64,000 bases of DNA from an uncultured bacterium (GTDB lineage Bacteria; Planctomycetota; UBA1135; GCA-002686595). Below, one piece after another: positions 1 through 64,000 of the stretch (its first letter is position 1; each line of letters opens with the position of its first letter). Both the position numbers and the translations under genes were made by a program. The notes beneath the pieces are model-generated. The model made no database searches and was not told the DNA's origin. It was given only the letters and a program-made list of their open reading frames with translations. The stretch covers positions 1 to 64,000 of the forward strand of contig CALJGV010000013.1 in the NCBI GenBank assembly GCA_938075305.1, in the 5' to 3' direction.

Positions 1-878
1 TCGCGCGCGGCGCGGTCGATGGCGACGTGCTCGAACCCTGCGGCCTCGATGTGCTGCTTGAGGTCGGCCTCGGTGAAGCCGAGGTGGACGTGCTGGAGCC
101 GGTCGCGCACCCACTCCTCGCCGTGGGCGAGCAGGTCGAGGACGAGCAGCTGTCCCCCCGGGCGGAGGATGCGGCGCGCTTCGCGCAGGGCCTGGCCGGG
201 GTCGTGGGCGTGATGCAGCGCCTGGCTGAGGACCGCCACGTCGTAGGAGTCCGACTCGAGCGGCAGGTCGACGATGTCGGCCTCGACCGTGTCGACGTTG
301 GTGATGCCCTTGCCGCGAGCGCGCGACTCCAGCTGGCGCAGCATCTCCGGCGAGACGTCCACGGCGGTGACGGACTCGGCGACCTCGGCGAGCATCAGGG
401 TCAGCATCCCGTCGCCGATCCCGAGGTCGACGTACCGGGCGCGGGGCGCGAGGCGCAGGATCCCGCGGGCGAGGCCCTCCCAGGTCCGGCCGGGCAGCAC
501 CTGCTCGTCGAAGGCCGCGGCAACCCGGTCGAAGTAGGACCGTGACTCCTGACGCCGCTTCTCCATGGCGGCCTGGTACCCCGCGTCGTCGGCGCGGAAC
601 TCATCGACCAGGTCGGAGTCGTCCAGCACCTGGACGATCAGCGCCAGGGAGCGGCAGGTGCAGAGGCTGTAGAAGCTCCGGCGGCCCGCCTTGCGGTGGG
701 CGAGGACCCCGACCTCCTTCAGGTGGGTGAGCTGGGTGGAGATCCGGCTCTGGCCCATGTTCAGGATCTCCTGGAGCTCCCCGACGGACAGCTCACCCTT
801 GCGGAGCAGGTTCAGGATCCGCAGGCGGGTCTCGTCCCCGAGGGTCTTGAGCAGGCGTGAGGTGGTGGAGAGGGGCAT
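1..878 (-). CDS. ArsR-family regulator fused to SAM-dependent methyltransferase (3' end outside window)
   Basis: The reverse strand reads open from an ATG at 878 to the window edge. The first ~95 residues are a winged-helix ArsR/SmtB domain (LKTLGDETRLRILNLL, then a recognition-helix region MGQSRISTQLTHLKEVG). It is followed by a class I methyltransferase domain with the SAM-binding motif VDLGIGDGMLTLML and the later segments VEADIVDLPL and ILRPGGQLLVLDLL. Proteins of this two-domain type often lie beside methionine or SAM-cycle genes and are thought to sense SAM or S-adenosylhomocysteine; that role is recalled, not shown here. A second upstream ATG (886) is out of frame. A 22-bp palindrome lies just upstream of the start and is a natural autoregulatory operator. 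The C-terminus and downstream partner genes lie outside the window. Confidence 0.88.
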   Translation of the reverse strand, partial: MPLSTTSRLLKTLGDETRLRILNLLRKGELSVGELQEILNMGQSRISTQLTHLKEVGVLAHRKAGRRSFYSLCTCRSLALIVQVLDDSDLVDEFRADDAGYQAAMEKRRQESRSYFDRVAAAFDEQVLPGRTWEGLARGILRLAPRARYVDLGIGDGMLTLMLAEVAESVTAVDVSPEMLRQLESRARGKGITNVDTVEADIVDLPLESDSYDVAVLSQALHHAHDPGQALREARRILRPGGQLLVLDLLAHGEEWVRDRLQHVHLGFTEADLKQHIEAAGFEHVAIDRAAR

Positions 879-896
879 GGCTCCATGAGAGTAGCA

Positions 897-918
897 CCCA
901 TCGAGATATCTTGATGGG
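897..918. promoter_or_regulatory. Palindromic operator candidate for the ArsR-methyltransferase gene
   Basis: A 22-bp inverted repeat centred between 907 and 908 on AGATATCT. Ten of its eleven base pairs match; the only mismatch is G903 against T912. It ends about 18 bp upstream of the ArsR-fusion start codon, where an autorepressor would sit. The AT-rich core stands out against its GC-rich surroundings. Operators of ArsR/SmtB proteins are typically dyads of this sort. Confidence 0.6.
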
Positions 919-1028
919 ATATTATCTGAATGGGACGATGGATCTCTCCCCCGGGGGCGATTGGACCCCCAGCGCTCAGTCTTTGACCATCGGGGTCTCC
1001 GAGCCCTGGCGGGGCGACCGGCGCTGGC

Positions 1029-2099
1029 CTACCGGGAGGCGGCGCTGCCGGCCGCGGCAGGGAGCGCTGCTCGGATGAGCTCCGTGGCGCCGTCCACCCA
1101 CGCAGTGTGGGTGTTGAGGGACGGGATGAGCACGAGTCGCTCGCCCCCGGCCTCCTCGAAGTCCTCCCGCGCCCGGATCCCGATCTCCTCGATCGTCTCG
1201 AGGCAGTCCGCCACGAACGACGGGCAGAACACGGCGACCCGCTTGGCGCCGCCCTTCGCCAGCTCGGGGACCACCTTGTCGGTGTAGGGGGTCAGCCACG
1301 GAGTGCGGCCCAGCCGCGACTGGAAGGCCGTGGAGTAGGTGCCCTCCTCGAGCCCGAGGGCCTCCACCACGGCGCGGGTGGTGGCGTAGCAGTGGGCGCT
1401 GTAGCACTGGCGGTTCGCGGCGCAGATCGACTGGCAGCAGTCGGGTGTCTTGAGGCAATGGCCGCCCGTGTCGTCGCTCTTGATCACGTGGCGCTCGGGG
1501 ACGCCGTGGTAGCTGAAGAGCACGTGGTCGGCGTCCAGCTCCTCGAGTACGGGCCGCGCCACGGCGGCGAAGGCCTCCACAAATTCCGGCGCGTCGTAGA
1601 ACGGCGGCACCACGCGGATGAAGGGCGTGTTCCAGAGCTTGCCCGCCTGGCGGTAGACCTCCTCCACCGCGGAGCCGGTGGAGCTGGAGGCGTACTGGGG
1701 GAACAGCGGCATCATCACCACCTCGTCGCAGCCCCGGGCCGCGAGCTCATTCAGGCCGGCCTCGATGGAGGGGTTGCCGTAGCGCATGGCGAGGACCACC
1801 TCCGCCTCGGGGAGGCGCTCCTGGACGCCGGCGGCGAGGGCCTTGCCGTGGACGAGGAGGGGGGAGCCCTCCTCGGTCCAGACCTCCCGGTAGGCCTCCG
1901 CGGACTTGCGCGGCCGGAGCGGGAGGATGATCAGGTTGAGCAGGGCGGCCCGGCCGATGGGGTTGATGTCCAGCACGCGCGGATCCGAGAGGAACTGCCG
2001 CAGGTAGCGGCGCACCTCGGGGGTCTGGGGTGCATCGGGGGTGCCGAGGTTCACCAGGAGTACGCCCGGCCGGCCATGTTGGGTTCCGTGCTCTTTCAT
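1029..2099 (-). CDS. hemH: Ferrochelatase
   Basis: A 356-residue protein matching the ferrochelatase family over its length. It would insert Fe2+ into a porphyrin (protoporphyrin IX or coproporphyrin III) at the end of haem synthesis. Visible landmarks are GVLLVNLGTPDAP at the N-terminus, the catalytic histidine in SYHGVPERH (H198) and the acidic pocket residue in CLETIEEIG (E301). Between them is a Cys-rich insert (C215, C221, C222, C226, C232, C237) like the internal segment of ferrochelatases reported to hold a [2Fe-2S] cluster. I chose the ATG at 2099 because the family's first beta-strand starts about ten residues later; an in-frame extension upstream has no family-like sequence. It is divergent from the AsmA-like gene, with 105 bp between them. 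Confidence 0.93.
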   Translation of the reverse strand: MKEHGTQHGRPGVLLVNLGTPDAPQTPEVRRYLRQFLSDPRVLDINPIGRAALLNLIILPLRPRKSAEAYREVWTEEGSPLLVHGKALAAGVQERLPEAEVVLAMRYGNPSIEAGLNELAARGCDEVVMMPLFPQYASSSTGSAVEEVYRQAGKLWNTPFIRVVPPFYDAPEFVEAFAAVARPVLEELDADHVLFSYHGVPERHVIKSDDTGGHCLKTPDCCQSICAANRQCYSAHCYATTRAVVEALGLEEGTYSTAFQSRLGRTPWLTPYTDKVVPELAKGGAKRVAVFCPSFVADCLETIEEIGIRAREDFEEAGGERLVLIPSLNTHTAWVDGATELIRAALPAAAGSAASR

Positions 2100-2204
2100 G
2101 GAGGGGGGAGGCTCGGCGACCGCGAACTCTCTCGCAAGTCTCGATACGCTTCCGTGGACCGGATTCGCGCGACCGCCTCCCCTGGAGGCTGAATCCTCTC
2201 TCCG

Positions 2205-4151
2205 ATGAACGCCGCCGAACAGACTGCCGCAGGCCCCCCTGGTGGGGAGCCCTCCCCCCCGTCGTCGGGGGGGAAGCGATCCCGTTGGTCGCGGCGGGTC
2301 ACGGCGCTGGCCCTGCTCCTCGGCGCTGCCCTGTTCATCGGGCCGCCCCTGGCCGGGGGCTGGCTGCGGGGGGAGTTCGAACGCCTCGCCTCCGCCGAAG
2401 TCCATGGAGAGGTCACGCTCGAGGGGCTGAGGCTCCGGCTGAACGGCAAGATCGACCTGGAGGGCCTGCGGGTCGCGGACGAGGCCGGGGAGACCGTGCT
2501 GTTCTCACCCCGAGGGATGATCGACGTGGGGCTGCGGTCGTGGCTCACCGGCCGCAAGGACCTGGCCGTGCACGTGTACGGGTCGGAGCTGGAGCTTGTC
2601 CGTGACGCGCACGGCGGGTGGAACGTGGAGCGCCTCGTGGCCTCTGACCGGGCGAGCGCTTCGGACGGGCCCCGCCCCGACGCTCCCGGCGAAGGGCCTC
2701 CCTCCGGGGGCGACACGCCCGCGCCCCGCCGCCGGCCGCTGGACCTCCACGGCCGGATTGAGTTCGCGGACTGCACCGTGGTCGTGCGCTCGGCCGAGAG
2801 CGCGCTGCAGCTGGCGGACGTCACCTTCACCATCGGCCTCGATGGCCCGGAGCAGTCCACCGCCGTGCGCCTAGAGGGCCACGTCCTCGGGGGCACCGGC
2901 AGCGTTGGGGACTTCTACGCCGACCTCTTCCTCTGGCCCGACGCCGGCCCCGGGCTGGAGATCGACCGGGTGGACGTGTCCGACCTCGAGCTTGGAGTCC
3001 TTCGGGAGGCCATGCGGATCGCCGGGGTCGAGGCGGACGAGCAGCTGAGCCTCGCCGGGACCGTCGACGTGCACGTGGAGGGTGGCGCGGAAGACCTGCG
3101 GGCCGACGCGCCCAACGCCGTACAGGCCACCGCCGAGGTCCTGGGCCTTCGGGTGGAGTACCCCGATGGAGCCGGCGGGCTCGCCTCGATCGTCGAGGAG
3201 GCCCCGGTCCGGCTCCGCGCCGAGCTCGCGAGCGCCGGGGACGGCGCCGGCTATGGCCTCGAGGGGGTGCTGGAAGCGCGGGGGGGCCAGGTGCGCCTGG
3301 ACGTCGCCGCCGACCCGGAGCTCCGCGCAGGGCTCCGCCTCGACGGGGCCTCCCTGGACGCGACCCTGGCGCCGCTGGTGGCGAGGTTGCACCCGGCCGC
3401 GCCGCTGCCCTCGGGCGCGGCGCTCGCCAGCGGAGCCCTGGGCCTCGTGGACGCGACGGTCTCCATGGGCGGCGTGGCCCCCGGGCGCTGGTCGGATCCG
3501 TCGGCGTGGTCCGGCGCGGGGAGCCTGACCCTCCGGGAGGTCGACCTCGCCCGCTCGCCGCTCGTCACCGGTTTGCTCGACGGGCTCGGCGCGGCGGGCC
3601 TGCTCCCGGCGATCGACCGGGCGGGGCTCGAGACCGCCCGGGTTGAGGCCACGCGACCCCTCAACTGGTCCCTCGCGGAGGGTCGGGTCACGTACCCGGA
3701 CCCGTGGACCTGGACCATCGGGGACCTGGAGACCACCTTCACCGGCTCGGTGGGCCTCGATCGCACCGTGGACCTCCGCTGGAACCTCCCGGTGGATGCG
3801 GCCCTCGCGGGGTCGAGGGAGGCGCTCCGGTGGCTGGAGGGTGAGACCCTGTCGGTCGAGGTCGGAGGGACCCTCGAGATGCCAACCCTCGACGTGAATG
3901 GGGCGATCAGGGATCTCCTGGATCGGGCCGCCTCCGGCGGACTCGGTCGGGCGCTCGAGCGAGAGCTGGGCCTCGGTGGCGGCGGCAGCGGCGCGAGCCC
4001 CGCCGCGCTGCTCCGGGAGGCGGACCGCCGTTGGTCCGAGGGGGACCGGGCGGGCGCGGCGCCGATCTATCGACGGATCCGCGACGAGTTCCCCCTGTCG
4101 CCCGTCTACCTCCTCAACCGCGATCGCATCAAGGCGCGCCGCAACGGCTGA
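2205..4151 (+). CDS. AsmA/TamB-like membrane-anchored protein
   Basis: 648 residues, function unknown. A Pro/Gly-rich cytoplasmic leader (1-30) precedes one membrane helix (about 32-52, VTALALLLGAALFIGPPLAG). After that comes a long beta-rich region beginning with the AsmA-type pattern of a short strand, LEGLRLRLNGKIDLEGLRV and a GSELELVRDAHGGWNVERL segment. AsmA-family proteins sit in the inner membrane with the bulk in the periplasm and are linked to lipid transport or outer-membrane assembly; that role is only inferred here. The last ~45 residues (LLREADRRWSEGDRAGAAPIYRRI) look like a single TPR-type hairpin, an uncommon ending for AsmA proteins. It converges on the next gene with a 5-bp gap. 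Confidence 0.65.
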   Translation: MNAAEQTAAGPPGGEPSPPSSGGKRSRWSRRVTALALLLGAALFIGPPLAGGWLRGEFERLASAEVHGEVTLEGLRLRLNGKIDLEGLRVADEAGETVLFSPRGMIDVGLRSWLTGRKDLAVHVYGSELELVRDAHGGWNVERLVASDRASASDGPRPDAPGEGPPSGGDTPAPRRRPLDLHGRIEFADCTVVVRSAESALQLADVTFTIGLDGPEQSTAVRLEGHVLGGTGSVGDFYADLFLWPDAGPGLEIDRVDVSDLELGVLREAMRIAGVEADEQLSLAGTVDVHVEGGAEDLRADAPNAVQATAEVLGLRVEYPDGAGGLASIVEEAPVRLRAELASAGDGAGYGLEGVLEARGGQVRLDVAADPELRAGLRLDGASLDATLAPLVARLHPAAPLPSGAALASGALGLVDATVSMGGVAPGRWSDPSAWSGAGSLTLREVDLARSPLVTGLLDGLGAAGLLPAIDRAGLETARVEATRPLNWSLAEGRVTYPDPWTWTIGDLETTFTGSVGLDRTVDLRWNLPVDAALAGSREALRWLEGETLSVEVGGTLEMPTLDVNGAIRDLLDRAASGGLGRALERELGLGGGGSGASPAALLREADRRWSEGDRAGAAPIYRRIRDEFPLSPVYLLNRDRIKARRNG

Positions 4152-4156
4152 GCCGA

Positions 4157-4909
4157 TCAAGCACCGACGTCGCGGCGGGCTGAGGCGATCAGGACGCGGT
4201 TCATGGGGGAGATGGTGGGGGCGATCGTCTTCCAGCGCACCCGGTGCCCCGCCTGCTCGAGGGCGTAGGTGCGGTGCACGTCGATGGCCTCGTCCGCGCC
4301 GAGGGCGAGCTTGAGGCCCTCGGGCGCAGGGTGTCCGCGGTGGGGCCGGCAGCAGGGGAGCGCCGCGATGGCGCCGCCGGCCTCGACGGTCAGCTCGATG
4401 GCGCGATCGGTGCGGAGGCCGCAGGCGTGGATCGCGATCACGCCGGTGCCGGGCTCGAGGGAGGTGCGCTTGAGCTGCTCCCGGCGCCACTCGACCTTGG
4501 GCGGCGCCCAGGGGGCCACGTCGCCGGCGGCCTGAAGGATGAGGTCCGCGCTCGCTGGGCGCTCGCGGTCCACGAGGAGGACGCGCTCCACCTGCCGCTC
4601 GAAGACGGCGAAGAGGATCCCTGCCAGACCGTGTCCGCAGCAGAGGTCCGCGACCGCCGGCGCGCGCACCGCCTTGCGCGCCAGGGCGAAGACCTCCGTC
4701 GCCTCGAGCAGCTCCTTCATGCAGGTCGCCCTGCGCTCGCAGAGGGCCCGGGCGAAGGCCGCGGGGAGCGAGTCGCCGGGGAAGAGCCGCGCGTCCTCGG
4801 GCCGGAGCGTGTTGCGCGAGCCGTGGAGCGAGGGGCGGCTGGAGAGCTCTCGGTGGAAGCGGAGCTTCTCGGAGGACTCCATCACCTCTTGGATCGACCG
4901 TTCCTCCAT
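4157..4909 (-). CDS. Class I methyltransferase-like protein (Methyltransf_32 type)
   Basis: 250 residues from the ATG at 4909. The SAM-binding motif is AVADLCCGHGLAGILFAVF, followed by an acidic strand end (VLLVDRERP). A later IAIHACGLRTDRAIELTVEAG...ALPCC segment is characteristic of the Methyltransf_32 group, whose members modify RNA or unknown substrates. I reject the longer reading from 5014 because its extra 35 residues look non-coding and overlap the leader of the divergent gene. The substrate cannot be told from the sequence. Confidence 0.7.
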   Translation of the reverse strand: MEERSIQEVMESSEKLRFHRELSSRPSLHGSRNTLRPEDARLFPGDSLPAAFARALCERRATCMKELLEATEVFALARKAVRAPAVADLCCGHGLAGILFAVFERQVERVLLVDRERPASADLILQAAGDVAPWAPPKVEWRREQLKRTSLEPGTGVIAIHACGLRTDRAIELTVEAGGAIAALPCCRPHRGHPAPEGLKLALGADEAIDVHRTYALEQAGHRVRWKTIAPTISPMNRVLIASARRDVGA

Positions 4910-5131
4910 CGCGCTTTGCTCGGCGCAGACCCCCCAAGAGCCTGCGCCCCGAGATGGTAGGCCAGCAGCGAGCGCATGTGGCGGCTCGGTTTCCAGGGGC
5001 GCCTTCCCATGCATGACCTGAGGAATACCCGCGAATCACGGAAGGAGGGTGGGGCGAGCGCGTCCCTCTCCCGCAAGGGTGCAAGGCCCGTCGGTCGCCG
5101 CGTCCGACCATCCATCACGAAGAGAACCGTC

Positions 5132-6052
5132 ATGCGAATCCAACCAATCATCTTCCTGTCATTGACCCTGTCTCTCCTTCACCCCGGCCCCGCTGCAGCT
5201 GGTGAGTCACTCGTCGAGGGGCGCGGTCTTGCGGCTACCGAGAGGTCCGTCGCGCAGGACGACCTCTTCCCCGCGGCGAGTGCTTCCCTGGAGATAGCCC
5301 TCGATGACAAGGGCGAGGGACCGAGCATGCTCTGGTTGACGCGCCGTTATGGCGAGCTCTCGGGCCAGCACATCACCTTCAGCGCCGAGACCAAGGCGCA
5401 GCTCGAGGCGACCCTGGTGCAGCTCGATCGGGGCCTCTCGGTCCCCGCGCCCCAGGTCCAGCAGGCCTTCGAGGTGATGCTCCGCCAGTCGGGCTTCAGC
5501 CTCGCGATCGAGAGCGCGGCGGCGCCGAGGATCCTCAGGATCCGTAGCATGAACTCGCCCGAGAGCGCCGAGCTTAAGCAGACGAGCAAGCTGATCTCCA
5601 CCGCTCAGCTCGACCTGGCGCGGCGGCACCCGGCCATGCAGTTCCACGTGGTGGTGAATCTCCCTCACCTCGACGTCCGCCAGGTCAGCAACAGCCTGCG
5701 GAGCATCATCACCGACTCGAGAACCACCATGCTGCTCCCCGCGGGGAACAGCCGATCCATGGTCATGGGTGGCTTCGGGGACTGGGTTCACGAGAACGCT
5801 CGAATGTTGCAGGCCATGGACGCCGCGGCGGCCGAGGCCGAGGTCGACCGGAGTGAGGTCATCATCGTGCTGTCGTCCGGGGACGCGAACGCGATGGCCA
5901 AGATGCTCGAGGGGGTCTTCAGCCACACGGAATCGCCGCCGTCCCAGCGGGTCCTCATTCGACCGAGCGAGGCGACCCAGTCCCTCCTCGTCAGCGCCCC
6001 GAGCGGCCGGATGGACACGATTCGGAGGGTGATCGCCGCCCTCGATCGCTGA
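5132..6052 (+). CDS. Secretin N-domain-like exported protein lacking the secretin barrel
   Basis: 306 residues starting at ATG 5132 with a clear signal peptide (MRIQPIIFLSLTLSLL, cleavage near PAAAG). Residues ~60-140 resemble an N0/STN-like domain (GQHITFSAETKAQLEATLVQL...LRQSGFSLAI). They are followed by two secretin N1-type domains: HVVVNLPHLDVRQVSNSLRSII, then EVIIVLSSGDANAMAKMLEGVF ending in TIRRVIAALDR. In GspD/PilQ proteins such domains line the periplasmic vestibule ahead of an outer-membrane barrel. Here the protein stops after the N-domains, so it may be an accessory periplasmic ring or an adaptor. No type II secretion or pilus genes are nearby. A longer start at 4976 would bury the signal peptide and is rejected. 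Confidence 0.65.
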   Translation: MRIQPIIFLSLTLSLLHPGPAAAGESLVEGRGLAATERSVAQDDLFPAASASLEIALDDKGEGPSMLWLTRRYGELSGQHITFSAETKAQLEATLVQLDRGLSVPAPQVQQAFEVMLRQSGFSLAIESAAAPRILRIRSMNSPESAELKQTSKLISTAQLDLARRHPAMQFHVVVNLPHLDVRQVSNSLRSIITDSRTTMLLPAGNSRSMVMGGFGDWVHENARMLQAMDAAAAEAEVDRSEVIIVLSSGDANAMAKMLEGVFSHTESPPSQRVLIRPSEATQSLLVSAPSGRMDTIRRVIAALDR

Positions 6053-6084
6053 TCAGCAGCGTCTCGGTCCGCGTGCTCCATGGG

Positions 6085-6119
6085 GCCCGGTGGTGGTCGG
6101 CAAGCGACCGCCACCGGGC
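6085..6119 (+). terminator. Intrinsic terminator-like hairpin after the secretin-like gene
   Basis: A 15-bp stem (6085-6099 pairing with 6105-6119) with one G-T pair and a 5-nt loop, 33 bp after the stop of the upstream gene. The following bases are only moderately T-rich (TTCGTT), so termination may be weak. The stem is strong even for this GC level. Confidence 0.6.
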
Positions 6120-6270
6120 TTCGTTCATGTAGCGGCGCCCCTCTGTCGTCGCAAAAGGGGTCAGGTGGGGTGCGCGCGATTCGCCGCAGGGGTAAGGCTC
6201 CGGTGGCGGGAGGGGCGCGGCGGGTGGCGCCCGCCTAACCTGGGGGCTCCCTCAACCGGACCCGGCACCA

Positions 6271-9200
6271 ATGCTCCTCTCCCTCGCCTGCGCCCTCTCC
6301 CTCTCCGCTGCTCCCGTCGCCATCCAGGGCGGCTCATCCCCCGCGGAGCTCCTGGAGGGCCTCTCGTTCCGCGAAATCGGCCCCTACCGCGGAGGCCGCT
6401 CGGCCGCCGTGTGCGGACTCGACGGCGACCCGGACACGTACTACATGGGCGCCGCCGGCGGCGGGGTTTGGAAGACCACGGACGGGGGGGAGAGCTGGGG
6501 CAACGTCTCGGACGGCTTCTTCGGCGGCTCCATCGGCGCCGTGGCGGTGAGCGAGTGGGACCCCAACGTTGTGTACGTCGGCGGCGGGGAGAAGACCGTG
6601 CGCGGCAACGTCGGCCACGGGGACGGGCTCTGGCGCTCCGACGACGCCGGCAAGACGTGGCGCATGATCGGGCTCGCCGACAGCCACCACATCTCGCGCA
6701 TCCGGATCCACCCGCGGGACCCGGACACCGCTTGGGTCGCCGTGATGGGCCACCTCTACGGCCCGCACCCCACCCGCGGCGTGTACCGCACCACCGACGG
6801 GGGAGAGACCTGGGACGAGGTCCTGTTCGTCAGCGACGACGTCGGCTGCGTGGACCTCGCCCTCGACCCGAGCAACCCGCGGGTCATGTTCGCGACCTTC
6901 TGGCGGATCCGCCGGACGCCGTACTCCCTCAGCTCAGGGGGCGAGGGCTCCTCCATCTGGAGGAGCACGGACGGCGGTGAGAACTGGACGGACATCAGCG
7001 CCAACGAGGGCCTGCCCGAGGGCACGATCGGCATCGCTGGCGTGAGCGTCTCCGGCGCGGATCCGGAGGTGGTGTACGCCATCATCGAGGCCGAGGAGGG
7101 CGGCGTGTTCCGGTCGAACGACGGCGGGGACACCTGGAAGCGCACCAACAGCGAGCGGAAGCTCCGCCAGCGCGCCTGGTACTACTCGCGGCTCGTGGCG
7201 GACCCCGTCGATGAGGACACCGTCTACGTCATGAACGTGGGCTTCCACCGCTCCACGGACGGCGGCAAGACCTTCGAGCGCATCTCCACGCCCCACGGCG
7301 ACAACCACGACCTCTGGATCGCCCCCAGCGACCCGGCGCGGATGATCGAGTCCAACGACGGCGGCGCCAACGTGAGCGTGGACGCCGGCGCCTCCTGGAC
7401 CGACCAGGACATGCAGCCCACCTCTCAGATGTACCGGGTCTCCGTGGACACGGCCTTCCCGTACCGGCTGCTCGGCGGCCAGCAGGACAACTCCGCGGTG
7501 CGGATCCGATCCCGCTCCCTGGACGGCGGCTCCATCGGCGTGCGCGACTGGGAGCCCACCGCTGGCGGCGAGAGCGGCCACATCGCCGCCCACCCCGCGG
7601 ACCCCGACATCGTCTTCGGCGGCTCCTACGGCGGTTACCTGACCATGCGGAACCACCGCACGGGCCAGCGCCGCAACGTGACCGTGTGGCCGGACAACCC
7701 CATGGGGGCCGGCGCCGAGGGCATGCGCTATCGGTTCCAGTGGAACTTCCCCCTGTTCTTCTCTCCCCACGGAGACCTGGACGTGGCGCCCGGCGAGGAG
7801 GGGAGTCCCGCGCTCTACGCGGCCTCCAACGTGCTCTTCCGCTCGACGGACCTGGGCCAGAGCTGGAAGCAGATCAGCCCGGACCTGACCAAGAATGACC
7901 CGGCCCTGCTCGTCTCCTCGGGCGGCCCGATCACCAAGGACAACACCGGCGTCGAGTACTACTGCACGATCTTCGCCGCCTTCGAGCACCCGCTCCAGAA
8001 GGGCATCCTGTGGTGCGGGTCCGACGACGGCCGGGTCCACGTGAGCGTGGACGACGGCGCGGCCTGGGAGGACGTGACCCCAGGCGCGCTCCCCGAGTGG
8101 ACCCAGGTCAACGACCTCATCCCCGACCCCTTCACGTCGGGCGGCGCGTACCTCGCGGGCACGCGCTACAAGCTCGACGACTTCCGGCCGTACCTCTACC
8201 ACACCACCGACTTCGGCCGCACCTGGCGGGACCTCTCGGGAGGCATCGAGGGCGACCACTTCGTGCGCGCGATCGAGGCCGACCCCGAGCGGCGCGGCCT
8301 GCTCTTCGCGGGCACCGAGCGCGGGCTCTACGTCTCTTTCGATGACGGCAAGAGCTGGGACTCTCTGCAGCTGGACCTGCCTGTGGTGCCCATCACAGAC
8401 CTCGCCATCGCCCGCGGTGACCTCGTGGTCGCGACCCAGGGCCGGGGCTTCTGGATCCTCGATGAGCTGACGCCCCTCCGCCAGCTGGACGCGGCGACGC
8501 ACGCCGGGGCCACGGTGCTCTACGCACCATTGGACGCCACGCGCGCCATGGGCGGCCGCGGCCGCGGTGGTGAGCCTGCGGGCGCGAACCCGGCCTTTGG
8601 CATGACCATCGACTACCGGCTCGCGACCGATACCGAGGACGTCGAGCTGACCATCAAGGACTACGACGGCGCCGTGATTCGAACCTTCACGCCCGAGGGC
8701 GAGGAGAGCGACGGGGAGTTCGCCGCCGAGCGCAGCAACGTGCTCCCCACGGGGGCGGGTTTCCACCGCTTCACGTGGAACCTGCGGGCCACGGGGGCGG
8801 AGTCCTTCGACGACATGATCCTGTGGAACGGCGGCCTCGGCGGCCCCAAGGTCCCGCCCGGCCAGTACCGCGTGGAGCTCACCGTGGACGGCGAGACCGC
8901 CAGCGTCTCGGGGCTCGTCCTCGCCGACCCCCGCTCCGATGCCACCAGCATGGACCTCGTGGAGCAGTACCGCTTCGCCCGGTCCACGGGCGCGCTCCTG
9001 ACCCGCGCCCACAAGGCCATTCGTGACCTGCGGGCGGCGCGGGAGGACCTCGAGGGCCTCAAGGGGCGCCTCCCGGAGACGGACGGGGCCGAGGCCCTCG
9101 GGGCCCGCATCGACGGCGCGCTGGAGGTGATGAAGGCGGTGGAGGAGGAGCTCTACCAGACGAAGAACCGCAGCCGTCAGGACCCCCTGAACTACCCGAT

Positions 9201-9453
9201 CCGGCTCACGGACAAGCTCGCCGGCGTGCGCTCCGGCGCGCTCCAGGGGGAGTTCCGCCCGACCGACCAGATGGTCGCCGTGGCCGCCGAGCTCTCCGCC
9301 GCCATCGAGGGTGCCCTGGACCGGCTCGCCCCCGTGCTCGACGACGAGCTGCGAGGGATCGACGCCGCGGCCAGGGCCCTCGAGACGCCGCTGCTGCGGC
9401 TCCCCGAGGCTGAGTCCGGGGAAGAGGCGGCCGCGGAGGTCGACGAGGGCTGA
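6271..9453 (+). CDS. Exported VPS10/sortilin-like BNR beta-propeller protein
   Basis: 1060 residues with a signal peptide (MLLSLACALSLSAAPVAIQGG). Residues ~25-740 carry repeated BNR/Asp-box motifs of the S-x-D-x-G-x-x-W type, for example STDGGENWTDI, SNDGGDTWKR, STDLGQSWKQI and SFDDGKSWDSL. These are the hallmark of sortilin-like ten-bladed propellers. A beta-sandwich-like region follows (~780-880, with GAGFHRFTWNLRATG and PPGQYRVELTVDG). The tail is a helical C-terminal domain (~890-1040) ending in an acidic stretch. Homologues are often labelled glycosyl hydrolase, but I see no catalytic signature; ligand binding or peptidase-linked roles are equally possible. It is transcribed alone, behind a terminator-like hairpin. 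Confidence 0.85.
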   Translation: MLLSLACALSLSAAPVAIQGGSSPAELLEGLSFREIGPYRGGRSAAVCGLDGDPDTYYMGAAGGGVWKTTDGGESWGNVSDGFFGGSIGAVAVSEWDPNVVYVGGGEKTVRGNVGHGDGLWRSDDAGKTWRMIGLADSHHISRIRIHPRDPDTAWVAVMGHLYGPHPTRGVYRTTDGGETWDEVLFVSDDVGCVDLALDPSNPRVMFATFWRIRRTPYSLSSGGEGSSIWRSTDGGENWTDISANEGLPEGTIGIAGVSVSGADPEVVYAIIEAEEGGVFRSNDGGDTWKRTNSERKLRQRAWYYSRLVADPVDEDTVYVMNVGFHRSTDGGKTFERISTPHGDNHDLWIAPSDPARMIESNDGGANVSVDAGASWTDQDMQPTSQMYRVSVDTAFPYRLLGGQQDNSAVRIRSRSLDGGSIGVRDWEPTAGGESGHIAAHPADPDIVFGGSYGGYLTMRNHRTGQRRNVTVWPDNPMGAGAEGMRYRFQWNFPLFFSPHGDLDVAPGEEGSPALYAASNVLFRSTDLGQSWKQISPDLTKNDPALLVSSGGPITKDNTGVEYYCTIFAAFEHPLQKGILWCGSDDGRVHVSVDDGAAWEDVTPGALPEWTQVNDLIPDPFTSGGAYLAGTRYKLDDFRPYLYHTTDFGRTWRDLSGGIEGDHFVRAIEADPERRGLLFAGTERGLYVSFDDGKSWDSLQLDLPVVPITDLAIARGDLVVATQGRGFWILDELTPLRQLDAATHAGATVLYAPLDATRAMGGRGRGGEPAGANPAFGMTIDYRLATDTEDVELTIKDYDGAVIRTFTPEGEESDGEFAAERSNVLPTGAGFHRFTWNLRATGAESFDDMILWNGGLGGPKVPPGQYRVELTVDGETASVSGLVLADPRSDATSMDLVEQYRFARSTGALLTRAHKAIRDLRAAREDLEGLKGRLPETDGAEALGARIDGALEVMKAVEEELYQTKNRSRQDPLNYPIRLTDKLAGVRSGALQGEFRPTDQMVAVAAELSAAIEGALDRLAPVLDDELRGIDAAARALETPLLRLPEAESGEEAAAEVDEG

Positions 9454-9504
9454 GGCCGCCCGGGCCCGTCCTCTCGGCGAGCCACCCGGGCCGAGGGGGC
9501 GAGC

Positions 9505-10884
9505 TCAGTCGAGCACGGAGTAGCGCAGGACGACCCTGCGCACTCGGTTGGCGTCACTCGCGGGGAGCACCAGCACGCTCGGCTCGCGCTCCATGGTCAG
9601 GGTCCCGCTGCCGCCCGGCAGCTCGGCGAGCACCACGGGGAGCGTGACCGACCCGACGCGCGTGGAGCTGAAGGTCGGGCTCGTGTCGAAGACCGCGAGC
9701 TCGATGGTCGCGTCGCCCCTCGCCGTCACCTCCAGCACGTTGCCTGGCGGCGGGGCCAGGTTGTCCTCGATCACCAGGAAGGGAGCCGTCGCGCCCCCGC
9801 CCGTCTCTGCCACCGTCCCCTCGTCGGCGATGGCCCGCACCTCGAAGTCCGGCTCCGAGCCGTCCCCGGACCAGGCCGAGCTGCCCGGCTTGGGATCGCA
9901 CGCGACCTCCAGGAGGACGAAGCGGACCGTGCGCAGATTTCGGCGCAGGGCAACCTCGCGGTCCTCGAGGCGCTGGCGCAGGAAGGCCGCGTCCGCGTGA
10001 TCGGGGGCGTCGGTCGCGAGCCGGGTCAAGAGCGCGGCGGCCTCGGACAGGCGCGCCCCGTCCAAGGCGTCGGCGATGGCTCGTACCAGCTCGCTGGGGG
10101 TCGCGCTCGAGTCCACCGACCCCGGCGCTCGGTCGGGGGTGAGGCCGGGCTCAAAGAGGCTGTGCGTGTAGCGGACCACGAGGTTCTTCACGGGGGCGTC
10201 GGGGTCCTCGAACTCCACGATGCCTCCGGTGAGGTGGGGGAGGGCCGAGACCTCCACGGGCCCGAAGACGACCTCGGGTCCGCTGATCAGGCCGCCGGGT
10301 TCCACCAGCTCGAGGGTCACGCCGCGGTCGAAGGAGGTCCGGACGGTGAAGACGTTGGCTCGCCTGGCGCCGCTGGCGCGGGAGAAGGACGGGACCAGGA
10401 GCCCGGAGGAGTGGACGATGTCTCCTCCGAGGCGGACCCGGGCGAAGACGCTGTCGAGCTCGGTCTCGAAGGACTCGATGCGGAACGCCATGGGGCGCAG
10501 TGCGGCCCGATGGGCGGCGACCCGCAGCTGGATTCGCTGGGCGAGGTCGGCGGCGGGCTCGGAGTCGCCGTGGGTCGCCCGCAGCTCTTCGAGGCGGAGC
10601 GCCGCCTCCTCGATGAGCCCGCGGTCCAGCGCTTGCTCTGCCGCGAGGAGCGCGGCGGCCATGGGATCCTCGGGCTCGACGGCGGGACGAGCGTCCGTCC
10701 CGTGGGGCGAGGCGGGCCCGCTGGTCTCGACGGGCGGGTCCCCGCCGGCCCACACCTGGTAGGCGAGGAGCCCGAGGACCGCGATCGCGCCGATGACCGC
10801 CGCCGTCCACCTCAGGTGGGGCTTCTGCGGCCCGTCATGCTGGGAAGCGTCGTCTCCGTGGGCGGAATCCTCCGGGGCGGCCAT
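9505..10884 (-). CDS. Hypothetical single-pass membrane protein
   Basis: 459 residues from ATG 10884; no family recognised. A short cytoplasmic segment is followed by one transmembrane helix (~27-43, WTAAVIGAIAVLGLLAYQVW). The extracytoplasmic part has an Ala/Glu-rich helical stretch (~75-125) that could be TPR-like, then two long beta-rich regions (for example FRIESFETELDSVFARVRLGG and VLEVTARGDATIELAVFDTS) separated by another helical piece. The layout of helical then beta, repeated, suggests an internal duplication. In-frame starts further upstream (10953, 11028) would abut or overlap divergent nagA. The start at 10884 leaves 77 bp for two promoters. Confidence 0.6.
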   Translation of the reverse strand: MAAPEDSAHGDDASQHDGPQKPHLRWTAAVIGAIAVLGLLAYQVWAGGDPPVETSGPASPHGTDARPAVEPEDPMAAALLAAEQALDRGLIEEAALRLEELRATHGDSEPAADLAQRIQLRVAAHRAALRPMAFRIESFETELDSVFARVRLGGDIVHSSGLLVPSFSRASGARRANVFTVRTSFDRGVTLELVEPGGLISGPEVVFGPVEVSALPHLTGGIVEFEDPDAPVKNLVVRYTHSLFEPGLTPDRAPGSVDSSATPSELVRAIADALDGARLSEAAALLTRLATDAPDHADAAFLRQRLEDREVALRRNLRTVRFVLLEVACDPKPGSSAWSGDGSEPDFEVRAIADEGTVAETGGGATAPFLVIEDNLAPPPGNVLEVTARGDATIELAVFDTSPTFSSTRVGSVTLPVVLAELPGGSGTLTMEREPSVLVLPASDANRVRRVVLRYSVLD

Positions 10885-10947
10885 GGCGAGGACTGTCCCG
10901 TCGTACACGGCCCGGCGCAAGGGGAAGCCCCTGGGTTCCCGTCGTCG

Positions 10948-10953
10948 TACCAT
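10948..10953 (+). promoter_or_regulatory. Possible -10 element of nagA (TACCAT)
   Basis: A TAnnnT hexamer ending 8 bp before the nagA ATG. If used as a -10 box, transcription would start at or within a few bases of the ATG. No convincing -35 is visible. The same spacing recurs before several genes in the window. Confidence 0.28.
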
Positions 10954-10961
10954 CGCGGGGG

Positions 10962-12134
10962 ATGAATCAGCCGCCGGGAACCGCAGACGCCGCGATCGCA
11001 GCCGCGCGCATCCACACCCTCGGGCCAATGGGCCTGGTCGAGGACCACGCCGTCCTCGTCGCGAGGGGCGCTGTGCTCGACGTGGTGCCGCGCTCGGCGA
11101 TCCCTGGGACGGTGCCCGTGCTGGACCAGGGCGACGTGGACCTCGCGCCCGGCTTCGTGGACGTGCAGGTCAACGGCGGCGGCGGCGTGCTCTTCAACGA
11201 CACGCCCGACGTGGACACGCTCCGGACCATCGCCGCCGCCCACCGGCGCTTCGGGACCACCTCCCTGCTCCCGACCTTCATCACGGACTCGCGGGAGAAG
11301 ATGGTCGCGGCGCGTGAGGCCGTGGAGCGGGCCCGAACGGAGGGCGTTCCGGGGATCCTCGGCGTGCACTTCGAGGGTCCGTTCCTGGACCCGAGGAAGA
11401 CGGGTGCCCACGACCGCGGCTTCGTGCGGGCGGCAGGCGAGGAAGACCTTGAGGCTGTGCTTGGAGGTTCTCCGGGGGTGGTTCTGGTCACCGCCGCGGC
11501 CTGCGCCCTGGGGGGCGGGACCCTACCCCGGCTCCTGGACGGCGGGGCCCGGGTCGCGCTCGGCCACTGCGCCTCTACCTATGAGGAGGCGAAGGCCGCC
11601 TTCGACGGCGGGGTCACCGGCGTCACGCATCTCTTCAATGCCATGAGCCCCATGGAGAGCCGGGCGCCCGGGCTGGTGGGCGCGGCGCTCGCGACGCCGG
11701 GGGTGACGAGCGGGGTGATCGCGGACGGCGTCCACGTGGACTTCGGTGCGCTCCGGGCCGCGTGGCGGGCGGCGGGGCCCTCGGGCCTCATGCTGGTCAC
11801 CGATGCGGTTCAGCCGGTCGGGGTGGACCTCGAGGAGTTCGAGCTCGGCGGGCAGCGTGTGCGCCTCGACGGGCTGCGCTGCGTGAACGAGGAGGGCAAC
11901 CTCGCGGGCTCCGCCCTGGACATGGCGACCGCCGTCCGCAACTGCGTGCGGGGCGCCCAGGTTCCGCTGGCGGACGCGCTGCAGATGGCGTCCTCCACGC
12001 CCGCGCGGTTCCTGGGCCTCGAGGGCGTACTCGGCGCACTTCGCCCGGGGATGCGAGCCGACCTCGTGGCTCTGGACGACGACCTGCGAGCGGCAGCGGT
12101 GTTCACGGGGGGCGTGCTGCTCACCGAGACCTAG
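10962..12134 (+). CDS. nagA: N-acetylglucosamine-6-phosphate deacetylase
   Basis: 390 residues of the amidohydrolase superfamily. It removes acetate from GlcNAc-6-phosphate in amino-sugar or peptidoglycan recycling, in the cytoplasm. The typical N-terminal turn (LAPGFVDVQVNGGGG) leads into the barrel. The metal-binding glutamate is in HFEGPFLDP, the two histidines in GHCAST and THLFNAM, and the catalytic aspartate in LVTDAVQP. Length and motif order fit the family. No nagB or PTS gene is adjacent, so it seems to stand alone between the divergent hypothetical gene and a convergent RRM gene, from which it is separated by a strong hairpin. Confidence 0.93.
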   Translation: MNQPPGTADAAIAAARIHTLGPMGLVEDHAVLVARGAVLDVVPRSAIPGTVPVLDQGDVDLAPGFVDVQVNGGGGVLFNDTPDVDTLRTIAAAHRRFGTTSLLPTFITDSREKMVAAREAVERARTEGVPGILGVHFEGPFLDPRKTGAHDRGFVRAAGEEDLEAVLGGSPGVVLVTAAACALGGGTLPRLLDGGARVALGHCASTYEEAKAAFDGGVTGVTHLFNAMSPMESRAPGLVGAALATPGVTSGVIADGVHVDFGALRAAWRAAGPSGLMLVTDAVQPVGVDLEEFELGGQRVRLDGLRCVNEEGNLAGSALDMATAVRNCVRGAQVPLADALQMASSTPARFLGLEGVLGALRPGMRADLVALDDDLRAAAVFTGGVLLTET

Positions 12135-12161
12135 CCCTCGGCGAGGGAGCAGCAGGGAAAT

Positions 12162-12203
12162 GCGAAAGGCCGCGCTCCTCGAACGAGGAGCGCGGCCTTT
12201 CGC
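12162..12203. terminator. Perfect 19-bp hairpin between convergent genes (bidirectional terminator)
   Basis: Arms 12162-12180 and 12185-12203 are fully complementary around a GAAC loop. It lies 28 bp after nagA and 32 bp after the end of the convergent RRM gene. The A/T runs (GAAAGG and CCTTTC) lie inside the outer stem, so each strand gives a short U run at the stem base. This fits termination in both directions. Confidence 0.75.
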
Positions 12204-12234
12204 TTCGCAGCTGGTCCGAAGACCAGCGGCGCAA

Positions 12235-12501
12235 CTAGTCGCGGCGCGGGGCGCGCTCGCGGGCCTCGCTGATGCGGATGGGACGGCCGTCGACCATCTC
12301 ACCGTCCATGGTGCCCATGGCGTTCTGGGCTGCGTTGTCGTCAGACAGTTCGACGAAGCCGAAGCCGCGGGGGCGGCCGGTCTCGCGGTCCATCACAATG
12401 TGGACGTCGTTGACGGGGTGGCCGCTGGACTCAAAGGCCTGGCGGAGGGTGTCGTTGGTCGTATCCCAGGAGAGATTGCCGACAAAGAGGCGTGAGCTCA
12501 T
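12235..12501 (-). CDS. Single-RRM RNA-binding protein
   Basis: 88 residues from ATG 12501, almost exactly one RNA recognition motif. RNP2 is LFVGNL (residues 5-10) and RNP1 is RGFGFVEL (~45-52), with the aromatic residues that stack on RNA bases intact. A short basic tail follows (RERAPRRD). Such glycine-poor, single-RRM proteins are common in Cyanobacteria and Planctomycetota and are often cold-responsive or bind mRNA broadly; the role here is unknown. A much longer in-frame reading to 12816 has no RRM-like sequence and is rejected. The mRNA leader can fold (see next entry). Confidence 0.9.
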   Translation of the reverse strand: MSSRLFVGNLSWDTTNDTLRQAFESSGHPVNDVHIVMDRETGRPRGFGFVELSDDNAAQNAMGTMDGEMVDGRPIRISEARERAPRRD

Positions 12502-12548
12502 CAGAGTTTCAAGATCGAGTGACACTCGCGGACCGATCGATTCTCTGA
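12501..12548 (-). promoter_or_regulatory. Folded 5' leader of the RRM gene
   Basis: Two nested inverted repeats precede the RRM start. An outer 6-bp pair (12501-12506 with 12543-12548) includes the first base of the ATG, and an inner 5-bp hairpin (12516-12520 with 12524-12528) has a 3-nt loop. I see no Shine-Dalgarno sequence next to the ATG. Such a leader could control translation, for example by temperature or by binding its own product; this is inference from sequence symmetry only. Confidence 0.3.
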
Positions 12549-13199
12549 CAGAAGCTCTCGTGGGCGGCGCGGACGAGCGGGAGGTTCCAGCTCGGCCCCG
12601 ACCACGCGTGCTGCGTGAGGGACGGTTCGGACAAGAGTCGAATGCGCCAGAGGCGCGGGTGATGCCGTTCCCGTCGAGGACCAAGGGTCCCGAGGTTCGG
12701 GCGGAATTATGGGCCCGGGGGAAGGCGAACCTCCTCCCGAGGGCCCAGATCGTCCGCGACGGGTCGCCCCAGCGCAAGCAAGACCCGTTCAATGCGGGGT
12801 GGCCGCCTTGCGGCATGGGGGCGGTTCGACCCCCTCCTGGTGGCCCCTGACGGCGGCTTGGCCCCGATGTACGAGAGACCTACGTCGAGGGCCGGCCGAG
12901 GCCAGGGGGGCCCGTGGCCGGTCCGAAGACGCTCCCTGGGGGGATCGATCGCGATGCCCTTCATGCCACGGCGGTGGGTCCAGACCGCAAGGCCTCTCTC
13001 CTGCTGCGCAGCGCTGGAGCGCGCGGGGCTCCCTCCTTGTCCCTGCATCCAGGCGGGCCGGGAGAGGGGCGGATGCCGCCTGGGATTGTCTCAGATGATG
13101 GAAGAGGACCTGTAGAAGCGGGGGGCGCTCCCCGGGCAGGGAGGCCAACCTGCAGACTGGGTCCACTGCCTCCTCCCGTTGCCGTTCAAGCCACAAGCC
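12549..13199. other. Long intergenic stretch with no convincing gene
   Basis: About 650 bp upstream of two divergent genes, unusual in so dense a region. Every open frame here has low-complexity, arginine-rich translations typical of high-GC noise. The only structures noted are an 8-bp perfect stem (13049-13056 with 13076-13083, 19-nt loop) and a GGGGG/CCCCC stem at 12817-12834. I see no tRNA and no U-tract terminator. It may hold promoters, a long leader of the RRM gene or an unrecognised RNA. Confidence 0.4.
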
Positions 13200-14795
13200 A
13201 TGCTCTCGCTCCTCCTCCTCTCGCTCGCGCAAGCTCCTGCACCCTGCCTTCCCTCGGAGATCCTCCCGGCCTCCGGGACGGCCAGTCCCAGCTTCGGTGA
13301 GATCATGGCGGTGGACGGGGACCGGCTGATGGTCGCGGCGGACTCCGGCGGCGGGAGCCTCGACGTCATCAAGGTCTTCGAGCGCGACGCGGTTGGAGGG
13401 GGCTGGTTGGAGGTCCAGGAGGTTGCCCTGGCCCACATTCAGGGAGACTGGTTGGTGGACCTCGACCTCGATGGTGATCGGGCGGTCGCGGTGGTGACGA
13501 CCGGGTCCGGGCACGAGAGCTGGGGCCTGGAGCGGGACTCCGCCAGCGGGCTCTGGGGATGGGGCCTGGAGATCGGAGGCTCCCAGATAGGGGTGCACAC
13601 GGCCTCGGTACTTGCAGACGACGTCGCCGTGGCGTCAGGGAGCGAGATTCGCTGCTATCGCAGGGATCTGGCGGGCTGGCAGCTCTTCAAGACCATTCCG
13701 GTTAGCGGCCAGCTGAGGGAGATAGACCTGAGCCTGCGCTTCCTCGTGACCTCTACGGGGCCAACCTCTGGGAGCCCGAGGGACCTGCGCGCCTACACCC
13801 GTATCCCGGGCCCGGACCTGCTGCCGCCCATCCTCGTGAGTTCGCCATCTCTAGGGCCCTTCGGCGTGGATGGCGACCGGATCATCACGAGGTTCGCCAG
13901 CTTGGTCCGTCACTTCTCCGTCAACGCCGCCGGGGACGGCTGGTTCGCGGCCCAGACCATCTCCCCACCGGCGGGCTACTCCTTCGTGCCTCCGACGGTA
14001 GAACCGCTGAGCCTTGATGCTGGCAGCGGCGTCTTCGTGCTCAACGGGAGGCGCGGTGCGATCGCCGACCCGGTGGTCTTCACCTACCGCCGAACTCAGT
14101 TCGGGGTCTACGAACTGGATTCGATCCTCGAGTCGATACTCCCGCCTGTTCCCCCCTTCGACGGTGACTCGCTGGGACGCAGCATCGCCGTGGGGCGGAA
14201 CCACGTGATCCTCGGGAGCGTGGGGACGTCGGGAGAGGGCCGCCTGGCGGCCCGCGCCCTGAGCTCGAACGACTGCGATCAGAACGGCCTCGGCGACTCC
14301 TGCGACCTGATCCTGGGGCAGGGCTTCGACGTGAACCAGAACAACACGCTCGATGGGTGCGAGGAGACCGGGGTGCGCTATTGCAGCCCGGCGACGGCCA
14401 ACTCCTCGGGGGAGGTGGCGCGCATCGGGATCTTCGGTCCGCCGACGACGGCGCTGTTCTCCATCAACTTCTACGCGGAGGGGCTGCCCGAGGGCGGGCT
14501 CGGGGCCTTCATGGCGTCCCGCGGGAACCAGGTGGTGACGAACCCGCTGTACACGGGGAACTTCTGCCTGGGCGGAGCTCCGACGTACCGGAACCTGGGC
14601 GGCCGGCAGTTCATCACCGAGACCGGCCGGGCGCGGGTGCTCCTGAACCGGCCGTTCGTCCCCGATGGCCTCGGCGGTCTCCTGCCGATCCTCCCCGGGG
14701 AGACCTGGTACTTCCAATATTGGTTCTACGACCCCGGTACCACGCCGAGCACGGGCTTCTCCGACGCGCTGGGCGTCACGTTCACGCTGTTCTAG
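13200..14795 (+). CDS. Secreted FG-GAP-like repeat protein with a recurrent C-terminal module
   Basis: 531 residues from ATG 13200, with a short signal peptide (MLSLLLLSLAQAPAP). Residues ~20-340 contain weak beta-propeller repeats of FG-GAP style (GEIMAVDGDRLMVAAD, LDLDGDRAVAVV, GVDGDRIITRF, GRSIAVGRNHVILGS). Next is an acidic Ca-binding-type stretch (DCDQNGLGDSCD...FDVNQNNTLDGC) similar to dockerin or thrombospondin-3 loops. The last ~138 residues (from 14379) form a module with YCSPATANSSG, a central FCLGG and PGETWYFQYWFYD. The same module ends the proteins at 23286 and 63568, so it is probably a lineage-specific surface or sorting domain. It stands alone ahead of the 15-27.6 kb locus, 204 bp away. 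Confidence 0.75.
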   Translation: MLSLLLLSLAQAPAPCLPSEILPASGTASPSFGEIMAVDGDRLMVAADSGGGSLDVIKVFERDAVGGGWLEVQEVALAHIQGDWLVDLDLDGDRAVAVVTTGSGHESWGLERDSASGLWGWGLEIGGSQIGVHTASVLADDVAVASGSEIRCYRRDLAGWQLFKTIPVSGQLREIDLSLRFLVTSTGPTSGSPRDLRAYTRIPGPDLLPPILVSSPSLGPFGVDGDRIITRFASLVRHFSVNAAGDGWFAAQTISPPAGYSFVPPTVEPLSLDAGSGVFVLNGRRGAIADPVVFTYRRTQFGVYELDSILESILPPVPPFDGDSLGRSIAVGRNHVILGSVGTSGEGRLAARALSSNDCDQNGLGDSCDLILGQGFDVNQNNTLDGCEETGVRYCSPATANSSGEVARIGIFGPPTTALFSINFYAEGLPEGGLGAFMASRGNQVVTNPLYTGNFCLGGAPTYRNLGGRQFITETGRARVLLNRPFVPDGLGGLLPILPGETWYFQYWFYDPGTTPSTGFSDALGVTFTLF

Positions 14796-14999
14796 GGGGG
14801 CGGCTGTCGCAGACGGTCGCAGCGTGTGCGGCGGGCCGTCGCGATGGCGGATCCCGATGACGGAAATCGAACGGGCGGGGGGGCCAGAGAGCCGACCTCA
14901 GGCCGCAGGGGCGCGTGGTTTGGGTCCATACTGAGGGACCGGGCGAGGAGTCATCGCAGGCTGCGTCCGGGACTGCACCCCTCACGAACTCCCAGGGCC

Positions 15000-16289
15000 A
15001 TGATCTCGACCCCCGAACACGACTTCGACGCCATCGTCATCGGCGGTGGGCCCGCAGGTTGCGCCGCCGCCACGGTGCTCGCGAAGAAGGGCCGCCGTGT
15101 CGCGGTCCTCGAGAAGCAGCCTCGCCGGCGCTACAGCGTGGGGGAGTCGCTGATTCCCTTCTGCTACGACGCACTGGAGCGAATGGGGCTCGCGGGGGCG
15201 CTTGAGAAGCAGCGCTTCTCCTTCCCCAAGCACAGCGTCCAGTTCGCGAGCCAGGAAGGAAAGGTCAGTCGGTCCTTCTACTTCTTCCAGCACACCGACC
15301 ACCCCCGCGCCAAGACCTGGCAGGTGGTGCGGTCCGAGTTCGACAAGCTCTTGCGCGACAATGCAGAGGAGTGCGGAGTGCAGTTCTTCGAGCAGACCCG
15401 CGCCCGGGAGCTGATCTTCGGCGAGCGCTGCGAGGTCCAGGGCGTGCGGGCCAATGACCCCGCGGGCTACGAGCTGACCTTCAAGGCGCCGGTGACCATC
15501 GACGCCACCGGACGGGACACGTTCTCCCAGAGCCGGCTCGGGTGGCGCGTGCCGGACAAGAAGCTCCGGAAGATGGCCATCTGGACCTACTTCGAGGGGG
15601 CCACCCGGGACGAGGGCTACGACGAGGGCACCACGACCATCGCCTACCTCCCCAACAAGGGTTGGTTCTGGAACATTCCGCTGCCCGACGACCGGGTGTC
15701 CGTGGGCCTGGTCGCCGACAAGGACTACCTGTTCGGCGAGACCAAGGACCTGGAGACGATCTTCAATCGCGAGGTCGAGAAGCAGGACTGGCTCCGGGGG
15801 CGGCTCGAGGAAGCCCGCCGCACGGACGACTTCCGGGTCACCTCCGACTTCTCCTACCGCTCGAAGCACTGCGCCAGCGACGGGCTCGTCCTGATTGGCG
15901 ACGCCTTCTCCTTCCTCGACCCCGTGTTCTCCTCGGGCGTGTATTTCGCCCTGACCAGCGGCGTGCTCGCCGCGGACGCGGTGGACGCCGCGCTGACCGC
16001 TGGGGACACCTCGGCGGGCCGCTTCGCCGAGTATGGCGAGGCGTTCAAGAAGCAGATGGAGCCCATGCGGAAGCTCGTCTACGCCTTCTACGACGACCAC
16101 TTCAGCTTCGGCAAGTTCCTCAAGGAGCACCCGGACCTGCGCCCGCAGGTCACCGACGTCCTGATCGGCGACCTCGAGAAGGACTACGACGACTTCTTCA
16201 AGGTGATGGGGGAGTTCGCGGACCTGCCCGAGCCCCTCCCGCACGGGGAGCCCATCGGGGCGGACACAACGCACTCCGAACACGCCTAG
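15000..16289 (+). CDS. FAD-dependent oxidoreductase with flavin-halogenase motifs
   Basis: 429 residues from ATG 15000. The dinucleotide-binding motif is VIGGGPAGCAAATVLAKKG (near residue 14), followed by RRRYSVGESLIP and the C-terminal FAD motif GDAFSFLDPVFSSG. These occur in the geranylgeranyl reductase/halogenase superfamily. Two further features favour the halogenase side: an exact WxWxIP motif (W222-F-W224-N-I226-P227), and a lysine (K77, in FSFPKHSVQF) at about the position of catalytic K79 of tryptophan 7-halogenase. Non-halogenating relatives, including polyprenyl reductases, share parts of these motifs, so activity is open: chlorination or bromination of a product, or reduction of isoprenoid double bonds. 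It is the first gene of a co-directional locus with a ferredoxin, a polyprenyl synthase and cyclases. Confidence 0.8.
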   Translation: MISTPEHDFDAIVIGGGPAGCAAATVLAKKGRRVAVLEKQPRRRYSVGESLIPFCYDALERMGLAGALEKQRFSFPKHSVQFASQEGKVSRSFYFFQHTDHPRAKTWQVVRSEFDKLLRDNAEECGVQFFEQTRARELIFGERCEVQGVRANDPAGYELTFKAPVTIDATGRDTFSQSRLGWRVPDKKLRKMAIWTYFEGATRDEGYDEGTTTIAYLPNKGWFWNIPLPDDRVSVGLVADKDYLFGETKDLETIFNREVEKQDWLRGRLEEARRTDDFRVTSDFSYRSKHCASDGLVLIGDAFSFLDPVFSSGVYFALTSGVLAADAVDAALTAGDTSAGRFAEYGEAFKKQMEPMRKLVYAFYDDHFSFGKFLKEHPDLRPQVTDVLIGDLEKDYDDFFKVMGEFADLPEPLPHGEPIGADTTHSEHA

Positions 16290-16325
16290 TTCTGGGCCCC
16301 GCGACCGCGTCCGCCCGGCGGACCC

Positions 16326-16331
16326 TAGACT
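16326..16331 (+). promoter_or_regulatory. Possible -10 element (TAGACT) before the lipoyl-protein gene
   Basis: A TAnnnT hexamer ending 12 bp before the ATG at 16344, inside the 54-bp gap after the flavoprotein gene. It could give the redox genes their own nearly leaderless transcript. No clear -35 is seen. Confidence 0.25.
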
Positions 16332-16343
16332 CTTGGGCCGCCC

Positions 16344-16835
16344 ATGTGCCCCTCCGACGTCTTCCTCCCCTTCGAGCGCGCGCGCTTCAAGACGCGCCTC
16401 CCGCGCGGGCACTTCTACACCGCGGGCCATATGTGGCTCCACCAGTCCGAGCCCGACCTGTGGCACGTGGGGCTGACCCGCTTCGCCCTGCGGATGCTCG
16501 GTGAGCCGGTGGACCTGGACTTCGAGATGGCCCTGGAGACCGAGGTCCACAAGGGCGACGTGGTGGGCTGGCTGGAGGGCTTCAAGGCGGTGACGGACCT
16601 CTACAGCCCCATCGACGGCCGGTTCGCCGGCGCGAATCCGGGCCTCGACGAGGGTCTCGACGCGGTGCACCGCTCTTCCTACCAGCGGGGCTGGCTCTTC
16701 GCCCTGAGGGGCAAGGTGGACGAGGACTGCGTGGACGCTGAGGGCTACGCCGCCGTCCTCGAGGCGGCCATCGACAAGGTGCTCGGGGAACAGCCCGAGC
16801 TCGCCGAGGTCGAGGAGGGAGCCAGCCATGGTTGA
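16344..16835 (+). CDS. GcvH-like lipoyl carrier protein
   Basis: 163 residues, with a fold pattern matching glycine-cleavage H protein: GHMWLHQ, HVGLTRFALRMLGE, then WLEGFKAVTDLYSPIDG. In the last motif K81 is the lipoylation lysine. The ending SSYQRGWLFAL matches the H-protein C-terminal GWL turn. It is ~35 residues longer than ordinary H protein, with an acidic helical tail. No gcvT or gcvP gene is near. H-like lipoyl proteins outside glycine cleavage include LbpA of the sulfur-oxidising Hdr-like system. The HdrA-like and ferredoxin genes just downstream suggest a redox carrier role here. The next gene overlaps by 8 bp and has a strong GAGGAGGGA ribosome site. Confidence 0.85.
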   Translation: MCPSDVFLPFERARFKTRLPRGHFYTAGHMWLHQSEPDLWHVGLTRFALRMLGEPVDLDFEMALETEVHKGDVVGWLEGFKAVTDLYSPIDGRFAGANPGLDEGLDAVHRSSYQRGWLFALRGKVDEDCVDAEGYAAVLEAAIDKVLGEQPELAEVEEGASHG

Positions 16836-17961
16836 GGACCTCCGCGCCACCTACGTCATGATCGGCGGCTTCCTCGGGGCGGGGAAGACCACCGCCGTGG
16901 CTCGCATGGGCGCGGCGCTCACCGAGCGCGGCCTGAAGGTGGGGCTCATCACCAACGACCAGAGCTCGGGGCTCGTGGACACATCCATCCTGCGCAGCCG
17001 CGGCTTCGCGGTGGAGGAGATCGCGGGCGGCTGCTTCTGCTGCCGCTTCGGGTCCCTGGCGGAGGCCGCCGAGCGCCTCGAGGCCGACGAGCGCCCGGAC
17101 GTCTTCCTCGCGGAGCCCGTGGGCAGCTGCACGGACCTGGTGGCCACGGTGAGCTACCCGCTGCGTCGGATCTACGGCGACCGCTTCCGGGTCGCGCCGC
17201 TCTCGGTGCTCGTCGACCCCCAGCGCGCGCGGCGGGTCCTGGGGCTCGCGGAGGGCCGCCGCTTCTCGGAGAAGGTGACCTACGTCTTCGAGAAGCAGCT
17301 CGAGGAGGCGGACCTGATCGCCATCAACAAGGTGGACACCCTCGGGCCCGAGGAGCTCGCGGAGCTCGAGGCGGGCCTGGCGGCGCGCTTCCCCAGGGCC
17401 GAGGTCCTCAAGATCTCCGCGGAGCACGGCGAGGGCACGGAGGCGTGGTTCGACCGGATCCTGGCCGAGGAGGCGCAGCCCCAGCCGACCATGGAGCTGG
17501 ACTACACCACCTACGCCGAGGGCGAGGCCCTCTTGGGCTGGCTCAACCTCACGGCCCGGATGGCCACCGCCGATGAACCGGTGGACGCCAACCAGCTGCT
17601 CCTCGACCTCGCCGCTCAGATCCAGCGCGCGGCCGGCGAGCAAGACGCGGAGATCGCCCACCTCAAGGCCACCCTCGACGCGGGCGATGCCTCGGGGCGC
17701 CTGGCGGCCCTGTCGGTGACGTCAGGGGACGGAGAGGTCGACCTGCGGGAGGCGCTGGTCGACGGTGTGCGCGCCGGCGAGCTCATCGTCAACCTCCGCG
17801 CGGAGGGCGACCCCGCGGCCCTCAAGGCCATGGTGCTGGCGGCCCTCGAGGCCGCGGCCGCCGCGCGCCCGGGCTGCAGCCTGGAGGTGGAGCACGAGGA
17901 GCACTTCCGGCCTGCGCCGCCCCAGCCCACGCACCGCGACGAGATTCGGGGGACCGCCTGA
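16828..17961 (+). CDS. CobW/G3E-family P-loop GTPase
   Basis: 377 residues. Walker A is GGFLGAGKTT (G13-T22), and the metallochaperone motif C69-F-C71-C72 lies in GGCFCCRFG. The base-recognition motif is NKVD, in LIAINKVDTLGPEE. G3E GTPases (CobW, HypB, UreG, ZNG1 types) use GTP to load metal ions or cofactors into client enzymes. The C-terminal ~180 residues do not resemble the usual CobW C-terminal domain. They are Ala/Glu-rich, with a short conserved-looking DLREALVDGVRAGELIVNLRAEG. Position between the lipoyl carrier and the Hdr-like/ferredoxin genes suggests that the client is a metal or Fe-S protein of this locus. It overlaps the lipoyl gene by 8 bp and sits 3 bp from the next gene. Confidence 0.85.
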   Translation: MVEDLRATYVMIGGFLGAGKTTAVARMGAALTERGLKVGLITNDQSSGLVDTSILRSRGFAVEEIAGGCFCCRFGSLAEAAERLEADERPDVFLAEPVGSCTDLVATVSYPLRRIYGDRFRVAPLSVLVDPQRARRVLGLAEGRRFSEKVTYVFEKQLEEADLIAINKVDTLGPEELAELEAGLAARFPRAEVLKISAEHGEGTEAWFDRILAEEAQPQPTMELDYTTYAEGEALLGWLNLTARMATADEPVDANQLLLDLAAQIQRAAGEQDAEIAHLKATLDAGDASGRLAALSVTSGDGEVDLREALVDGVRAGELIVNLRAEGDPAALKAMVLAALEAAAAARPGCSLEVEHEEHFRPAPPQPTHRDEIRGTA

Positions 17962-17964
17962 ACC

Positions 17965-18303
17965 ATGGGTCGCCGCATCGTCCACTGCCACTGCGTCTAC
18001 TCGAAGGTGGTTCCCGCCGACGTGAAGGCCGCCGTACTCGAGCGCCTCGCGGGCTCGGACGAGGACTTCGAGGCCGTCCCCGACCTCTGTGAGATGTCGG
18101 CGGGCAAGGACCCGGCGCTCGGCCGCTTCGCGGGGGACGGCGAGGTGGAGATCGTGGCCTGCTTCCCGCGAGCGGTCCGGTGGCTCTTTCATTCCGCCGG
18201 TCACGAACTCGCTGGGGAGGCTAGCATCCACAACATGCGATCATCCACGGCCGACGAGGTCTGCGGAGCCCTTGGGCTCCCGGACCAGGAGAGCGCCTCT
18301 TGA
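17965..18303 (+). CDS. Small protein resembling the HdrA N-terminal domain
   Basis: 112 residues. It starts with a Cys pair (IVHCHCVYSK), then VPDLCEMSAG, then EVEIVACFPRAVRWLFHSAGHEL and finally HNMRS. This order parallels the N-terminal segment of heterodisulfide reductase subunit A: a VxVCxCG start, a YxCSxPGQ region, VVASCxPRxHEPxF with an AGLNP turn, then NIRE. The parallel is by eye, so homology needs a profile test. In HdrA this domain precedes the FAD domain; here it stands alone. Cys and His residues could bind an Fe-S cluster. Its stop codon overlaps the TTG start of the ferredoxin gene, so the two are probably translationally coupled. Confidence 0.55.
   Translation: MGRRIVHCHCVYSKVVPADVKAAVLERLAGSDEDFEAVPDLCEMSAGKDPALGRFAGDGEVEIVACFPRAVRWLFHSAGHELAGEASIHNMRSSTADEVCGALGLPDQESAS
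18287..18291 (+). promoter_or_regulatory. Ribosome binding site deciding the TTG start at 18300
   Basis: AGGAG ends 8 nt before TTG 18300, ideal spacing. It lies inside the upstream HdrA-like gene. This supports the rare start codon, which overlaps the upstream stop as TTGA. Confidence 0.7.
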
Positions 18304-19154
18304 AGCCGACGGGGGCGGCCCGCCCGGGCCCGAGCGCGCCCTTCGGCGAGCTCCACGTCGCCGTGGAGCCGGGCGGCCTCGACGGCGTTGACGCGGCCGG
18401 CCGCGGGGCGGTCCTCGCGGCGCTGCTGGAGGCCGGCCACCCCGTCTCACGCAAGGCCGAGGTGAGGGAGGGGGCCCTCGCCCGACTGGGCGCGGACGTG
18501 AGCGTCCTGGATCGCGCACCGGAAGAGGTGGTCGCCGACGTGGCGGCGCGGCGCGAAGCCGCGGCGGCGCCCGCCCCCGGGGCGTGGACGCCCTGGTTCC
18601 CGGTCATCGACTACGACCGCTGCACGAACTGCATGCAGTGCCTGTCGTTCTGCCTCTTCGACGTGTACTCGGTGGACGGCGACGGCCGGATCACGGTCCA
18701 GAACCAGGAGAAGTGCAAGACCAGCTGCCCCGCCTGCAGCCGCGTCTGCCCCGAAGTCGCGATCCTCTTCCCCAAGTACAAGAAGGGGCCCATCAACGGG
18801 GACGAGGTCAAGGCCGAGGACATCGCGTCGGAGTCCATGAAGGTGGACATCTCCTCGCTCCTGGGCGGTGACATCTACTCCGCCCTCAAGGAGCGCAGCG
18901 GCTCGGCCAAGCAGCGCTTCTCCACCGAGCGGGACGAGTCCAAGGCCCTCCTGGAGCGCAAGCGCTGCCTGAAGGAGCTCAAGGACAAGCTCGACATCCC
19001 CTCGGAGGTCCTCATGAGCCTCCCGAGTGCGGGGGACATCGAGGAGCGAGCGCGCCGCGCCCGCGCCAAGCAGGAGGAGCGCATCGCGCGCTCTCGCTCG
19101 GCCCAGGATCAGAAGAAGATCGACGGTCCGAGCACCCAGGAGTGGGACATTTGA
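18300..19154 (+). CDS. Two-cluster 4Fe-4S ferredoxin-domain protein
   Basis: 284 residues with a TTG start. Residues 1-100 form an unassigned Ala-rich domain. Residues 105-152 hold two cysteine quartets: C108-x2-C111-x2-C114-x3-C118 and C139-x3-C143-x2-C146-x3-C150. The second lacks the usual CxxCxxC spacing at its start. After the clusters comes a charged helical tail (~165-284) rich in Lys, Glu and Arg, unlike small soluble ferredoxins and possibly a docking arm. It probably carries low-potential electrons to the radical SAM enzyme or the flavoprotein of the locus; ferredoxin-driven polyprenyl reductases of the same flavoprotein superfamily are known in archaea. Both ends overlap neighbouring genes by 4 bp. 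Confidence 0.85.
   Translation: MKPTGAARPGPSAPFGELHVAVEPGGLDGVDAAGRGAVLAALLEAGHPVSRKAEVREGALARLGADVSVLDRAPEEVVADVAARREAAAAPAPGAWTPWFPVIDYDRCTNCMQCLSFCLFDVYSVDGDGRITVQNQEKCKTSCPACSRVCPEVAILFPKYKKGPINGDEVKAEDIASESMKVDISSLLGGDIYSALKERSGSAKQRFSTERDESKALLERKRCLKELKDKLDIPSEVLMSLPSAGDIEERARRARAKQEERIARSRSAQDQKKIDGPSTQEWDI
19138..19142 (+). promoter_or_regulatory. Ribosome binding site deciding the TTG start at 19151
   Basis: AGGAG ends 8 nt before TTG 19151. The alternatives GTG 19142, which overlaps the site, and ATG 19169 have no comparable signal. The chosen TTG again forms a TTGA overlap with the upstream stop. Confidence 0.7.
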
Positions 19155-20347
19155 GCGCCGCCCTCGCCATGCGCGTCCTCCGCACGACCTCCCCGAAGGT
19201 CCAGTGGAAGTTCGCCTACAACTTCGGCTGGAAGGGCATGCGCAGCGTGCAGCGCTTCAAGAGCCGCCTCAAGGAGGGGAAGGTCTTCCCGCCCTTCCTC
19301 TACATCTCGATCATCAACTCCTGCAACCTGCGCTGCCGTGGGTGCTGGGTCGACGTCGCGGCGCCCCAGAAGAAGATCAGCTTCGAGGACTTCGACCGCA
19401 TGGTCACCAACGCCAAGAAGCACGGGAACCGCTTCTTCGGCATCCTCGGCGGGGAGCCGTTCTTGCACCCCGACCTGATGCGCATGCTCGCGGCGCACCC
19501 CGACTGCTACTTCCAGATCTTCACCAACGGTCAGCCGATCACCGACGAGGTGGCCGCCGAGCTGGCGCGCCTCGGCAACGCGACGCCGCTCATCAGCGTC
19601 GAGGGCGACACCGTCGAGAGCGACGCGCGCCGTGGACGCACGGACGTCTACGACAAGACCCTGGCGGGCATCGAGGCCGCGCTGCGGCACAAGCTCCTCG
19701 TGGGCGTGGCGTCCAGCGTGTGCGCCACCAACTACGACCAGCTGGTGCGCGAGGAGTGGGTGGACAAGCTCATCGATCTGGGCGTGCACTACTGCTGGTT
19801 CCACACCTACCGCGCCGTGGGGCCGGACGCCGCTCCCGAGCTGGCGCTCACCCCCGAGCAGATCCGCAGCACCCGTCAGTTCGCCGTGGACATGCGCAAC
19901 CGCAAGGCCATCGGCTTCGTGGACGCCTACTGGGACGACAAGGGCCAGGCCCTGTGCCCCGCCGCCATCGGGATCAGCCACCACATCTCGCCCTACGGGG
20001 ACGTGGAGCCCTGTCCGATCGTCCAGTACGCCACCGAGCGCATCCAGGACAACGACGGGGACATCTACAAGACGCTCACCGAGTCCAAGATGCTCGAGGA
20101 CTTCCGCCGCACCGCCGCGGAGACCACCCGCGGCTGCATCGTGCTCGAGGCCCCGGACAAGCTGGCCGAGGTGGGGCGGCGCCACGGCGCGCGCGACACC
20201 ACGGCCCGGGGGGACGCCTTCGAGGAGTACGACCGCATGGAGTCGAGACCGAGCCAGCACGACCCGGGCAACGAGATCCCCGAGAAGCACTGGATGTACC
20301 GCTTCGCCAAGAAGCACTGGTTCTTCGGGTTCGGCGCCTACACCTGA
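19151..20347 (+). CDS. Radical SAM enzyme of an isoprenoid/redox locus
   Basis: 398 residues. The 4Fe-4S/SAM motif is C58-NLR-C62-RG-C65, followed by GGEPFLHPDL (SAM contact) and later strands FQIFTNGQ and PLISVEGD. A C-terminal Cys/His region (ALCPAAIGISHHISPYGDVEPCPIV) is reminiscent of a degenerate SPASM auxiliary-cluster domain. The protein has some overall resemblance to hopanoid HpnH (VPPFL...SCNLRC-GC, GGEP, TNG), but not enough to assign that function. The N-terminus (VQWKFAYNFGWKGMRSVQRF) is amphipathic and could sit on the membrane. It lies directly after the ferredoxin, its likely electron donor, and 114 bp before the polyprenyl synthase fusion. The reaction is unknown; C-C bond formation or methylation on an isoprenoid lipid are plausible. 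Confidence 0.82.
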   Translation: MSAALAMRVLRTTSPKVQWKFAYNFGWKGMRSVQRFKSRLKEGKVFPPFLYISIINSCNLRCRGCWVDVAAPQKKISFEDFDRMVTNAKKHGNRFFGILGGEPFLHPDLMRMLAAHPDCYFQIFTNGQPITDEVAAELARLGNATPLISVEGDTVESDARRGRTDVYDKTLAGIEAALRHKLLVGVASSVCATNYDQLVREEWVDKLIDLGVHYCWFHTYRAVGPDAAPELALTPEQIRSTRQFAVDMRNRKAIGFVDAYWDDKGQALCPAAIGISHHISPYGDVEPCPIVQYATERIQDNDGDIYKTLTESKMLEDFRRTAAETTRGCIVLEAPDKLAEVGRRHGARDTTARGDAFEEYDRMESRPSQHDPGNEIPEKHWMYRFAKKHWFFGFGAYT

Positions 20348-20425
20348 GCACGCGGGCGAGCGATGGGCCGTGTACAGGTTGTTCAGCCCTGGCGGCGTTT
20401 CAGCGCACCTGGAGCGGCGAGCCCC

Positions 20426-20431
20426 TAGAAT
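20426..20431 (+). promoter_or_regulatory. Possible -10 element (TAGAAT) before the DUF116-polyprenyl synthase gene
   Basis: A good -10 match 30 bp before the ATG at 20462, in a 114-bp gap between genes of the locus. It suggests that the second half of the locus can be transcribed separately. A -35 is not convincing. Confidence 0.35.
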
Positions 20432-20461
20432 GCGACCCACTCCTCCCCGGACGCCACGACG

Positions 20462-22303
20462 ATGAACCCGCCCCCCGATCCTGCCACCGCCTCCCCGGAG
20501 GCGCCGACCGAGGCCGCTCCTGCGATTCGGAGCACCCTCTCCGGCGGTGAGACCCGGGTGCAGTTGCCCCGCCGTCTGCCCATCGTCCGTGAGCGCACGA
20601 CCCAGTCCAACATCCCGAACGAGCGCGCCACCCGCGACCGTTTGCGGAGCCTCGCCGCGGCGCTGGTCGCCGAGCGAGCGGTGGTTGCCCCCGCCTCGAT
20701 CCTGCAGCTGCGGGAGCTGGCGGTCGAGGTCATCCGCCGCGCCGATGTGGACGACGTCTTCATCGACTACACCGCGGTGCTCCTGAACAACGAGGTCTGG
20801 CGGGACGAGCTGGCCCAGGTGCCCTACGAGCGACGCCTTCTGCTCCTGCCCAAGTGCCTGCGGGTCGAGGAGCACTGCCCGGCGCCCTTCGACGAGTTCG
20901 GGATGCTCTGCAAGGAGTGTGGCCTGTGCTCCATCGAGGACTTCACCCGTGAGGCCGAGGAGCTCGGCTACGCGGTCCTGATCGCCGAGGGCTCGGCCAT
21001 CGTCACGGCGATGGTGGAGACGGGCAAGATCGACGCCATCGTGGGGGTCTCTTGCCTCAACGTGCTCGAGAAGTGCTTCCCGCACATGGAGCGCGTGGCG
21101 ATCCCCGGCATGTCGATCCCCCTGCTCCAGGACGACTGCATCGACACCAACGTGGACGTGGATCAGGTCCGCGACCTCATCCACCTCACCGCCGAGGACC
21201 GCACCTACCGCCTGGACCTCGAGGGGCTCAAGGGCGACGTCCGCGCCTGGTTCAAGCGCGACGCGCTGGACGAGGTCATGGGCCCCGCCGCCGGCGTCGA
21301 CCCCGCCACCGACGACCTCGCCCGGGACTGGCTCGCGCGCGACGGCAAGCGCTGGCGGCCCTACCTCGCCACCGCCATCTGGATGGCCCTGGAGAGCGAG
21401 GGCCGCGCCGAGGCGCCGGCCTTCACCGCGGACGTCCGCAAGCTCGCCGTGGCCATCGAGTGCTTCCACAAGGCGTCTCTGATTCACGACGACATCGAGG
21501 ATGGGGACGACGTGCGCTACGGCGCGCCGACGCTCCACGCCGAGCACGGCGTCGCCGTGGCCATCAACATCGGGGACCTGCTCCTCGGCGAGGGCTACCG
21601 CCTGCTGGGCGAGCTCGAGGTGGACGGAGAGACCCGCGCGCAGCTCCTGTCCGTGGCGGCCCAGGGGCACGCGACGCTCTCGCGCGGCCAGGGCGCCGAG
21701 CTCAACTGGGCCCGCGCCCCGCGGCCCCTCACCTCCCTGGACGTCCTCGGGATCTTCCGGGAGAAGACGGCCCCGGCCTTCGAGGTCGCCCTGCGCCAGG
21801 GCGCGCTCCTTGCGGGCGCCGGGCCGGAGGTGCTCGAGGTGCTCGGGCCCTACAGCGAGGCCCTCGGCATCGCGTACCAGATCCACGATGACCTGGACGA
21901 CTTCACCGGCGAGGGCGACTCGGACGACCTCGCGGACCTGCGGCCCTCGCTGATCATGGCCATCGCCCACAAGCGCGCGGCAGGCGGCGACGCCGAGGCC
22001 ATGCTGGACGCGATCTGGCGCAAGGAGCGCCCCGTCGGCGTCCCCGGCTCCGACGAGCGGAGGGCCCTCGAGGCGCGCCTCGGCGAGTGGGGCGTGGTTC
22101 AGAAGGCCCGCGACCTCGCGGACGCCTACGAGGTGGCAGCGGTGGAGTCGCTGACGCCGCTGCAGCACCCCAGCGTCAAGGGGCTCCTGCGCCGGGTCGT
22201 CGGCAAGATCTTCGGTGAGGGCGACCTCATCGAGGGCTACTGCTCCGAGTTCGAGGCGCTGAATCGGTCTCGCCAGGAAGAGGCCCCGAAGACCACCGCT
22301 TGA
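20462..22303 (+). CDS. DUF116-polyprenyl diphosphate synthase fusion
   Basis: 613 residues in two parts. Residues ~70-240 are a DUF116 domain: LLLLPKCLR, then HCPAPFDEFG, MLCKECGLC and GVSCLNVLEKC. The cysteines C132, C139, C150, C153 and C156 could hold an Fe-S cluster or zinc. Residues ~290-600 are a trans-isoprenyl diphosphate synthase with GKRWRPYL, the first aspartate-rich motif D343-D-I-E-D347 and the second D476-D-L-D-D480. It would therefore build a prenyl diphosphate from IPP and an allylic primer. I do not recall this fusion as a described architecture. DUF116 genes usually occur near Fe-S and lipoate-related genes, which fits the neighbours. The final TGA overlaps the TTG start of the next gene. 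Confidence 0.85.
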   Translation: MNPPPDPATASPEAPTEAAPAIRSTLSGGETRVQLPRRLPIVRERTTQSNIPNERATRDRLRSLAAALVAERAVVAPASILQLRELAVEVIRRADVDDVFIDYTAVLLNNEVWRDELAQVPYERRLLLLPKCLRVEEHCPAPFDEFGMLCKECGLCSIEDFTREAEELGYAVLIAEGSAIVTAMVETGKIDAIVGVSCLNVLEKCFPHMERVAIPGMSIPLLQDDCIDTNVDVDQVRDLIHLTAEDRTYRLDLEGLKGDVRAWFKRDALDEVMGPAAGVDPATDDLARDWLARDGKRWRPYLATAIWMALESEGRAEAPAFTADVRKLAVAIECFHKASLIHDDIEDGDDVRYGAPTLHAEHGVAVAINIGDLLLGEGYRLLGELEVDGETRAQLLSVAAQGHATLSRGQGAELNWARAPRPLTSLDVLGIFREKTAPAFEVALRQGALLAGAGPEVLEVLGPYSEALGIAYQIHDDLDDFTGEGDSDDLADLRPSLIMAIAHKRAAGGDAEAMLDAIWRKERPVGVPGSDERRALEARLGEWGVVQKARDLADAYEVAAVESLTPLQHPSVKGLLRRVVGKIFGEGDLIEGYCSEFEALNRSRQEEAPKTTA

Positions 22304-23178
22304 GCCTCCGCCTCGAGATGCTGCAGGTCGCCCGGCTCGCGCCGGGGGTGCTCGGGGACGCGACGCCGCGGGTGGTGGAGTTCGTCCGCTCCCAGCTCAC
22401 CGCGGAGGGCGGCGGCGCGGACCGCGCGGGCAAGCCGGACCTCTACTACACCGCGTTCCTCCTGGACGCGCTGGTGGCGCTCTCGGAGGAGCTCCCCGCG
22501 GACGAGGTCCGCCCCTACCTCGAGACCTTCGGCGACGGGGAGGACCTGGACCTCGTGCACCGCGCCTGCCTGGTCCGCTGTTGGGCGGCGCTCGGGGGGG
22601 GGTGGCCCAGCGAGACCTTCGTGGCGTCGATCACCGAGCACCTCTCGCGGTGCCGGAGCGCGGACGGCTCCTTCGGCATGGATCCCGGCCGCGCCCGCGG
22701 CACGCTCTACGACGCGTTCCTCGCGCTCGGCGTCTACCAGGACGTCGGGGTTCCGATGCCCGCGCCCGCGGTGCTCGGCGCGGCCATGGCGGAGCTGCGC
22801 ACGCCGGATGGAGGGTTCTCCAACGAGAGCGAGCTGAAGTGGGGGATGGGCCCCTCCACCGCGGCCGCCGTGGCGGTGCTCTCCCAGCTGGAGCTGCCGG
22901 TCCCCGACGACGTGGTCCCCTGGCTGCTGTCCCAGATCCACCCCAAGGGCGGGTACAAGGCGATCCCCGACGCGCCCATGCCGGACCTGCTCTCCACGGC
23001 CACGATCCTCCACGCTCTTGGGATCCTCGGCGCGGACATCGGCGGGGCGAAGGAGCTGTGCCTCGACTACCTCGACACCCTCTGGAACGGGAAGAGCTTC
23101 TACGGTCACTGGGCCGAGGAGGAGCTGGACGTGGAGTACACCTTCTACGCGCTGCTCGCTCTCGGGCACCTGAGCTGA
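22300..23178 (+). CDS. Small terpene-cyclase/prenyltransferase-like alpha-toroid protein
   Basis: 292 residues from TTG 22300 (an ATG at 22318 is an alternative). It contains repeats of the squalene cyclase/prenyltransferase-beta type: RSADGSFGMDPG, LRTPDGGFSNESE, IHPKGGYKAIPD and a closing AEEELDVEYTFYALLALGHL. At this length it is one alpha-alpha barrel, not the double barrel of a squalene cyclase. The zinc ligands of protein prenyltransferase beta subunits are not visible, nor is a DxDD motif, so it may be a non-catalytic partner, a class II cyclase fragment or a prenyl-binding protein. It overlaps the polyprenyl synthase gene by 4 bp and is probably translationally coupled to it. A larger member of the same fold is encoded 2.6 kb downstream. 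Confidence 0.7.
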   Translation: MSLRLEMLQVARLAPGVLGDATPRVVEFVRSQLTAEGGGADRAGKPDLYYTAFLLDALVALSEELPADEVRPYLETFGDGEDLDLVHRACLVRCWAALGGGWPSETFVASITEHLSRCRSADGSFGMDPGRARGTLYDAFLALGVYQDVGVPMPAPAVLGAAMAELRTPDGGFSNESELKWGMGPSTAAAVAVLSQLELPVPDDVVPWLLSQIHPKGGYKAIPDAPMPDLLSTATILHALGILGADIGGAKELCLDYLDTLWNGKSFYGHWAEEELDVEYTFYALLALGHLS

Positions 23179-23285
23179 CGCGCTCGCCCCGCCCTCGGGA
23201 CGTCCGGACCGGAGCGAGGGCCCCTCCCTGGCCTCCCAGGGGTGATTGCCTTCTTGTTTTGAAGCCGCGCCCGTACGGTCGGGTC

Positions 23286-25688
23286 ATGAAGGTCTTCCCC
23301 CTCGCGCCGCTTTGCACCCTCTTCCTGGCGGCCCTTGCGTCGAACGCCGGTGCCCAGGGCGCCGACCTCTGCGTCTTCGCCCAGCCGATCACGGCCACAG
23401 GGGCCTTCCCCGTGGACACCTCCCTCGCCGCAACCGACGGCCCGGCGAACGGCTGCGGTGAGAACGGTCAGATCCACAACGACGTCTGGTTCCGGTGGAC
23501 GAGCACGGTGAGCGGCACGGTGCAGATGGACACCTGCGCCGCGGCGACCTTCGACACCACCATGGCGGTCTACCCCGACGAGAGCTGCGTGACCGCGGCG
23601 CCGATCGTCTGCAACGACGACCAGTGCGCGCTCCGTTCCCGGATCGCCTTCACGGCGGTGGCAGGGGTGGACTATCGCGTCCGGGTCGGGGGATGGAACG
23701 ACGTGGCGCGCGGGACCGCGACGCTCACCATCAGCGCGGTGACGGGGGTTGCGAACGACACCTGCGCCAGCCCGGCGCCCATCACCGGCTTCGGCGTCTT
23801 CCCGACGGACACCACCCAGGCCATGACCGAGGGCGTGGCGGATGGCTGTGGATCGGGGGGGCAGATCCATCGGGACGTGTGGTACCTGTGGACCGCGACC
23901 GTGGACGGGTCCACCGAGGTCAACTCCTGCCAGGCGAGCTTCGACACGACGATCGCGGTCTACGACGGCGCGGCGTGCCCGACGGCGGCGCCCATCGCCT
24001 GCAACGACGACGCCTGCCACATCCAGACGCGCGTGACCTTCTCTGCCGTCGCGGGCGGCACCTACCTGCTCCGCATGGGGGGCTTCAACGAGTCGGCGGG
24101 CGGGGTCTTCGACGCGACCATCTCCGCGGGGAGCGGGATCAGCTGCTCCTCGCCGCCGGTCGGTCCGGACGTGATCATCGGGGACCTGCCGGCCATCCAG
24201 AGCTACGGCGGCGCGGCGGAGATGAGCGCCTTCGCCCTCGCCACCACGGCCTGCAACGTGGGGGACGCCACCATGCACTGGAACGGCAGCAACCGCTTCC
24301 ACCCGGTCATCGGCCAGAACCTCTACCGCATCGAGGACGGTGCCATTCGCCAGCTCGGGATGTCCTGGCTCAAGCATGGCTTCGCTTCGGCCACGGGGAG
24401 CCTGTGCTGCACCTGCATCAGCCCCGGCTCCAACCAGATCATGGGCATCGGCTGCTCGGACCCCTACGGCGCCACCATCAACGGCGCCCAGAGTGGGCTC
24501 GGGCCGCGCTCGGAGGTGAACCCCTGGACCGGGCTGTTCGCCTACCCCTTCGGGACCCAGGGCCAGACGGGTGACGTGATCTACAAGCGCCTGCAGGTGC
24601 CCACCCAGGACGTGGACCCGGCCCTGCACCCCTCGGCGCGGTACGTCGTCGAGGGGCAGTACGTGACCCCGGACGACGCCCAGGCGGGGAACCAGAACAA
24701 CAACTGCTCCTGGGCGGACGCCCAGCCCACCGGGCCGGTCGCGGGAGGTCTCGGGCTCGCGATCTCGGGGGCCACGAGCGTGGGGGAGCCTGCGATCTTC
24801 GCGTGGCGCGCCGATGACCCGGAGGTGCAGATCACCACCGTCGCGGCCTCGGGGGACGGCGTGATCCACGTGGGGTCGCGCGCCCACGACAACGGGGACG
24901 GGACCTGGCGCTACGAGTACGCCGTGCACAACGAGACCTCCGCGCGCGCCGCGCGGAGCCTGCGCGTGCCGGTGGCCGCGGGGAGCATCATCTCCGGCGA
25001 CGCCTTCCACGACGTCGACTACCACTCGGGCGAGCCCTACGACCGGACCGACTGGGCGTTCACCGTCGCCGCAGGCGCCATGGAGTGGGCGACGCCGGGG
25101 CACGCGGTGAACCCGGACGGCAACGCCCTGCGCTGGGGCACCCTGTACGGCTTCACCGTCACCGCCAGCGCGCCGCCGGTGGCGGGCGCGGTGGACCTGG
25201 GGCTCTTCGTCCCTGGTCTCGAGAATCTGCTCACGGCTGCCGCCATCGTCCCCGGGGTGCCGGTGGTGGGGGAGCGCTACTGCTCGCCCGCGGTGGTGAA
25301 CTCCAGCGGGGTCCCGGCCGTCCTCCGGGCCATCGGGAGCGCCGTGGTCTCAGACGATGACCTGACGCTCGAGGCGAGCTCCATGCCGCTGCACACCTCG
25401 GGCTACATGCTCGCCTCTCGGGACGAGGGGTTCGCGGCCCAGCCCGGAGGGAGCCAGGGCAACCTCTGCCTCGGCGGCACCATCGCGCGCTTCCGCTCCC
25501 AGGTGATGAGCTCGGGCGCCGAGGGTCGGTTCTCGATCCCCGTCGACCTCTCCTCGATCCCGATCACGCCGCCCACCGCGGTCCTCCCCGGGGAGACGTG
25601 GCGGTTCCAGTGCTGGTTCCGGGATCAGCTCTTCATCGGCGTGACCTCCTCGAACTTCACCGACGCCGTGCGGGTCACCTTCGAATAG
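23286..25688 (+). CDS. Large secreted protein with two PPC-like repeats and the recurrent C-terminal module
   Basis: 800 residues from ATG 23286, with a signal peptide (MKVFPLAPLCTLFLAALASNAGAQG). Two ~130-residue repeats follow, each with a DxCA...FPVDT start, GQIHNDVWFRWT, FDTTMAVY, ACNDDxC and YRVRVGG. This is the bacterial pre-peptidase C-terminal (PPC)-like style, with paired cysteines. Residues ~300-650 form an unassigned region with several cysteines (LCCTCISPGSN, NNNCSW), including GPDVIIGDLPAIQSYG. The last ~136 residues (from 25278) are the YCSPAVVNSSG...PGETWRFQCWFRD module. It lies between two terpene-cyclase-like genes, with 107 and 65 bp gaps. Whether it belongs to the same function is unclear; it may be an independent surface protein. 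Confidence 0.72.
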   Translation: MKVFPLAPLCTLFLAALASNAGAQGADLCVFAQPITATGAFPVDTSLAATDGPANGCGENGQIHNDVWFRWTSTVSGTVQMDTCAAATFDTTMAVYPDESCVTAAPIVCNDDQCALRSRIAFTAVAGVDYRVRVGGWNDVARGTATLTISAVTGVANDTCASPAPITGFGVFPTDTTQAMTEGVADGCGSGGQIHRDVWYLWTATVDGSTEVNSCQASFDTTIAVYDGAACPTAAPIACNDDACHIQTRVTFSAVAGGTYLLRMGGFNESAGGVFDATISAGSGISCSSPPVGPDVIIGDLPAIQSYGGAAEMSAFALATTACNVGDATMHWNGSNRFHPVIGQNLYRIEDGAIRQLGMSWLKHGFASATGSLCCTCISPGSNQIMGIGCSDPYGATINGAQSGLGPRSEVNPWTGLFAYPFGTQGQTGDVIYKRLQVPTQDVDPALHPSARYVVEGQYVTPDDAQAGNQNNNCSWADAQPTGPVAGGLGLAISGATSVGEPAIFAWRADDPEVQITTVAASGDGVIHVGSRAHDNGDGTWRYEYAVHNETSARAARSLRVPVAAGSIISGDAFHDVDYHSGEPYDRTDWAFTVAAGAMEWATPGHAVNPDGNALRWGTLYGFTVTASAPPVAGAVDLGLFVPGLENLLTAAAIVPGVPVVGERYCSPAVVNSSGVPAVLRAIGSAVVSDDDLTLEASSMPLHTSGYMLASRDEGFAAQPGGSQGNLCLGGTIARFRSQVMSSGAEGRFSIPVDLSSIPITPPTAVLPGETWRFQCWFRDQLFIGVTSSNFTDAVRVTFE

Positions 25689-25740
25689 GGGGCGTCCGGT
25701 CGAGGGGGGCGCGGCGCGCCGTCGAGCCCGCCGCCGCCCG

Positions 25741-25746
25741 TATACT
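25741..25746 (+). promoter_or_regulatory. Possible -10 element (TATACT) of the squalene-cyclase-like gene
   Basis: A near-consensus TATACT ends 7 bp before the ATG at 25754 in an otherwise GC-rich 65-bp gap. It predicts an essentially leaderless transcript. It is the best match of its kind in the window. Confidence 0.45.
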
Positions 25747-25753
25747 CGTCCCC

Positions 25754-27640
25754 ATGGGGGCACACCTCGACCCGGACGGCCTCGGCCTCCTCGACGACGC
25801 GCTCGGCCGGGCGCGGGCGTCTCTCCTGGATCGCCGGGGGAGTGAGGGCCACTGGCGGGGGGAGCTCTCCTCCAGCGCGCTCTCCACCTCCACGGCGGTG
25901 GCGGCCCTGGCGGGCGCGGCTGGCGCCCTCCCCGGCGGGTCTCCCGAGCGCGCCGAGCTCGAGGGGCTGGCCGGGCGCGGGCGGACCTGGCTCGCCGCGA
26001 ACCCGTCCCCGGACGGCGGCTTTGGGGACACCACGGACTCCCCGAGCAACCTCTCCACCACGGCGCTGGCGTGGATGGCGCTGGGGCCGGGCCTCGGGCT
26101 GTCCGCCGACGAGGCCGTGGAGCGGGCGTGGACCCGCGCGGACGGCTGGCTCAGGGAGGCCCTGGGCGGGGCGCGCCCGGACTCCACCCGCCTCGCGGCT
26201 GCGCTGGAGGAGATCTACGGCGAGGACCGCACCTTCGCTGTGCCGATCCTGGCGGCCTGCACCATCGGTGGCGCCTTCGCGGAGGACCCCGACCCCTGGC
26301 GGGTGGTGCGCCCGCTGCCCTTCGAGGTCGCGGCGCTGCCCCAGGGGCTCTTCCGGTTCCTGGGCCTCCCGGTCGTGAGCTACGCGCTGCCTGCGCTGAT
26401 CGCCATCGGCCAGGCCATCGCCCACCACCGGCCGAGCGGGAACCCCGTCGCTCGCCTCCTGCGCCGGGCCCTGGCGCCGCGCACGCTCCGCGTGCTCGCG
26501 GGGATCCAGCCCGAGAACGGCGGCTTCCTCGAGGCGACGCCGCTCACGAGCTTCGTCACCCTCTCTCTGGTTGCGATCGGCGAGGTCCAGCATCAGGTGG
26601 TCGCCCGGGGCCTCTCGTTCCTGCGCGCGTCGGTGCGCGCGGACGGGTCGTGGCCCATCGACACCGACCTCGCCACCTGGGGGACGAGCCTCTCGGTGGG
26701 GGCGCTGGGTGCGGACTTCGAGGGCGCCGAGCAGATCAAGGGGTGGCTCCTCGACCAGCAGCACACCGAGCGGCACCCGTTCACCGGCGCGGCCCCGGGG
26801 GGCTGGGCGTGGACCGACCTCCCCGGCGGCGTACCGGACGCGGACGACACGCCGGGAGCCCTGATCGCCCTCCGACTCCTTGAGGGGGACAGGCCCTCGC
26901 CCGAGACGCGCGCGGCGGCGGCTGCCGGGCTCCGCTGGTTGGTCGACCTGCAGAACCGTGACGGCGGGATCCCGACCTTCTGCAGGGGGTGGGGCCGGCT
27001 CCCCTTCGACCAGAGCTGCGCGGACCTCACCGCCCACGCGCTGCGGGCGTTCGACGTGTGGGAGGGTGCGCTCGATGGTGCAGCGGCCGGGGACCTCGGC
27101 CGCCGGATGGAGCGGGCGCGGGCCGAGGCCGTCGGGTTCCTCGTCCGGCGGCAGTCTTCCGACGGCTCGTGGACCCCGCTCTGGTTCGGCAATCAGGAGC
27201 ACCCGGAGAAGCTGAACCCCCTCTACGGCACCAGCCGCGTGCTGCGCGCGGCCGGGGTTCGGGTCTCTGGAGGATCCGCCGGGGGCTGGCGGACGGCCCT
27301 CGAGCGGGGGGCCGCGTGGCTGCGGTCCGCCCAGGGCGCCGACGGCGGCTTCGGCGGCGCACCGGGGCTCACCCCGACCGTCGAGGAGACCGGCCTCGCA
27401 CTCGAGGCCCTGGTGGATCTGGTGGAGGCTGGCCTCGGGGAGGAGGGTGACCTCGACCGGGTCCGCCGCGCCGCCCGCTGGCTCACCGAGCGGACCGACG
27501 GCGGCCGGACGTTCCCGCGCTCACCCATCGGGCTCTACTTCGCCCAGCTCTGGTACCACGAGGAGCTCTACCCGGTGGTCTTCACCGTCTCGGCGCTGGG
27601 CGCCGCCCGCCGGCTCCTGGAGCGACCCTCCCGGGGGTGA
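25754..27640 (+). CDS. Squalene-hopene-cyclase-like class II terpene cyclase
   Basis: 628 residues from ATG 25754, the usual length of bacterial squalene-hopene cyclase (~630). The protonating motif D362-A-D364-D365-T is intact and at the expected position (DVDD at ~374-377 in Alicyclobacillus). QW-type repeats are visible: WLAANPSPDGGFGD, VLAGIQPENGGFLE, WLVDLQNRDGGIP, FLVRRQSSDGSWTP and WLRSAQGADGGFGG. The closing GLYFAQLWYHEELYPVVFTV replaces the family's YxHYFP-type end. It should be a monotopic membrane enzyme that cyclises a polyene by protonation. The substrate is unknown: no squalene synthase or hpn gene is near, while a polyprenyl synthase is, so a longer or different isoprenoid is possible. 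It is the last gene of the locus and converges on a DoxX-like gene. Confidence 0.88.
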   Translation: MGAHLDPDGLGLLDDALGRARASLLDRRGSEGHWRGELSSSALSTSTAVAALAGAAGALPGGSPERAELEGLAGRGRTWLAANPSPDGGFGDTTDSPSNLSTTALAWMALGPGLGLSADEAVERAWTRADGWLREALGGARPDSTRLAAALEEIYGEDRTFAVPILAACTIGGAFAEDPDPWRVVRPLPFEVAALPQGLFRFLGLPVVSYALPALIAIGQAIAHHRPSGNPVARLLRRALAPRTLRVLAGIQPENGGFLEATPLTSFVTLSLVAIGEVQHQVVARGLSFLRASVRADGSWPIDTDLATWGTSLSVGALGADFEGAEQIKGWLLDQQHTERHPFTGAAPGGWAWTDLPGGVPDADDTPGALIALRLLEGDRPSPETRAAAAAGLRWLVDLQNRDGGIPTFCRGWGRLPFDQSCADLTAHALRAFDVWEGALDGAAAGDLGRRMERARAEAVGFLVRRQSSDGSWTPLWFGNQEHPEKLNPLYGTSRVLRAAGVRVSGGSAGGWRTALERGAAWLRSAQGADGGFGGAPGLTPTVEETGLALEALVDLVEAGLGEEGDLDRVRRAARWLTERTDGGRTFPRSPIGLYFAQLWYHEELYPVVFTVSALGAARRLLERPSRG

Positions 27641-27694
27641 CGGCGCCGCGGGTGCCTCGCCGGCCTCCCCCCGGCCCCGGGCGCCTCGGACGGC

Positions 27695-28093
27695 TCAGGC
27701 CGGGAACAGGCGCCCGATCACGGGGAGCTCGCGGCGATGGAGCCACGCCGTGACGGTGCCCGCGGCGAGCGTGACCAGCGCGAGGGTGAAGAGCGTCCCC
27801 CCGTCGCCCTCGACCTCCACCCCGAGGATGGTCAGGTGGCTGAGCACGGCGCCCGCCATGATCCCCACCGTCATGGCGCCGCCGACGCCTGCGGTGCGGG
27901 GGAGGAGCAGCAAGGCCACCGCCACGGTTTCGGACGCACCCGCGAAGAGCCGACCCGCGGGCTCCACGCCGAGGGTCTCGAAGATGTAGACGCTCTCGGG
28001 GGCGGCGGTGAACTTGAAGTACAGGGTCTGGGCCATGATGGCGGCCGCCGTGAGGCGGGCCATCCAGTCGAGGGCGCGTAGGGGTTGGGTCAT
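27695..28093 (-). CDS. DoxX-like four-helix membrane protein
   Basis: 132 residues with four predicted membrane helices (~12-27, 47-64, 70-87, 101-117) and an N-terminal LDWMARLTAAAIMAQTLYFKF resembling the DoxX family. DoxX-like proteins are linked to quinol oxidation or redox stress in some bacteria, but most are uncharacterised. It is convergent with the cyclase gene and stands alone. Confidence 0.72.
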   Translation of the reverse strand: MTQPLRALDWMARLTAAAIMAQTLYFKFTAAPESVYIFETLGVEPAGRLFAGASETVAVALLLLPRTAGVGGAMTVGIMAGAVLSHLTILGVEVEGDGGTLFTLALVTLAAGTVTAWLHRRELPVIGRLFPA

Positions 28094-28320
28094 GGCAGGC
28101 GGCGGGTTGGGGAAGGGAGCGGAGGCGGATGTCCGGCCTCCGCGCGGGCCAGGCTAGCCGCTCACCCCAGCGCAGGGGCCGCGCCCTTCAGGGTCAACCG
28201 TCGGCGCGATATCTGGCGCGTCGGTGCCAGCGGAGAGCCGATGGTCGACCCTATGCGAGGTCGCGCATCCTCAGGACTGGGACCCCGGTATAACCTTCGG
28301 GTACCCCGTGACCCTCCGTG

Positions 28321-29769
28321 ATGCCTGCCCCTGCCACCGATTCCACCCGGGCCTTCCCCCTCTGCCAGGGCTGCGGGGCCGCGCCGACCTCCAGGGAGGA
28401 GGAGGCGTGCCGGTTCTGTGGGACGGTGCTCTCCTGGGCGGATTTCGACTTCCTCTCAAGAAAGCGAGTCGTCCTCAGGTATGCGAGCGACGAGGTGGTG
28501 GACGCTGCGCTCTGGAAGGTGGAGACGTCACCGGAGTTCCTCGAGGCCACGGCGAGGGACCTCCCTGAAGGAGACGATGGTCCGATCCTTGAGCCCCTGG
28601 CCGTGGTCATCGCCGTGCTCTGTGCCCTGGGCGTGACCTGGCTGTACGGACGCAATGAGTTCCTCGGCTTCGCCGCCGGCCTCGGCTCATTGTATGTCGT
28701 CGAGGGCGCCAACGAGCGCTTACGAGGGCGGGGCAGAGGGGGACGGGGGAAGCGCCAGTGGGCCGCCGCCATCTGCGTTCTGGAGCTGGGACCCCCGGAG
28801 ACCCTCCGGGGGCTGAGGCCGCGTCGCGTTCGAAGAGTCACCGCACGGCTGACCCGCCACCGCACACGGACGTTCAAGGTGGGGGTGAGCGAGGACCTCC
28901 ACGCTGGCGACGTGGGCCTGGCCCATACGCTCGGTCACGAGATCGTCAGCTTCGACCGCCGGATGCACCTGTCGGAGGACGTGAGTGCCCTGGCTACCGG
29001 ACCAGAGCAAGGCGGAGACCCAAGCCCGATGGCCACGGCCAGGGACGCGGGGAGCGCCTCCGTTCTCGACGCCGAGGCTCCGGCGCATGGGTTCTCACCC
29101 GCAGCTTCCTCCTCCCGCGACTTCCCGCTCTGCGGTGACTGCGGTTCTGCTCCGTCCTCCAGGGGCGAGGAGGCCTGCCGGTTCTGCGGAGCCGAGCTCT
29201 CCTGGAAGGAGTTCGACCGCCGATCCCAGCGGCAATTTGATGTCCATGAGAACCGTGACCGCCTCATCGACCTGGCGCTCTCTCGGGCGGAGTCATCCCT
29301 GGAGCGGCAGAGGGCCAACCGTCCGCCTCGACCGCCCTCCGGGGGGGAAGTACCGGGGCTCAAGAGGATGGTCATCTTGACGCTGGTCTCGTTCGGCGGC
29401 GTGGCCAGTGTCCTGCATTACCTCCTTCCGAGCCCCAATCCGCGGCTTGTGTTCGGCGCCGGGCTCCTGCTCCTGGTCCTCCTGATCTTCCAGGTTCATG
29501 GGCGCACCGGGTCCATACGACGGGTTCGCAAGCAGGACATTTCATGCGAGGCCATCGCCGTGCTGGAGGTGGGCCCGCTGGAGACCTTCCGCGTGGGGAG
29601 GAAGCGGCGCCATGCCAGGACGATCAAGGCCCGGCTGCCGGGGGGACGGACGGGAGAGTTCACCGCCGGAGCACGCGAGGACCTCGAGCCGGGCGACGTC
29701 GGCCTGGCCTATGTCCTGGGCGAGCGGATACGGCGCTTCGACCTCACCAAGCACATCCCAAAGGAGTAG
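28321..29769 (+). CDS. Internally duplicated zinc-ribbon membrane protein
   Basis: 482 residues from ATG 28321 (GTG 28318 also possible). The protein is two copies of one module. Each has a zinc ribbon (CQGCGAAPTSREEEACRFCG and CGDCGSAPSSRGEEACRFCG, both CxxC-x11-CxxC, near residues 15 and 270). The ribbon is followed by a helical stretch, two membrane helices, and a small beta domain with VLELGPPETLRGLR / VLEVGPLETFRVGR and EDLHAGDVGLAHTLG / EDLEPGDVGLAYVLG. The two copies are clearly diverged, so this is an old tandem duplication. The function is unknown. The beta domain could be a ligand- or protein-binding domain at the membrane surface. Both flanking genes run convergent or stand apart, so it is probably transcribed alone. 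Confidence 0.75.
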   Translation: MPAPATDSTRAFPLCQGCGAAPTSREEEACRFCGTVLSWADFDFLSRKRVVLRYASDEVVDAALWKVETSPEFLEATARDLPEGDDGPILEPLAVVIAVLCALGVTWLYGRNEFLGFAAGLGSLYVVEGANERLRGRGRGGRGKRQWAAAICVLELGPPETLRGLRPRRVRRVTARLTRHRTRTFKVGVSEDLHAGDVGLAHTLGHEIVSFDRRMHLSEDVSALATGPEQGGDPSPMATARDAGSASVLDAEAPAHGFSPAASSSRDFPLCGDCGSAPSSRGEEACRFCGAELSWKEFDRRSQRQFDVHENRDRLIDLALSRAESSLERQRANRPPRPPSGGEVPGLKRMVILTLVSFGGVASVLHYLLPSPNPRLVFGAGLLLLVLLIFQVHGRTGSIRRVRKQDISCEAIAVLEVGPLETFRVGRKRRHARTIKARLPGGRTGEFTAGAREDLEPGDVGLAYVLGERIRRFDLTKHIPKE

Positions 29770-29818
29770 CTCCTCCGCCAGGGGACAGGTCGGAGCGGTC
29801 TTCGGATTCCGTCTGCGG

Positions 29819-31093
29819 CTAGCGGGGCGCGGCGATGCAGTAGAGGTGCTCGTGGGTGCGGAGATAGATTTCCCCATCGACCACGGCGAGGGTCGAGTTG
29901 GTGCGCTCGTCGATCTCGTTCTCGGCGAGGATCTCGAGCCCCTCCTTGTCAGCCTTGAAGACCACGGTGGTGCCGGACTGGGCCAGCAGGTACATGCGGT
30001 CCCCGGCGCTCACGATGGAGCCCCAGGTGCCGCCCCGCGCCACGCGCTCCTTCCAGTCCGGGAGCCCGGTCGCGGGGTCGATGCACCAGAGGATGCCGCG
30101 CATGTCGGGGATGAAGATGCGGCCGTTCATGTAGGCGCCTGAGGCGCAGTTGCTCATCTGGGCGGCGTGGCGCCAGAGCTGGCGCGACCCGGCCTCGGGG
30201 CCCGTGGCGCCGAGCTTCACGCCGAGGGTTGGGCCCTCCCAGCCGCCCACGAAGACGCAGGTGTCGCCGGCGACCACGGGGGAGGAGTAGGTGAGGTTCC
30301 CGCGGGTACCGCGGATGCCGTCGCAGGTCCAGGCGATGGAGCCACTCTCGAGGTCGTAGGCCACCACGCGCGTGGGCTGGCCGCAGACCAGCAGCGGGCG
30401 GTCCCCGTCCTCGGTGATGATCGGGGTGCACCAGGAGCCCGCGATGCGGCGGCTCTCCAGCTCCTCGGGCGTGCGAACGTCGGGCTCGTCCGTCTCCCAG
30501 AGGGTCTCGCCTGACTTCAGGTCGAGGGCCGTCATGAACGTCCGAGCGCCGGGGCCGGTGTTGAGGTAGACGACGCCCTCGCGGATGATGGGGGAGGTGC
30601 CGTAGCCCCAGATGTGCCGAAACTCGCCCAGGTCGCGGGACCAGATGGACTCGCCCTCGAGGTCGTAGCAGTGCAGGCCCGCCGTGGCGTGCCACACCAC
30701 CACCCGGTCGCCGCTCACCGCCGGGGTGGTGCCGCAATAGGGGTTGGTCTCGTGGGTCGGCATCTCCTCGTCGATCTGGACCGTGCGCGCCCAGAGGCGC
30801 TTGCCGTCCGCGCGGGCGTAGCACTCCAGGGTGCGGCCCTTGCCCTCGGCGTCCTCGGGCGTGGTGAGGAAGATCCGGTCCCCCTGGACCACCGGGCTCC
30901 CGTTGGCGGGCATGCCCAGGGCGACCTTCCACTTCACGTTCTCCTCGGCGCTCCACTTCAGCGGCGTGTTGGAGGAGGTGATCACCCCGTCGCCGGTGGG
31001 CCCGCGCCAGGTCGGCCAGTCGGAGGCCGCCGCGGGGGCAGCGAGGAGGGCGAGGAGAGAGAGCGACGTGCAGGCGCGGTGGGTGAGCTTCAT
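29819..31093 (-). CDS. Exported PQQ-type beta-propeller protein
   Basis: 424 residues with a signal peptide (MKLTHRACTSLSLLALLAAPAAAS). The mature start DWPTWRGPTGDGV is typical of planctomycetal PQQ-like propellers. Repeats follow, such as SPVVQGDRIFLTT, CYDLEGESIWSRDLG, ALDLKSGETLWETDE and AYDLESGSIAWTCDG. The repeat fold is shared by quinoprotein dehydrogenases and BamB-type scaffolds. I see no dehydrogenase Ca/PQQ site, so binding or a structural role is as likely as catalysis. It is one of five such proteins in the window. It is divergent from the cysteine desulfurase gene with 120 bp between. Confidence 0.85.
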   Translation of the reverse strand: MKLTHRACTSLSLLALLAAPAAASDWPTWRGPTGDGVITSSNTPLKWSAEENVKWKVALGMPANGSPVVQGDRIFLTTPEDAEGKGRTLECYARADGKRLWARTVQIDEEMPTHETNPYCGTTPAVSGDRVVVWHATAGLHCYDLEGESIWSRDLGEFRHIWGYGTSPIIREGVVYLNTGPGARTFMTALDLKSGETLWETDEPDVRTPEELESRRIAGSWCTPIITEDGDRPLLVCGQPTRVVAYDLESGSIAWTCDGIRGTRGNLTYSSPVVAGDTCVFVGGWEGPTLGVKLGATGPEAGSRQLWRHAAQMSNCASGAYMNGRIFIPDMRGILWCIDPATGLPDWKERVARGGTWGSIVSAGDRMYLLAQSGTTVVFKADKEGLEILAENEIDERTNSTLAVVDGEIYLRTHEHLYCIAAPR

Positions 31094-31195
31094 GATCGTT
31101 CAGAGGATAGCCCGGCGCGAGCAGGTTGGCGCCCCGCCCACCGGTCAGCGCGGGGTGGAACGGGGGGACTCCCAGCAAAGGAGGCAGGGAGGACC

Positions 31196-31201
31196 TATCC
31201 T
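31196..31201 (+). promoter_or_regulatory. Possible -10 element (TATCCT) of the cysteine desulfurase gene
   Basis: A TAnnnT hexamer ending 12 bp before the ATG at 31214. It would give a leader of only a few bases. No clear -35 is seen. Confidence 0.28.
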
Positions 31202-31213
31202 GCGGCCCCATCC

Positions 31214-32392
31214 ATGGGAGCTCCCTTGCAGGAAGAACGACGCGACACCATCTACCTCGACCACGCCGCGACCACCCCGCTGGACCCGCGCGTGTTGGAG
31301 GCCATGCTCCCCTTCCTGCAGGGCACCTTCGGGAACGCGTCGAGTCCCCACGCCGCGGGCCGCGAGGCCTCCGGCGCGGTGGAGGAGGCCCGTGGCCGCG
31401 TGGCCCTGGCCCTCGGGGCCGATCCCCGGGAGGTGGTCTTCACGAGCGGCGCCACCGAGTCCAACAACCTGGCCCTGCGCGGGGTGGCCAGGGCCCAGGC
31501 CCACGCCCGGCGGCCGCGGCGAGTGGTCACCTGCGTGACCGAGCACCACGCGGTCCTCGACCCCCTCGAGGGGCTGGAGGCCGAGGGCTTCGAGGTGGTT
31601 CGGCTGGGCGTGGACCGCGCGGGGCACCTGGACCTGGACCGGCTCGAGGAGGAGCTCGCGCGCGGCGTGCTGCTGGTCTCCATCATGAGCGCGAACAACG
31701 AGACCGGTGGCCGGCATCCCATCGCCGAGATCGGCGCGCGCTGTCGGGAACACGGGGCGCTCTTCCATACGGACGCGACCCAGACCTTCGGCAAGGAGCC
31801 CCTGGACGTGGACGAGGCCTCGGTGGACCTCCTGAGCCTCTCGGCCCACAAGCTCTACGGGCCCAAGGGGGTGGGGGCGCTCTACCTTCGCCGGAAGCGT
31901 CCCAGGGTCAGGGTCGCCGCGCAGCTCGAGGGCGGCGGCCACGAGGGCGGACGGCGCTCGGGGACGTTGAACGTGCCGGGCATCGTGGGGCTCGGGGCGG
32001 CGACCCGCCTGGCGGAGGCCGAGCGCAGCGCAGAGGCAGCCCGCGTGCGGGCGCTGCGCGATCGGTTCGAGGAGGCCCTCCGCGCGGGCGTCCCCGGACT
32101 CGAGGTCATCGGTGACCCCGTCGATCGCCTGGCCGGGCACTCGAACCTGGCGTTCCCGGGCATCGACGGGGACGACCTCCTCAAGGCACTGCCGGACGTC
32201 TGCGCCTCGACGGCGGCGGCCTGTACCAGCGCGAGCCTGGAGCGCAGCCATGTGCTGCGGGCGCTCCGGCACGAGCCCGACGCCGTCGTGGGGAGCGTGC
32301 GCTTCTCCCTGGGTCGGACCACGACCGAGGACGAGGTGGAGAGGGCAGTCCGGCGAATCCTTGAGGGGCTCGCTCGGCTGCGGGGAGAGTGA
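31214..32392 (+). CDS. Cysteine desulfurase (NifS/IscS class)
   Basis: 392 residues. It removes sulfur from cysteine through a PLP enzyme and a persulfide, for Fe-S cluster or thio-cofactor synthesis. The start IYLDHAATTPLDPRV and the cofactor region TSGATESNN are standard. The PLP lysine is K213 in SAHKLYGPKG. The persulfide cysteine is C337 in AACTSASLERSHVL, the short-loop class I arrangement. I chose ATG 31214 because the family N-terminus begins ~13 residues in; the open frame extends far upstream without family sequence. No iscU or sufBCD gene is adjacent, so it may serve Fe-S proteins elsewhere, including the nearby locus. Confidence 0.93.
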   Translation: MGAPLQEERRDTIYLDHAATTPLDPRVLEAMLPFLQGTFGNASSPHAAGREASGAVEEARGRVALALGADPREVVFTSGATESNNLALRGVARAQAHARRPRRVVTCVTEHHAVLDPLEGLEAEGFEVVRLGVDRAGHLDLDRLEEELARGVLLVSIMSANNETGGRHPIAEIGARCREHGALFHTDATQTFGKEPLDVDEASVDLLSLSAHKLYGPKGVGALYLRRKRPRVRVAAQLEGGGHEGGRRSGTLNVPGIVGLGAATRLAEAERSAEAARVRALRDRFEEALRAGVPGLEVIGDPVDRLAGHSNLAFPGIDGDDLLKALPDVCASTAAACTSASLERSHVLRALRHEPDAVVGSVRFSLGRTTTEDEVERAVRRILEGLARLRGE

Positions 32393-32599
32393 GCCCACCT
32401 GCGCGCCCGGGCGGGTGAGGAGCGGCCCGGGCCCCTCCGGGGTCCCGAGGGGGCCGTGTGAAAGGTCCAGGCAAAGGGGGCCCGCGGATGCCTGAGGGAC
32501 CGATCTCCCCGGCGCCAGCGAGTACCATGCGGCCGTTCCAACGTGCGCCTCGCCCGACCCGCAGGGCGCGGCTGCCCTCCCCCGCACTCACAGGACCGC

Positions 32600-34846
32600 A
32601 TGACCCCTCGACCGGCCCTCCACCAGGCGACCGCGGCGCTGCTAGCGCTCGCGTCCTTATCCCCCTGCGCCTTGGCCCAGGAAGGCCCCCGCGGCTGGCT
32701 GAGCTGGCGCGGTCCTGATCAGAACGGGACCTCGGCCGAGCTGGGTCTGCCCGGCGCACCCGATCTGGAGGAGAATCTCGCCTGGACCTACGAGATGGCC
32801 GGGCGTGGCACGCCCGTCATCGCCAACGGCAAGCTCTTTGGCATGGGGTACGACGGCAAGGGCGAGACGCTGCAGGAGGTCCTGTTCTGCCTGAACGCTG
32901 CCACGGGCGAGGAGCTCTGGACGCGCCGCTTCCCGGACTTCATCAGCGACGTGATCTACACGCGCTACGCCATCGGGAGCCCGACCGTGGACCCGGAGAC
33001 AGGGAACGTCTTCGCGCTCACCGGTCCGGGGCTGATCCATGGCTTCACCCCCGACGGCGAGCTGCTCTGGCAGCGGTCCATGATGGAGGACCTAGGCCGG
33101 CTGACGTTCCCGAACGGCCGCGTGGGGGCGCCGCTGATCGTGGGCGACCTCGTCATCGTCCACTTCATCTTCGCGGCATGGGGGCCTGACTTTGGACCTG
33201 CGCGGGACCGCTTCTACGCCTTCGACAAGCGCACGGGCGAGGTCGTCTGGGGCGCCACACCGGGCGGCCCGCCCAAGGACAGCTCCTTCTCCATGCCGAT
33301 CGTGGAGCTGCGCGACGGCCGCTTCGTGTTCTACGCGGGGATGGGCGGGGGCTACACCTCGTGCGTGGACGCCATGACCGGCGAGGTCCTCTGGCAGTAC
33401 CCGTTCAGCATCGGGGGCATCAACTCGAGCGCCCTCATCCATGAAGACAAGCTGATCATCATCCACGGCAAGGAGAACCGCGACTCCAGCGTCATCGGCC
33501 GAATGGTCGCCCTGGACCTGACCGCGAAGCCCGGGGAGGACGGCGTGCTCCCGAAGACCGCGGAGCTCTGGCGCAACGACCTGGTGGCGTTCACCAGCTC
33601 GCCGATTCTGGTGGGGGATACCGTCTTCGCGACGACCCTGACCGGCGAGTTGAACGCGATCAACGTGAACAACGGCGAGGTCATGTGGCACGAGAAGCTG
33701 GGCGACAGCCAGCTGCACGCCTCGCCCGCCTACGGGGACAACAAGCTCTTCATCCCGCTCGCGGACGGCACCTTCCACGTCCTCGCCCTGGGCGGAAGCC
33801 GGGCGGCGAAGCTCGGCGTGGCGAACCTGGGCGGCAGCTGCCTCGGTGCCCCTGCGATCGCCGGCGGCCGGGTCTACGTCCACACCACCGAGCGGCTGCA
33901 CTGCTTCATGGAGAAGCCCGGTGACCTGCCGGCCTGGCCCGCGCAGCAGTGGGATGCGGCCGCGGTCCCCGAGCTCGGGGAGCCGACCCAGCTGCAGGTG
34001 GTCCCCTTCGACCAGTCCGTCCGGGTCGGAGAGCCCATCGACCTCGAGGTCCGCTGGCTCGACGCCTCCGGGCGGGTGGTCAAGACCATGCCGGCCTCCG
34101 AGGCGGAGGTCACGGTGGCCGCGCGCCAGAAGGCGCCCCTCGCGGAGAAGCAGGCCGATGGGACCTGGGTCGCGGCCAACCCCGGCGCCGGCAAGGCGAT
34201 GGTCAAGCTCGACGGGGCGGCGGGCGCCGCCCGGGTGCGGGTCGTGCCGAGCCTCCCCTTCGCGCAGGACTTCTCGGGGTTCCAGCTGAACCAGGGCGAG
34301 GGCACCTTCGCCTTCCCCCCGGGCGAGTGGCTCGGCGGCCGCCTCAAGTGGAAGATCATCGACAAGGACGGCGAGCGGCTGCTGACGCGCAACATGGCCA
34401 ACCCGCTCTTCCAGCGGACCATGACCCTCTTCGGCGCCGCCGACGACTCGAACTACACGGTCCAGGTCGACGTGATGTCCGACGGCAACCGACGGACGCT
34501 CTCCTCACCCGGCGTCGTGAACCAGCGCTACCAGTTCGTCCTCAAGGGCAACTATCAGGAGCTCGAGGTCAGCTCCAACATGGAGCACTTCAAGCAGAGC
34601 GCCAAGTTCCGCTGGAAGGCGGGCATCTGGTACACGCTGAAGACGCGCGTCGACCTGCAGGCCGACGGCAGCGCCATCGTGCGCGGCAAGGTCTGGCCGC
34701 GCGGCGAGGCAGAACCTGAGGCCTGGACCCTCGAGGCCACCGATCCCCACGGACACCGCTGCGGCGCAGCGGGCCTGTACGGATTCACACCGCAGAGCCG
34801 CTACACCATCTACATGGACAACCTGAGCGTGACCCCCAATGACTAG
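32600..34846 (+). CDS. Exported PQQ-type propeller fused to a lectin/DUF1080-like domain
   Basis: 748 residues from ATG 32600, with a signal peptide ending near CALAQ. Residues ~30-460 are a PQQ-like propeller (WLSWRGPDQNGTS, CLNAATGEELWTRRF, AFDKRTGEVVWG, AINVNNGEVMWHEKLG). A short beta domain follows (~475-560, QLQVVPFDQSVRVGEPIDLEV). The C-terminal ~180 residues look like a concanavalin-A/DUF1080-type jelly roll (WKAGIWYTLKTRVDLQADGS...MDNLSVTPN). It probably binds a polysaccharide or a surface glycan. It opens a seven-gene operon, and the next propeller gene overlaps its end by 8 bp. Confidence 0.85.
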   Translation: MTPRPALHQATAALLALASLSPCALAQEGPRGWLSWRGPDQNGTSAELGLPGAPDLEENLAWTYEMAGRGTPVIANGKLFGMGYDGKGETLQEVLFCLNAATGEELWTRRFPDFISDVIYTRYAIGSPTVDPETGNVFALTGPGLIHGFTPDGELLWQRSMMEDLGRLTFPNGRVGAPLIVGDLVIVHFIFAAWGPDFGPARDRFYAFDKRTGEVVWGATPGGPPKDSSFSMPIVELRDGRFVFYAGMGGGYTSCVDAMTGEVLWQYPFSIGGINSSALIHEDKLIIIHGKENRDSSVIGRMVALDLTAKPGEDGVLPKTAELWRNDLVAFTSSPILVGDTVFATTLTGELNAINVNNGEVMWHEKLGDSQLHASPAYGDNKLFIPLADGTFHVLALGGSRAAKLGVANLGGSCLGAPAIAGGRVYVHTTERLHCFMEKPGDLPAWPAQQWDAAAVPELGEPTQLQVVPFDQSVRVGEPIDLEVRWLDASGRVVKTMPASEAEVTVAARQKAPLAEKQADGTWVAANPGAGKAMVKLDGAAGAARVRVVPSLPFAQDFSGFQLNQGEGTFAFPPGEWLGGRLKWKIIDKDGERLLTRNMANPLFQRTMTLFGAADDSNYTVQVDVMSDGNRRTLSSPGVVNQRYQFVLKGNYQELEVSSNMEHFKQSAKFRWKAGIWYTLKTRVDLQADGSAIVRGKVWPRGEAEPEAWTLEATDPHGHRCGAAGLYGFTPQSRYTIYMDNLSVTPND

Positions 34847-36401
34847 GCACCTGTTCACTCTCGCTGGCATCGCCGGCCTCTCGCTGTTCGCTCTCGAGTC
34901 GACCGCAGCCGCCCAAGACTGGCCCGCGTGGGGCGGCGGCGAGTCACGGAACATGGCCTCGACGGTCACCGGGCTCCCCGGTGACTTCACCGCGGGCGAC
35001 TTCAAGCCCGGCACGGACGAGGTGGATCTCTCGACGACCAAGAACGTTCAGTGGGTCGCCAAGCTCGGCTCCCAGAGCTACGGGAACCCCACGGTCTCGG
35101 GCGGGCGCATCTTCGTCGGGACGAACAACGACTCGCCCAGGGACCCGCGCTTCGAGGGGGACCGCTCGACGGTCTACTGCCTGGACGAGAAGACCGGCGA
35201 CTTCATCTGGCAGCTCAACGTGCCGAAGCTCGGCACGGGCAAGGTGTCGGACTGGGAGTACCTGGGGATCTGCTGCTCGCCGACGGTGGACGGGGACGAG
35301 GTCTACATCGTCACCAACCGCTGCGAGGTCATGTGTCTGGACGTACACGGCATGGCCAACGGGAACCAGGGCTACCAAGACGAGGGCAAGTACATGGCCT
35401 GGCCGTCGACGGAGCCCATGGAGGTGACTGACACGGACGCGGACATCCTGTGGGTGTTCAACATGATCGACGAGTGCGGCGTGTTCCCGCACAACATCAC
35501 CACCAGCGCGGTGCTGGTGGCGGGTGAGCGCCTGTGGGTCACCTCGTCCAACGGGGTCGACTACGGCCATGTGGAGACGCCCGCGCCCAACGCGCCGAGC
35601 CTGCTCCTGCTGGACAAGCAGACCGGCGCGCTGATCGGCGAGGAGGCCTCCGGCTGCTCCTCGCGCATCTTCCACTCCAACTGGTCCTCGCCGGCCTACC
35701 TGCGCAAGGGCGACACCGAGCTCTGCATCTTCGGCGGGCCGGACGGCTGGCTCTACGCCTTCAAGCCCGAGCCCATCGAGGGCCCCGACGGGTGGCCGAT
35801 CCTCGACGAGGCTTGGCGCTTCGACGCCAACCTCCCCGGGTACCGGATGAAGGACGGCGAGCCCATCAAGTACACCGACCGCGACGGTCCGAGCGAGGTC
35901 CTCGCCACGCCCATCGTCCACGACGGCAAGGTCTACGCGCCCATCGGCCAGGACCCCGAGCACGGCCCGGGCGTGGGTAACCTCGTGTGCCTTGACCACA
36001 ACGGCAAGCAGCTGTGGAACTACTCCAAGATCAACCGCTCGCTCTCGACCCTCGCGGTCTACGACGGGATGGTCTTCGCCTCCGACTTCTCGGGCTACGT
36101 CTACTGCCTCGACGCCTTGACGGGCGAGGAGTACTGGATCTACGACACCAAGGGCCACATCTGGGCCTCGCCCTTCGTGGCGGACGGGAAGGTCTACATC
36201 GGCAACGAGGACGGCTTCCTCACGATCCTCCCCGCTCGCAAGGACGCCGACCCCAAGAAGGAGATGGTCGAGGTCGACATGGTCAGCCCGGTCTACGCCT
36301 CGGTCATCGCGGCGAACGGGGTCCTCTACGTGGGCACCCACACGCACCTCTACGCGGTGGCGGCTGGGGCCGGCGCGGCCAAGGACGACGAGGGGCGCTG
36401 A
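34839..36401 (+). CDS. Exported PQQ-type beta-propeller protein
   Basis: 520 residues with a signal peptide (MTRHLFTLAGIAGLSLFALESTAAAQ) and mature start DWPAWGGGESRNMAST. Blade motifs include YCLDEKTGDFIWQLN, LLDKQTGALIGEE, CLDHNGKQLWNYSKI and CLDALTGEEYWIYD. An internal stretch with paired cysteines (LGICCSPTVDG, NRCEVMCLD, DECGVFPHN) suggests a disulfide-stabilised or metal-binding variant. Translational coupling with the preceding propeller gene suggests that the two act together outside the cytoplasmic membrane. It is followed after 7 bp by the DUF3311-like gene. Confidence 0.85.
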   Translation: MTRHLFTLAGIAGLSLFALESTAAAQDWPAWGGGESRNMASTVTGLPGDFTAGDFKPGTDEVDLSTTKNVQWVAKLGSQSYGNPTVSGGRIFVGTNNDSPRDPRFEGDRSTVYCLDEKTGDFIWQLNVPKLGTGKVSDWEYLGICCSPTVDGDEVYIVTNRCEVMCLDVHGMANGNQGYQDEGKYMAWPSTEPMEVTDTDADILWVFNMIDECGVFPHNITTSAVLVAGERLWVTSSNGVDYGHVETPAPNAPSLLLLDKQTGALIGEEASGCSSRIFHSNWSSPAYLRKGDTELCIFGGPDGWLYAFKPEPIEGPDGWPILDEAWRFDANLPGYRMKDGEPIKYTDRDGPSEVLATPIVHDGKVYAPIGQDPEHGPGVGNLVCLDHNGKQLWNYSKINRSLSTLAVYDGMVFASDFSGYVYCLDALTGEEYWIYDTKGHIWASPFVADGKVYIGNEDGFLTILPARKDADPKKEMVEVDMVSPVYASVIAANGVLYVGTHTHLYAVAAGAGAAKDDEGR

Positions 36402-36408
36402 GGGCCGC

Positions 36409-36663
36409 ATGTCGGGCAGCGCACGGTTTGGATGGGGCCTGATGGCCGTCATCACGGTTCTCCACTTCGACTTCTGGAACTGGGAGACGACCTCGGTGGT
36501 CCTCGGCTTCCTGCCCACGGGGCTCGCGTGGCAGGCGGGAATCTCCCTCGCCGCCGCCGCAGGCTGGGCGCTGCTGATGAACGTCGCCTGGCCCTCGCGG
36601 GTCGAGGAGTGGGCGGCGAGGCCGTCGGCCCTCTCCGATGACGCTGCGGAGGACCCCTCGTGA
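36409..36663 (+). CDS. DUF3311-like small membrane protein
   Basis: 84 residues with two predicted membrane helices (about 9-22 and 40-58) and a LGFLPTGLAWQAG hinge typical of DUF3311. Such proteins are generally found next to sodium:solute symporters and are thought to be a small partner subunit. It overlaps the symporter start region, consistent with that pairing. Confidence 0.75.
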   Translation: MSGSARFGWGLMAVITVLHFDFWNWETTSVVLGFLPTGLAWQAGISLAAAAGWALLMNVAWPSRVEEWAARPSALSDDAAEDPS

Positions 36664-38246
36664 TGGCCGTCCTCCTCCCCGCCGCCGAGGCGGCCTCCCG
36701 CACGCCGCTGCTGGTGGTCGGCTTCTACCTCTTCCTGCTGATCAGCCTCGGGGTCTTCTCGAGCCGGCTGTTCCGTGGCACCTCCGCCGACTTCTTCGTG
36801 GCGGAGCGGTCCATCGGGCCGTTCCTGCTGCTCATGAGCGTGTTCGGCACGACCATGACCGCCTTCGCCCTGGTCGGCTCCACGGGCAAGGCGTGGGAGC
36901 TCGGCAACGGCGTCTATGGGCTCATGGCCTCAGCCTCGGGGATCGTCCACTCGGCGGTCTTCTTCTTGATCGGGATCAAGCTCTGGGCCATCGGCAAGCG
37001 CCACGGCTTCCGCACCCAGGTGCAGTACTTCCGGAGCCGCTTCCAGTCGAACCTCCTCGGCTACCTGCTCTTCCCAATCCTGGTGGCCCTCGTGGTCCCC
37101 TACCTGCTCATCGGGCTCCTCGGCGCGGGCGCGGTGATGCGCGGCGTGACCGTGGGCATGTTCCCCGAGACCTTCGCGGGCACCACCCTGCCGAGCGGGC
37201 GGGTGATGTTCGAGGGCGCCATCCCGCCGTGGATCACGGGGCTCGTGGTCTGCGCCGTGGTGCTCTTCTACATCTTCGCTGGTGGCCTGCGATCCGCCGC
37301 GTGGGCCAACGCCTTCCAGACCATCGTCTTCATGATCACGGGCGTGATCGCCTTCGTCTTGATCTCGAGCAAGCTCGGGGGGATGGACGCGGCGACCCAG
37401 GCGGTGATCGACAACTCGTCCGACCACATGACCCGGGCGCGGATCGGGAAGCTGCAGTTCGTGACCTACATGTTCGTGCCGCTCTCGGTGGGCATGTTCC
37501 CGCACCTGTTCCAGCACTGGCTCACGGCCAAGAAGGCGTCGACCTTCAAGCTGACCACCGTGGCGCACCCCCTCTTCATCGGGATCGTGTGGGTGCCCTG
37601 CATCCTGATCGGCATCTGGGCCGCCGGCGCCGGCATCATGCCCCCGGGCGGCAACCCCAACGCCCTGCTGCCCAAGATCGTCCAGACCCTGCTCCAGGAC
37701 CCCTACCTGACGGGCCTGCTCACCGCGGGCATTCTGGCGGCGATCATGTCGTCCCTGGATTCGCAGTTCGTGTGCCTGGGGACCATGTTCACCCATGACA
37801 TCGTGATGCACGCGGCGGGGGAGGACCGCTTCTCCGACAAGGCCCAGGTGATGCTGGGGCGGGGCTTCATCGTCTTCGTGGTGGGGGTGACCTACCTGCT
37901 GACGTTCTTCCCGCCGCCCAAGATCTTCGACCTGGCGGTCTGGTGCTTCAGCGGCTTCGCGGCCCTGTTCCCCCTGGTCTTCGCCTCGATCTACTGGCGC
38001 AGAACGACGCGGGCGGGGGCCATCGCCTCGGTCCTGGCCATGGTGGTGACCTGGGGCACCTTGTTCTACGAAGGGCTCATCAAGCCGACCCTGGCCGGCG
38101 AAGAGATGGAAGGCGACTTCCTGGTGGCCGGAATGATGCCGGTCACCCTGATCTTCGCCGCCTCCACGGCCGCTCTCGTCCTCGTCAGCCTCATGACGAA
38201 GCCCCCCTCCGACGAGCACGTCGAGCAGTTCATGGTGGAGTCCTGA
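36663..38246 (+). CDS. Sodium:solute symporter (SSS family)
   Basis: 527 residues from ATG 36663; GTG 36660, overlapping the upstream stop, is an alternative. At least twelve hydrophobic helices are visible. Family landmarks are SADFFVAERSIGPF after helix 1, YIFAGGLRSAAWANAFQ in the core, and the signature region AAIMSSLDSQFVCLGTMFTHDIV. SSS transporters import sugars, amino acids, carboxylates or vitamins with Na+. The downstream acyl-activating and reducing enzymes suggest a carboxylic acid as the substrate. It is paired with the DUF3311-like protein. Confidence 0.9.
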   Translation: MAVLLPAAEAASRTPLLVVGFYLFLLISLGVFSSRLFRGTSADFFVAERSIGPFLLLMSVFGTTMTAFALVGSTGKAWELGNGVYGLMASASGIVHSAVFFLIGIKLWAIGKRHGFRTQVQYFRSRFQSNLLGYLLFPILVALVVPYLLIGLLGAGAVMRGVTVGMFPETFAGTTLPSGRVMFEGAIPPWITGLVVCAVVLFYIFAGGLRSAAWANAFQTIVFMITGVIAFVLISSKLGGMDAATQAVIDNSSDHMTRARIGKLQFVTYMFVPLSVGMFPHLFQHWLTAKKASTFKLTTVAHPLFIGIVWVPCILIGIWAAGAGIMPPGGNPNALLPKIVQTLLQDPYLTGLLTAGILAAIMSSLDSQFVCLGTMFTHDIVMHAAGEDRFSDKAQVMLGRGFIVFVVGVTYLLTFFPPPKIFDLAVWCFSGFAALFPLVFASIYWRRTTRAGAIASVLAMVVTWGTLFYEGLIKPTLAGEEMEGDFLVAGMMPVTLIFAASTAALVLVSLMTKPPSDEHVEQFMVES

Positions 38247-38268
38247 TCCACCCCTCTTCTCCCCGAGC

Positions 38269-39351
38269 ATGACCGCAGTCTCCAACGACCGGATCGAGGC
38301 CGCCCAGGCGGCCCTCGACGCCCACGTCCGCGACATCATCGCGCACCACTTCTCCCCCGAGACCGGGACCCCGGTTTGGCTGGACTACGCCAGGTCCGCC
38401 GGCTGGGACCCGCGCGAGGAGGTCCGCTCCTTCTCGGACCTCATCGAGCGCTTCGACAACTTCGACGGGGAGCGGCTGCGCACGGACGCCCACGAGATGT
38501 GGATCCCAAGGGCCTACGCGGGCCGGCCGTTCACGATCTTCGAGACGGGCGGCTCGACGGGCATGCCCAAGCAGCGCATCGGTTGGGACGACTACAAGCT
38601 CGACTACGAGGAGTTCTCCGAGCTCCTCGACGACGAGGCCTTCCCGCCGGGCGGCTACTGGCTCATGGTCGGGCCCACGGGGCCCCGGCGCCTTCGCCTC
38701 GCCATCGAGCACCTCGCCAACCACCGCGGCTCCTCGTGCTACTTCGTGGACCTCGATCCACGCTGGGTCAAGAAGCTCATCTCGTCGGGGCAGGGGGACC
38801 AGGCCAAGGCCTACATGCGACACGTGGTGGACCAGGCCCTGAGCATCCTCAAGCACCGCAAGGTGGACGCCTTGTTCACGACCCCGCGGCTCCTCGAGGC
38901 GCTGGGCGATGAGATCTCGATCCCCGACGCGGGCATCAAGGGCGTCTTCTGCGGCGGCACGGAGATGGACCCCCAGAACGTGCGCTTCCTGTGCGAGGAG
39001 ATCCTCGAGGGGCAGGTCGGCTTCGTGCCCACCTACGGCAACACGCTCATGGGCCTCGCCTGCCACAAGAAGGGCTTCGAGAACGAGAACTACTCGATCA
39101 CCTACTACGCGCCGCAGCCCCGCGCTGTCCTGCGCGTGACCGACCCCGAGGACTCGCGCAAGCTCGTGGACCACGGCGAGTGGGGCCGCGTGGAGCTCAC
39201 CACCCTGACCCACGAGTTCTTCCTGCCGCGCTTCCTCGAGCGCGACGCCGCCAAGCGCATCGCGCCCTGCGAGGACTTCGCGTGGGACGGAGTCGCCGAG
39301 GTGAAGCCCTACGCCAAGAACGAGGAGAAGATCGTGGAGGGTGTCTATTGA
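38269..39351 (+). CDS. LuxE-like/AMP-forming acyl-activating protein
   Basis: 360 residues, much shorter than ordinary acyl-CoA synthetases. The phosphate-binding motif is ETGGSTGMPKQ (residues ~90-100). Further adenylation-family elements are FCGGTEMDPQNVRF and VPTYGNTLMGLAC. LuxE-type enzymes activate a carboxylate with ATP and hold the acyl group on a cysteine for reduction; this size and pairing with a LuxC-like reductase fit well. Related genes are sometimes labelled phenazine antibiotic biosynthesis proteins. It begins 22 bp after the symporter, and its TGA overlaps the TTG start of the next gene. Confidence 0.75.
   Translation: MTAVSNDRIEAAQAALDAHVRDIIAHHFSPETGTPVWLDYARSAGWDPREEVRSFSDLIERFDNFDGERLRTDAHEMWIPRAYAGRPFTIFETGGSTGMPKQRIGWDDYKLDYEEFSELLDDEAFPPGGYWLMVGPTGPRRLRLAIEHLANHRGSSCYFVDLDPRWVKKLISSGQGDQAKAYMRHVVDQALSILKHRKVDALFTTPRLLEALGDEISIPDAGIKGVFCGGTEMDPQNVRFLCEEILEGQVGFVPTYGNTLMGLACHKKGFENENYSITYYAPQPRAVLRVTDPEDSRKLVDHGEWGRVELTTLTHEFFLPRFLERDAAKRIAPCEDFAWDGVAEVKPYAKNEEKIVEGVY
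39336..39341 (+). promoter_or_regulatory. Ribosome binding site deciding the TTG start at 39348
   Basis: GGAGGG ends 6 nt before TTG 39348, inside the end of the LuxE-like gene. It supports a TTGA stop/start overlap over longer readings of the downstream frame. Confidence 0.65.
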
Positions 39352-40802
39352 GCTCCGCAGCCAGTGACGTCCCGCACTTCCCGGTCCTGCGGGCGGGCAA
39401 GGAGTACTCCAGCCTCGACCGGGTCGAGCTCACCTCGCACCGCGACGGCAGCGTCGTCGCCTCGGTCAGCCAGGCGAACGCTGGGCTCGTCCGGCGCGAC
39501 ATGCGCAAGCTGGACCAGAACGCTCAGCGGCTGCGGGCCATGCCCATGGCCGAGCGCATCGAGCGTTGCCGGGAGGCGGCGCGCATCTTCCTGGAGGACG
39601 AGCTGCCCATCGGCGAGGGGGCGACCCAGACCGCCGACGACTACGTGGCCCAGCTCAGCTCCACCAGCGGCCTGCCCCACGTGATGGTGCGGGCCAACAT
39701 GGAGAAGTGCGCCTTCGTCCTCGCCGAGATGACCACCATCCTGCGCGGCCTCATGCGCGGCATGGACCCCGGGGTGCTCGACCAGGGCTTCGGTGACCAC
39801 GACGGCGTGCCCGTCTGGTACACGCCCAGCGCCCGCGCCCTGGGGGCGGTGCTCCCGAGCAACTCGCCCGGCGTCCACTCGCTCTGGATCCCGTCCATCG
39901 CCCTCGGCGTGCCCCTGGCCCTCAAGCCGGGCCGCGAGGAGCCCTGGACGCCCATGCGTATCGCGCGGGCCATGATGGCCGCGGGCTTCCCGGCCGAGGC
40001 CTTCAGCCTCTATCCCACCGACCACGAGGGGGCCGGCACCCTGCTCGAGTGCTGCGACCGCTCCCTGCTCTTCGGCGACGCCCGCGTGGCCGAGAAGTAC
40101 GCCGGTGACCCGCGCATCGAGATCCACGGCCCCGGCCGCAGCAAGGTGCTGGTGGGGGATGACGTGGCGGACGACTGGGAGCAATTCATGGACGTCTACG
40201 TGGACTCCGTGGCCCGCAACGGCGGCCGGAGCTGCATCAACGCGTCCGCGATCTACATCCCGCGTCACGGTGAGGCCCTCGCCGAGGCCCTCGCAGAGCG
40301 GCTGGCCCGGATCGAGCCGCGGCCCCACGACGACCCTGACGCGCAGATCGCCGCCTTCGCCAACCCGGCGTTTGCGGACATGATGAGCGGTGCGATTGAC
40401 GCCGGGATCGAGCAGGGCGGCGCCCGGGACGTGACCATGGCGGCGCGCGGAGGCTCGGCCCGAAGGGCGGAGCTCGGCTGCTCGGTGTACCTGCGCCCGA
40501 CCGTGGTGCGCTGCGACTCCATGGAGCACCCCCTCGCCAACACCGAGTACATGTTCCCCTTCACCAGCGTGGTGGAGGTGCCCCAGGAGCGCATGCTCGA
40601 GGTCATGGGGCCGAGCCTCGTGGTGTCCGCGCTGACCCGCGACTCTGGCTTCCTCCAGTCCCTCACCACGAGCCCGCTCATCAGCCGCCTGAACGTCGGC
40701 CCGGTGCCCACCTCGAAGGTGGAATGGGACCAGCCCCATGAGGGCAACCTGTTCGAGTTCCTGCACGAGCGCCGTGCGCTCCAGCGCGCCGCGGGCTGGT
40801 AG
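39348..40802 (+). CDS. LuxC-like acyl reductase (aldehyde dehydrogenase superfamily)
   Basis: 484 residues from TTG 39348. Superfamily landmarks are GAVLPSNSPGVHSLWIPSIALGVPLALKPG (cofactor region), the probable nucleophile C296 in NGGRSCINAS, and the later TEYMFPFTSVVEVP. LuxC-type proteins take an acyl group from an activated donor and reduce it to the aldehyde with NAD(P)H. Its place directly after a LuxE-like gene and 11 bp before an alcohol dehydrogenase gives a complete acid to aldehyde to alcohol sequence. The open frame continues upstream through the LuxE-like gene in another reading frame, but that part is not real protein. Chain length and substrate are unknown. Confidence 0.8.
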   Translation: MSSAASDVPHFPVLRAGKEYSSLDRVELTSHRDGSVVASVSQANAGLVRRDMRKLDQNAQRLRAMPMAERIERCREAARIFLEDELPIGEGATQTADDYVAQLSSTSGLPHVMVRANMEKCAFVLAEMTTILRGLMRGMDPGVLDQGFGDHDGVPVWYTPSARALGAVLPSNSPGVHSLWIPSIALGVPLALKPGREEPWTPMRIARAMMAAGFPAEAFSLYPTDHEGAGTLLECCDRSLLFGDARVAEKYAGDPRIEIHGPGRSKVLVGDDVADDWEQFMDVYVDSVARNGGRSCINASAIYIPRHGEALAEALAERLARIEPRPHDDPDAQIAAFANPAFADMMSGAIDAGIEQGGARDVTMAARGGSARRAELGCSVYLRPTVVRCDSMEHPLANTEYMFPFTSVVEVPQERMLEVMGPSLVVSALTRDSGFLQSLTTSPLISRLNVGPVPTSKVEWDQPHEGNLFEFLHERRALQRAAGW

Positions 40803-40813
40803 GACGCGGACCC

Positions 40814-41986
40814 ATGTTCCGCGACGACGAGCGTACTCGGGTCATTGAGGAGGTCGGCGGGCTCGCCCGCCTCGGCGCCCTCGCCGCCGACCTCGGCGGC
40901 CGGCGGGTGATGCTGGTCTCCGACCCGGGCGTCGCCGCCGCTGGGCACGCCGACCGAGCCGCCGCGATCATGACGGCGGCCGGGCTCGAGGTCGCGCTCC
41001 ACGTGGACGTGGCGGAGAACCCCTCGAGCGCGGACGTGGCCCGGGCGGCGACGGCCGCGCACGCCTTCGGCCCGGATCTCTACGTCGCGGTGGGGGGCGG
41101 GAGCGCCATCGATACGGCCAAGGGAGCGAACTTCGTGGAGGTGTGCGGCGGCCGCATGGAGGACTACCGCGGCCACGACACGGCCACTGCACCCCTGCGC
41201 CCGCTCATCGCCGTGCCCACCACCGCCGGGACGGGCTCGGAGGTCCAGTCCTTCGCGCTCATCGGGGACGGGGAGACCGGGGCGAAGATGGCCTGCGGGG
41301 ACCCCTCCGCGGCGCCGCGGGTCGCGCTCCTCGACGCCGAGCTCACCCTGACCATGCCCCGGAGGGTCACGGCCATGACGGGCCTCGACACCTTGGCCCA
41401 TGCGGTGGAGAGCGCGGTGGCGCGGCCCCGCGACCCCTCCACGGACGGGCGCAGCAGGCCCTACGGCCGGGCGGCCTTCGCGCTGGTCAGCGCCGGGCTC
41501 CCTCGGGTCCTTGAGGCGCCCGGGGACGTGGACGCGCGGGCCCGCATGATGCGGGCCTCGGCGCTGGCGGGGCTCGCCATCGAGCACGCCATGCTCGGGG
41601 GCGCGCACTCCATGGCCAACCCGCTCACGCGGCGTCACGGCGTGCCCCACGGGCTTGCGGTGGGCGTGACCCTGCCCCACGTGGTGCGCTTCAACGCGGC
41701 GGACGACGCCGCCGCCGGGGACGCCACCCGGGCCGTCTACGCCGAGCTGGCCTCGGCGGCGGGGCTCCCCGGAGACGGGGAGCGCGCGCTCGCCGCGGCG
41801 CTCGCGGACCGCTGTGCTCAGCTCCTGAAGCTGGCGGGCCTCGGGACCACCCTGGGGAGCCTCGGGGTCAGCGCGGCGGACGTGCCGGGCCTCTCCGCGG
41901 AGGCCAACGAGCAGTGGACCGCGCGCTTCAACCCGCGCGGAGTCGACGCGGCGGCCTTCGAGGGCCTCTTGCGCGCCGCCCTCTGA
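40814..41986 (+). CDS. Iron-containing alcohol dehydrogenase
   Basis: 390 residues of the group III (Fe-ADH) family. The NAD(P) region is VGGGSAIDTAKGANF, followed by PTTAGTGSEVQSFALI. Metal ligands are the aspartate in LLDAELT and histidines in LAHAVES, GGAHSMANPLT and GVPHGLAVG. It would interconvert an aldehyde and an alcohol, most simply the product of the preceding LuxC-like enzyme. It ends the 32.6-42.0 kb operon. Confidence 0.9.
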   Translation: MFRDDERTRVIEEVGGLARLGALAADLGGRRVMLVSDPGVAAAGHADRAAAIMTAAGLEVALHVDVAENPSSADVARAATAAHAFGPDLYVAVGGGSAIDTAKGANFVEVCGGRMEDYRGHDTATAPLRPLIAVPTTAGTGSEVQSFALIGDGETGAKMACGDPSAAPRVALLDAELTLTMPRRVTAMTGLDTLAHAVESAVARPRDPSTDGRSRPYGRAAFALVSAGLPRVLEAPGDVDARARMMRASALAGLAIEHAMLGGAHSMANPLTRRHGVPHGLAVGVTLPHVVRFNAADDAAAGDATRAVYAELASAAGLPGDGERALAAALADRCAQLLKLAGLGTTLGSLGVSAADVPGLSAEANEQWTARFNPRGVDAAAFEGLLRAAL

Positions 41987-42180
41987 GCATCCGCGCATGG
42001 GAGGCGCCCCCGGGCTCCTCGGAGTGCAGGTCGTCGCGATCTGGGCGCCCCAGCACGCGGCACGGTAGCGCGAGGGGGGGTCCCCACTGATCTCCAAAGA
42101 GAGGCCGTGCGCCGCGCGAGGAATCCCGCACACTCTGGCGCTCCCCGGCGCCTCGCCGTGGAGCCAAGAGTCACCTCTCC

Positions 42181-44382
42181 ATGAGCGATTCTCGCGCCCC
42201 CAGCTACGGACGGTTCGGCACCTTCGGCGGTGTCTTCACGCCGTGCACGCTCACGATCCTGGGCGTGATCATGTTCCTGCGCTTCGGCCAGGTCGTGGGC
42301 AACGCGGGGCTGTGGTGGACCATCGGGATCGTGCTGCTCGCCAAGGCGATCACCACCATCACCGCCTTCTCGGTGTCGGCCATCGCCACCAACACCGAGC
42401 TGCGGGGCGGCGGCGCCTACTACATGATCAGCCGCTCCCTCGGGGTGGAGTTCGGGGGCTCGATCGGGCTGGTGTTCTTCCTGGCCCAGGCGGTGTCGGT
42501 GGCCCTGTACGTGATCGGCTTCACCGAGGCGCTGGTGGCGACGGTGCCGGGGCTCGAGGGGTACTCCATCCTGGTCGCGAGCGGGGTGAACGCCCTGGTG
42601 TGCCTGTGCGTGTTCATCGGCGCCGGGTGGACCATCCGGCTCCAGTACGGGATCCTCGCGGTGCTCACCCTCGCGGTGCTCTCCTTCGTCGTGGGCGGCG
42701 TCATGCGCTTCGACGTCGAGCTCCTCCAGAGCAACCTCGCGCCCGGCTACGCCTCGGGGCAGAGCAAGTTCACGATGTTCGCCCTCTTCTTCCCCGCGGC
42801 CACGGGGATCATGGCGGGCGCCAACCTCTCCGGTGACCTCAAGGACCCCGCGCGTTCCATCCCCAGGGGCACCCTCGCGTCCATCGGTGTCACGGGGCTG
42901 ATCTACATCGGCATGGGCGTGCTGCTGGCCGGGGTGGAGGAGCGGACGTTCCTCCAGTCGAGCAACATGGCCGTGCGGGACGCGGCCGCCGTCCCGGCGC
43001 TCATCACCGTGGGGATCTTCGCGGCCACCCTCTCGTCCGCCATCGGCTCGATGATGGGGGCGCCCCGGATCCTGCAGGCGCTCGCGCGGGACGGGATCTT
43101 CAAGTCGCTGCTCCGATTCTCCAAGGGCGCGGGCGAGAACCAGGAGCCGCGCAGGGCGATCGTGCTGACGGGGGCGATCGCGCAGGTCAGCATCCTGGTC
43201 GGGACCCTCGACCTGATCGCGCCCATCATCACCATGTTCTTCATGGTGACGTACGGCTACCTGAACTTCGCGACGTTCAGGGAGTCCTACTCGCGCAACC
43301 CCTCCTACCGGCCGACGTTTCGGTACGCCCACTGGTCCCTGGCGCTCCTCGGTGGCGTGGCATGCGCCGCGGTCATGCTGCTGATCGCTCCCATGTGGGC
43401 GCTGGTAGCGGCTGCGATGATGTTCGGGCTGCACCAGTTCATCTCGCGGCGGAAGATCCGCACCTCCTGGGGCAACGTGCGCAGCGGCGCGGCCTACGAG
43501 CGCGCCCGCAAGGAGCTGCGCCGGTTGGAGGATGAGCACTACCACCCCAAGAACTGGCGCCCGTCGATCCTGGCCTTCAGCGGGACGGTGAAGGGGCGTA
43601 TCCGGACGGCGATCTTCGGCAACTGGCTGTGCTCGGGCCGCGGCATCCTGAGCATCGGCCAGGTGATCCCCGGTGACGTCGAGGACCTGGTGGAGCGCCG
43701 CCGCGGGCAGGAGAAGTCTCTCCGCAAGTTCATCCAGACCGAGGGGCTGGACGCTTTCCCTGCCGTCGTGGTCTCCAATGACCGGCAGCGCGGGGTCGAG
43801 GCGCTGGTCCAGTGCCACGGCCTCGGCGGCCTGCGTCCGAATTCGGTCATGGCTGACTGGCTGCGCGATGGGGACGACGCGCAGGAGTACGTCGACGCCC
43901 TGCGGCGGGTTGCCAAGCTCGGGCAGAGCCTGCTCCTGCTCTCCTGCCGGACGGACCCCGACGCAGATCCCCACCTGGTGCCCACGGGTACGGTGGACGT
44001 GTGGTGGCGCGGCAAGCAGAACGGCCCCCTGATGGTGCTCCTCGCGCACATGCTCGTGCAGAACGCCGACTGGCGCGGCCGCCACGTGCGCCTCCTGCGC
44101 GTGGTCCAGAAGGAGGCCGCCCGGGAGGAGACCGAGCGGCACCTCACCGAGCTCGTGCAGCGGGCGCGGATCGAGGCCCGGGTCGAGGTCGTCGTGTCGG
44201 AGGAGCCTGTGCCCGCGATCCACGAGGCCTCCCGGCACGCGGCGGTGGTGTTCCTCGGCTTCGACCTTCCCGGCGAAGACTCGACCGCCGATGAGTTCGT
44301 CCAGAAGACCGAGGGGCTGCTCGGCGGCCTGCGGACGGTGTTCCTCGTCAAGAGCGCCGGCGACGCCTCCCTGGACGCCTGA
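42181..44382 (+). CDS. SLC12-like cation-chloride cotransporter/APC permease
   Basis: 733 residues. The N-terminal ~440 residues hold about twelve membrane helices. They start with GTFGGVFTPCTLTILGVIMFLRFG and contain GGAYYMISRSLG and AGANLSGDLKDPARSIPRGT, all features of the SLC12 cation-chloride cotransporter branch of the APC superfamily. A ~290-residue cytoplasmic C-terminal domain follows, with alpha/beta character (GNWLCSGRGILSIGQVI; VPAIHEASRHAAVVFLGFDLPG), as in eukaryotic SLC12 proteins. It could move K+, Na+ and Cl- or amino acids; the ion set cannot be read from the sequence. It stands alone, 194 bp after the alcohol dehydrogenase gene. Confidence 0.85.
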   Translation: MSDSRAPSYGRFGTFGGVFTPCTLTILGVIMFLRFGQVVGNAGLWWTIGIVLLAKAITTITAFSVSAIATNTELRGGGAYYMISRSLGVEFGGSIGLVFFLAQAVSVALYVIGFTEALVATVPGLEGYSILVASGVNALVCLCVFIGAGWTIRLQYGILAVLTLAVLSFVVGGVMRFDVELLQSNLAPGYASGQSKFTMFALFFPAATGIMAGANLSGDLKDPARSIPRGTLASIGVTGLIYIGMGVLLAGVEERTFLQSSNMAVRDAAAVPALITVGIFAATLSSAIGSMMGAPRILQALARDGIFKSLLRFSKGAGENQEPRRAIVLTGAIAQVSILVGTLDLIAPIITMFFMVTYGYLNFATFRESYSRNPSYRPTFRYAHWSLALLGGVACAAVMLLIAPMWALVAAAMMFGLHQFISRRKIRTSWGNVRSGAAYERARKELRRLEDEHYHPKNWRPSILAFSGTVKGRIRTAIFGNWLCSGRGILSIGQVIPGDVEDLVERRRGQEKSLRKFIQTEGLDAFPAVVVSNDRQRGVEALVQCHGLGGLRPNSVMADWLRDGDDAQEYVDALRRVAKLGQSLLLLSCRTDPDADPHLVPTGTVDVWWRGKQNGPLMVLLAHMLVQNADWRGRHVRLLRVVQKEAAREETERHLTELVQRARIEARVEVVVSEEPVPAIHEASRHAAVVFLGFDLPGEDSTADEFVQKTEGLLGGLRTVFLVKSAGDASLDA

Positions 44383-44409
44383 GTTGGCGGCGGCCTGGGC
44401 GGGCTGCGC

Positions 44410-44415
44410 TACCAT
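44410..44415 (+). promoter_or_regulatory. Possible -10 element (TACCAT) of the propeller gene
   Basis: A TAnnnT hexamer ending 6 bp before the ATG at 44422, in the 39-bp gap after the transporter gene. It predicts a leaderless transcript. No -35 was identified. Confidence 0.25.
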
Positions 44416-44421
44416 GGCGCC

Positions 44422-45654
44422 ATGCTCTCACTACTGCTCGCGCTCGCCGCTGGACCGGGGGACTGGACCGACTATCGAGGACCTGGACGTGACGGGCACG
44501 CCGATGGTGCCGAGCTGCCGACCGCCTGGAGCGAGGAGGATAACGTCACGTGGAAGACGCCGATCCACGGCCGCGGCTGGTCTTCGCCCGTGCTCCTCCA
44601 GGGGCGCGCCTGGCTCACCACCGCGCCGCCCACGGGGAACACGCTCTCCGTGCTCGCGGTGGACCTCGAGACGGGGAAGGTCGAGGTCGATCGGGTGGTG
44701 TTCGCGATCGACGAGCCCGAGCACAGGAATGGGCTGAACAGCTACGCCTCGCCGAGCCCGGTCGTGGACGAGGGCCGCGTCTTCGTCCACTTCGGCACCT
44801 ATGGGACCGCCTGCCTGGACTCGGCCTCGGGCGAGACGATCTGGCAGCGCACGGACCTCAACTGCGATCACCTCGAGGGTCCCGGCTCCTCGCCGCTCCT
44901 CCAGGGTGGCCGCCTGTTCCTTCACCTCGACGGCGCCGACGTGCAGTACCTCGTGGCCCTCGATCCGGCCACCGGCAAGACCCTCTGGCGCACCGAGCGC
45001 AGCGCGGACCTCGAGCCCCTCGGGCCGGACCTCCGCAAGGCGTACAGCACGCCGCTGCTCACGGAGATGGCGGGGGAGGACGGGCCGCGCGAGGTGCTGG
45101 TGAGCTCCGCGGCGCGCGCCACCTACGGATACGACCCGGCCAACGGCGAGGAGCTGTGGCGCATGGACCACCCGGGCTTCTCCATGTCCTCGCGGCCGCT
45201 CCTGGTGGACGACCGGGTGATCGTCTCCACCGGCTTCAACCGGGCGGAGCTCTGGGCCTTTCGGCTCGGGGGAACGGGGAACATCACCGACGAGGCCTTC
45301 CTCTGGCGGAACACGCGGGGTGTGCCGACGATGCCCTCCTCCGTGATCGTTGGCGCGCGCCTCTTCCAGGTCAGCGACCGCGGCATGGCGTCCGCTGTCG
45401 ATCTCGAGACTGGCGAGACCCTCTGGCAAGAGCGGCTCGGGGAGGACCACTGTGCGTCGCTCCTGGCCTCGGGCGACCGCATCTACGCCTTCGGCGTGGA
45501 GGGCAAGTCCACGGTCTTCCGCGCCGGGGGCACCTTCGAGAAGCTCCACGAGAGCCAGCTGGAGGCCGGCTTCATGGCGTCGCCCGCCGTCCACGGGGAC
45601 GCGCTTATCCTCCGGACGAAGTCCCACCTCTACCGGATCGAGGCGAAGCAGTGA
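44422..45654 (+). CDS. Exported PQQ-type beta-propeller protein
   Basis: 410 residues with a very short signal-like start (MLSLLLALAAGPG). DWTDYRGPGRDGHADG follows, then propeller blades such as AVDLETGKVEVDR, CLDSASGETIWQRTD, ALDPATGKTLWRTER, GYDPANGEELWRMD and AVDLETGETLWQERLG. The absence of positive charges at the N-terminus makes export likely but not certain. The last codon overlaps the GTG start of the zinc alcohol dehydrogenase gene, so the two are probably made together. This is an odd pairing of an exported propeller with a cytoplasmic enzyme. Confidence 0.82.
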   Translation: MLSLLLALAAGPGDWTDYRGPGRDGHADGAELPTAWSEEDNVTWKTPIHGRGWSSPVLLQGRAWLTTAPPTGNTLSVLAVDLETGKVEVDRVVFAIDEPEHRNGLNSYASPSPVVDEGRVFVHFGTYGTACLDSASGETIWQRTDLNCDHLEGPGSSPLLQGGRLFLHLDGADVQYLVALDPATGKTLWRTERSADLEPLGPDLRKAYSTPLLTEMAGEDGPREVLVSSAARATYGYDPANGEELWRMDHPGFSMSSRPLLVDDRVIVSTGFNRAELWAFRLGGTGNITDEAFLWRNTRGVPTMPSSVIVGARLFQVSDRGMASAVDLETGETLWQERLGEDHCASLLASGDRIYAFGVEGKSTVFRAGGTFEKLHESQLEAGFMASPAVHGDALILRTKSHLYRIEAKQ

Positions 45655-46664
45655 GGGCGCTCACGTTTCAGGGGGTCAAGGAGGTCGCCTGCACGGAGGC
45701 CCCTGACCCGACCATCGAGCGGCCCACCGATGCCATCGTGCGCGTGGAGCTGTCGGCCATCTGCGGCTCGGACCTGCACGTGTACCGCGGAGCGGAGGTG
45801 GGCCTGGACCGGGGGACGGTCCTGGGTCACGAGTTCGCAGGAGAGGTCCTCGAGGTGGGGAGCGCGGTGGATGGGATCGCGCCGGGGGACCGGGTCGTTG
45901 CGCCCTTCTCCACCAGCTGCGGCGCCTGCCCGGCCTGCGAGCGTGGGCTGAGCTCGCGCTGCGAGGTGGGGCAGCTGTTCGGCTGGGTCGAGGGCGGCCA
46001 GGGGCTCCACGGCGGTCAAGCGGAGCTCGTCCGCGTCCCCCTCGCGGGGAGCTCCCTGGTCAAGATCGCCGACGGGCGGGATCCCGCGGCTCTGTTCGCC
46101 GGGGACGTCATGTCCACGGGGATGTACCTCGCTGCCCTGGGGGGCGTGGGGCCGGGGGACCGGGTGGCGGTCATCGGCTGCGGGCCCGTGGGCCTGATGG
46201 CGGTGGTCGCGGCCTTGGACATGGGGGCGGCGGAGGTCTTCGCCCTCGACCTCCTGGAGGACCGCCTGGAGCTGGCGCGCTCGTTCGGGGCCACGCCCAT
46301 CCTGGCCTCGGACCCGTCGCAGCTCCCCGCCGCGGTGGACGCTTCGCTGGAGGCCGTGGGATCCCCCTCATCCACTCGCCTCGCCTTCGACCTCCTGCGG
46401 CCCGGGGGGACCCTCGCGGCGGCGGGGGTTCACGTGGAGCCGCAGCTCGCCTTCTCCCCCGGCGAGGCCTACGACAAGAACCTCACCTACCGCGCGGGTC
46501 GATCTCCCGCGCGCAGCCTCCTGGAGCCTGCGCTGGAGTTGGCGGCGCGCAGCGGGGTCGACCGCATCGTGTCCCACCGGATCCCGCTGGCCGAGGCTGC
46601 CCACGGGTATCGCATCTTCGACGGCAGGCTCGAGGGCGCGACCAAGGTGCTCCTGGAGCCCTGA
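45651..46664 (+). CDS. Zinc-dependent medium-chain alcohol dehydrogenase
   Basis: 337 residues from GTG 45651, which overlaps the upstream stop as GTGA and has a GAGG ribosome site 7 nt upstream. The catalytic zinc site includes C in SAICGSDLH and the GHEFAGEV motif. Structural zinc cysteines are in CGACPACERGLSSRC. The Rossmann motif is VIGCGPVGLMAVV. This set matches threonine/sorbitol dehydrogenase-like MDR enzymes. The substrate is unknown. The coding frame is open far upstream across the propeller gene, but that part is not protein-like. Confidence 0.9.
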   Translation: MRALTFQGVKEVACTEAPDPTIERPTDAIVRVELSAICGSDLHVYRGAEVGLDRGTVLGHEFAGEVLEVGSAVDGIAPGDRVVAPFSTSCGACPACERGLSSRCEVGQLFGWVEGGQGLHGGQAELVRVPLAGSSLVKIADGRDPAALFAGDVMSTGMYLAALGGVGPGDRVAVIGCGPVGLMAVVAALDMGAAEVFALDLLEDRLELARSFGATPILASDPSQLPAAVDASLEAVGSPSSTRLAFDLLRPGGTLAAAGVHVEPQLAFSPGEAYDKNLTYRAGRSPARSLLEPALELAARSGVDRIVSHRIPLAEAAHGYRIFDGRLEGATKVLLEP

Positions 46665-46689
46665 GCCGCCAGCGCCGGGGAGCGCCGGG

Positions 46690-47859
46690 TCAGCGGCTGC
46701 CGATCTCGGCGAGGACCGCCTCGAGCGCGTCACACACCCGATCCACGTCCCCGTCCTCCATGGCGGGGAACATGGGGAGGGACAGGGTCCGGCGGTAGTA
46801 CTCCGCGGCGCCAGTGAAGGGGGCGGGGTCGTAGCCGAGCTTGCGGTAGTAGGGCTGAGCCGGCACAGGGATGTAGTGCACCTGGCTCCCGATGCTCCGC
46901 TCGCGCAGCCCCTCCATCACCTCGGCGCGGGTCGTTCCGAGGCCCTCGAAGTCGAGCAGGATGCCGAAGAGGTGGTAGGCGCTGACGCTGCCGTCGGGGC
47001 CCGGGTCGTTGATCTCGACGGCGTCGAGGGACGCGAGGCGCTCCTCGTACAGGCGCGCCAGGTGCCGGCGACGGGCGACGAAGCCCTCGAGCCGGGTCAT
47101 CTGCGACGTGCCGAGGGCGCACTGGATGTCCGTGATCCGGTAGTTGTAGCCCAGCTCCTGTTGCTCGTAGTACCAGGGCCCGGGGGACGTCGCCTCGAGC
47201 TGGTCGGGCTCGCGGACCATGCCGTGGGAGATGAAGGTCCGGACCCGCGCCGCGAGGCTCTCATCGGCCGTGACCACCGCGCCGCCCTCGCCCGTGGTGG
47301 CGTGCTTGACGGGGTGGAAGCTGAAGATCGACATGTCCGACCACGCGCCGCCGCCGATGGGGGTGCCCCGCAGGTTCGCCCCGAGCGCGTGGGCCGCGTC
47401 GTCGATCACCGCGGCGCCCCGCTCCCTCGCGAACGCGGAGATGACCTCCATGTCCACGGGCCGCCCGGTGAGGTGGACGGGGATCACCGCGCGGGTGCGC
47501 GGGGTCCACGCGGCCTCGAGGTCCTCGGGGCGCATGAGCCCGCAGTCCGGGCAGACGTCCGAGAAGACGGGCCGTGCTCCTGCGTAGAGCACCGCGTTCG
47601 AGGTTGCCAGGAACGTGATCGCGGGCACGATGACCTCGTCCTCGGGGCCCAGGTCGAGGGCGTGGCACGCCGCGTGGAGGGCGGCGGTCCCCGACGACAT
47701 GGCCACGGCGTGGGGGGCCTCGACCGCGGAGGCCAGGGCCGCCTCGAACTCGCCGACGCGCGGCCCGGTCGTCAGGTAGGGCGACCGGAGAGCCTCGGCG
47801 ACGGCGGCGAGGTCAGCGTCATCGATGGATTGCGCGCCGTAGGGGAGGAAGTGGCTCAA
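46690..47859 (-). CDS. DegT/DnrJ/EryC1 sugar aminotransferase, PseC-like
   Basis: 389 residues from TTG 47859, with AGGAG 9 nt upstream. It starts PYGAQSIDDADLAAVAEALRS and LTTGPRVGEFE, the pattern of PseC, which transaminates a UDP-4-keto-6-deoxy-L-altrose derivative in pseudaminic acid synthesis. The PLP lysine is in SFHPVKHATTGEGG. The closing YIPVPAQPYYRKLGYD is also typical. No pseB, pseH or pseI gene is near, so the exact amino sugar is uncertain. It is downstream of the glycan-type gene at 47950 on the same strand (90 bp), suggesting shared use in surface glycans. Confidence 0.88.
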   Translation of the reverse strand: MSHFLPYGAQSIDDADLAAVAEALRSPYLTTGPRVGEFEAALASAVEAPHAVAMSSGTAALHAACHALDLGPEDEVIVPAITFLATSNAVLYAGARPVFSDVCPDCGLMRPEDLEAAWTPRTRAVIPVHLTGRPVDMEVISAFARERGAAVIDDAAHALGANLRGTPIGGGAWSDMSIFSFHPVKHATTGEGGAVVTADESLAARVRTFISHGMVREPDQLEATSPGPWYYEQQELGYNYRITDIQCALGTSQMTRLEGFVARRRHLARLYEERLASLDAVEINDPGPDGSVSAYHLFGILLDFEGLGTTRAEVMEGLRERSIGSQVHYIPVPAQPYYRKLGYDPAPFTGAAEYYRRTLSLPMFPAMEDGDVDRVCDALEAVLAEIGSR

Positions 47860-47949
47860 GGGGGTGGCTCCTGGGAGGGCGGCAGAGAATACCAGAGGCC
47901 CCGGGCTGGGGCCCCTCGATCACAGTGGCCGTGGTCAGGGGCCGCGTCG

Positions 47950-49926
47950 TCAGGGAGCCGGCGCAGGAGCGGGTTGGCCGAGCTCGCTCGCGAGCTGCTG
48001 CAGGACGGGGTGTTCCACGCCCGCGGCCGCCGCCAGCTCGAGGGCCTCTCGGATGGTCTCGGTGTCGCCGAGCTGGGCCAGGGTCTGCACGAGCGCGGAC
48101 CAGGCCTCACCGTCCCCGCGATCCAGGGCCACCGATTGCTGTAGGGCCTCCAGGGCCCCGTCGTGCTGACCCATGGCGGAGAGGCTGCAACCCAGCAGGA
48201 GCCACGCCTCGGCGCAGCCGGAGGCGGACTCGATGGCGAGCAGGAGCTCGCGGCTCGCCGCCACGGGCTGGCCGGCGTCCAGGAGCTGAGCGGCGCCGTC
48301 GATCCCGTGGTTGAGGGGGTTCTCGGGCACGTCGGACGCCTCGGCGAGCCAGGGGTAGGTCCGCAGCAGGAAGCGCTCCTCCACGAGGCTCCGGGTGCCC
48401 TCGGCGCCCTCGGCGGGTTGGGCCTGGAGCGGCGCTTCCCCGAGGACGAACCGGCAGATCCTGTCGAGCTCCGGGTCGTTGCCGGGGGCCAGCTCCGCGG
48501 AGGCCTTGAAGGTGAGCGCGCCCTTGCCGCCCGCTTGCTCCTCGACCCAGGGGAACTCCACGGCGACCTCGTTGTAGAGCTTGCTCATGAAGCGGTGGGC
48601 CAGCAGCGCCCGCTTGAAGCTGACGGGCTCGCGCACCGCATCGCGCACGGCGGGGAGGTAGGCCTCAGGGGACTTCGCGAAGCGGACCATGTCCGTGCGC
48701 CCGTACCAGCCCCTGGCGACGGCGACCACGGGCTTGCCGCGGGAGGCCATCTCGACCCCGAGGGTCGTGCCGTACACCACACCGCAGGCGGCGATGTCCG
48801 CGAGGGTGTAGGAGGAGACGTCGTCGGTGGGCATCACCAGCCGGCAGTTGGCCGGCAGCTGCGCAGCGAGCTCGCGGGCCTGCTGCATGGCCTGCTCGTT
48901 GACGCCGTAGTTGACGAGGTTGGGGTGGAGCCGGATGACCCACTGGAGCTCTGGGCTCTGGCGCGCGGCCTCGAGAGTCGCCGGGATCCAGTCGAGGGAA
49001 TCGGGGAAGGCGCCCTCCCGCCGCTCCGGGAAGGTCAGCCACTCGTCGTCCGAGCTCGTGAAGCACGCGACCACGGGGCGGCTGTCCAGGCTCAGCTTGC
49101 GGCGCAGGGTGTCCGCCTCGCCGGGCGGAGGGCTGAAGGACCTCCAGTTGAGGTCCTTGCCGTATCGCCGGTTGTGGAACATCTGCGAGGTGGCGCGGAC
49201 CTCCTCCAGCGTGAGGGGGACGTCGTGCCAGTCCGACCAGATGCGGTCGAACAGGTCGAGCTCGTGGATCATCCCCCCGGAGCGCAGGAGGGCCGTCGAC
49301 TTCCGGAAGCCGCGCTCGTGGGTGACGAGCTGGAGGCCCCGCTGGTGAGCGAGCTCCACGGCCACCCGGTGGCTGAAGAAGCGTCCGTTGAAGGTGACGA
49401 CGATGTCGGGTTGGAACTCGTCGAAGGCGCCGGAGAGGGCGTCGAAGGAGATCGCGGTGCCCACGATGCAGTCCCGCAGGACCTGGACGACCTCGGGATC
49501 CTCCAGGGAGATCCGGGAGAGGCGGAACTGGTTGAAGGCCGAGGACTTGGCCCACTCTCCCACGGGCTGGCCGGACCAGCGGGCGTCCAGGAGCTCCTCG
49601 TCGGCCAGCCCCTCCACCCAGTTCTCGATGCGCGCGGTGCGGTCCCTGGTGATCCAGGTCCCGAGCCACTGCCACTCCAGCGAATAGCTCGCCAGGTGCG
49701 TGGACTGCAGGGCCTGGCAGTGGGAGCAGGCGTTGGGGGGACGGTGCCCGTTGGCGTCCCCGGTGGTGTTCCGTCGGAAGATGTCGCACTCCCTGAAGAG
49801 CGCGTCACAGAGGGTGAACCGGACCTCCGCGCCTCGCTCCCTGAGGGCGTGGGCGAGGGTGGCTTCCATGGCCGCGTGGTAGCCCCAGACGGCGTAGGGA
49901 CTGTGGATGAAGACGCGTTTTGACAT
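47950..49926 (-). CDS. Capsule-type glycan biosynthesis protein with C-terminal TPR
   Basis: 658 residues. The N-terminal ~470 residues resemble capsule polysaccharide/glycosyltransferase-B proteins: MSKRVFIHSPYAVWGYHAAME with the first Rossmann fold, a CSHC pair near residue 67, then WVIRLHPNLVNYG and ADIAACGVVYGTTLGVEMASRG, a nucleotide-sugar-type pocket. The C-terminus (~560-650) holds two or three TPR-like helical pairs (AEAWLLLGCSLSAMGQHDGALEALQQSV). It is probably a cytoplasmic transferase acting on surface polysaccharide or on a glycosylated partner. It heads the minus-strand pair with the PseC-like gene. Confidence 0.7.
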   Translation of the reverse strand: MSKRVFIHSPYAVWGYHAAMEATLAHALRERGAEVRFTLCDALFRECDIFRRNTTGDANGHRPPNACSHCQALQSTHLASYSLEWQWLGTWITRDRTARIENWVEGLADEELLDARWSGQPVGEWAKSSAFNQFRLSRISLEDPEVVQVLRDCIVGTAISFDALSGAFDEFQPDIVVTFNGRFFSHRVAVELAHQRGLQLVTHERGFRKSTALLRSGGMIHELDLFDRIWSDWHDVPLTLEEVRATSQMFHNRRYGKDLNWRSFSPPPGEADTLRRKLSLDSRPVVACFTSSDDEWLTFPERREGAFPDSLDWIPATLEAARQSPELQWVIRLHPNLVNYGVNEQAMQQARELAAQLPANCRLVMPTDDVSSYTLADIAACGVVYGTTLGVEMASRGKPVVAVARGWYGRTDMVRFAKSPEAYLPAVRDAVREPVSFKRALLAHRFMSKLYNEVAVEFPWVEEQAGGKGALTFKASAELAPGNDPELDRICRFVLGEAPLQAQPAEGAEGTRSLVEERFLLRTYPWLAEASDVPENPLNHGIDGAAQLLDAGQPVAASRELLLAIESASGCAEAWLLLGCSLSAMGQHDGALEALQQSVALDRGDGEAWSALVQTLAQLGDTETIREALELAAAAGVEHPVLQQLASELGQPAPAPAP

Positions 49927-50145
49927 GGCTGCGGCTGGGCGGGCGTGCGGGGTGCCCGCCCGCGGATGTTACGGAGGCCAGCGCTCGATCCGAAACGCGC
50001 ACCGATGGTTCCAGCACAGCGCGGACGTCGCGGATGGACACATGACGGGGCTCTCGCGTGTGTTGCCGGTAAGCAACCGCGTTGCCGTGGGCAGGATTCG
50101 CCCATGGGGAGTGGTGGGAACGCGCGGACGGCCCAGAATGTGCGC

Positions 50146-51351
50146 ATGTTGATGGTCCTGGTCCCGTGCTTGACGCTGCCCCTCGCGGGCTCGCTCGGCT
50201 CCCACGTCCCTGCCATGTCCGGCGCCGCGACGGCGGCGCCGCGTCCGGTGGCCGCGGAGGATGAGTGGACCCTGTTCCGGGGGGACCCTCACCTCTCCGG
50301 GATCGCGGCGGCCGGCCTCCCCGCGGACCTCGACCTCGCGTGGACCTACGATGCCGGAAAGGCGATCACCTCCTCGCCCGTGGTCGCGGGCGGCCGGGTC
50401 TTCTTCGGGGCCGATGACCACGCGGTGCACTGCGCGGACGCCAGCAGCGGCGCTCCGATCTGGAAGTTCATGACCGAGGACCTCGTGGAGGCGCCGCCCT
50501 TGGTGCTCGACGGGACGGTCTTCATCGGTAGCAACGACACGTTCTTCTACGCCATCGACGCGGCGACCGGTGAGCTGCGCTGGAAGGCGCCGACCATGGA
50601 CAAGATCCTCGGCGGCGCGAACCACGTGAAGGTGGGGGAGCGCTCCGTGGTGGTGGTCGGGTCCTACGACAACCGGCTCTACGCCTTCGACGCCGAGACG
50701 GGGGAGCAGCAGTGGGCCTACGAGACCGACAACTACGTCAACGGCACCCCTGCCATCGACCAGGGCCGGGCGATCTTCGGCGGCTGCGACGCGATCCTCC
50801 ACGTGGTGGACGTCACCACAGGAAAGCGCACCGCCGCGGTCGAGCTGGGGGGTGACAGCCACATCGCGGGCTCCGCGGCGTTCCTGGACGGCCGGGCGTA
50901 CTTCGGCCACTACGGCAACCAGTTCGTGTGCGTGGACGTGACCAAGGGCGAGGTGGTCTGGGCCTACGACTCACCGCGCCAGGCGTTCTTCTCCTCGCCA
51001 GCGATCACCGATGAGCTGGTCGTCTTCGGGGGGCGGGATCGCCACCTCCACTGCGTTCGCCGCGAGACCGGCAAGCTCGTCTGGAAGTTCCGCACGCGCC
51101 GAAAGGTTGACGGGTCCCCCGTGGTGGCCGGCGACGCCGTCGTCTTTGGCTCGGACGACGGCCGCATGTACGTCCTCGGCCTGGAGGACGGCGCTGAACG
51201 CTGGAGCTACGACATCGGCGAGCCGGTGCTCTCCTCGCCCGCGGTCGTGGGCGGCCGGGTGTACGTGGGCGCCAACGACGGACAGCTGTACTGCTTCGCG
51301 GCGGCCGAGGTCGAGGACAAGGAGTCCGGGCAAGCGGGGGGAGACCGATGA
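50146..51351 (+). CDS. Exported PQQ-type beta-propeller (BamB-like repeats)
   Basis: 401 residues from ATG 50146 (ATG 50152 also possible). A hydrophobic start (MLMVLVPCLTLPLAGSLGS) is followed by EDEWTLFRGDPHLSGIA, the common entry of these propellers. Seven or more blades follow, such as CADASSGAPIWKFMTED, AIDAATGELRWKAP, AFDAETGEQQWAYETD, CVRRETGKLVWKFRT and GLEDGAERWSYDIGE. It is likely periplasmic. Its final ATGA overlaps the start of the HemN-like gene. Confidence 0.85.
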   Translation: MLMVLVPCLTLPLAGSLGSHVPAMSGAATAAPRPVAAEDEWTLFRGDPHLSGIAAAGLPADLDLAWTYDAGKAITSSPVVAGGRVFFGADDHAVHCADASSGAPIWKFMTEDLVEAPPLVLDGTVFIGSNDTFFYAIDAATGELRWKAPTMDKILGGANHVKVGERSVVVVGSYDNRLYAFDAETGEQQWAYETDNYVNGTPAIDQGRAIFGGCDAILHVVDVTTGKRTAAVELGGDSHIAGSAAFLDGRAYFGHYGNQFVCVDVTKGEVVWAYDSPRQAFFSSPAITDELVVFGGRDRHLHCVRRETGKLVWKFRTRRKVDGSPVVAGDAVVFGSDDGRMYVLGLEDGAERWSYDIGEPVLSSPAVVGGRVYVGANDGQLYCFAAAEVEDKESGQAGGDR

Positions 51352-52697
51352 AGCGGCTCGACGAGACAGCGGCCGGGGAGAAGCTGGCCGAGGGTGCCGC
51401 GTCGGAGAAGACCACCGTCGGCAACTACTTCATCTCCAACTACCCCCCTTACTCCTTCTGGAACGAGGAGGCGCTGGGCTCGCTGGAGGGCTGCCTCCAG
51501 TCCGCGCCGGCGGACGATCGGCCCCTCGGGCTGTACGTCCACATCCCCTTCTGCCGCAAGCGCTGCGACTTCTGCTACTTCAAGGTCTACACGGACAAGA
51601 ACTCGAAGGAGGTCCGCCGGTACCTCTCGGGGGTCGCGAGCGAGCTCGACAACTACGCGGACGTCCCGTACCTGAAGGGCCGCAGCCCGCGCTTCGTGTA
51701 CTTCGGCGGGGGCACGCCCAGTTACCTCTCGACCGGGCAGCTCGAGGAGCTGTTTGGCGCGCTCCGCGAGCGGATCGACTGGTCGGACGTCGAGGAGGTG
51801 ACCTTCGAGTGTGAGCCTGGAACCCTCTCGCTCCCCAAGCTGCAGACACTTCGCGACCTCGGCGTGACGCGCCTCTCCCTGGGCGTGGAGAACTTCAACC
51901 CGGCCATTCTCGAGCGCAACAACCGCGCCCACCGGGCCGAGGAGATCGTGCGCACCTACGGCTTCGCCCGCGAGGTGGGGTTCCCGCAGGTGAACATCGA
52001 CCTGATCGCCGGGATGATCGGCGAGACCGACGAGAACTGGGCGCACTGCATCGAGCGCACCCTGGAGCTCGGGCCCGACAGCGTGACGATCTACCAGATG
52101 GAGGTGCCCTACAACACGACCATCTATCGTCGCATGAAGGACGACGAGACCGAGGAGGCGCCGGTGGCCGACTGGGCCACCAAGCGCCGCTGGGTCCGCG
52201 AGGCCTTCGCCGCCCTCGGGGAGGCGGGCTTCGAGCAGTCGAGCGCGTACACCGCCTACCGCGGCGGGGGCACGAGCTTCCTGTACCGGGACTCCCTCTG
52301 GCACGGCGCGGACATGCTGGGCCTCGGCGTGTCGTCCTTCTCGCACCTGGGCGGGATCCACTTCCAGAACGAGCCGTCCTTCGGCGGCTACCTGGACCGC
52401 GCGGAGCGGGGTGAGCGGCCCATCTCGCGGGCGTACGCCCTCGGGGACGACGAGCGGCTCATCCGCGAGTTCATCCTCCAGCTGAAGACGGGCGCCGTGG
52501 ACGCGGGCGACTTCCGGGCGAAGTTCGGCGTGGACCCCCTGACGCGCTTCGCGGACGCTCTGGCGGCTCACCAGGCGGACGGCATGCTGACGGTGGAGGG
52601 CGACGCCATCCGCACCACCCCCGACGGGCTCCTCGTGGTGGACACGCTCCTGCCGGCGTTCTTCCGTCCCGAGCACATCTCCGACCGCTACGTCTGA
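51348..52697 (+). CDS. HemN/HemW-family radical SAM protein
   Basis: 449 residues. The cluster motif is C69-RKR-C73-DF-C76, preceded by GLYVHIPF. FVYFGGGTPSYLS, TRLSLGVENFN and NIDLIAGMIGET are the HemN-family core motifs. HemN itself makes protoporphyrinogen IX anaerobically and HemW is a haem chaperone; several relatives have other roles. The position after the last cysteine is Tyr, and the extra cysteine of HemN (CxC) is missing, so it is closer to HemW-like proteins. The long N-terminus (~60 residues, NYFISNYPPYSFWNEE) and the pairing with a propeller and a glycosyltransferase argue against plain haem synthesis. Confidence 0.82.
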   Translation: MKRLDETAAGEKLAEGAASEKTTVGNYFISNYPPYSFWNEEALGSLEGCLQSAPADDRPLGLYVHIPFCRKRCDFCYFKVYTDKNSKEVRRYLSGVASELDNYADVPYLKGRSPRFVYFGGGTPSYLSTGQLEELFGALRERIDWSDVEEVTFECEPGTLSLPKLQTLRDLGVTRLSLGVENFNPAILERNNRAHRAEEIVRTYGFAREVGFPQVNIDLIAGMIGETDENWAHCIERTLELGPDSVTIYQMEVPYNTTIYRRMKDDETEEAPVADWATKRRWVREAFAALGEAGFEQSSAYTAYRGGGTSFLYRDSLWHGADMLGLGVSSFSHLGGIHFQNEPSFGGYLDRAERGERPISRAYALGDDERLIREFILQLKTGAVDAGDFRAKFGVDPLTRFADALAAHQADGMLTVEGDAIRTTPDGLLVVDTLLPAFFRPEHISDRYV

Positions 52698-52712
52698 GCG
52701 CCCCGCGGCACC

Positions 52713-54029
52713 GTGCGCATCCTCCAGCTGACCCCCGGTACCGGCGACTTCCTGTGCGGGAGCTGCCTGCGGGACAACGCGCTGGTCATGGGGCTGCGGG
52801 AGCGCGGCCACGACGCGCTCATCGCGCCGCTCTATCTGCCCTTCGCTCTCGAGGACGGGGACGTCGACGCCGCACCGCCCGAGGGGGTGGAGTCCAGGAT
52901 CCATATGGGCGGGATCAATGTCTACCTGCAGCAGAAGCTCGGCCTCTTCCGCTGGCTCCCCCGGATGCTGCACGATCGCCTCGACTCGCCTCGGCTCCTG
53001 CGCTGGGCGGCGGGCCACTCCAAGATGACCGAGACTCCCGGGCTCGGGGCGCTGACGCTCTCGATGCTGCGGGGCGAGGAGGGGCGCCAGCGGGCCGAGG
53101 TCGCGCGGCTGGTGGAGTGGGCGCGGGAGCTTCCGCGCCCCGACGTCCTCCTGCTCTCCAACGTGATGCTCATCGGATTGGCCCGCGAGCTGAGGGCCGC
53201 CCTCGGCTGCCCCGTGGTATGCACCATGCAGGGCGAGGCGCCCTTCCTCGACGCCCTCGACGAGGCGCACCGGGAGCGCTGCTGGGCGACCCTCGCCGAG
53301 CGCGCGCGGGACGTGGACGGCTTCCTCGCCGTGAGCCAGTACACCGCCGACCTGATGTCCGCCCGCATGAACCTGGACCGCTCGAAGGTCCAGGTCGTCT
53401 GGAATGGCGCGGACCTCGGGGGGATCTCGCCGGACCCGGCCCGCCGCGACCCCGAGCGCCCGGCGGTTGGGTATCTCGCCCGCATGTGCCGGGACAAGGG
53501 CATCGAGGCCCTGGTGGACGGCTTCCTGCGCCTGAAGGAGCGGCACCCCCGAGCTCGCCTGGTGGCAGCGGGGGTGGTGCTGAACGAGGACCGCGACCTA
53601 GTCGCGAGCCTCGAGCGCCGCGCGGCGGAGGCGGGCTGGGCGGACGACGTGGAGCTCCTCGGTCCCGTCACCCGCGAGCAGAAGATCGACCTCCTCCAGC
53701 GGGTCGACGTCCTGAGCGTGCCCGCTGTCTACGGCGAGTCGTTCGGCCTTTACCTCCCCGAGGCGTGGGCCGCGGGGCTCCCGGTGGTCCAGCCCCGTCA
53801 CGGGGGCTTCACCGAGCTGGTGGAGCACACCGGCGGGGGAGTCCTCTACGACCCCGGCGATCCCGCGGCCCTCGCGGGCGCCCTCGGGGACCTCTTCGAC
53901 GACCCCGCCCGGCGAGCTGCCCTGGGCGAGAGGGGCCGCGCGTTGGCGACGGTCGAGTTCACCCGCGCGCGGATGGCCGGACGGGTCGAGCAGGCGCTCG
54001 AAGAGGTCCTGGACTCTCGCCAGCCCTGA
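52713..54029 (+). CDS. GT4-family glycosyltransferase
   Basis: 438 residues from GTG 52713, 15 bp after the radical SAM gene. GT-B fold motifs are visible: a G-rich N-terminal start (LTPGTGDFLCGSCLRDNALVMGL), a second Rossmann entry (VGYLARMCRDKGIEALVDGFL), and the nucleotide-sugar EX7E region (VYGESFGLYLPEAWAAGLPVV). It would transfer a sugar from an NDP donor, probably to a lipid, glycan or protein. The N-terminal C-G-S-C pair is unusual for GT4. It ends the three-gene group begun at 50146. Confidence 0.88.
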   Translation: MRILQLTPGTGDFLCGSCLRDNALVMGLRERGHDALIAPLYLPFALEDGDVDAAPPEGVESRIHMGGINVYLQQKLGLFRWLPRMLHDRLDSPRLLRWAAGHSKMTETPGLGALTLSMLRGEEGRQRAEVARLVEWARELPRPDVLLLSNVMLIGLARELRAALGCPVVCTMQGEAPFLDALDEAHRERCWATLAERARDVDGFLAVSQYTADLMSARMNLDRSKVQVVWNGADLGGISPDPARRDPERPAVGYLARMCRDKGIEALVDGFLRLKERHPRARLVAAGVVLNEDRDLVASLERRAAEAGWADDVELLGPVTREQKIDLLQRVDVLSVPAVYGESFGLYLPEAWAAGLPVVQPRHGGFTELVEHTGGGVLYDPGDPAALAGALGDLFDDPARRAALGERGRALATVEFTRARMAGRVEQALEEVLDSRQP

Positions 54030-54076
54030 CCGCCGATGGGCCCCTGGTCCGGTGGACCTCAGAGGTGCGGCCCCTC

Positions 54077-54232
54077 TCAGTCCCCTCGGCGCATCCGGAT
54101 CCAGGTGACCAGCAGCAGAAGGCCGCCACCCGTCATCGTCACCTCGCCGAGGGATCGGTAGTTGTTGGGACTTGGGCCGGAGAGCAGGACGGCGCCCGCC
54201 AAGACGAGCAGGGCGGACACGAGGGCCTTCAC
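54077..54232 (-). CDS. Small two-helix membrane protein
   Basis: 51 residues from GTG 54232 to TGA 54077. It reads as two hydrophobic helices (ALVSALLVLAGAVLLSG at 3-19 and GGGLLLLVTWI near 36-46) joined by a polar hinge (PNNYRSLGEV) and ending RMRRGD. The composition is that of a real small membrane protein, and the frame is closed upstream by an in-frame TAG. No good ribosome site precedes it. No family is recognised. Confidence 0.45.
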   Translation of the reverse strand: MKALVSALLVLAGAVLLSGPSPNNYRSLGEVTMTGGGLLLLVTWIRMRRGD

Positions 54233-54358
54233 TTGGAAGTTCTTGATTGAATGGTGCTAGAGGTCTGAAGGTCGAAGGGGGTCCGCGCGGGGGACGTCGG
54301 AGCGGGTGCGGGAGCGCGAGGGATGCAGCGCTGGACGGGCCTGGCGCGGGCGCTCGCG

Positions 54359-55492
54359 TCAGCTGATCCGGGCGCCGTGGGGGCCCGGATCGAAGAGCAA
54401 CGCCTCGGTCGGCTCGAAGGCCACGCGGGCCGCGGGGGCAGAAACGCTCCAGCGGGAGAGCTCCCTCGCGGGCCGCCGCGCCACGAGCTCGGCGTGGCCC
54501 ACCTGCAGGCGCACATCGCATCGGTCCCCGAGGTCCTCCACGCTCGCCACCGTCGCCTCGAGCGCGCACGGGTCTCCGGGCTCGGCCATCCGGAGTCGGT
54601 CAGGCCGCAGCCCCAGCACCACGGTGCGCGATGACCCGGCGGCCGCGTTCCCCAGGGGGAGCCGGGCCTCCCCGATCGTCATGGTTCCATCCGCGACCTC
54701 ACCCTCGAGGAAGTTCATGCTCGGCGTTCCGACGAACCCCGCGACGAACCGGTTCGTGGGCTGCTCGTAGACCTCACGCGGGGGGGCGCACTGCTGCACC
54801 CGCCCGCCGTCCATGACCACGAGGCGGTCTCCGAGGGTCATGGCCTCCTCCTGGTCGTGGGTCACATAGAGCATCGTCGCGCCGAGGCGGTCGTGGAGCG
54901 CCTTGAGTTCGGCGCGCATCTCCACCCGCAGCTTGGCGTCGAGGTTCGAGAGGGGCTCGTCGAAGAGGAACGCCGCGGGCCGGCGGACCAGGGCGCGGCC
55001 CACCGCCACCCGCTGCCTTTGGCCGCCGGAGAGGGCGCCGGGCTTGCGGTCCAGGAGGTCAGTGATCCCAAGGACCTCCGCGGCCCGCGACACCTCCGCC
55101 TGGATCTTCTGATCCTCCTCGCGCGCGGCGCGCCGGTAGCCCGGGGCGATCAGGCGCCGCACCGTCCCTCCGTGGGCGCGCCTCCGCTCCAGCGGGAAGG
55201 CCATGTTCTGGCGGACCGAGAGGTGCGGGTAGAGCGCGTAGTTCTGGAACACCATGGCGATGTCCCGGTCCTTGCCCGCCACCTCGTTCACGACCCGGTC
55301 GCCGATCCGGAGCGTCCCGTCGGTGATCTCCTCGAGCCCCGCGACCATGCGGAGGGTCGTGCTCTTGCCGCAGCCCGAGGGGCCCACGAGGACCACGAAC
55401 TCCCCGTCCTCGACCTCGAGATCCACGCCCTCCACCGCGCGGACCCCGCCGGGGTAGACCTTGCCGAGCCCCTGAAAGGTGATGTTCGCCAT
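54359..55492 (-). CDS. Sugar ABC transporter ATPase (UgpC/MalK type)
   Basis: 377 residues from ATG 55492. Walker A is GPSGCGKSTT, the signature LSGGQRQRVAVGRAL, Walker B FLFDEPLSNLD and the switch histidine YVTHDQEEAMT. The C-terminal ~130 residues form the TOBE/MalK regulatory region (GTPSMNFLEGEV, LGLRPDRLRM). A 20-residue Arg-rich insertion (RRRAHGGTVRRLIAPGY) sits between Walker A and the signature. Such ATPases energise oligosaccharide or glycerol-phosphate importers. Its start overlaps the stop of the permease gene by 1 bp, so it is the last of the three transporter genes. Confidence 0.93.
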   Translation of the reverse strand: MANITFQGLGKVYPGGVRAVEGVDLEVEDGEFVVLVGPSGCGKSTTLRMVAGLEEITDGTLRIGDRVVNEVAGKDRDIAMVFQNYALYPHLSVRQNMAFPLERRRAHGGTVRRLIAPGYRRAAREEDQKIQAEVSRAAEVLGITDLLDRKPGALSGGQRQRVAVGRALVRRPAAFLFDEPLSNLDAKLRVEMRAELKALHDRLGATMLYVTHDQEEAMTLGDRLVVMDGGRVQQCAPPREVYEQPTNRFVAGFVGTPSMNFLEGEVADGTMTIGEARLPLGNAAAGSSRTVVLGLRPDRLRMAEPGDPCALEATVASVEDLGDRCDVRLQVGHAELVARRPARELSRWSVSAPAARVAFEPTEALLFDPGPHGARIS

Positions 55493-56355
55493 CAGCCTTT
55501 GACCGCCCCGGAGCCGAGGCCCTCGATGAACTGACGCTGCGCCACGAGGAACAGGAGGATGCAGGGGATCATGGTGATGAGGCTGAGGGCCATGAGGTAC
55601 TGGACGTCCTCGAGGCCGCCGTACTGGTTGCGGAAGCTGTTCAGCGCGATGGCGAGGGTCGCCTTCTCCTCGGAGTGCAGGTAGATCAGCGGTCCGAGGA
55701 AGTCGTTCCAGACGAAGATGAAGGTGAACACGGCCGTGATCGCGATCACCGGGCGGCACATGGGGAGCATGACCCGCCACCAGACGCCGAGGTGGGCGCA
55801 GCCATCCAGCCGCGCGGCCTCCACGAGCGCCTCGGGGACCTGGGCCATGAACTGGCGGAACATGAAGATGAAGAACGCGTTCCCGAAGAACGCGGGGACC
55901 ACGAGGGGCAGGATCGTGTCCACCCAGCCCAGCTCCCGGAAGACGAGGAACATGGGGATCATCGTGACCTGGGGCGGGAGCATCATCGTCCCCAGCATCA
56001 CCGCGAACAGCAGCCCCCGGCCGCGAAAGCGCACCCTCGCGAGGGCATAGCCCACGAGGCTGCAGGAGAAGACCGTCGCGGTCACCGTCAGGAACGTCAC
56101 CAGGATCGAGTTGGCGAGCGCGTCGAGGAAGCCCTGCCACTCCACGGTTCCAACGGCGCGCATCGCCTCGGTCCAGTTGCTCCACTGGGGGTCGGCGGGG
56201 AAGGCGCTGATGGCTCCGACCTCGACCGTGGCCGCGCCGGCGTTGCTCGGCGTCTCCAGTGAGACCACGAGCATCCACCAGAGGGGGAAGAGCATCAGGG
56301 CCGCGCCCGCCGCCAGGAGGGCGAGGGTGAGGAGCCGGGAACCGCGGCGCTTCAT
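55492..56355 (-). CDS. Sugar ABC transporter permease (MalG/UgpE type)
   Basis: 287 residues with about six membrane helices. The ATPase-docking EAA motif is EALVEAARLDGCAHLGVWWR. The first helix is preceded by a positively charged MKRRGSR, and the periplasmic loop carries WSNWTEAM, both typical of CUT1-family second permeases. Its ATG overlaps the stop of the fusion gene by 4 bp and its own stop touches the ATPase start, so the operon is tightly coupled. Confidence 0.93.
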   Translation of the reverse strand: MKRRGSRLLTLALLAAGAALMLFPLWWMLVVSLETPSNAGAATVEVGAISAFPADPQWSNWTEAMRAVGTVEWQGFLDALANSILVTFLTVTATVFSCSLVGYALARVRFRGRGLLFAVMLGTMMLPPQVTMIPMFLVFRELGWVDTILPLVVPAFFGNAFFIFMFRQFMAQVPEALVEAARLDGCAHLGVWWRVMLPMCRPVIAITAVFTFIFVWNDFLGPLIYLHSEEKATLAIALNSFRNQYGGLEDVQYLMALSLITMIPCILLFLVAQRQFIEGLGSGAVKG

Positions 56356-58718
56356 CGGCTCATCCCCTCGTAGTGGACGTGCCGCCGGCTGCCCCGGAGG
56401 AACAGCCCGGTCAGCACGAGGACGACCACCAGCAGGATCCAGGCCATCGCCGAGGCGTAGCCCATCTCGTAGAAGTCGAACGCCTGGTTGTAGAGGTAGA
56501 GCACGTAGAACCGCGTCAGGTCACCGGGCTCGCCGCGGGTCATCACGAAGGCCTGGGTGAAGACCTGGAAGGACCCGATCACCGCCATCACCCCGTTGAA
56601 CACCAGGACCGGGGACAGCATGGGCAGCGTCACCCTCCGAAACCGCTGCCAGGCCCCGGCGCCGTCGAGCTCGGCGGCCTCCGTGAGCTCCTTCGGGATG
56701 CCCTGGAGGCCCGCGAGGTAGATCATCATCGAGCCGCCCACCATCCACAGGTTCATGATCGCGAAGGCGGGCACGCCGAAGGTCGCCGCGTCGCTCCCGA
56801 ACCAGTCCGGGGAGCTGAGCCCGAGGGGCTCGAGCAGGGGGTCGAGCAGCGCCTTGGCGAGGCCGCTGTCTCCGTCGAAGACCCAGCGCCAGAGCACGGC
56901 CACGCCCACCCCGGCGAGCACGCTCGGCAGGTACCAGGCGCCCCGCCAGAGCCCGATGAAGGGCGTGCGGGTGTTCATCAGCAGCGCCGCTCCGAGCGCG
57001 AAGGCCTGCCCCAAGGGGACCGCGAGCAGCGCGTAGATCGCGGTGACCTTGAGGCTGGTCCAGAACCGCCCGTCCTCGGTGAAGAGCTGGGTGTAGTTCG
57101 CGAGGCCCACCCACTCCGCGGTCTCGAGGCCTGCGATGCCCGTCCAGCGCGTGAAGGAGAGCACCAGCGACAGGAGGATCGGGAAGCCCGTGACGAAGAG
57201 CAGGCCGAGGATGAGCGGGCTCGCCAGGAAGACGCCGGCGCGCTCCTCGCTCCGCCCGAGGGCTCCGGGCCGTCCCCGCCGCCAGAGCCAGCCGAGGACC
57301 AGGGCCCATCCAAGCGCGGCGATCGACGCGGCTCTGGCGAGGACGCCCCAGGGCATGCGCGGGAAGTCCCCGGTCATGAGCGGCGAGTCTCCCTCGGCCT
57401 TCCAGGCGTCGGCGAAGTTCCGCGTGGCCTCGTCCACGCTGAGGTCTCCGGTCAGCACCGCCTGGTTCAGCCGGGACTCCAGGAGGGCGTCGAACTTGGG
57501 GCTGGCGGGGACCGGGAGCAGGCGGGCCACCTCCACCTGCTCGAGGTAGACCCGGTCCCGGGAGGGCGCCGCCATGGGGTCCACGAAGGCGCTCGATTCG
57601 GCGATGGAGCGGCGGCTCGGCATGGCGAGGCCGAGCTCCCCGAGGCCAGCCTGGGCCTCCTCGCTGCACAGGGAGCGCGCCAGCTCCCACGCCGCGCGCG
57701 GGTGCTCCGTTCGGCTCGAGACGCACCAGGCTACCGACGCCACGACGTTGGCCCGCTCGCTCCCTGAGGGCATTGGGGCGAAGTCCCACTCGAAGCCCTC
57801 GATCTGGCGGTAGCTCGGGACCACCCAGCGGCCGAAGGGGCCCGCCATGCCGACCCGGCCGGTCAGGAAGACCGTGGCGCCGCTGGCCACCCGTGACTTG
57901 CCGCTGGTGAGGGTGTTGTCCTCGTCGAAGCGCCAGCTCGCGAGCTGCTCGAGGGCCGCCAGCACCTCGGGCGACCTCACGGTCAGGGTCTCGCCATCGT
58001 CGCCGAGCACGTCGCAGCCGAACGTGGCGAGGTAGAGGCGGAGCATCCGCGGCCACGTCACGAACTCGGCGCCGGTGCAGCCGTCCAGCTGGCCGATGGC
58101 GCGGGCGGCAGCGAGGAACTCGTCCCAGGTCCACCGTTCCCCGGGTTCGTCGAGGCCGGCCTGCCGGAAGAGGTCCCTGTTGTAGTAGAAGCCGATCGTG
58201 GTGAAGTCCTTCGGCAGCCCGTAGAGGGGGCCGGCGCCGGTCGCGCTCCCGTCCCAGCGGTAGCCGTCCAGGACCACCGGGTAGAAGTCGTCGAGCCCCG
58301 CGTCCACGCCCTCGGCGCGGTCCCGCTCGATGAAGTCGTCGAGCGGCATGAGCACCCCGAGGCTCGCGAGGGAGGGGAGGCGCTCGTCGCCGCAGTAGAA
58401 GACGTCGGGGGGTGTGCCCGCCGCCATCATCGTCTGGAGCTTCGTGTAGAAGGACCCCGCGTCCCCCGGGTTGATCCGCCGCACGCGGACGCCGGGGTGC
58501 GCCTCCTCGTAACCCCGCAGCGCGTCCTCGACGATCCGGTCCTCCTCCTGCCCTGCGTCCCCCGACCAGTGCATCACGGTCAGGACGACCTCGTCAGAGT
58601 CCCCGTGGCCCCCGACGAGATCACGGGTGACCACCCGCGCCGCGGCCCACAGGACCGCCACCGCGGTCAGGGCGGCGAGGGCGCCGCGGGCGAGTCGGGT
58701 AACGTGGTGACCTAGCAT
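56352..58718 (-). CDS. Fusion of sugar-binding protein and ABC permease
   Basis: 788 residues in one continuous frame. Residues 10-28 form an N-terminal hydrophobic segment, probably an uncleaved anchor. Residues ~45-455 are a CUT1-type solute-binding protein (TVMHWSGDAGQEE, GTPPDVFYCGDE, LYGLPKDFTTIGFYYN, AGPFGRWVVPSYR). A membrane helix (~455-475, VLARAASIAALGWALVLGWLW) leads to residues ~492-788, a MalF/UgpA-type permease with its EAA motif (KELTEAAELDGAGAWQRFRR). In most CUT1 systems these are separate proteins. Here each binding domain is fixed to the transporter. The substrate is probably a maltodextrin, judging from the divergent amylase gene 58 bp away. Confidence 0.9.
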   Translation of the reverse strand: MLGHHVTRLARGALAALTAVAVLWAAARVVTRDLVGGHGDSDEVVLTVMHWSGDAGQEEDRIVEDALRGYEEAHPGVRVRRINPGDAGSFYTKLQTMMAAGTPPDVFYCGDERLPSLASLGVLMPLDDFIERDRAEGVDAGLDDFYPVVLDGYRWDGSATGAGPLYGLPKDFTTIGFYYNRDLFRQAGLDEPGERWTWDEFLAAARAIGQLDGCTGAEFVTWPRMLRLYLATFGCDVLGDDGETLTVRSPEVLAALEQLASWRFDEDNTLTSGKSRVASGATVFLTGRVGMAGPFGRWVVPSYRQIEGFEWDFAPMPSGSERANVVASVAWCVSSRTEHPRAAWELARSLCSEEAQAGLGELGLAMPSRRSIAESSAFVDPMAAPSRDRVYLEQVEVARLLPVPASPKFDALLESRLNQAVLTGDLSVDEATRNFADAWKAEGDSPLMTGDFPRMPWGVLARAASIAALGWALVLGWLWRRGRPGALGRSEERAGVFLASPLILGLLFVTGFPILLSLVLSFTRWTGIAGLETAEWVGLANYTQLFTEDGRFWTSLKVTAIYALLAVPLGQAFALGAALLMNTRTPFIGLWRGAWYLPSVLAGVGVAVLWRWVFDGDSGLAKALLDPLLEPLGLSSPDWFGSDAATFGVPAFAIMNLWMVGGSMMIYLAGLQGIPKELTEAAELDGAGAWQRFRRVTLPMLSPVLVFNGVMAVIGSFQVFTQAFVMTRGEPGDLTRFYVLYLYNQAFDFYEMGYASAMAWILLVVVLVLTGLFLRGSRRHVHYEGMSR

Positions 58719-58776
58719 CAGAACCTGTCGCTAGCTTAGGTCTCGCGCGACTCATGCGCCAACGCCAGAGGACCCC

Positions 58777-61152
58777 ATGCTCCCCCTTCTCCTCGCCGCT
58801 CTCGCCCTGTCCTGCGCCGCCGATTCGGGGGCTCGTGACTGGCCGACCGCCCCGCCCTTCGTCCGCCCTGACGAACCTAGCGGGCCGCTTCCCTCCTCGG
58901 TCTCCGTGGCCCCGATCGGCCCCGGGGCATGGCGCCTCCGGGTCCACCTCCCCAGCACGTTCGAGGCGAAGAGCGTGCACCTCGCCGGGTCGTTCAACGG
59001 CTGGGACGCCGGCGCGCTCCCGATGGAGCGCGGGGCCGATGGCCGGTGGGCGGCCGAGCTCGAGGCCCGGAGCGGGCGCCTGAGCTACAAGTTCGTCGTC
59101 GACGGCCATCGCTGGATCCCGGACCCGTCGAACGGCGAGCGGGAGCCGGACGGCCATGGGGGTGAGAACACGGTGCTCACCCTGGGGGCCGCGGGCGCCT
59201 CGGCCGACGCGCTCACGGAGGGGGAGCGGCGCCGGCTCGCCTGGGGGCACGAGCCAGGCCTCCCGGTCTATCTCCAGCGGGCGGGGGAGGGTGCGGCGCT
59301 GATCCGGTACCGAGGGCAGGCCGGGCTGGCGCCGCGGCTTTCCATCGAGGGCGTCGCAGGACTTCTCGCGATGACGGCCGCGGGCTCCCTGGACGGGTTC
59401 ACCTTCTACGAGTGTCGGGTGCCGCTGACCGAGGAGCCGCAGCGCTACACGTTCCTCGTGGAGACCGAGGATGGCGTTCGCCGCGACCCTGCGATTCAGA
59501 CCCTGAGCGAGGCGGCGCTGCCCGAGTTCAGGACGCCCGACTGGGCCAAGCACGCCACGTGGTACCAGCTCATGCCGGACCGCTTCCGGAACGGTGACCC
59601 GGAGAACGACCGGCCGGGCACGCGGCCGTGGACCAGCGACTGGTACGAGGCCAGCCCCGACGAGTCCGGGGTCTCGAGCGACGGCAGGGCCCTGGGCCTT
59701 TGGGACTGGTTCATCTACAAGCGTCTGTACGGGGGCGACCTCGCCGGCGTCCGCGAGAAGCTGGACCACATCGCGGCGCTGGGGGTGACCGCGATCTACT
59801 TCAACCCGGTCTTCGAGGCCGAGTCCCACCACAAGTACGAGGCGACCGACTACCGCCACGTGGACTCCAGCCTGGGCGCGGGCGAGGACTGGTCCGCCGT
59901 CGCCGCGGGCGAGGACCTGCTCGATCCCGCGACCTGGACGTGGAGCCCCTCCGACCGTGTCTTCCTGGCCCTCATCGAGGATTGTCACGCCCGCGGCCTG
60001 AAGGTCGTCATCGACGGCGTGTGGAACCACGTGGGCCAGCGCCACCCCGCCTTCGCGGATGTGGTCGAGCGCGGCCCCGAGTCCCCCTATGCGGACTGGT
60101 TCGACGTGGTCTCCTGGGACCCGTTCGTGCACCGGGGCTGGGCCGGATACGACGACCTCCCCGTCTTCGCCAAGGACAGTGGCGGGCTCGCGTCGGACGC
60201 CGTGGTGGCCCACATCCACGCGGTCACGCGGCGCTGGATGGACCCCGACGGTGACGGGGACCCCTCGGATGGGATCGACGGCTGGCGCCTCGATGTCCCC
60301 ATGGAGGTCCCCATGCCGTTCTGGGACGAGTGGCGGCGGCTCGTCAAGTCCATCAACCCCGAGGCCTATCTCGCCGGGGAGGTCTGGGATCGCGCGGACG
60401 AGTGGCTCGACGGGCGCCGCTTCGACGCGGTCATGAACTACCGCTTCGCCGACGCGGCGGTCGCCTGGATCGGCTTCGACGAGCGGAAGCTCTCGCCCAG
60501 CCAGCTCGACCAACGACTGGCGGAGCTGCGCCTCGCGTATCCGGCCGAGGCGACGTACGCGCTCATGAATCTGGTGGACAGCCACGACACGGACCGGCTG
60601 GTCTCGATGCTGCTCAACCCCGACCGGCGCTACGACGCCAACAACCGGGAGCAGGACAATCAGGCGTACCTGAACCGCAAGCCGGACCCGCTCCACTATC
60701 GCCGCGCTCGCCTCGCCGCCCTCTTCCAGATGACCTACGTGGGCGCGCCGATGATCTACTACGGCGACGAGGTCGGCATGTGGGGCCCGGACGACCCCTC
60801 GAACCGCAAGCCCATGCTCTGGCCCGACCTCGGGCCCTACGAGCGGAAGGAGGATCGAGTCGACCCCGAGCACCTGGCCCACTACCGGGCGGTGGGTCAG
60901 CTCCGACGGCAGCACCGAGCGCTCCGGACGGGCACCTTCGAGACGCTCGCGGTCGACGACCAGCAGGACCTGTTCGTCTTCCTCAGGGAGGACGGCGACG
61001 AGCGGCTCCTGGTGGCCCTCAACGCGGGCGGGCAGTCCGCGAGGTTCGCGCTTCCTGAGGGAGCGTGGCGCGCGGTCCACGGGGAATACCAGGGAGAGGG
61101 TGCCCTCCGCGTCCCGGCGGTCAGCGGCGTCGTCCTCGTCCAGCGTCTCTGA
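58777..61152 (+). CDS. Exported GH13 alpha-amylase-family enzyme with glycogen-binding domain
   Basis: 791 residues. The N-terminus MLPLLLAALALSC may be a signal or lipoprotein start, although it lacks positive charges. Residues ~45-135 are a CBM48/AMPK-type starch-binding domain (SVHLAGSFNGWDAGALPM, LSYKFVVDGHRWIPDP). A second beta domain (~160-250) precedes the catalytic barrel. The barrel starts ATWYQLMPDRFRNGDP and has nucleophile D506 (GWRLDVP), acid E535 (LAGEVWD) and D604 (VDSHDTDR), so the triad is intact. The domain order suits neopullulanase- or cyclomaltodextrinase-like enzymes. It is divergent from the sugar ABC operon, so degradation and uptake are probably linked. Confidence 0.92.
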   Translation: MLPLLLAALALSCAADSGARDWPTAPPFVRPDEPSGPLPSSVSVAPIGPGAWRLRVHLPSTFEAKSVHLAGSFNGWDAGALPMERGADGRWAAELEARSGRLSYKFVVDGHRWIPDPSNGEREPDGHGGENTVLTLGAAGASADALTEGERRRLAWGHEPGLPVYLQRAGEGAALIRYRGQAGLAPRLSIEGVAGLLAMTAAGSLDGFTFYECRVPLTEEPQRYTFLVETEDGVRRDPAIQTLSEAALPEFRTPDWAKHATWYQLMPDRFRNGDPENDRPGTRPWTSDWYEASPDESGVSSDGRALGLWDWFIYKRLYGGDLAGVREKLDHIAALGVTAIYFNPVFEAESHHKYEATDYRHVDSSLGAGEDWSAVAAGEDLLDPATWTWSPSDRVFLALIEDCHARGLKVVIDGVWNHVGQRHPAFADVVERGPESPYADWFDVVSWDPFVHRGWAGYDDLPVFAKDSGGLASDAVVAHIHAVTRRWMDPDGDGDPSDGIDGWRLDVPMEVPMPFWDEWRRLVKSINPEAYLAGEVWDRADEWLDGRRFDAVMNYRFADAAVAWIGFDERKLSPSQLDQRLAELRLAYPAEATYALMNLVDSHDTDRLVSMLLNPDRRYDANNREQDNQAYLNRKPDPLHYRRARLAALFQMTYVGAPMIYYGDEVGMWGPDDPSNRKPMLWPDLGPYERKEDRVDPEHLAHYRAVGQLRRQHRALRTGTFETLAVDDQQDLFVFLREDGDERLLVALNAGGQSARFALPEGAWRAVHGEYQGEGALRVPAVSGVVLVQRL

Positions 61153-61303
61153 GGCCGGGCCCCATGGGCATCCAGCGCGGTCGGAGCACCCCCTTGGATC
61201 ACGCGGCCGTCGGACGCGGCGTCCTCCATGGGGACTCGGGAACTGGCCCCGAGGACAGCGTCCCACGCCTACCGAAGCAGGGCGCGGTCAGCCGCGCGGG
61301 TCT

Positions 61304-61861
61304 TCACCACCCGTAGCCCAGGCTGACCCCAAGCACCACGACGTCCTCGTCAGGGTGCTTCAGCGAGAAGTCGTAGGCGACCGTGGGGGACACCGCCCAG
61401 CCTCCTCCGATCGGGAACTCGTACAGCCCTCCCACGCGCAAGACGCCTTCCCACTCCGCGTTCTTGCGCTCCTCGCCGTAGCCAAGGAAGAGAGAGAGCG
61501 GCTCCGTCGGATGCCAGACCAGATCCGCGCCGACGATGATTGCCCGGCCCTCGCCCGCGATGAACTCGGTGAAGGCGCCGACGCCGAAGAGCTCACTGAA
61601 GCGGTACTCGTAGTCGATGCCCAGGCCGAGGCCCTCCGTCTCCGCGTCCTCGTGGGCGATCCCGGCGAAGCCATTGAGGAGGTGACGGGGGACCTCAGGA
61701 CCATGCCCCTCCCCGGCCGCGGCCGCTGGCTCCGTCAGGTCCACCGGCGCCGGCGGCCGGCGAGTATTGTTCGCGCAGCCGGAGAGGGCCACGCCGAGGG
61801 CCAGCAGGCACATCCGGAGGTGGCTGGAGATCCTCCTCCGGGCGAGCTTCGGGACGGCCAT
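61304..61861 (-). CDS. Outer-membrane-type lipoprotein, small beta-barrel-like
   Basis: 185 residues. A basic start and hydrophobic segment end in the lipobox LSGC (C29), then NNTRRPPAPVDL, which suggests export to the outer membrane. Residues ~75-185 alternate hydrophobic and polar residues in short strands (GLGLGIDYEYRFSELFGVGAF, AIIVGADLVWHP, LSLFLGYGEE, LRVGGLYEFPIGGGWAVSP) and end with LGVSLGYGW. This is an aromatic C-terminus typical of outer-membrane barrel proteins. The function is unknown. It is convergent with the amylase gene. Confidence 0.7.
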   Translation of the reverse strand: MAVPKLARRRISSHLRMCLLALGVALSGCANNTRRPPAPVDLTEPAAAAGEGHGPEVPRHLLNGFAGIAHEDAETEGLGLGIDYEYRFSELFGVGAFTEFIAGEGRAIIVGADLVWHPTEPLSLFLGYGEERKNAEWEGVLRVGGLYEFPIGGGWAVSPTVAYDFSLKHPDEDVVVLGVSLGYGW

Positions 61862-62052
61862 GGGGCTGGATACAGGTGGTGGGCCTCGAGCGGGCGGGGG
61901 ACCCAGCCGGCTTGGAGGGGGCGAGGGCCAAGGCTCGAGACTCTAGCGTGCGGCGTGGTCGACGGCGCCCTCGCCCTCTCACTCTTGCAGCCCGCCGCTG
62001 CACCGCGCCCTGTTGCACCGCAGCAGGGTCTGCGTCGAATCGGCCGTAGGGC

Positions 62053-62856
62053 TCAGGGATCGACGCGTCGGATCCGGTCTGTTCGAAGCCGATCCCGGTC
62101 GTCAAAGACGAGGCGCTCGGCGGCGAGGACGACGCCGATCGTGCCGAGGGCGACGCCGCCTGCGATCGCGAACAGGATGAACAGCTGATAGCGTGCCGCG
62201 GTCCCCGGGTCCGCACCCGCGAGCAGCTGGCCGGTCATCATGCCGGGCACGCTGATCACTCCCACGGCGATCATGGCGTTGAGGATCGGGATCATCCCCC
62301 TCCTCGCAGCGCGGCGCAGGATCGGAGCGGCCGCCTGGCGGCGCGTCGCGCCGTGGGCGAGGAGCAGCTCCACGCGCGCGCGGTCCTCGTCGAAGCCCTC
62401 CAGCGCGGCGTCCAGGCCGAGGCTGATCCCGTTCAGCGCGTTGCCGAGCACCATGCCCAGGAGGGGGACCGCGTACTGCGGGGTGTACCAGGGCCCCGGG
62501 ATGTCGAGCACGACGAGCAGCCCGTACGAGGTCACCGCGAAGGAGCTCACGAGCATGACCCCGACGCTGGCGGCGAAGATCCCCGGGACCCGGCGGCTGC
62601 CGCGGCGGACCGCCTCGATGCCAGCCACGGTCGCCATGACCAGGGTCACGAGCAGGACCACGCCGGGCCCCTCCGTCTCGAACACCAGCCCCAGCACCCA
62701 GCCGAGGAGCGCGAGCTGCACGGCGGCGCGCACGGCGGCCAGGAGCAGGCGCCGCCCGAGGCCCAGGCGCAGGCTGAGATCCACGACCGCGTTCGCCAGC
62801 ACCAGCAGCGCCGCGAGGCCGAGGTCGGTCAAGGTCAGCGGAACGATGGCGATCAC
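62053..62856 (-). CDS. fetB: FetB-like ABC exporter permease (UPF0014)
   Basis: 267 residues from GTG 62856, with about seven membrane helices and family landmarks PLLGMVLGNALNGISLGLD, LLLAHGATRRQAAAPILRRA and ISVPGMMTGQLLAGADP. The Escherichia coli homologue YbbM/FetB, with YbbL/FetA, is reported to export iron and aid oxidative-stress resistance. The start overlaps the ATPase stop as GTGA, so the pair is coupled. Confidence 0.88.
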   Translation of the reverse strand: MIAIVPLTLTDLGLAALLVLANAVVDLSLRLGLGRRLLLAAVRAAVQLALLGWVLGLVFETEGPGVVLLVTLVMATVAGIEAVRRGSRRVPGIFAASVGVMLVSSFAVTSYGLLVVLDIPGPWYTPQYAVPLLGMVLGNALNGISLGLDAALEGFDEDRARVELLLAHGATRRQAAAPILRRAARRGMIPILNAMIAVGVISVPGMMTGQLLAGADPGTAARYQLFILFAIAGGVALGTIGVVLAAERLVFDDRDRLRTDRIRRVDP

Positions 62857-63428
62857 AGGCTCACCTCCCGGGCGCCGAGCCGCTGCGCGAGGGCCGCGTC
62901 GTGGCTGACCCAGAGGACCGAGCCGCCCCCCCGCGCGAACGCCTGCACCCGGGCCTCGGCCTCGGCCGCCGCGTCTCGGTCGAGGGCGGCGGTGATCTCG
63001 TCCAGCAGCAGGACCTGGGGCGTGCCGAGCAGGGCTCGGTGGAGCGCGAGTCGCTGGGCCTCGCCGCCCGAGAGCCGGCTCGCGTCCGCGCGCGGGTCAA
63101 GGCCGGGCGCCGGTGTGTGGGAGACGTTCAGCAGCGTGGCGATGGCCGCGACGTTGTCCTCCACCGTCCCTGGTAGGCACGGTGCGCCTTGCTGGGCGTA
63201 TCGCACCGCCCGCCGCCACACCGGCGGCGGAGTCGCCTCCCGCGAGCGTCCGTCGAGGGTGACCTCGCCGGCGTCGACCGGATCCAGGTCCGCCAGCGCC
63301 CGCAGGAGGAGCGTCTTCCCGCTCCCTGACGGGCCGCGCAGGACCGCGATCTCACCCTCCTCGAGGGCCAAGTCCAGGTCGCGCCACCAGGGCGCGCGGG
63401 TGAGCCCGCGTACCTCCAGGGACCCCAC
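62853..63428 (-). CDS. fetA: FetA-like ABC ATPase
   Basis: 191 residues from GTG 63428, a compact ABC domain. Walker A is RGPSGSGKTLLL, the signature LSGGEAQRLALHRAL, Walker B VLLLDEITAALD and the switch WVSHDAALAQ. Its pairing with the UPF0014 permease identifies the FetAB-type pair. It is slightly short, with no extra regulatory domain, as expected for FetA. Confidence 0.87.
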   Translation of the reverse strand: MGSLEVRGLTRAPWWRDLDLALEEGEIAVLRGPSGSGKTLLLRALADLDPVDAGEVTLDGRSREATPPPVWRRAVRYAQQGAPCLPGTVEDNVAAIATLLNVSHTPAPGLDPRADASRLSGGEAQRLALHRALLGTPQVLLLDEITAALDRDAAAEAEARVQAFARGGGSVLWVSHDAALAQRLGAREVSL

Positions 63429-63503
63429 GCCTCAGCCCCCGGCCATCGTCCCTGGCCAGCTCTCGCCTCCGAGGAGGCCGCACGTCGTTCGCTCTACCGT
63501 CAT

Positions 63504-63522
63504 GGGGGCCATCTTGGCCCCC
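63504..63522 (-). terminator. GC hairpin downstream of the partial secreted-protein gene
   Basis: A 7-bp stem (63504-63510 with 63516-63522) with a 5-nt loop, 46 bp after the stop at 63568 on the reverse strand. There is no U-tract, so it may only pause or stabilise the transcript. Confidence 0.3.
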
Positions 63523-63567
63523 GAGGATAAGGGGCGGGAGGGGCGAGTGGAGGCCGGCCTCTTCCCC

Positions 63568-64000
63568 TCAGGGCGTGAACGGGACCCTGAGCCCGTTGGA
63601 GAGGTTGAAGCGGTACGGGAAGGCCTGCACGTCCCGGAACCAGAACTGGAAGTTCCAGGTCTCTCCTGCGGAGATGGCTCCCGTTGGGAGCGAGGTGTTC
63701 ATCAGCTCCACCGGATAGGACACCGTGCCGTTCGCGTCGGCTGCCACCACGGGCAGCCGTCGGAGGCTCCCGCCCACGCACCGCAGCCCGTTGCCGAGGC
63801 CCAGCTGCACCTGGTCGGGACCGTAGAAGAAGAGCCCGACCGTGCTCGAGGGCGCGCCCGTCACCTCCAACACCAGATCGTCGGCGGCCACGCTGGTGGA
63901 GCCGCTCCAGCCGATCTCGGCGCCAGCTCCGGACGAGTTCGGGGTCACGGGGCAGTACGCCGAGGGGCCCGCGCAGGTCAGGAGGCCGTCCACGTCGAAG
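63568..64000 (-). CDS. C-terminal part of a secreted protein with the recurrent module (5' end outside window)
   Basis: The reverse-strand frame is open to the window end. The visible 144 residues start with a dockerin-like FDVDGLLTCAG. The third copy of the C-terminal module follows (from about 63957): YCPVTPNSSG, a central RCVGGSLRR and SAGETWNFQFWFRD, ending NGLRVPFTP. The N-terminus, including the expected signal peptide, is beyond the window. A GTG at 63993 gives an apparent 141-residue gene, but this is almost surely an internal codon. Confidence 0.75.
   Translation of the reverse strand, partial: FDVDGLLTCAGPSAYCPVTPNSSGAGAEIGWSGSTSVAADDLVLEVTGAPSSTVGLFFYGPDQVQLGLGNGLRCVGGSLRRLPVVAADANGTVSYPVELMNTSLPTGAISAGETWNFQFWFRDVQAFPYRFNLSNGLRVPFTP

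Follow-up and report, generated by a model that had tools for sequence, protein, structure and literature searches.

The gene locus

The window, that is the whole stretch of 64,000 nucleotides of planctomycete DNA that was analysed, carries ten genes between positions 15000 and 27640, all on the + strand: the nine named by the original prediction and one for a secreted protein. The predicted arrangement of nine genes on a single strand with overlaps or short gaps is borne out, the intergenic distances being, in order, 54, -8, 3, -4, -4, 114, -4, 107 and 65 bases (-8 to 114) with the start codons chosen by the annotator. Pfam and NCBIfam matches across the locus are to the flavoprotein superfamily, GCV_H, cobW, 4Fe-4S, Radical_SAM, DUF116 with polyprenyl_synt, Prenyltrans and SQHop_cyclase.

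The flavoprotein of the halogenase/geranylgeranyl-reductase superfamily (15000..16289, + strand; Trp_halogenase 2e-25) has a WFWNIP stretch that we take to be a WxWxIP-like halogenase motif; it scores 190 bits against a cut-off of 900 with the CmlS equivalog, which rejects its identification as that flavin-dependent halogenase, and 133 against 158.8 with GG-red-SF. Since it is present in only 5 of 80 loci it is accessory, outside the core, and the idea of a halogenated or geranylgeranyl reductase-type lipid as the business of the conserved set is rejected with it. The secreted protein (23286..25688, + strand) also fails as a set member, being found in 2 of 80 loci (L073 and L074) and in 3 of 41 in the planctomycete synthase-locus set, in every case in the window's genus, and is placed outside the pathway. 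Further along the + strand lies a cysteine desulfurase gene overlooked by the original prediction (31214..32392; Aminotran_5 2e-74). Its family occurs in 25 of 38 fully flanked loci, and its PLP lysine K413 and active-site cysteine C537 (numbered from position 30614) are kept, at least 93% conserved in 46 sequences. The same genome has three more cysteine desulfurase paralogues; 39 loci of the 80-locus survey have a desulfurase, three of them as low-scoring, opposite-strand matches.

The GcvH-like carrier (16344..16835, + strand) is predicted to be lipoylated at K81, as originally proposed; this lysine is invariant in all of 30 aligned sequences, and in an alignment of 77 its conservation is 93% or more. 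Its GCV_H score of 57 bits lies above the Pfam cut-off and below the gcvH equivalog cut-off of 115.85, so that it is not identified as the GcvH of glycine cleavage; a higher-scoring GCV_H gene of the same genome is on contig C35. No conserved cysteine column is found among 30 relatives of the carrier. The CobW/COG0523-type GTPase (16828..17961, + strand; cobW 5e-25) shares its P-loop and GCFCC motif with 78 relatives. The next gene (17965..18303, + strand) encodes a small protein with four cysteines, C8, C10, C42 and C66, at least 93% conserved in 93 aligned rows, and without a Pfam or NCBIfam match at E 0.01. Its description as HdrA N-domain-like survives in weakened form: an HdrA model matches 2 of 31 family members (best E 0.011) and an HdrA Pfam model none of the 31, and the hhalign comparison with 11 HdrA N-domains has a probability of 5%, although its score of 22.2 exceeds the maximum of 14.7 for 15 shuffles. 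Against solved structures the family profile gives chance-like matches only, the best being designed repeat proteins. In five ORFs the four-Cys protein is fused to the ferredoxin-like protein, which in the window (18300..19154, + strand; Fer4 matches, start codon uncertain) has two 4Fe-4S motifs whose eight cysteines are all invariant in 18 rows and conserved in 104. In all, four proteins of the set are predicted to be Fe-S proteins.

The radical SAM enzyme (19151..20347, + strand; Radical_SAM 1e-18) has the motif C61-x3-C65-x2-C68 and further invariant cysteines C272, C291 and C332 in 22 rows (numbered from a start at 19142). Among six solved relatives SkfB is the best, at 7e-18 over residues 51-259, and neither LipA nor BioB is among the matches listed (solved relatives, and the best 25 of 45 NCBIfam). 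The HpnH model matches at 1e-9, and its 37 bits against an equivalog cut-off of 225 reject that identity. The following gene (20462..22303, + strand) fuses DUF116, with seven conserved cysteines, to a polyprenyl_synt domain with intact DDIED and second Asp-rich motifs; D343, D344 and D347 together with D476, D477 and D480 are invariant in 40 sequences, as expected of a trans-polyprenyl diphosphate synthase, and the AlphaFold model has a mean pLDDT of 85.

The next protein (22300..23178, + strand) is predicted to be a single-domain alpha/alpha toroid of prenyltransferase-beta/class II cyclase fold (AlphaFold mean pLDDT 96.6), with the beta subunits of GGTase-III and RabGGTase as best Foldseek matches at a TM by query of about 0.61-0.69. 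Protein prenyltransferase beta subunits use a cysteine as zinc ligand; because the toroid has no cysteine that is invariant, or even 90% conserved, across 40 sequences, this ligand is not kept and that identity is rejected. The last protein of the row (25754..27640, + strand; SQHop_cyclase_C 5e-22) is an SHC-like class II cyclase in which the predicted DxDD is present as DADD, within a DADDT motif; D364, D366 and D367 are invariant in 27 sequences and DxDDT is conserved in 71 relatives. Its closest solved protein is squalene-hopene cyclase (SHC), at 2e-37, and the SHC equivalog score of 54 bits against a cut-off of 431 excludes it from that enzyme.

Conservation and co-inheritance of the set

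Eight genes (GcvH-like carrier, CobW GTPase, four-Cys protein, ferredoxin, radical SAM enzyme, DUF116-synthase, toroid and SHC-like cyclase) recur with largely kept order in Planctomycetota, Acidobacteriota and Verrucomicrobiota, and their recurrence in other families and phyla makes the arrangement more than chance. The gene set is real, and is inherited together by numerous bacteria from several large phyla that have been little studied. Of the 38 fully flanked loci among the 80 (20.3 kb or longer, the duplicate L144 being left out), 28 have at least eight of nine families, namely the eight-gene set plus the desulfurase, for which matches had to exceed 400 bits; in L080 the four-Cys protein counts as missing because it is fused to the ferredoxin. 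All nine families lie in one locus (L140) of the complete chromosome of Planctomycetales bacterium ZRK34. Beside the synthase in the 41 planctomycete loci, many of them divergent or cut, are the GcvH-like carrier in 25, CobW in 23 and the four-Cys protein in 24 (protein or model match). A lipoate ligase family is beside 4 of 79 loci, Pfam-confirmed in both of two tested. Catalytic residues are conserved across the relatives of the set, in alignments that left out eight loci (L144 and seven records repeating genomes already included), and for each of the 36 protein pairs the distances correlate more strongly than in any of 199 permutations.

Co-inheritance was followed genome-wide for four families (synthase, ferredoxin, radical SAM enzyme and cyclase) and by neighbourhood for the others. 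Among 294 Planctomycetota genomes ferredoxin and DUF116-synthase are each found in 69, both in 67, one alone in 2 + 2 and neither in 223 (p = 3e-61; p = 2e-22 at the family level), where the 69 synthase genomes are those with a match at E 1e-45 or better, including partial or split genes (e.g. G075, G243, G277, G130 and G061) and excluding a partial match in G098 (1.5e-29). All four families occur in 56 of the 294 genomes and none in 222. One-contig carrier genomes hold all four in 10 of 11 cases, and in nine of these ten the synthase is separated from at least one of the other genes by 73 kb or more, with a maximum of 3196 kb. The redox and prenyl/cyclase halves therefore stay together as foreseen, partly also when unlinked, and across phyla.

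Scattering of the genes, or a redox half keeping company with unrelated genes, would have been the opposite outcome, and the 67 genomes with both against 2 + 2 with one alone do not show it. The synthase is missing from 6 of the 38 fully flanked loci (L124, L130, L132, L135, L136 and L148), and a full DUF116-synthase is found elsewhere in all five genomes of L124, L132, L135, L136 and L148. For the synthase-less loci L110, L123, L134, L145 and L152 it is elsewhere in four of the five genomes, that of L152 having only plain synthases. Full DUF116-synthases are thus carried by nine of ten genomes whose ferredoxin locus lacks one (of 11 searched, that of L141 was left out since its locus already has the synthase), and a redox half associated with unrelated genes is rejected. 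Cluster-type cyclases are found in 62 of the 69 synthase genomes and not in 7, and several loci of Verrucomicrobiota have the set without an adjacent cyclase. The radical SAM family, counted in 59 genomes at 1e-134 or better among 74 listed (next best 2e-73), is not found in 10 of the 69, three of which have another radical SAM protein adjoining the synthase.

A proposed pathway and its alternatives

The gene set is conserved and co-inherited and its catalytic residues are kept; from these sequences the locus probably encodes a dedicated pathway whose product is a polyprenoid lipid, or lipid cofactor, that has been cyclised and modified by radical chemistry. The synthase domain would make an all-trans polyprenyl diphosphate, and the SHC-like enzyme and the small toroid would cyclise this chain, or something derived from it, with the DxDD motif as acid catalyst and without squalene as an obligatory substrate. 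The radical SAM enzyme may then introduce a modification beyond the reach of polar chemistry. The lipoyl carrier, four-Cys protein, ferredoxin and Cys-rich DUF116 could form a short electron chain, in an order that we infer, serving the radical SAM enzyme and, via the DUF116 fusion, the prenyl chain. Cysteine desulfurase and CobW GTPase would be the sources of sulfur and metal, for the four predicted Fe-S proteins at the least. A single pathway is supported by co-inheritance, unlinked co-occurrence, conserved catalytic residues, fusions and correlated distances, and is also favoured by the lipoate ligase beside 4 of 79 loci and by eight cluster genomes, among 56, that show no PF00494, the domain covering squalene and phytoene synthases; two of these eight are 99% complete. 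The single pathway is weakened by the presence of PF00494 in the other 48, by the absence of a head-group gene from the conserved set, and by the synthase genomes without the radical SAM enzyme or cyclase, because of which cyclisation and the radical SAM step may be variable.

Alternatively the product itself might contain sulfur. The desulfurase would then pass sulfur, by way of the lipoyl group or an Fe-S cluster, to the cyclised polyprenoid, giving a thiol, a thioether or a ring bridged by sulfur, and the radical SAM enzyme would insert the sulfur or form the ring. Such a product agrees with a dedicated desulfurase paralogue that recurs with the set although the genome has three others, with the lipoyl carrier and occasional lipoate ligase, and with the extra conserved cysteines of the radical SAM enzyme; however, it seems unlikely, as four predicted Fe-S proteins in the set are enough to account for the desulfurase, the carrier is without the two conserved cysteines of LbpA, and LipA and BioB are absent from the listed radical SAM matches. 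One may tentatively entertain a widespread new class of lipid or lipid cofactor, a sulfur-bearing cyclised polyprenoid made by a prenyl synthase that bears a Cys-rich (Fe-S) domain, and with lipoyl as electron or sulfur carrier; if true, lipoate would have a role outside carbon metabolism and sulfur oxidation, in lipid synthesis of Planctomycetota, Acidobacteriota and Verrucomicrobiota.

The set, a large share of which is taken up by the CobW GTPase, desulfurase, DUF116 and four-Cys protein, could also make or repair a metallo- or redox cofactor to which the prenyl and cyclase enzymes give only a lipid tail or anchor. The Verrucomicrobiota loci with no adjacent cyclase fit this, but the cluster-type cyclase, in 62 of 69 synthase genomes, is commoner than one would expect of an optional tail step, and the proposal is quite improbable. 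A variant of hopanoid synthesis, leading from squalene to a hopene-like product with an HpnH-like radical SAM extension, is highly improbable: the cyclase is of the SHC family, HpnH matches at 1e-9 and most cluster genomes have PF00494, but both equivalog scores fall far short, the set has its own polyprenyl synthase and eight genomes are without PF00494.

For the dedicated polyprenoid pathway no description of the gene set was found in the open-access PMC literature (subscription journals lay outside the scope), in line with the original impression of novelty; of its parts only the DUF116-synthase fusion was found described there. We know of no pathway that couples lipoyl and Fe-S chemistry to isoprenoid cyclisation. 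That nine families stay together in three or more phyla points to a molecule of importance, and the set is experimentally approachable because one-contig planctomycete genomes and the ZRK34 chromosome carry it.

Relation to known systems

In sHdr-LbpA sulfur oxidation, as far as the cited text on it extends, a GcvH-like lipoyl protein is encoded with Hdr-like and radical SAM proteins and lipoate ligases (PMC6067878). LbpA has a strictly conserved lipoyl lysine, as does the carrier here, and two conserved cysteines, N- and C-terminal, to which some archaeal LbpA are said in that text to be exceptions (PMC6067878). This cysteine pair is not conserved in the 30 relatives of the carrier, which argues against its membership of LbpA; no HdrB- or HdrC-like family was noticed among the recurring neighbours, the unlabelled families typed by Pfam being others, and the locus has a prenyl synthase and cyclases instead. 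Psta_0175 of Pirellula staleyi, described in 2015, is the same DUF116-polyprenyl synthetase fusion, and its authors proposed electron transfer for DUF116; the text consulted names the fusion alone and mentions neither the wider gene set and its co-inheritance nor the cyclases (PMC5898192).

The beta subunits of protein prenyltransferases (RabGGTase, GGTase-III and FTase) are the closest solved folds of the toroid, but no alpha subunit was noticed. Geranylgeranyl reductases can be ferredoxin-driven, and the set shares with them a ferredoxin and an isoprenoid substrate, whereas a flavoprotein of their kind is near so few of the loci. The SHC-like enzyme shares its sequence family and DxDD with the squalene-hopene and drimenyl-diphosphate (class II) cyclases, but differs from SHC in lying far below the equivalog cut-off and in being co-inherited with redox genes.

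Gene content and neighbours of the cluster

The ten predicted ORFs of the cluster are confirmed by ORF analysis of the window, which has a GC content of 0.71 and comes from a genome that is 90% complete; four of their junctions overlap by 4-8 bases and the remaining ones are gapped by 3-114. Pfam and NCBIfam match the flavoprotein, GCV_H, cobW, 4Fe-4S ferredoxin, Radical_SAM, the DUF116 + polyprenyl_synt fusion, Prenyltrans and the SQHop cyclase, as well as a galactose-binding-like domain in the secreted protein at 23286-25688; the 112-residue four-Cys protein (17965-18303) has no match in either. The secreted ORFs 13179-14795 and 23286-25688 (+) share the motif YCSPAxxNSSG about 125 residues ahead of the stop, perhaps part of a lineage-specific C-terminal domain. 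BamB/PQQ-type beta-propeller genes lie at 29819-31093 (-), 32543-34846 (+) and 34839-36401 (+); the latter two are members of a family (c7) that 13 groups of loci have close to the cluster, which may simply reflect how common these genes are in the phylum.

A class-V aminotransferase recurs among the unlabelled neighbours (11 loci of the first set) and is classed as a cysteine desulfurase by its family and by alignment positions that we take to be the PLP lysine and active-site cysteine, both conserved in 46 relatives. High-scoring matches occur in 25 of 38 fully flanked loci. In many Acidobacteriota the gene is immediately ahead of the GcvH-like gene; in the window it lies 3.6 kb past the cyclase with other genes in between, and the window's genome has three further paralogues (44-47% identity). 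A lipoate ligase family adjoins four Acidobacteriota loci (Pfam confirms both of two tested). L032, L048 and L068 encode, near the DUF116-synthase, another radical SAM protein of 511-524 aa (Pfam checked in one) that is distinct from the usual family; it may replace that family, which is absent from these three genomes. An ABC ATPase and large FtsX-type permease downstream of the toroid/cyclase in L033, L036, L039 and L047 (Pfam run for L036) are a possible exporter of the product. Past the ferredoxin in Verrucomicrobiota L122, L126, L142, L150 and L151 is a conserved protein of ~180 aa; the one tested has no Pfam match.

Co-inheritance of the gene set

The nine families constitute one co-inherited gene set with intact motifs. 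Searched with a ferredoxin alignment (A1), the genome collection gave at least 575 stretches encoding a relative, and the best 80 of these were analysed; by record label they belong to Planctomycetota, Acidobacteriota and Verrucomicrobiota, with one from Hydrogenedentota, one from Bacteroidales and a few from uncultured bacteria, although MAG labels can be wrong. Among these best 80 loci, many truncated at contig ends, ferredoxin, the query, is in 80, four-Cys protein in 76, CobW in 67, radical SAM enzyme in 66, synthase in 63, GcvH-like carrier in 60, toroid in 54, cyclase in 45 and desulfurase in 39. The flavoprotein, a member in the original prediction, and the secreted protein, which that prediction noted between the toroid and the cyclase, occur in 5 and 2 of the 80 and fall outside the set.

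Where ~10 kb is present on either side (38 fully flanked loci), 28 loci have eight or all nine of the families, and CobW, synthase, GcvH-like carrier and toroid all occur in 31. The synthase is missing from six; all five genomes checked (L130 left out) carry a full-length DUF116-synthase elsewhere, as do four of five genomes with further synthase-less loci, the exception being that of L152. Since the missing synthase was thus found in 9 of 10 genomes checked, the redox half and the prenyl/cyclase half stay together as predicted, rather than the redox half keeping company with unrelated genes.

The synthase, ferredoxin, cluster-type cyclase and cluster-type radical SAM enzyme were searched genome-wide in 294 Planctomycetota genomes, the GcvH-like, CobW, four-Cys, toroid and desulfurase families being assessed from neighbourhood alone. 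Carriers number 69, 69, 65 and 59, respectively, with all four families in 56 genomes and none in 222. Synthase and ferredoxin occur together in 67 genomes, singly in 2 + 2 and not at all in 223 (p = 2.9e-61), and the table at family level (92 families) is 32, 1, 1 and 58 (p = 1.9e-22), p values that are a guide only because genomes are not independent. The sharpest evidence is that the set is retained even where linkage is lost: 10 of 11 one-contig carrier genomes have all four genes, and in nine of these ten at least one gene is distant from the synthase (among one-contig carriers, radical SAM by 73-543 kb in eight, ferredoxin by 450-3196 kb in four). A model search near the synthase in 41 loci, the window included, found ferredoxin most often (32 loci), then radical SAM (28), GcvH-like (25), four-Cys (24) and CobW (23); gene order is looser around the synthase in more divergent groups. 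By the synthase and ferredoxin searches the set is in all three genomes of the window's genus; it is in none of the eight other sampled genomes of its family or the 11 of its order.

Pairwise distances of the nine families correlate in 36 of 36 pairs: rho is 0.32-0.81 and in every pair exceeds the highest of 199 permutations. Shared descent by itself could produce this pattern too. A quick tree of 53 synthases intermixes Acidobacteriota and Planctomycetota and requires only two changes for Verrucomicrobiota; transfer between phyla is plausible, not proven.

Conserved residues and family labels

Conservation of at least 93% (46-104 rows per core family) holds for the lipoyl K81 of the GcvH-like carrier, the four Cys that give the four-Cys protein its name and eight Cys in the ferredoxin. 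In the radical SAM enzyme it holds for C61/C65/C68 and also for C272, C291 and C332, in the DUF116–synthase fusion for seven DUF116 Cys and the Asp-rich motifs, and in the cyclase for DxDDT. Among solved structures GGPP synthases are closest to the synthase domain. Five residues ahead of the first Asp-rich motif the synthase has an invariant Ala, which by the usual chain-length rules is compatible with products longer than C15. The cyclase need not use squalene as its substrate: no PF00494 enzyme turned up in eight of 56 cluster genomes, including G057 and G200 (both 99% complete), although the other 48 have one. The window's genome has one PF00494 gene; the cluster cyclase is its top SQHop_C match (57 bits), and three others also exceed the cut-off, with lower scores (35 to 27 bits).

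The original HdrA-N-like label for the four-Cys protein stands as a lead. The likeness consists of the order of the four Cys and an ACxPR...N(M/I)RE stretch, and the family profile against 11 HdrA N-domains outscores 15 shuffles, yet with low probability; only 2 of 31 members match an HdrA model (E ~0.01). The protein is fused to ferredoxin in five ORFs. Nine Planctomycetota HdrA homologues (L153-L160 and L162) have in-frame TGA codons inside the match, two in L157 and one in each of the others, which may encode selenocysteine.

Proposed pathway and known systems

Functional association of the set is a near-certainty. The proteins would synthesize a polyprenyl chain, cyclize it through the DxDD enzyme and modify the product by radical chemistry, with electrons passing from lipoyl through Fe-S proteins; the desulfurase would supply either Fe-S assembly or the product itself. 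We consider this mechanism as a whole somewhat favored; the proposed electron order is held with much less confidence than the association.

Identity of the carrier with glycine-cleavage GcvH was rejected on too low a score; the genome has a separate GCV_H gene. Unlike LbpA, the carrier is without a cysteine pair. The small toroid (predicted structure, pLDDT 96.6) has GGTase-III/RabGGTase beta subunits as closest folds, short SHC-like proteins coming lower in the list, but differs from those subunits in having no conserved Cys. A search of open-access PMC found one mention of the DUF116–synthetase fusion, with suggested electron transfer (PMC5898192), and nothing on the whole gene set. The components are known superfamilies; none of the described pathways tested fits this one, which is therefore, within the limits of open-access PMC, new as a system.
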